From Saccoglossus kowalevskii (lineage: Eukaryota > Hemichordata > Enteropneusta > Harrimaniidae), in contig NW_003111022.1 in the NCBI RefSeq assembly GCF_000003605.2, forward strand, positions 1 to 27,791: a stretch of DNA of 27,791 nucleotides, in the 5' to 3' direction. Shown piece after piece: positions 1-27,791 of this stretch. The notes below the pieces were generated by a model that ran no database searches, was not told the origin of the DNA, and saw only the letters and a program-made list of their open reading frames with translations. Position numbers and translations under genes: made by a program. How positions within the stretch are numbered: position 1 is the first letter of the stretch; each line of letters starts with the position of its first letter.

Positions 1-642
1 TCCACTCGATATACATCCAGATTCCACTAACATGTAGATACAATGCTAGTAATATCTCCTGGTGTAGTCTAGAATCTATGCAATGTTCCACTCGATATAC
101 ACCCAGATTCCACTGACACCTAGATACAATGCTAGTAATATCTCTTGGTGTAGTCTTGAATCAATGCAATGTTCCACTCGATATACATCCAGATTCCACT
201 ATCACCTAGATGCAATGCTAGTAATATCTCCTGGTGTAGTGTGGAATCTATGCAATGTTCCACTCGATATACACCCAGATTCCACTGACACCTAGATACA
301 ATGCTAGTAATATCTCTTGGTGTAGTCTTGAATCTATGCAATGTTCCACTCGATATACATCCAGATTCCACTAACACGTAGATACAATGCTAGTAATATC
401 TCCTGGTGTAGTCTAGAATCTATGCAATGTTCCACTCGATATACACCCAGATTCCACTGACACCTAGATACAATGCTAGTAATATCTCCTGGTGTAGTGT
501 GGAATCTATGCAATGTTCCACTCGATATACACCCAGATTCCACTAACACCTAGATACAATGCTAGTAATATCTCCTGGTGTAGACTAGAATCTATGCAAT
601 GTTCCACTCGATATACATCCAGATTCCACTAACACCAAGATA

Positions 643-1355
643 CAATGCTAGTAATATCTCCTGGTGTAGTGTGGAATCTATGCAATGTTCCACTCGATAT
701 ACACCCAGATTCCACTGACACCTAGATACAATGCTAGTAATATCTCTTGGTGTAGTCTTGAATCTATGCAATGTTCCACTCGATATACATCCAGATTCCA
801 CTAACACCTAGATACAATGCTAGTAATATCTCCTGGTGTAGTGTGGAATCTATGCAATGCTCCACTCGATATACACCCAGATTCCACTAACACCTAGATA
901 CAATGCTAGTAATATCTCCTGGTGTTGACTAGAATCCATGCAATGTTCCACTCGATATACACCCAGATTCCACTGACACCTAGATACAATGCTAGTAATA
1001 TCTCCTGGTGTAGACTAGAATCTATGCAATGTTCCACTTGATATACACCCAGATTCCACTAATACCTAGATACAATACTAGTAATATCCCCTGGTGTAGA
1101 CTAGAATCCATGCAATGTTCCACTCAATATACACCCAGATTCCACTGACACCTAGATACAATGCTAGTAATATCTCCTGGTGTAGACAAGAATCTATGCA
1201 ATGTTCCACTCGACATACACCCAGATTCCACTAACACCTAGATACAATGCTAGTAATATCTCCTGGTGTAGTGTAGAATCTATGCAATGTTCCACTCGAT
1301 ATACACCCAGATTCCACTAACACCTAGATACAATGCTAGTAATATCTCCTGGTGT
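643..1355. repeat. Sat86 higher-order block, copy 1 of 3
   Basis: This roughly 713-bp stretch recurs at about 2970-3682 (shift 2327, about 27 monomers) and, more diverged, at about 6640-7150. The match rests on rare monomer variants in the same order: GCAATGCTCCAC (854), GGTGTTGACTAG (922), CCACTTGATA (1034), AATACTAGTAATATCCCC (about 1073), CCACTCAATA (1120), GTAGACAAG (1184) and CGACATACACC (1212). The boundaries are read by eye and are approximate. Confidence 0.8.
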
Positions 1356-2624
1356 AGACTAGAATCTATGCAATGTTCCACTCGATATACACCCAGATTC
1401 CACTAACACCTAGTAGATACAATGCTAGTAATATCTCCTGGTGTAGTGTGGAATCTATGCAATGTTCCACTCGATATACATCCAGATTCCACTGACACCT
1501 AGATACAATGCTAGTAATATCTCCTGGTGTAGTGTGGAATCTATGCAATGTTCCACTCGATATACACCCAGATTCCACTAACACCTAGATACAATGCTAG
1601 TAATATCTCCTGGTGTAGTCTAGAATCTATGCAATGTTCCACTCGATATACATCCAGATTCCACTAACACCTAGATACAATGCTAATAATATCTCCTGGT
1701 GTAGTCTAGAATCTATGCAATGTTCCACTCGATATACACCCAGATTCCACTAACACCTAGATACAATGCTAGTAATATCTCCTGGTGTAGTGTGGAATCT
1801 ATGCAATGTTCCACTCGATATACACCCAGATTCCACTAACACCTAGATACAATGCTAGTAATATCTCTTGGTGTAGTCTTGAATCTATGCAATGTTCCAC
1901 TCGATATACATCCAGATTCCACTGACACCTAGATACAATGCTAGTAATATCCCCTGGTGTAGACTAGAGTCCATGCAATGTTGCACTCGATATACATCCA
2001 GATTCCACTAACACCTAGATACAATGCTAGTAATATCTCCTGGTGTAGACTAGAATCCATGCAATGTTCCACTCGATATACACCCAGATTCCACTAATAC
2101 CTAGATACAATACTAGTAATATCCCCTGGTGTAGTGTGGAATCTATGCAATGTTCCACTCGATATACACCCAGATTCCACTGACACCTAGATACAATGCT
2201 AGTAATATCTCTTGGTGTAGTCTTGAATCAATGCAATGTTCCACTCGATATACACCCAGATTCCACTAACACCTAGATACAATGCTAGTAATATCTCTTG
2301 GTGTAGTCTTGAATCTATGCAATGTTCCACTCGATATACATCCAGATTCCACTAACACATAGATACAATGCTAGTAATATCTCCTGGTGTAGTGTGGAAT
2401 CTATGCAATGTTCCACTCGATATACACCCAGATTCCACTGACACCTAGATACAATGCTAGTAATATCTCTTGGTGTAGTCTAGAATCTATGCAATGTTCC
2501 ACTCGATATACATCCAGATTCCACTAACACCTAGATACAATGCTAGTAATATCGCCTGGTGTTGTGTGGAATCTATGCAATGTTCCACTCGATATACACC
2601 CAGATTCCACTGACACCTAGATAC

Positions 2625-2671
2625 ACAATTAGTAATATGAAACAGTGTAGTCCAGAATCCAAGCAAGGTTG
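2625..2671. repeat. Highly diverged Sat86 monomer segment
   Basis: Within one monomer this stretch differs from the consensus at about 14 positions without changing its length. For example it reads ATATGAAACAGTGTAG where neighbours read ATATCTCCTGGTGTAG, and AAGCAAGGTTGCACTC where neighbours read ATGCAATGTTCCACTC. The monomers on either side are ordinary. It could be an old monomer that escaped homogenisation, or a conversion tract from another locus. Confidence 0.8.
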
Positions 2672-2969
2672 CACTCGATATACACCCAGATTCCACTAAC
2701 ACCTAGATACAATGCTAGTAATATCTCCTGGTGTAGACTAGAATCTATGCAATGTTCCACTCGATATACACCCAGATTTCACTAACACCTAGATACAATG
2801 CTAGTAATATCTCCTGGTGTAGTCTAGAATCTATGCAATGTTCCACTCGATATACACCCAGATTCCACTGACACCTAGATACAATGCTAGTAATATCTCT
2901 TGGTGTAGTCTTGAATCTATGTAATGTTCCACTCGATATACATCCAGATTCCACTAATACACATAGATA

Positions 2970-3682
2970 CAATGCTAGTAATATCTCCTGGTGTAGTGTG
3001 GAATCTATGCAATGTTCCACTCGATATACACCCAGATTCCACTGACACCTAGATACAATGCTAGTAATATCTCTTGGTGTAGTCTTGAATCTATGCAATG
3101 TTCCACTCGATATACATCCAGATTCCACTAACACCTAGATACAATGCTAGTAATATCTCCTGGTGTAGTGTGGAATCTATGCAATGCTCCACTCGATATA
3201 CACCCAGATTCCACTAACACCTAGATACAATGCTAGTAATATCTCCTGGTGTTGACTAGAATCCATGCAATGTTCCACTCGATATACACCCAGATTCCAC
3301 TGACACCTAGATACAATGCTAGTAATATCTCCTGGTGTAGACTAGAATCTATGCAATGTTCCACTTGATATACACCCAGATTCCACTAATACCTAGATAC
3401 AATACTAGTAATATCCCCTGGTGTAGACTAGAATCCATGCAATGTTCCACTCAATATACACCCAGATTCCACTGACACCTAGATACAATGCTAGTAATAT
3501 CTCCTGGTGTAGACAAGAATCTATGCAATGTTCCACTCGACATACACCCAGATTCCACTAACACCTAGATACAATGCTAGTAATATCTCCTGGTGTAGTG
3601 TAGAATCTATGCAATGTTCCACTCGATATACACCCAGATTCCACTAACACCTAGATACAATGCTAGTAATATCTCCTGGTGT
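2970..3682. repeat. Sat86 higher-order block, copy 2 of 3
   Basis: This block carries the same ordered rare variants as 643-1355, at 3181, 3249, 3361, about 3400, 3447, 3511 and 3539. It seems essentially identical to that block until the two diverge near 3680. A second duplicated segment, about 1741-2090 against about 4065-4412, lies at nearly the same shift (2324). The duplicated region may therefore once have been longer and later been interrupted. Confidence 0.8.
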
Positions 3683-3720
3683 AGTGTGGAATCTATGCAA
3701 TGTTCCACTCGATATACACC
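3678..3720. repeat. Representative Sat86 A/B dyad (potential cruciform)
   Basis: At the junction of an A-type and a B-type monomer the + strand can fold on itself. The outer arms are GGTGTA (3678-3683) and TACACC (3715-3720). The inner arms are GTGGAA (3686-3691) and TTCCAC (3703-3708), around an 11-base loop. At the reverse B-to-A junction both arm pairs are broken, by GTCTTGAA on one side and TACATCC on the other. The dyad therefore occurs once per 172-bp dimer wherever strict alternation holds. Only one of many instances is listed. Confidence 0.75.
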
Positions 3721-6639
3721 CAGATTCCACTGACACCTAGATACAATGCTAGTAATATCTCTTGGTGTAGTCTTGAATCTATGCAATGTTCCACTCGATA
3801 TACATCCAGATTCCACTAACACCTAGATACAATGCTAGTAATATCTCCTGGTGTAGTGTGGAATCTATGCAATGTTCCACTCGATATACACCCAGATTCC
3901 ACTGACACCTAGATACAATGCTAGTAATATCTCTTGGTGTAGTCTTGAATCAATGCAATGTTCCACTCGATATACACCCAGATTCCACTAACACCTAGAT
4001 ACAATGCTAGTAATATCTCCTGGTGTAGTCTAGAATCTATGCAATGTTCCACTCGATATACACCCAGATTCCACTAACACCTAGATACAATGCTAGTAAT
4101 ATCTCCTGGTGTAGTGTGGAATCTATGCAATGTTCCACTCGATATACACCCAGATTCCACTAACACCTAGATACAATGCTAGTAATATCTCTTGGTGTAG
4201 TCTTGAATCTATGCAATGTTCCACTCGATATACATCCAGATTCCACTGACACCTAGATACAATGCTAGTAATATCCCCTGGTGTAGACTAGAGTCCATGC
4301 AATGTTGCACTCGATATACATCCAGATTCCACTAACACCTAGATACAATGCTAGTAATATCTCCTGTGTAGACTAGAATCCATGCAATGTTCCACTCGAT
4401 ATACACCCAGATTCCACTAATACCTAGATACAATGCTAGTAATATCTCTTGGGTGTAGTCTTGAATCTATGCAATGTTTCCACTCGATATACATCCAGAT
4501 TCCACTAACACCTAGATACAATGCTAGTAATATCTCCTGGTGTAGTGTGGAAATCTTATGCAATGTTCCACTCGATATACACCCAGATTCCACTGACACC
4601 TAGATACAATGCTAGTAATATCTCTTGGTGTAGTCTTGAATATATGTAATGTTCCACTCGATATACATCCAGATTCCACTAACACCTAGATACAATGCTA
4701 GTAATATCTCCTGGTGTAGTGTGGAATCTATGCAATGTTCCACTCGATATACACCCAGATTCCACTAACACCTAGATACAATGCTAGTAATATCTCCTGG
4801 TGTTGACTAGAATCCATGCAATGTTCCACTCGATATACACCCAGATTCCACTGACACCTAGATACAATGCTAGTAATATCTCCTGGTGTAGTGTGGAATC
4901 TATGCAATGTTCCACTCGATATACACCCAGATTCCACTAACATCTAGATACAATGCTAGTAATATCTCGTGGTGTAGTGTGGAATCTATGCAATGTTCCA
5001 CTCGATATACATCCAGATTCCACTAACACCTAGATACAATGCTAGTAATATCTCCTGGTGTAGTGTGGAATCTATGCAATGTTCCACTCGATATACACCC
5101 AGATTCCACGGACACCTAGATACAATGCTAGTAATATCTCCTGGTGTAGTCTAGAATCTATGCAATGTTCCACTCGATATACACCCAGATTCCACTGACA
5201 CCTAGATACAATGCTAGTAATATCTCTTGGTGTAGTCTTGAATCAATGCAATGTTCCACTCGATATACACCCAGATTCCACTAACACCTAGATACAATGC
5301 TAGTAATATCTCTTGGTGTAGTCTTGAATCTATGCAATGTTCCACTCGATATACATCCAGATTCCACTAACACATAGATACAATGCTAGTAATATCTCCT
5401 GGTGTAGTGTGGAATCTATGCAATGTTCCACTCGATATACACCCAGATTCCACTGACACCTAGATACAATGCTAGTAATATCTCTTGGTGTAGTCTAGAA
5501 TCTATGCAATGTTCCACTCGATATACATCCAGATTCCACTAACACCTAGATACAATGCTAGTAATATCTCCTGGTGTAGTGTGGAATCTATGCAATGTTC
5601 CACTCGATATACACCCAGATTCCACTGACACCTAGATACAATGCTAGTAATATCTCTTGGTGTAGTCTAGAATCTATGCAATGTTCCACTCGATATACAT
5701 CCAGATTCCACTAACACCTAGATACAATGCTAGTAATATCGCCTGGTGTTGTGTGGAATCTATGCAATGTTCCACTCGATATACACCCAGATTCCACTGA
5801 CACCTAGATACAATGCTAGTAATATCTCTTGGTGTAGTCTTGAATCTATGCAATGTTCCACTCGATATACATCCAGATTCCACTAACACCTAGATACAAT
5901 GCTAGTAATATCTCCTGGTGTAGTGTGGAATCTATGCAATGTTCCACTCGATATACACCCAGATTCCACTGACACCTAGATACAATGCTAGTAATATCTC
6001 TTGGTGTAGTCTTGAATCTATGTAATGTTCCACTCGATATACATCCAGATTCCACTAACACCTAGATACAATGCTAGTAATATCTCCTGGTGTAGTGTGG
6101 AATCTATGCAATGTTCCACTCGATATACACCCAGATTCCACTAACACCTAGATACAATGCTAGTAATATCTCCTGGTGTTGACTAGAATCCATGCAATGT
6201 TCCACTCGATATACATCCAGATTCCACTAACACCTAGATACAATGCTAGTAATATCTCCTGGTGTAGTGTGGAATCTATGCAATGTTCCACTCGATATAC
6301 ACCCAGATTCCATGGACACCTAGATACAATGCTAGTAATATCTCCTGGTGTAGTGTGGAATCTATGCAATGTTCCACTCGATATACACCCAGATTCCACT
6401 AACACCTAGATATTATGCTAGTAATATCTCCTGGTGTAGACTAGAATCTATGCAATGTTCCACTCGATATACATCCAGATTCCACTAACACCAAGATACA
6501 ATGCTAGTAATATCTCCTGTTGTAGTGTGGAATCTATGCAATGTTCCACTCGATATACACCCAGATTCCACTGACACCTAGATACAATGCTAGTAATATC
6601 TCTTGGTGTAGTCTTGAATCTATGCAATGTTCCACTCGA

Positions 6640-7150
6640 TATACATCCAGATTCCACTAACACCTAGATACAATGCTAGTAATATCTCCTGGTGTAGTGT
6701 GGAATCTATGCAATGTTCCACTCGATATACACCCAGATTCAACTAACACCTAGATACAATGCTAGTAATATCTCCTGGTGTTGACTAGAATCCATGCAAT
6801 GTTCCACTCGATATACACCCAGATTCCACTGACACCTAGATACAATGCTAGTAATATCTCCTGGTGTAGACTAGAATCTATGCAATGTTCCACTTGATAT
6901 ACACTCAGATTCCACTAATACCTAGATACAATACTAGTAATATCCCCTGGTGTAGACTAGAATCCATGCAATGTTCCACTCAATATACACCCAGATTCCA
7001 CTGACACCTAGATACAATGCTAGTAATATCTCCTGGTGTAGACGAGAATCTATGCAATGTTCCACTCGATATACACCCAGATTCCACTAACACCTAGATA
7101 CAATGCTAGTAATATCTCCAGGTGTAGTGTAGAATCTATGCAATGTTCCA
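6640..7150. repeat. Sat86 higher-order block, diverged copy 3
   Basis: The marker order seen in the two earlier blocks recurs here: GGTGTTGACTAG near 6776, CACTTGATA at 6891, AATACTAGTAATATCCCC near 6932, CACTCAATA near 6978. The next marker reads GTAGACGAG near 7039 instead of GTAGACAAG. Small differences such as CACTCAG for CACCCAG near 6903 show that this copy is older or has been partly converted. Confidence 0.65.
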
Positions 7151-9349
7151 CTCGATATACACCCAGATTCCACTAACACCTAGATACAATGCTAGTAATA
7201 TCTCCTGGTGTAGACTAGAATCTATGCAATGTTCCACTCGATATACACCCAGATTCCACTAACACCTAGATACAATGCTAGTAATATCTCCTGGTGTAGT
7301 CTAGAATCTATGCAATGTTCCACTCGATATACACCCAGATTCCACTAACACCTAGATACAATGCTAGTAATATCTCCTGGTGTAGTCTAGAATCTATGCA
7401 ATGTTCCACTCGATATACACCCAGATTCCACTGACACCTAGATACAATGCTAGTAATATCTCTTGGTGTAGTCTTGAATCTATGTAATGTTCCACTCGAT
7501 ATACATCCAGATTCCACTAATACCTAGATACAATGCTAGTAATATCGCCTGGTGTTGTGTGGAATCTATGCAATGTTCCACTCGATATACACCCAGATTC
7601 CACTAACACCTAGATACAATGCTAATAATATCTCCTGGTGTAGACTAGAATCTATGCAATGTTCCACTCGATATACACCCAGATTCCACTAACACCTAGA
7701 TACAATGCTAGTAATATCTCCTGGTGTTGTGTGGAATCTATGAAATGTTCCACTCGATATACACCCAGATTCCACTAACAAATAGATACAATGCTAGTAA
7801 TATCTCCTGGTGTAGTCTAGAATCTATGCAATGTTCCACTCGATATACACCCAGATTCCACTAACACCTAGATACAATGCTAGTAATATCTCCTGGTGTA
7901 GTGTGGAATCTATGCAATGTTCCACTCGATATACACCCAGATTCCACTAACACCTAGATACAATGCTAGTAATATCCCCTGGTGTAGACTAGAGTCCATG
8001 CAATGTTGCACTCGATATACATCCAGATTCCACTAACACGTAGATACAATGCTAGTAATATCTCCTGGTGTAGTGTGGAATCTATGCAATGTTCCACTCG
8101 ATATACACCCAGATTCCACTGACACCTAGATACAATGCTAGTAATATCTTTTGGTGTAGTCTTGAATCAATGCAATGTTCCACTCGATATACATCCAGAT
8201 TCCACTAACACCTAGATGCAATGCTAGTAATATCTCCTGGTGTAGTGTGGAATCTATGCAATGTTCCACTTGATATACACCCAGATTCCACTGACACCTA
8301 GATACAATGCTAGTAATATCTCTTGGTGTAGTCTTGAATCTATGCAATGTTCCACTCGATATACATCCAGATTCCACTAACACGTAGATACAATGCTAGT
8401 AATATCTCCTGGTGTAGTCAAGAATCTATGCAATGTTCCACTCGATATACACCCAGATTCCACTGACACCTAGATACAATGCTAGTAATATCTCCTGGTG
8501 TAGTGTGGAATCTATGCAATGTTCCACTCGATATACACCCAGATTCCACTAACACCTAGATACAATGCTAGTAATATCTCCTGGTGTAGACTAGAATCCA
8601 TGCAATGTTCCACTCGATATACACCCAGATTCCACTAATACCTAGATACAATACTAGTAATATCCCCTGGTGTAGACTAGAATCCATGCAATGTTCCACT
8701 CGATATACACCCAGATTCCACTAACACCTAGATACAATGCTAGTAATATCTCCTGGTGTAGACTAGAATCTATGCAATGTTCCACTCGATATACACCCAG
8801 ATTTCACTAACACCTAGATACAATGCTAGTAATATCTCCTGGTGTAGTCTAGAATCTATGCAATGTTCCACTCGATATACACCCAGATTCCACTGACACC
8901 TAGATACAATGCTAGTAATATCTCTTGGTGTAGTCTTGAATCTATGTAATGTTCCACTCGATATACATCCAGATTCCACTAATACCTAGATACAATGCTA
9001 GTAATATCTCCTGGTGTAGTGTGGAATCTATGCAATGTTCCACTCGATATACACCCAGATTCCACTAACACCTAGATACAATGCTAGTAATATCTCCTGG
9101 TGTAGTCTAGAATCTATGCAATGTTCCACTCGATATACACCCAGATTCCACTAACACCTAGATACAATGCTAGTAATATCTCTTGGTGTAGTCTTGAATC
9201 TATGCAATGTTCCACTCGATATACATCCAGATTCCACTAACACCTAGATACAATGCTAGTAATATCTCCTGGTGTAGTGTGGAATCTATGCAATGTTCCA
9301 CTCGATATACACCCAGATTCCACTGACACCTAGATACAATGCTAGTAAT

Positions 9350-9355
9350 ATCTCT
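9350..9355. repeat. Left target-site duplication of element I copy 1 (ATCTCT)
   Basis: ATCTCT directly precedes the terminal CAGTG and is repeated directly after the element at 10687-10692. Without the element and one ATCTCT, the surrounding Sat86 monomer reads through normally (AATATCTCTTGGTG). This is direct evidence of transposon insertion into a pre-existing monomer. Six bases is shorter than the eight usual for hAT elements. Confidence 0.8.
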
Positions 9356-10686
9356 CAGTGTTCTCCACAATCCAAATTAGCTGGTGGGCGGCCTAATTAG
9401 CATAAATTTGCATATCAATTTGCATATCATTTACATACAGCATTCTCGCATTTATGACATGAACTGCAATACACACTAAGTTATTTACTATTCTCTTTTT
9501 AATTTAATTTTAATAATTGGAACATGTTACAATTTTTTGAAGTACAAACAGATTGGTCACTATCAATATTTACGAAATGCAAAAAGTTTGAAATCGGTGA
9601 TTTATGCGTTCGCAAATTATTCTGCGTTCATGAAATGCAATTCGAGTAACCAAGAGCAAGTACAAAACATAATTGAGTTATAATGTAGAAAATATACGAG
9701 ATGATTTGCCCACGAAGCCAAAACAGACAATTTGTCAAAACAAAATCCATAACATTTTTATTTGTGGCATCAGTACTCACCCGTGCCGACGGACGGTAAG
9801 ATGCATTTACGCATGTACGACCACGATACGTTGCGTTTTCACACATTGTTTTTGAATTCAAGAAAAAAATGCTAGCAATCGGCAAAATAAAAGAATCTGA
9901 TATGTTCTCGAAAGATTAGACATAAAAAAATAGATAAATTGAAAAAAGTACGTGGAAAAGATAACTAAAATATTATTCAATTACAAATACTCGCGGTAAA
10001 CTAATCCAGCAGCCATGTTTGATGTTTATTACCGCTTTCCGAATTCAGTACACGAACACCCAGAATGCGCTGTTCCCCTATGCAACTTAGATACTAAATC
10101 GTTACAGCGCCAACAGCGGTGGGTAGCAGACGGTCGTTGAATGAGGTAGGCCAAAAGGTCATCAGTTTGCCTTCTCCATGCTGTTTTCACAATGAAAATC
10201 GAGCGAACGTTGTAAATACGGCTAGAATTTAAATTTTTGTTCGAGTTTACATGCAATCTGCTAATATATTTGTTTATTTTCTGTGCACATACATTTCGTT
10301 CGTATTTACTTCTTTCTTTCGTGATCGGAAGACGATTATTAAAAATACAGCTGTAAATTGAAACCACTGTAGTTGCGTATCGTGAGCAATAAGTGGCAAC
10401 AATGTCGGGCGACAATGAATTCAAGCGATTGACACATTGCCATGAATACACTTGATAACTGCTTGCAGACTTCCAATGGACATTGTTTATGTTTGGACTG
10501 TTGAAACAATAGCAAAATAAAGGGTTGGGCAACTACTCTTTTGTTTAGGCTTGGGAAGAACAATGCAAGCTTTTTACAAATAATTTCAGCTGGATGTACG
10601 TTGGTGTGCGGGTGTTGAGAGTTACTGGGCGGCCGTAAAACTTGATGGGCGGGCCGCCCGCCTAAAACCCTTTGTGGAGAACACTG
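9356..10686 (+). mobile_element. Non-autonomous hAT-like DNA transposon, family I copy 1
   Basis: This 1331-bp element interrupts Sat86. Its perfect 15-bp terminal inverted repeats are CAGTGTTCTCCACAA (9356-9370) and its complement at 10672-10686. ATCTCT target duplications flank it. The CAG.G terminal pattern is typical of the hAT superfamily, but the 6-bp duplication is not the usual 8, so the superfamily call is an inference. GGGCG-type motifs lie 30 bases from the 5' end (9386) and 80, 59 and 39 bases from the 3' end (10606, degenerate; 10627; 10647). The last one forms the palindrome GGGCGG-G-CCGCCC (10647-10659). No transposase is encoded. A 504-bp minus-strand frame (10029-10532) starts at TTG and resembles no protein I know. 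Copy 2 is about 98.7% identical by eye count. Orientation is arbitrary. Confidence 0.88.
9406..9425 (+). promoter_or_regulatory. Two octamer-like motifs in element I
   Basis: ATTTGCAT, the complement of the POU-factor octamer ATGCAAAT, occurs at 9406-9413 and again at 9418-9425, 12 bases apart. Both are intact in copy 2 (13495-13502 and 13507-13514). AATTAGC occurs twice just upstream (9375 and 9395), 20 bases apart around the GGGCGG motif. Function is unproven, and in AT-rich DNA such matches can be fortuitous. Confidence 0.3.
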
Positions 10687-13444
10687 ATCTCTTGGTGTAG
10701 TCTTGAATCTATGCAATGTTCCACTCGATATACATCCAGATTCCACTAACACCTAGATACAATGCTAGTAATATCTCCTGGTGTAGTGTGGAATCTATGC
10801 AATGTTCCACTCGATATACACCCAGATTCCACTAACACCTAGATACAATGCTAGTAATATCTCTTGGTGTAGTCTAGAATCTATGCAATGTTCCACTCGA
10901 TATACATCCAGATTCCACTAACATGTAGATACAATGCTAGTAATATCTCCTGGTGTAGTCTAGAATCTATGCAATGTTCCACTCGATATACACCCAGATT
11001 CCACTGACACCTAGATACAATGCTAGTAATATCTCTTGGTGTAGTCTTGAATCAATGCAATGTTCCACTCGATATACATCCAGATTCCACTATCACCTAG
11101 ATGCAATGCTAGTAATATCTCCTGGTGTAGTGTGGAATCTATGCAATGTTCCACTCGATATACACCCAGATTCCACTGACACCTAGATACAATGCTAGTA
11201 ATATCTCTTGGTGTAGTCTTGAATCTATGCAATGTTCCACTCGATATACATCCAGATTCCACTAACACGTAGATACAATGCTAGTAATATCTCCTGGTGT
11301 AGTCTAGAATCTATGCAATGTTCCACTCGATATACACCCAGATTCCACTGACACCTAGATACAATGCTAGTAATATCTCCTGGTGTAGTGTGGAATCTAT
11401 GCAATGTTCCACTCGATATACACCCAGATTCCACTAACACCTAGATACAATGCTAGTAATATCTCCTGGTGTAGACTAGAATCTATGCAATGTTCCACTC
11501 GATATACATCCAGATTCCACTAACACCAAGATACAATGCTAGTAATATCTCCTGGTGTAGTGTGGAATCTATGCAATGTTCCACTCGATATACACCCAGA
11601 TTCCACTGACACCTAGATACAATGCTAGTAATATCTCTTGGTGTAGTCTTGAATCTATGCAATGTTCCACTCGATATACATCCAGATTCCACTAACACCT
11701 AGATACAATGCTAGTAATATCTCTTGGTGTAGTCTAGAATCTATGCAATGTTCCACTCGATATACATCCAGATTCCACTAACACCTAGATACAATGCTAG
11801 TAATATCTCCTGGTGTAGTGTGGAATCTATGCAATGTTCCACTCGATATACACCCAGATTCCACTGACACCTAGATACAATGCTAGTAATATCTCTTGGT
11901 GTAGTCTAGAATCTATGCAATGTTCCACTCGATATACATCCAGATTCCACTAACACCTAGATACAATGCTAGTAATATCGCCTGGTGTTGTGTGGAATCT
12001 ATGCAATGTTCCACTCGATATACACCCAGATTCCACTGACACCTAGATACAATGCTAGTAATATCTCTTGGTGTAGTCTTGAATCTATGCAATGTTCCAC
12101 TCGATATACATCCAGATTCCACTAACACCTAGATACAATGCTAGTAATATCTCCTGGTGTAGTGTGGAATCTATGCAATGTTCCACTCGATATACACCCA
12201 GATTCCACTGACACCTAGATACAATGCTAGTAATATCTCTTGGTGTAGTCTTGAATATATGTAATGTTCCACTCGATATACATCCAGATTCCACTAACAC
12301 CTAGATACAATGCTAGTAATATCTCCTGGTGTAGTGTGGAATCTATGCAATGTTCCACTCGATATACACCCAGATTCCACTAACACCTAGATACAATGCT
12401 AGTAATATCTCTTGGTGTAGACTAGAATCCATGCAATGTTCCACTCGATATACACCCAGATTCCACTAATACCTAGATACAATGCTAGTAATATCTCCTG
12501 GTGTAGTGTGGAATCTATGCAATGTTCCACTCGATATACACCCAGATTCCACTAACATCTAGATACAATGCTAGTAATATCTCGTGGTGTAGTGTGGAAT
12601 CTATGCAATGTTCCACTCGATATACACCCAGATTCCACTGACACCTAGATACAATGCTAGTAATATCTCCTGGTGTAGTGTGGAATCTATGCAATGTTCC
12701 ACTCGATATACACCCAGATTCCACTAACATCTAGATACAATGCTAGTAATATCTCGTGGTGTAGTGTGGAATCTATGCAATGTTCCACTCGATATACACC
12801 CAGATTCCACTGACACCTAGATACAATGCTAGTAATATCTCCTGGTGTAGTGTGGAATCTATGCAATGTTCCACTCGATATACACCCAGATTCCACGGAC
12901 ACCTAGATACAATGCTAGTAATATCTCTTGGTGTAGTCTTGAATCAATGCAATGTTCCACTCGATATACACCCAGATTCCACTAACACCTAGATACAATG
13001 CTAGTAATATCTCTTGGTGTAGTCTTGAATCTATGCAATGTTCCACTCGATATACATCCAGATTCCACTAACACATAGATACAATGCTAGTAATATCTCC
13101 TGGTGTAGTGTGGAATCTATGCAATGTTCCACTCGATATACACCCAGATTCCACTGACACCTAGATACAATGCTAGTAATATCTCTTGGTGTAGTCTAGA
13201 ATCTATGCAATGTTCCACTCGATATACATCCAGATTCCACTAACACCTAGATACAATGCTAGTAATATCTCCTGGTGTAGTCTAGAATCTATGCAATGTT
13301 CCACTCGATATACATCCAGATTCCACTAACACCTAGATACAATGCTAGTAATATCTCCTGGTGTAGTGTGGAATCTATGCAATGTTCCACTCGATATACA
13401 CCCAGATTCCACTGACACCTAGATACAATGCTAGTAATATCTCT
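10687..13444. repeat. Sat86 satellite array, right block
   Basis: This is the continuation of the 86-bp array between the two family I copies. It is 2758 bp, which is 32 monomers plus the 6-bp target duplication at 10687-10692. The two transposon insertion points therefore fall at the same monomer phase. Positions 10892-11723 match 1-832 without a difference that I could find. They share rare variants such as CATGTAG, TATCACC, TAGATGCAATG, CACGTAG and ACACCAAG. The array stops abruptly at ATCTCT before copy 2 and does not resume on the far side. Confidence 0.95.
10892..11723. repeat. 832-bp Sat86 segment identical to positions 1-832
   Basis: Read base by base, this segment and 1-832 (shift 10891) agree until 11724, where this copy has T and position 833 has C. 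The left end of the shared block cannot be judged because the window begins inside it. The segment spans about ten monomers and carries at least five rare variants in the same order. It therefore reflects a segment-level copying event and not chance similarity of monomers. Confidence 0.85.
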
Positions 13445-14779
13445 CAGTGTTCTCCACAATCCAAATTAGCTGGTGGGCGGCCTAATTAGCATAAATTTGC
13501 ATATTAATTTGCATATCATTTACATACAGCATTCTCGCATTTATGACATGAACTGCAATACACACTAAGTTATTTACTATTCTCTTTTTAATTTAATTTA
13601 ATTTAATTTAATTGGAACATGTTACAATTTTTTGAAATACAAACAGATTGGTCACTATCAATATTTACGAAATGCAAAAAGTTTGAAATCGGTGATTTAT
13701 GCGTTCGCAAATTATTCTGCGTTCATGAAATGCAATTCGAGTAACCAAGAGCAAGTACAAAACATAATTGAGTTATAAGGTAGAAAATATACGAGATGAA
13801 TTGCCCACGAAGCCAAAACAGACAATTTGTCAAAACAAAATCCATAACATTTTTATTTGTGGCATCTACTCACCCGTGCCGACGGACGGTAAGATGCATT
13901 TACGCATGTACGGCCACGATACGTTGCGTTTTCACACATTGTTTTGGAATTCAAGAAAAAAATGCTAGCAATCGGCAAAATAAAAGAATCTGACATGTTC
14001 TCGAAAGATTAGACATAAAAAAATAGATAAATTGAAAAAAGTACGTGGAAAAGATAACTAAAATATTATTCAATTACAAATACTCGCGGTAAACTAATCC
14101 AGCAGTCATGTTTGATGTTTATTACCGCTTTCCGAATTCAGTACACGAACACCCAGAATGCGCTGTTCCCCTATGCAACTTAGATACTAAATCGTTACAG
14201 CGCCAACAGCGGTGGGTAGCAGACGGTCGTTGAATGGGGTAGATCAAAAGGTCATCAGTTTGCCTTCTCCATGCTGTTTTCACAATGAAAATCGAGCGAA
14301 CATTGTAAATACGGCTAGAATTTAAATTTTTGTTCGAGTTTACATGCAATCTGCTAATATATTTGTTTATTTTCTGTGCATATACATTTCGTTCGTATTT
14401 ACTTCTTTCTTTCGTGATCGGAAGACGATTATTAAAAATACAGCTGTAAATTGAAACCACTGTAGTTGCGTATCGTGAGCAATAAGTGGCAACAATGTCG
14501 GGCGACAATGAATTCAAGCGATTGACACATTGCCATGAATACACTTGATAACTGCTTGCAGACTTCCAATGGACATTGTTTATGTTTGGACAGTTGAAAC
14601 AATAGCAAAATAAAGGGTTGGGCAACTACTCTTTTGTTTAGGCTTGGGAAGAACAATGCAAGCTTTTTACAAATAATTTCAGCTGGATGTACGTTGGTGG
14701 GCGGGTGTTGAGAGTTACTGGGCAGCCGTAAAACTTGATGGGCGGGCCGCCCGCCTAAAACCCCTTGTGGAGAACACTG
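13445..14779 (+). mobile_element. Non-autonomous hAT-like DNA transposon, family I copy 2
   Basis: This 1335-bp copy is in the same orientation as copy 1. Its 15-bp inverted repeats are at 13445-13459 and 14765-14779. I count about 17 substitutions and two small indels against copy 1: a longer AATTT run near 13593, and loss of two bases near 13865. The left flank is Sat86 ending in ATCTCT, at the same monomer phase as copy 1. The right flank (ACATGTGCTAC) is not satellite and does not repeat ATCTCT, so there is no target duplication. Subterminal GGGCG motifs are at 13475 and at 14699, 14720 and 14740, with GGGCAG at 14720. It lies exactly at the edge of the Sat86 array. Confidence 0.87.
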
Positions 14780-14928
14780 ACATGTGCTACACACATTTCA
14801 GGTTTAAAATTAGAACATCTTAGATGCTTGGTCAATTGTTTACAGTTGATTTTATTTGACAAGTAAAAACTTGAAGGGTCACAATACGAGATCATTTTGT
14901 AAAACTTGAGATTTTGACCTTAAGTCAG
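14780..14928. other. Unique AT-rich spacer between element I copy 2 and IIa
   Basis: These 149 bp match neither satellite nor transposon family in this window. I see no open frame of note, no RNA gene and no repeat. It is the first unique DNA to the right of the Sat86 array and would make a useful anchor for placing the locus. Confidence 0.7.
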
Positions 14929-15620
14929 CAGGGTTCTCCACGGTTTGAAAATTAAACAGGGCGCGCCAATGTGAAGTGGGCGTGGCACATTTGTAACGTG
15001 CATCATTGGCAAGGATGGAAACTAAAAAAATCTATTAATCTACATATATTATTACATATGCATAATATATATTTATTATTACAAAATGAATAGGAATTTT
15101 GAAGAGCTATTATTAAGTAAACGTCAGCACGTACAATCAGCTGATTTTAGCTGCACGATTCCTCAAGCGGCGACATCAGTTGTTTACAAGTAATGATCGC
15201 GTCCAGAAAATAACGTAACAAGTTTGTTAATTTATTTTCCCAAATAGATACATACATGCTTTATTTAATTTTTAGCAAAAATTTATATTTATGATTTATA
15301 TTTATTTGGACGAAGCAAAATAAAATGTATGTCGCACAAACGTTCGTAATTGGTTCATTAAAAAACTTGCATGAATGGCACCAAAAAACAAGGTGATCAA
15401 ACGAAATAAAATGTACACAATAGAAGATTTTCGATCTGCAGTTAACAGTTACTATCAAAAATAATAGAATTAGGTATAAAAAAAACAAAATACATACTTA
15501 AAAGAATAATTTTCATTCGAAATCGAAAGTTTGTTGATGTCTGCTTCATTGAAAACAGCTATGACCCGGAAACAGTTCATTTTACTGTGTGCACCCTGAT
15601 ACTATGTAACGATGCTTTTG

Positions 15621-15659
15621 ATTGGCCAAAGCCACGCATTGACGCGAAAAACAACCAAT
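15621..15659. promoter_or_regulatory. Paired inverted CCAAT boxes in element IIa
   Basis: ATTGG (15621-15625) and CCAAT (15655-15659, within ACCAATCAGA) face each other 34 bases apart, with GACGCGAAAA, an E2F-like string, between them. The pair and its spacing are kept in IIb (17643 and 17677) and IIc (27004 and 27038). ACCAATCAGA is close to the NF-Y consensus. Promoter activity is an inference, and conservation among copies may reflect common descent only. Confidence 0.35.
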
Positions 15660-15997
15660 CAGAATATTTGTTCCAAAAGAACACAAGTAAATTTATTTCC
15701 TCCACTTATGATGCGAGTTGAAAGCATGGACGTTTTAATGGGGTTTTTAAATCGTGATTTAAAGAAAATTCAACTTTAAATAGTGACATTTAAATATAAA
15801 CATTTACATGTTCAAGCAAGCATTCGTGTGGACTTCTTGGTGATCAGCAATGTCTGTGATGGTACGTCGGCTGCGCTGGTCGTTTGTTCCACTCGGCGGT
15901 GACGATGTTGCTGCTACCTAGTCACGGCGTGAACTTGGTTTTAACCATAGACCTTATGGTTTAGCGAATGGTTTTACCGATAACGATTTTATATATT

Positions 15998-16005
15998 TGA
16001 CGTCA
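15998..16005. promoter_or_regulatory. Palindromic CRE-like site TGACGTCA beside a TATA-like run
   Basis: TGACGTCA is the full consensus binding site of the CREB/ATF family. It directly follows TTTTATATATT. The same combination occurs in IIb (18020-18027) and IIc (27408-27415). Together with the CCAAT pair it makes this part of family II look like a polymerase II promoter. That reading is tentative. Confidence 0.35.
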
Positions 16006-16102
16006 CCCTGGCAGTAAAAATATGGGTACGGTAATGCACTTTTCTAGGCCACATGTTCATTTTTAATCGTGTTGAAAAAACTTGTAACTTTTTGTTTGGT
16101 GG

Positions 16103-16136
16103 TGTTATCACCTCACGGTGACCTGCTACGATAACA
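16103..16136. repeat. Imperfect hairpin in element IIa
   Basis: TGTTATC (16103-16109) and GATAACA (16130-16136) are inverted repeats. Inside them TCACC (16108-16112) and GGTGA (16117-16121) can pair around a TCAC loop. IIb keeps the structure. IIc keeps it too but has about 10 extra bases (GCATGGAGGT) just upstream. The role is unknown. Confidence 0.5.
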
Positions 16137-16258
16137 AACCGGAATTTTCACAGTTGCACCTTAAAACAATGAACCAGTTACCCTGAGCACGATGAATCAT
16201 CTTCGGAAGACAATGAGTGTTGGCCTGTTTTGTAAACAATTCTTTGTCTGGGACCATG

Positions 16259-16337
16259 CAGGGCGCACAGGAAATATAACAGGGCGCTGACAATTTAAAC
16301 AGGGCGCCAATTTCAGATAACAGGGCGCGGCGCCCTG
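16259..16337 (+). repeat. Phased CAGGGCGC subterminal repeats of element IIa
   Basis: CAGGGCGC starts at 16259, 16280, 16300 and 16321. The last copy continues into the palindrome CAGGGCGC-G-GCGCCCTG (16321-16337). Steps of 20-21 bases correspond to about two helical turns, so all copies would face the same side of the DNA. IIb (18281, 18302, 18322, 18343) and IIc (27679, 27700, 27720, 27741) have identical spacing. Subterminal repeats of this kind bind transposase in known hAT elements, so a transposase-binding role is likely but inferred. Confidence 0.75.
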
Positions 16338-16362
16338 TAAAAACCCCTCGTGGAGAACCCTG

Positions 16363-16949
16363 TGCACATGCACTATTAATAGAGTAAAACCGTACATGAA
16401 CTTGTTTATACAGATCTTTGATATAATGAAGTATTCTAGCTCTGTTAGAAGCCCATGTGCTTACATAAGTATTAACTTTTTCACCACTAGTTCTCTGTTT
16501 TCATCACAAACTCACAAAATAATTTATAGTCTTTTATAGTCTGCTCTTTCCTTTAGAAGATTTGGACAAAAATAGACAAATTTTTCGAGTTAACCTGACA
16601 ATTGACTCAAATTTTGTCCTTTGGCTTTAAAATTACGGTTCATTTCCAGAAATATTGAAGAATACAAGAAAAAAGTGCAGACAAATGTGGGTGAGAAAGT
16701 CTGGTGCTGAAAAGGTTGAGGTGTGTCTATGGTCGAAATAAGGCATAATAATTTGGTATACCTATATACATTGTATGCATTTTACATGCACTTACATGCA
16801 CTTTTATTGGAGATACCGTACATTTATGATATAGCTCATACTGTTTCATAGCATTAAATACAAACGCAGCTAAGCCACTGTAGAAGTACAGCATTTTGAG
16901 TTTTGAGTAATTCAAGAAATTTATTTACAGTTGGTTGGGTGCAGTAGTA
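16363..16949. other. Unique AT-rich region between IIa and the gap
   Basis: These 587 bp are not satellite or transposon. Small internal duplications are visible: TTTATAGTC twice near 16521-16540 and ACATGCACTT twice near 16784-16803. There is no long open frame. One short stretch (16650-16690) looks exon-like, with a CAG acceptor and a GTGAGA donor. Nothing else can be supported. Confidence 0.6.
16650..16690 (+). other. Possible 41-bp internal exon
   Basis: The stretch is preceded by GGTTCATTTCCAG, a plausible 3' splice site, and followed by GTGAGAAAG, a plausible 5' splice site. It can encode a charged peptide, NIEEYKKKVQTNV, in one frame. That frame stays open through the putative donor to a TGA a few codons later, and upstream to about 16606. 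No partner exons are seen in the window and I recognise no protein. This could easily be chance. Confidence 0.2.
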
Positions 16950-16999
16950 NNNNNNNNNNNNNNNNNNNNNNNNNNNNNNNNNNNNNNNNNNNNNNNNNN
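16950..16999. other. Assembly gap (50 N)
   Basis: Exactly 50 N bases, which may be a fixed placeholder and not a measured length. Alignment with IIa and IIc shows that about 46 bases of the IIb 5' terminus, including its terminal inverted repeat and GGGCG motif, are missing here. Confidence 0.98.
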
Positions 17000-18384
17000 A
17001 GTGGGCGTGGCACATTGTACGTGCATCATTGGCAAGGATGTTGAAAAATGGAAACCAAAAAATCTATTAATCTACATATTATTACATATGCATAATATAT
17101 ATTTTGAAGAGCTATTATTAAGTAAACGTCAGCACGTACAATCAGCTGATTTTTCAACTTCAATCAACTAAGTTAGCTGCACGATTCCTCAAGCGGCGAC
17201 ATCAGTTGTTTACAAGTAATGATCGCGTCCAGAAAAAAACGTAACAAGTTTGTTAATTTATTTTCCCAAATAGATACATACATGCTTTATTTAATTATTT
17301 GCAAAAATGTATATTTATGATTTATATTTATTTGGACGAAGCAAAATAAAATATATGTCGCACAAACGTTCGTAATTGGTTCATTAAAAAACTTGCACGA
17401 ATGGCACCAAAAACCAAGGTGATCAAACGAAATAAAATGTACACAATAGATTTTCGATCTACAGTTAACAGTTACTATCAAAAATAATAGAATTAGGTAT
17501 AAAAAAAACAAAATACATATTTAAAAGAATAATTTTCATTCGAATCGAAAGTTTGTTGATGTCTGCTTCGTTGAAAACAGCTATGACCCGGAAACAGTTC
17601 ATTTTACTGTGTGCATCCTGATACTATGTAATGATGCTTTTGATTGGCCAAAGCCATGCATTGACGCGAAAAACAACCAATCAGAATATTTGTTCCAAAA
17701 GAACACAAGTAAATTTATTTCCTCCACTTATGATGCGAGTTGAAAGCATGGCCGTTTTACTGGGGTTTTTAAATCGTGATTTAAAGAAAATTCAACTTTA
17801 AATAGTGACATTTAAATATAAACATTTACATGTTCAAGCAAGCATTCGTGTGGACTTCTTGTTGATCAGCAATGTCTGTGATGGTACGTCGGCTGCGCTG
17901 GTCGTTTGTTCCACTCGGCGGTGACGATGTTGCCGCTACCTAGTCACGGCGTGATCTTGGTATAACCATAGGCCTTATGATTTAGCGAATGTGTTTTACC
18001 GATAACAATTTTATATATTTGACGTCACCCTGGCAGTAAAAATATGGGTACGGTAATGCACTTCTCTAGGCCACATGTTCATTTTTAATCGTGTTGAAAA
18101 AACTTGTAACTTTTTGTTTGGTGGTGTTATCACCTCACGGTGACCTGCTACGATAACAAACCGGAATTTTCACAGTTGCACCTTAAAACAATGAACCAGT
18201 TACCCTGAGCACGATGAATCATCTTCGGAAGACAATGAGTGTTGGCCTGTTTTGTAAACAATTCTTTGTCTGGGACCATGCAGGGCGCACAGGAAATATA
18301 ACAGGGCGCTGACAATTTAAACAGGGCGCCAATTTCAGATAACAGGGCGCGGCGCCCTGTAAAAACCCCTCGTGGAGAACCCTG
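17000..18384 (+). mobile_element. hAT-like DNA transposon, family II copy b (5' end in the gap)
   Basis: The visible part begins at AGTGGGCGTGG, which corresponds to base 47 of IIa, and ends in the 14-bp terminal repeat at 18371-18384. Differences special to this copy are loss of about 25 bases near 17100, about 19 extra bases near 17152-17170, and a 3-base deletion near 17448. It shares with IIa the absence of a 40-base segment that IIc has near 27258. The base after its 3' end is the first base of Sat38 (CCCTACAGTTCC). That is the same monomer phase at which IIc is inserted. Its left flank and any left target duplication are hidden by the gap. Confidence 0.85.
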
Positions 18385-19250
18385 CCCTACAGTTCCACTG
18401 AGTTATAATTCTTCAGGTGAACCCTACAGTTCCACTGAGTTTATAATTTATGAGGTGAACCCTACAGTTCTACTGAGTTTATAATTCTTGAGGTGAACCC
18501 TACAGTTCCACTGAGTTTATAATTCTTGAGGTGAACCCTACAGTTCTACTGAGTTTATAATTCTTGAGGTGAACCCTACAGTTCCACTGAGTTTATAATT
18601 CTTGAGGTGAACCCTACAGTTCCACTGAGTTTATAATTCTTGAGGTGAACCCTACAGTTCCACTGAGTTTATAATTCTTGAGGTGAACCCTACAGTTCTA
18701 CTGAGTTTATAATTCTTGAGGTGAACCCTACAGTTCCACTGAGTTTATAATTCTTGAGGTGAACCCTACAGTTCTACTGAGTTTATAATTCTTGAGGTGA
18801 ACCCTACAGTTCTACTGAGTTTATAATTTTTGAGGTGAACCCTACAGTTCCACTGAGTTTATAATTCTTGAGGTGAACCCTACAGTTCCACTGAGTTTAT
18901 AATTCTTGAGGTGTACCCTACAGTTCCACTGAGTTTATAATTCTTGAGGTGAACCCTACAGTTCCACTGAGTTTATAATTCTTGAGGTGAACCCTACAGT
19001 TCCACTGAGTTTATAATTCTTGAGGTGAACCCTACAGTTCCACTGAGTTTATAATTCTTGAGGTGAACCCTACAGTTCCACTGAGTTTATAATTCTTGAG
19101 GTGAACCCTACAGTTCTACTGAGTTTATAATTCTTGAGGTGAACCCTACAGTTCCACTGAGTTTATAATTCTTGAGGTGAACCCTACAGTTCCACTGAGT
19201 TTATAATTCTTGAGGTGAACCCTACAGTTCTACCGAGTTTATAATTCTTG

Positions 19251-19854
19251 AGGTGTACCCTACAGTTCCACTGAGTTTATAATTCTTGAGGTGAACCCTA
19301 CAGTTCCACTGAGTTATAATTCTTGAGGTGAACCTTACAGTTCCACTGAGTTATAATTCTTGAGGTGAACCCTACAGTTCCACTGAGTTTATAATTCTTG
19401 AGGTGAACCCTACAGTTCTACTGAGTTTATAATTCTTGAGGTGAACCCTACAGTTCTACTGAGTTTATAATTCTTGAGGTGAACCCTACAGTTCTACTGA
19501 GTTTATAATTCTTGAGGTGAACCCTACAGTTCCACTGAGTTTATAATTCTTGAGGTGTACCCTACAGTTCCACTGAGTTTATAATTCTTGAGGTGAACCC
19601 TACAGTTCCACTGAGTTATAATTCTTGAGGTGAACCTTACAGTTCCACTGAGTTATAATTCTTGAGGTGAACCCTACAGTTCCACTGAGTTTATAATTCT
19701 TGAGGTGAACCCTACAGTTCTACTGAGTTTATAATTCTTGAGGTGAACCCTACAGTTCTACTGAGTTTATAATTCTTGAGGTGAACCCTACAGTTCTACT
19801 GAGTTTATAATTCTTGAGGTGAACCCTACAGTTCCACTGAGTTTATAATTCTTG
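19251..19854. repeat. Perfect 302-bp higher-order repeat in Sat38 (two copies)
   Basis: Positions 19251-19552 recur at 19553-19854 with no difference that I could see. The unit is eight monomers, six of 38 bp and two of 37 bp. It starts with the GTGTACCC variant and includes the AACCTTACAG variant followed by three GTTCTACTG monomers. A third copy begins at 19855 but diverges near 19918. A related but altered stretch begins near 20177. Confidence 0.85.
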
Positions 19855-20499
19855 AGGTGTACCCTACAGTTCCACTGAGTTTATAATTCTTGAGGTGAAC
19901 CCTACAGTTCCACTGAGTTTATAATTCTTGAGGTGAACCCTACAGTTCCACTGAGTTTATAATTCTTGAGGTGAACCCTACAGTTCCACTGAGTTTATAA
20001 TTCTTGAGGTGAACCCTACAGTTCCACTGAGTTTATAATTCTTGAGGTGAACCCTACAGTTCTACTGAGTTTATAATTCTTGAGGTGAACCCTACAGTTC
20101 CACTGAGTTTATAATTCTTGAGGTGAACCCTACAGTTCCACTGAGTTTATAATTCTTGAGGTGAACCCTACAGTTCTACCGAGTTTATAATTCTTGAGGT
20201 GTACCCTACAGTTCCACTGAGTTTATAATTCTTGAGGTGAACCCTACATTTCCACTGAGTTATAATTCTTGAGGTGAACCTTACAGTTCCACTGAGTTAT
20301 AATTCTTGAGGTGAACCCTACAGTTCCACTGAGTTTATAATTCTTGAGGTGAACCCTACAGTTTCACTGAGTTATAATTCTTGAGGTGAACCCTACAGTT
20401 CCACTGAGTTTATAATTCTTGAGGTGTACCCTACAGTTCCACTGAGTTTATAATTCTTGAGGTGAACCCTACAGTTCCACTGAGTTATAATTCTTGAGG

Positions 20500-21220
20500 T
20501 GAACCCTACAGTTCCACTAAGTTTATAATTCTTGAGGTGAACCCTACAGTTCCACTGAGTTTATAATTCTTGAGGTGAACCCTACAGTTCTACTGAGTTT
20601 ATAATTCTTGAGGTGAACCCTACAGTTCCACTGAGTTTATAATTCTTGAGGTGAACCCTACAGTTCCACTGAGTTTATACTTCTTGAGGTGAACCCTACA
20701 GTTCCACTGAGTTTATAATTCTTGAGGTGAACCCTACAGTTCCACTGAGTTATAATTCTTGAGGTGAACCCTACAGTTCCCCTGAGTTTATAATTCTTGA
20801 GGTGAACCCTACAGTTCCACTGAGTTATAATTCTTGAGGTGAACCCTACAGTTCTACTGAGTTTATAATTCTTGAGGTGAACCCTACAGTTCCACTGAGT
20901 TATAATTCTTGAGGTGAACCCTACAGTTCCACTGAGTTATAATTCTTGAGGTGAACCCTACAGTTCCACTGAGTTATAATTCTTGAGGTGAACCCTACAG
21001 TTCCACTAAGTTTATAATTCTTGAGGTGAACCCTACAGTTCCACTGAGTTTATAATTCTTGAGGTGAACCCTACAGTTCTACTGAGTTTATAATTCTTGA
21101 GGTGAACCCTACAGTTCCACTGAGTTTATAATTCTTGAGGTGAACCCTACAGTTCCACTGAGTTTATACTTCTTGAGGTGAACCCTACAGTTCCACTGAG
21201 TTTATAATTCTTGAGGTGAA
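20500..21220. repeat. Sat38 duplicated block with a 489-bp shift
   Basis: Two rare variants, CCACTAAGTTTATAA (20514 and 21003) and GAGTTTATAC (20671 and 21160), recur in the same order at a shift of exactly 489 bp. That equals 13 monomers including five short ones. CCACTAAG appears twice more near 21910 and 22023, so the block has been copied further in part. Confidence 0.7.
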
Positions 21221-22578
21221 CCCTACAGTTCTACTGAGTTATAATTCTTGAGGTGAACCCTACAGTTCCACTGAGTTTATAATTCTTGAGGTGAACCCTA
21301 CAGTTCCTCTGAGTTTATAATTTATGAGGTGAATCCCACAGTTCTACTGAGTTTATAATTCTTGAGGTGAACCCTACAGTTCCACTGAGTTTATAATTCT
21401 TGAGGTGAACCCTACAGTTCCACTGAGTTTATAATTCTTGAGGTGAACCCTACAGTTCCACTGAGTTTATAATTCTTGAGGTGAACCCTACAGTTCCACT
21501 GAGTTTATAATTCTTGAGGTGAACCCTACAGTTCCACTGAGTTTATAATTTATGAGGTGAACCCTACAGTTCCACTGAGTTATAATTCTTGAGGTGAACC
21601 CTACAGTTCCACTGAGTTTATAATTCTTGAGGTGAACCCTACAGTTCCACTGAGTTTATAATTTATGAGGTGAACCTTACAGTTCCACTGAGTTATAATT
21701 CTTGAGGTGAACCCTACAGTTCCACTGAGTTTATAATTCTTGAGGTGAACCCTACAGTTTCACTGAGTTATAATTCTTGAGGTGAACCCTACAGTTCCAC
21801 TGAGTTTATAATTCTTGAGGTGTACCCTACAGTTCCACTGAGTTTATAATTCTTGAGGTGAACCCTACAGTTCCACTGAGTTATAATTCTTGAGGTGAAC
21901 CCTACAGTTCCACTAAGTTTATAATTCTTGAGGTGAACCCTACAGTTCCACTGAGTTTATAATTCTTGAGGTGAACCCTACAGTTCCACTGAGTTATAAT
22001 TCTTGAGGTGAACCCTACAGTTCCACTAAGTTTATAATTCTTGAGGTGAACCCTACAGTTCCACTGAGTTTATAATTCTTGAGGTGAACCCTACAGTTCT
22101 ACTGAGTTTATAATTCTTGAGGTGAACCCTACAGTTCCACTGAGTTTATAATTCTTGAGGTGAACCCTACAGTTCCACTGAGTTTATAATTCTTGAGGTG
22201 AACCTTACAGTTCCACTGAGTTTATAATTTATGAGGTGAACCCTACAGTTCTACTGAGTTTATAATTCTTGAGGTGTACCCTACAGTTCTACTGAGTTTA
22301 TAATTCTTGAGGTGAACCCTACAGTTCTACTGAGTTTATAATTCTTGAGGTGAACCCTACAGTTCCACTGAGTTTATAATTCTTGAGGTGAACCCTACAG
22401 TTCCACTGAGTTTATAATTCTTGAGGTGAACCCTACAGTTCCACCGAGTTTATAATTCTTGAGGTGTACCCTACAGTTCCACTGAGTTTATAATTCTTGA
22501 GGTGAACCCTACAGTTCTACTGAGTTTATAATTCTTGAGGTGAACCCTACAGTTCCACTGAGTTATAATTCTTGAGGT

Positions 22579-22594
22579 GAACTCAACAGCTCGA
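22579..22594. repeat. Diverged Sat38 monomer segment
   Basis: This monomer reads GAACTCAACAGCTCGACTG where the consensus is GAACCCTACAGTTCCACTG. It has several substitutions within 16 bases and no length change. Neighbouring monomers are ordinary. Confidence 0.75.
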
Positions 22595-22844
22595 CTGAGT
22601 TTATAATTCTTGAGGTGAACCCTACAGTTCCACTGAGTTTATAATTTTTGAGGTGAACCCTACAGTTCCACTGAGTTTATAATTCTTGAGGTGAACCCTA
22701 CAGTTCCACTGAGTTTATAATTCTTGAGGTGAACCCTACAGTTCCACTGAGTTTATAATTCTTGAGGTGAACCCTACAGTTCTACTGAGTTTATAATTCT
22801 TGAGGTGAACCCTACAGTTCCACTGAGTTTATAATTCTTGAGGT

Positions 22845-23460
22845 GATCGAACCCTACAGTTCCACTGAGTTTATAATTCTTGAGGTGAACCCTACAGTTC
22901 CACTGAGTTTATAATTCTTGAGGTGAACCCTACAGTTCCACTGAGTTTATAATTCTTGAGGTGAACCCTACAGTTCCACTGAGTTATAATTCTTGAGGTG
23001 AACCCTACAGTTCCACTGAGTTTATAATTCTTGAGGTGTACCCTACAGTTCCACTGAGTTTATAATTCTTGAGGTATACCCTACAGTTCCACTGAGTTTA
23101 TAATTCTTGAGGTGAACCCTACAGTTCCACTGAGTTTATAATTCTTGAGGTGTACCCTACAGTTCCACTGAGTTTATAATTCTTGAGGTGAACCCTACAG
23201 TTCCACTGAGTTTATAATTCTTGAGGTGAACCCTACAGTTCCACTGAGTTTATAATTCTTGAGGTGAACCCTACAGTTCCACTGAGTTTATAATTCTTGA
23301 GGTGAACCCTACAGTTCCACTGAGTTTATAATTCTTGAGGTGAACCCTACAGTTCTACTGAGTTTATAATTCTTGAGGTGAACCCTACAGTTCCACTGAG
23401 TTTATAATTCTTGAGGTGAACCCTACAGTTCCACTGAGTTTATAATTCTTGAGGTGATCG
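22845..23460. repeat. Sat38 block marked by GGTGATCGAACCC insertions
   Basis: A four-base insertion turning GGTGAACCC into GGTGATCGAACCC occurs twice only, near 22845 and 23456, 611 bp apart. Both instances have the same surrounding monomers. This is best explained by duplication of a 16-monomer block after the insertion arose. Confidence 0.7.
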
Positions 23461-26298
23461 AACCCTACAGTTCCACTGAGTTTATAATTCTTGAGGTGAA
23501 CCCTACAGTTCCACTGAGTTTATAATTCTTGAGGTGTACCCTACAGTTCCACTGAGTTTATAATTCTTGAGGTGAACCCTACAGTTCCACCGAGTTTATA
23601 ATTCTTGAGGTGTACCCTACAGTTCCACTGAGTTTATAATTCTTGAGGTGAACCCTACAGTTCCACTGAGTTTATAATTCTTGAGATGAACCCTACAGTT
23701 CCACTGAGTTATAATTCTTGAGGTGAACCCTACAGTTCCACTGAGTTTATAATTCTTGAGGTGAACCCTACAGTTCCACTGAGTTTATAATTCTTGAGGT
23801 GAACCCTACAGTTCCACTGAGTTTATAATTCTTGAGGTGAACCCTACAGTTCCACTGAGTTTATAATTCTTGAGGTGAACCCTACAGTTCCACTGAGTTT
23901 ATAATTCTTGAGGTGAACCCTACAGTTCCACTGAGTTTATAATTCTTGAGGTGAACCCTACAGTTCCACTGAGTTTATAATTCTTGAGGTGAACCCTACA
24001 GTTCCACTGAGTTTATAATTCTTGAGGTGAACCCTACAGTTCCACTGAGTTTATAATTCTTGAGGTGAACCCTACAGTTCCACTGAGTTTATAATTCTTG
24101 AGGTGAACCCTACAGTTCCACTGAGTTTATAATTCTTGAGGTGAACCCTACAGTTCCACTGAGTTTATAATTCTTGAGGTGAACCCTACAGTTCCACTGA
24201 GTTTATAATTCTTGAGGTGAACCCTACAGTTCCACTGAGTTTATAATTCTTGAGGTGAACCCTACAGTTCCACTGAGTTTATAATTCTTGAGGTGAACCC
24301 TACAGTTCCACTGAGTTTATAATTCTTGAGGTGAACCCTACAGTTCCACTGAGTTTATAATTCTTGAGGTGAACCCTAGAGTTCCACTGAGTTTATAATT
24401 CTTGAGGTGAACCTTACAGTTCCACTGAGTTATAATTCTTGAGGTGAACCCTACAGTTCCACTGAGTTTATAATTCTTGAGGTGAACCCTACAGTTCCAC
24501 TGAGTTTATAATTCTTGAGGTGAACCCTACAGTTCCACTGAGTTTATAATTTATGAGGTGAACCCTACAGTTCCACTGAGTTTATAATTCTTGAGGTGAA
24601 CCCTACAGTTCCACTGAGTTTATAATTCTTGAGGTGTACCCTACAGTTCCACTGAGTTTATAATTCTTGAGGTGAACCCTACAGTTCCACTGAGTTATAA
24701 TTCTTGAGGTGAACCCTACAGTTCCACTGAGTTTATAATTCTTGAGGTGAACCCTACAGTTCCACTGAGTTATAATTCTTGAGGTGAACCCTACAGTTCC
24801 ACTGAGTTATAATTCTTGAGGTGAACCCTACAGTTCCACTGAGTTTATAATTCTTGAGGTGAACCCTACAGTTCCACTGAGTTATAATTCTTGAGGTGAA
24901 CCCTACAGTTCCACTGAGTTTATAATTCTTGAGGTGAACCCTACAGTTCCACTGAGTTTATAATTCTTGAGGTGAACCCTACAGTTCCACTGAGTTTATA
25001 ATTCTTGAGGTGAACCCTACAGTTCCACTGAGTTTATAATTCTTGAGGTGAACCCTACAGTTCCACTGAGTTTATAATTCTTGAGGTGAACCCTACAGTT
25101 CCACCGAGTTTATAATTCTTGAGGTGAACCCTACAGTTCCACTGAGTTTACAATTCTTGAGGTGTACCCTACAGTTCCACTGAGTTTATAATTCTTGAAG
25201 TGAACCCTACAGTTCCACTGAGTTTATAATTCTTGAGGTGAACCCTACAGTTCCACTGAGTTTATAATTCTTGAGGTGTACCCTACAGTGCCACTGAGTT
25301 TATAATTCTTGAGGTGAACCTTACAGTTCCACTGAGTTTATAATTCTTGAGGTGAACCCTACAGTTTCACTGAGTTTATAATTCTTGAGGTGAACCTTAC
25401 AGTTCCACTGAGTTTATAATTCTTGAGGTGAACCCTACAGTTCCACTGAGTTTATAATTCTTGAGGTGAACCCTACAGTTCCACTGAGTTATAATTCTTG
25501 AGGTGAACCCTACAGTTCCACTGAGTTTATAATTCTTGAGGTGAACCCTACAGTTCCACTGAGTTATAATTCTTGAGGTGAACCTTACAGTTCCACTGAG
25601 TTATAATTCTTGAGGTGAACCCTACAGTTCCACTGAGTTATAATTCTTGAGGTGAACCCTACAGTTCTACTGAGTTATAATTCTTGAGGTGAACCTTACA
25701 GTTCCACTGAGTTATAATTCTTGAGGTGAACCCTACAGTTCCACTGAGTTTATAATTCTTGAGGTGAACCCTACAGTTCCACTGAGTTTATAATTCTTGA
25801 GGTGAACCCTACAGTTCCACTGAGTTTATAATTCTTGAGGTGTACCCTACAGTTCCACTGAGTTTATAATTCTTGAGGTGAATCCTACAGTTCCACTGAG
25901 TTATAATTCTTGAGGTGAACCCTACAGTTCCACTGAGTTTATAATTCTTGACGTGTACCCTACAGTTCCACTGAGTTTATAATTCTTGAGGTGAACCCTA
26001 CAGTTCCACTGAGTTTATAATTCTTGAGGTGAACCCTACAGTTCCACTGAGTTTATAATTCTTGAGGTGTACCCTACAGTTCCACTGAGTTTATAATTCT
26101 TGAGGTGAACCCTACAGTTCCACTGAGTTTATAATTCTTGAGGTGAACCCTACAGTTCTACTGAGTTTATAATTCTTGAGGTGAACCCTACAGTTCCACT
26201 GAGTTTATAATTCTTGAGGTGAACCCTACAGTTCCACTGAGTTTATAATTCTTGAGGTGAACCCTACAGTTCTACTGAGTTATAATTCTTGAGGTGAA

Positions 26299-26305
26299 CC
26301 CTACA
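26299..26305. repeat. Left CCCTACA flanking IIc
   Basis: CCCTACA, part of the last Sat38 monomer, directly precedes the terminal CAGGG of IIc. The same seven bases follow the element at 27783-27789. Seven matching bases fit a target duplication. Because the 7-mer belongs to the satellite monomer and also follows IIb, other histories are possible. Confidence 0.65.
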
Positions 26306-27782
26306 CAGGGTTCTCCACGGTTTGAAAATTAAACAGGGCGCGCCAATGTGAAGTGGGCGTGGCACATTTGTAACGTGCATCATTGGCAAGGATGTTGAAA
26401 AATGGAAACCAAAAAATCTATTAATCTACATATTATTACATATGCATAATATATATTTATTATTACAAAATGAATAGGAATTTCGAAGAGCTATTATTAA
26501 GTAAACGTCAGCACGTACAATCAGCTGATTTTAGCTGCATGATTCCTCAAGCGGCGACATCAGTTGTTTACAAGTAATGATCGTGTCCAGAAAAAGACGT
26601 AACAAGTTTGTTAATTTATTTTCCCAAATAGATACATACATGCTTTATTTAATTTTTAGCAAAAAATTATATTTATGATTTATATTTATTTGGACGAAGC
26701 AAAATAAAATATATGTCGCACAAACGTTCGTAATTGGTTCATTAAAAAACTTGCATGAATGGCACCAAAAACCAAGGTGATCAAACGAAATAAAATGTAC
26801 ACAATAGAAGATTTTCGATCTGCAGTTAACAGTTACTATCAAAAATAATAGAATTAGGTATAAAAAAAACAAAATACATACTTAAAAGAATAATTTTCAT
26901 TCAAATCGAAAGTTTGTTGATGTCTGCTTCGTTGAAAACAGCTATGACCCGGAAACAGTTCATTTTACTGTGTGCACCCTGAATCTATGTAACGATGCTT
27001 TTGATTGGCCAAAGCCACGCATTGACGCGAAAAACAACCAATCAGAATATTTGTTCCAAAAGAACACAAGTAAATTTATTTCCTCCACTTATGAAGCATG
27101 GCCGTTTTATCAGGGTTTTTAAATCGTGATTTAAAGAAAATTCAACTTTAAATAGTGACATTTAAATGTAAACATTTACATGTTCAAGCAAGCATTCGTG
27201 TGGACTTCTTGGTGATCAGCAATGTCTGTAATGGTACGTCGGCTGCGCTGGTCGTTTACCGATCATGCAAGTGCATAGCTGCCCGGTTGCTGCCTTTGTT
27301 CCACTCGGCGGTGACGATGTGCCGCTACCTAGTCACGGCGTGAACTTGGTTTTAACCATAGACCTTATGTTTAACGAATGGTTTTACCAATAACGATTTT
27401 ATATATTTGACGTCACCCTGGTAGTAAAAATATGGGTACGGTAATGCACTTTTCTGGGCCACATGTTCATTTTTAATCGTGTTGAAAAAACTTGTAACTT
27501 TTTGTTTGGTGGTGCATGGAGGTGTTATCACCTCACGGTGACCTGCTACGATAACAAACCGGAATTTTCACAGTTGCACCTTAAAACAATGAACCAGTTA
27601 CCCTGAGCACGATGAATCATCTTCGAAAGACAATGAGTGTTGGCCTGTTTTGTAAACAATTCTTTGTCTGGGACCATGCAGGGCGCACAGGAAATATAAC
27701 AGGGCGCTGACAATTTAAACAGGGCGCCAATTTCAGATAACAGGGCGCGGCGCCCTGTAAAAACCCCTCGTGGAGAACCCTG
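26306..27782 (+). mobile_element. Non-autonomous hAT-like DNA transposon, family II copy c
   Basis: A complete 1477-bp copy with 14-bp inverted repeats at 26306-26319 and 27769-27782. GGGCG is 30 bases from the 5' end (26336), and four phased CAGGGCGC sites lie near the 3' end. It has 40 bases absent from IIa and IIb (near 27258-27297), about 10 extra bases near 27515, and lacks about 10 bases near 27093 that the others have. It keeps the TTGAAAAATGG segment missing from IIa and the segment missing from IIb, so it may be nearest to the ancestral form in the 5' half. CCCTACA flanks both ends. No transposase is encoded. Confidence 0.88.
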
Positions 27783-27791
27783 CCCTACATG
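27783..27791. other. Right flank of IIc (CCCTACATG)
   Basis: The first seven bases repeat the left flank of IIc. The next two (TG) differ from the Sat38 continuation (GT), which suggests that the satellite does not resume here. Nine bases are too few to be sure. Confidence 0.5.

Follow-up and report, generated by a model that had tools for sequence, protein, structure and literature searches.

Two transposon families with unrelated interiors share terminal and subterminal architecture in a satellite-rich stretch of the Saccoglossus kowalevskii genome

Why do two transposon families with unrelated interiors carry the same short motif at nearly the same distances from their ends? The question is raised by 27,791 nucleotides of Saccoglossus kowalevskii DNA (contig NW_003111022.1, assembly GCF_000003605.2, positions 1 to 27,791), henceforth the window. 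The window is mostly satellite, and five copies of two element families, I and II, lie in and beside the arrays. A preliminary description had reported the shared motif positions, and its observation as a whole holds with small corrections. The layout is as follows.

1..9355, forward strand, 86-bp satellite array to the left of I1 (1-9354 in TRF)
9350..9355, forward strand, left target duplication of I1, ATCTCT, inside the 86-bp satellite
9356..10686, forward strand, family I copy I1, 1331 bp, with 15-bp perfect terminal inverted repeats
10687..10692, forward strand, right target duplication of I1, ATCTCT
10687-13443 (TRF), continuation of the 86-bp satellite array right of I1
13445..14779, forward strand, family I copy I2, 1335 bp
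14929..16362, forward strand, family II copy IIa, 1434 bp
16950-16999, N gap
17000..18384, forward strand, family II copy IIb, at the N gap, first 46 bp missing (by alignment to IIa)
18385..26305, forward strand, 38-bp satellite array between IIb and IIc
26299..26305, forward strand, left target duplication of IIc, CCCTACA
26306..27782, forward strand, family II copy IIc, 1477 bp, with 14-bp perfect terminal inverted repeats
27783..27789, forward strand, right target duplication of IIc, CCCTACA

The target duplication is 6 bp in family I and 7 bp in family II, each length coming from one copy (I1 and IIc). No target duplication was seen at the flanks of I2 or IIa. The left flank of I2 is satellite in the same phase as that of I1 and its right flank is non-satellite; the right flank of IIb is 38-bp satellite. 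From the flanks we also weighed, and did not favour, an 8-bp duplication that had lost bases. For family II we considered a 6-bp duplication plus an extra C; the right flank of IIa begins with T, which favours 7 bp. For family I, a 5-bp duplication plus an extra A is a further possibility, since an A follows both copies.

I1 and I2 differ by 19 substitutions and two indels in a MAFFT alignment of about 1331 bp, and by 17 mismatches and 3 gaps in blastn. The family II copies differ by 27-35 substitutions per pair (35/1350 between IIb and IIc, and 30/1354 and 27/1418 between IIa and IIb and IIc, respectively). Pfam gave no match above cut-off in the 8 ORFs scanned out of 140 listed for 9356-18384, the ORFs of IIb and IIc lying outside the scan, so that the elements look non-autonomous.

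We compared the ends and interiors of the two families. They have in common a 13-bp terminus that differs at one base, the fourth, in agreement with the earlier remark that the termini differ at few bases. The 5' termini read CAG[T/G]GTTCTCCAC (at 9356, 13445, 14929 and 26306) and the 3' termini read GTGGAGAAC[A/C]CTG (ending at 10686, 14779, 16362, 18384 and 27782). The last 40 bp align between families without gaps, at 80% identity for I2 and 77.5% for I1 against family II. Beyond this 3' block the next best blastn match between families has E = 0.33. The interiors are unrelated, as had been described.

Against this background the subterminal motif GGGCG keeps a register. It begins exactly 30 bases from the 5' end in all four copies in which that end is present, as had been described. 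At the 3' end, family II carries exact GGGCG at offsets 39, 60, 80 and 101 in all three copies; the site at 101 had been named as an addition particular to this family, and it is. Family I has 3' sites at offsets 39, 59 and 80, of which only the site at 39 is GGGCG in both copies, and a family I end with three intact 3' sites is a two-copy composite only. The reported series of 39, 59-60 and 80 therefore extends to every family II copy and is broken once in each family I copy. Its base-exactness fails at the middle site, at 59 in family I and 60 in family II, and the spacing is not invariant. The earlier list of sites lacked both copy IIb and the second 5' site of family II, at offset 49. In family I a further GGGCG lies in the interior, 279 bases from the 3' end. 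The sites and the palindromes at offset 39 are these.

9386..9390, forward strand, 5' GGGCG site of I1, offset 30 (I2 13475, IIa 14959, IIc 26336)
14978..14982, forward strand, additional 5' site of IIa, offset 49 (IIc 26355), TGGGCGT, unlike the other family II sites
10606..10631, forward strand, 3' sites of I1: offset 80 GTGCG (broken, 10606) and offset 59 GGGCG
14699 and 14720, 3' sites of I2: GGGCG (offset 80) and GGGCA (offset 59, broken)
10647..10659, no strand, palindrome GGGCGG-G-CCGCCC of I1 at the 39 site (I2 14740-14752)
16261..16306, forward strand, 3' sites of IIa at offsets 101, 80 and 60 (16261, 16282, 16302)
18283, 18304 and 18324, 3' sites of IIb at offsets 101, 80 and 60
27681, 27702 and 27722, 3' sites of IIc at offsets 101, 80 and 60
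16321..16337, no strand, palindrome CAGGGCGC-G-GCGCCCTG of IIa (IIb 18343-18359, IIc 27741-27757)

The two ends are asymmetric, with a long array at the 3' end and one or two sites at the 5' end. With 10.5 bp to a turn and the 39 site as origin, the 3' sites lie at 0, 1.9 and 3.9 helical turns in family I and at 0, 2.0, 3.9 and 5.9 in family II. The 3' spacing of 1.9-2.0 turns agrees with the roughly two turns proposed before. At the 39 site the motif is part of a palindrome around a single central G, which differs by family, again as described. It is perfect in all five copies, and its centre lies 33 bases from the 3' end in each. The 13-bp cores of the two families are separated by a mirror pair of substitutions, and the dyad is preserved.

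In the stretches that separate the sites, I2 and IIa agree at 7 of 50 positions at the 3' end (14%) and 12 of 47 at the 5' end (26%), with about 25% expected by composition. The spacers of the two families thus resemble each other no more than chance. The three spacers of the IIa 3' array show no mutual similarity beyond shuffles, so the array no longer shows a tandem-duplication origin. With no spacer similarity between the families or within the IIa array, the motifs stand out as conserved words.

We assessed the motifs against chance. GGGCG and CGCCC, the latter being the other palindrome arm, were counted together in I1, I2, IIa and IIc and in 500 dinucleotide shuffles of each. The counts were 5, 5, 7 and 7, including the interior word of family I, and the shuffle means were 0.8-1.1. 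The largest shuffle counts were 5, 4, 4 and 6, and only I1 was matched by at least one shuffle. For the positions, our P values are after-the-fact estimates from one pair of families with sites pooled over copies: 0.0009 for all three family I 3' sites lying within 1 bp of a family II site (union over copies), 0.012 with the 39 site set aside, 0.025 when the anchor at 39 and a spacing of 12-30 bp are granted, and about 0.05 for the shared 5' offset of 30. Because the 39 site lies inside the alignable 40-bp block, shared descent can account for it, and it does not count as a separate coincidence.

The motif itself differs between the families in a concerted manner. The family I word is TGGGCGG at four sites (taking the intact version from whichever copy has it) and contains CGG, whereas the family II word is AGGGCGC at five of six sites and contains GCGC. 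The exception is the 5' site at offset 49 (TGGGCGT). Nine of the 10 sites match the flanks of their own family (label permutation, P = 0.005). This concerted difference can be read directly from the DNA, as can the anatomy of the ends, their register and the target duplications.

Constraint on the ends is visible in one family. Among the three family II copies there are 46 substituted columns, counted with IIb lacking its first 46 bases and with some columns adjoining alignment gaps. None falls within the 5' 65 or the 3' 156 positions of IIa, and the chance of no substitutions in the 5' 55 plus the 3' 110 positions is 0.003. In family I, 3 of the 19 substitutions lie in the last 80 bp, 2 of them inside motif sites, and end constraint is not visible. 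Presumably the family II copies transposed, which needs intact ends, whereas I1 and I2 were copied passively with the satellite.

We consider families I and II to be, with good probability, non-autonomous hAT-type elements with phased subterminal repeats that depend on zf-BED transposases of two related specificities. Elements of the hAT superfamily classically make 8-bp duplications and have terminal repeats of 10-25 bp (PMC3942097, in part). The perfect terminal repeats of I1 (15 bp) and IIc (14 bp) fall within this range, and the duplications of 6 bp in I1 and 7 bp in IIc do not have the canonical length. Both families also have multiple short subterminal repeats, a feature that is seen in several hATs and is not strictly defining. 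The groups hAT5, hAT6 and hAT7 make 5-, 6- and 7-bp duplications (PMC12730594, in part). Families I and II, judged from one copy each, have the duplication lengths of hAT6 and hAT7, the latter described in that source from rust fungi. We therefore call them hAT6/hAT7-like by target duplication. The hAT label itself is provisional and draws only on the termini, the target-duplication class and the subterminal repeats.

A transposase acting in trans would need the 14-15 bp terminal repeat, where the strands would be cut, together with several 7-bp CG-rich subterminal repeats lined up along one helix face, about two turns apart, the outermost 3' repeat being doubled into the palindrome. A multimeric zf-BED transposase would probably bind this palindrome with two DNA-binding domains, and other subunits would bind further repeats. 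Such binding would fix the distance of each repeat to the cut site. The enzyme would meet unequal ends, a long array on the 3' side against one or two sites on the 5' side. TGGGCGG in family I and AGGGCGC in family II would be read by two related transposases or by one lineage with two variants of specificity, the spacing having been kept while nearly every site changed in step. What we infer is the protein itself, that it has a BED finger and is multimeric, and that there are two enzymes. The earlier proposal had been one transposase lineage with two recognition variants. The shared termini, the register without spacer similarity and the concerted motif difference favour it in outline. As to whether one and the same enzyme serves both families, the differing word and duplication length lean towards two related enzymes. 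The motif at offset 49 in family II, which breaks the family rule, counts against our explanation, as do the 59/60 mismatch, the substitutions inside family I motif sites, the departure from the classic 8-bp duplication and the lack of a Pfam match in the 8 ORFs scanned.

Among published systems, the left end of Hermes offers the best-fitting comparison. There exact phasing of the repeats with the terminal repeat is required, two BED domains cooperate in binding a quasi-palindrome, and moving the first two repeats by one base severely impairs cleavage; BED domains were not seen on the repeats of the right end (PMC10368747, in part). Families I and II resemble Hermes, here on the strength of sequence, in their short phased repeats, palindrome and unequal ends. 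The Hermes motif, however, is AAGT beside AT-rich DNA, whereas theirs is based on GGGCG, and the Hermes palindrome is found between bases 11 and 27 at the left end, whereas theirs is centred 33 bases from the 3' end (PMC10368747, in part).

Unrelated interiors under one transposase have a precedent in maize Ac/Ds, as we read the comparison. Heterogeneous Ds elements share only the terminal repeats and some subterminal repeats, and the subterminal hexamer is bound by the transposase (PMC3260210, in part). The motif there is AAACGG and the duplications are 8 bp, whereas families I and II have CG-rich motifs in a fixed register and 6- or 7-bp duplications. In the same source, none of the tested maize Ds-l elements, which carry the hexamers, responded to Ac; in our analysis, motif arrays alone, such as shared subterminal repeats, do not prove mobilisation or use. 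Herves is a further case in which a short subterminal motif is sufficient for transposase binding (PMC3143072, in part). Like families I and II it has one short motif at both ends; its left and right ends are bound differently, and its motif, CG/AATTCAT, is unlike GGGCG. The hAT-derived CGG-binding proteins, including those of the hAT-19 type, have a zf-BED and a Hermes-type binding domain and usually prefer CGG or CGC, several of them GCGC (PMC8097297, in part). AT-rich words are preferred by some of these hAT proteins. For each of the four hAT proteins that showed binding, motif matches occur in the subterminal regions of the corresponding element (PMC8097297, in part). We take kinship of families I and II with the hAT-19 and CGG-binding proteins as a lead only.

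Searches for relatives gave little. The terminal pattern had no match in viral contigs and one in genome contigs, an archaeal record without GGGCG in the 201 bases examined, which we took as chance. The motif-pair pattern occurred in 69 viral stretches, none of them with the exact terminus, and a phage search with I1 alone gave no match. In the literature, the matches listed for the terminal strings (20 of 22) looked unrelated, as judged from the listing, those listed for GGGCG with "subterminal" (8 of 117) did not contain GGGCG, and a query on hAT subterminal repeats had no match.

Of the explanations that we weighed, the most likely in our analysis is that zf-BED hAT-type transposases of two related specificities mobilise the families in trans. 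Plain shared descent would make the families internal-replacement derivatives of one ancestor, with old homologous ends that have no present binding role. It accounts for the gapless last 40 bp (77.5-80%, 39 site included), for a 13-bp terminus common to both ends and for the two family I motif sites that are broken in one copy each. Descent without function, however, predicts that motifs decay alongside spacers. No residual similarity is left outside the terminal block and the sites (7/50, 12/47), yet GGGCG at 3' offset 80 and 5' offset 30 is still in exact register, and the motif flanks changed together at separate sites. We regard this explanation as unlikely. We give still less credence to the idea that the GC-rich sites serve a host factor (such as Sp1/KLF or E2F-like proteins) in transcription or chromatin and not in transposition. 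TGGGCGG, present at four places in family I, resembles a GC box. AGGGCGC of family II is not known to be a GC box and counts against this idea, as do a palindromic site whose position is constant across the two families and sites at fixed distances from the cut ends of elements without a recognised gene (8 ORFs scanned).

Membership of a superfamily other than hAT, such as Dada (duplications of 6-7 bp) or IS3EU (6 bp), seems similarly improbable to us. Dada makes 6-7 bp duplications and targets multicopy sequences, and in Dada-U6 and Dada-U1 subterminal inverted repeats are also present in the target (PMC3706591, in part); IS3EU families make 6-bp duplications (PMC12730594, in part). Dada, however, lacks terminal inverted repeats and occupies small-RNA genes. 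Families I and II have perfect repeats of 14-15 bp, and the window yielded no RNA gene. Dada, a candidate because of the 6-7 bp duplications, was dropped for these reasons. The fungal IS3EU families have terminal repeats of over 30 bp and TAYGG ends (PMC12730594, in part), as against the 14-15 bp and CAG ends here.

Within the preferred hAT-type reading, the families might document that sister hAT transposases switched their DNA-binding specificity and, more boldly, that family II prefers a satellite site; we suggest this only tentatively. The end geometry (cut site, palindrome centre and two-turn spacing) would have been frozen by the shape of the multimer, the binding sites would have shifted in concert, one word being of CGG type and the other of GCGC type, and the mirror change in the palindrome would be compensating. 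If so, the pair would separate features fixed by the scaffold from what the finger reads. If the hAT-type reading is right, the pair is a natural covariation experiment on hAT end recognition, with spacing kept and word changed. It would then test whether BED-finger specificity drifts while multimer geometry stays fixed and would inform how new non-autonomous families are recruited. The principle of shared terminal and subterminal repeats, unrelated interiors and mobilisation in trans is already known from Ac/Ds, and the value lies in a clean pair of families, not in a new kind of element.

We examined how the copies came to lie where they do. I1 and I2 look like products of local co-duplication. 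Over 172-430 bp the satellite to the left of one copy is unusually similar to that left of the other; over 430 bp the two flanks are 98.1% identical, other same-phase stretches averaging 94.7%, and 1.1% of 91 such stretches reach this identity. The flank identity is close to the divergence of the elements themselves (19 in about 1331 bp), which makes co-duplication likelier, and on this ground we did not take the shared satellite phase of I1 and I2, read as independent insertions, for evidence of targeting. Against co-duplication, 9.6% of 104 stretches match the flank identity over the first 86 bp, and the I1 flank ranks 3rd, 2nd and 5th over 860, 1290 and 2580 bp.

In family II, the right junction of IIb (18385-18391) and the left junction of IIc (26299-26305) cut the 38-bp monomer at one and the same point, CCCTACA. 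The two copies show the same satellite junction from opposite sides. IIb and IIc have diverged as much from one another as from IIa, so that independent insertion at one site is possible, and family II may prefer one site of the satellite monomer.

The start of I2 coincides with the end of the 86-bp array (I2 with its adjoining positions, 13444-14780), and the end of IIb with the start of the 38-bp array (18384-18385). These boundaries could be biology or assembly joins at repeats. There is also the N gap at 16950-16999. The longest repeat shared by the two parts of the 86-bp array is an exact one of 832 bp, at 1-832 and 10892-11723; the second-longest between the parts is 562 bp, and the longest inside 1-9355 is 720 bp. 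The 832-bp repeat suggests recent segmental turnover of the array. No Rfam match at the gathering score and no tRNA gene was found in the window, and the satellite strings had no match in a text search of the literature. The 38-bp array has two 42-bp spacings (22840-22859 and 23450-23469) with the same 4-base insert, GGTGATCGAACCC for GGTGAACCC.

The CpG observed/expected ratio is 1.1-1.2 in I1, I2, IIa and IIc. It is 0.32 in the 86-bp satellite, 0.03 in the 38-bp satellite, and 0.27 (1 CpG; 14780-14928) and 0.38 (6 CpG; 16363-16949) in the unique flanks, both of which are short. The elements of both families may be young within a CpG-depleted genome.
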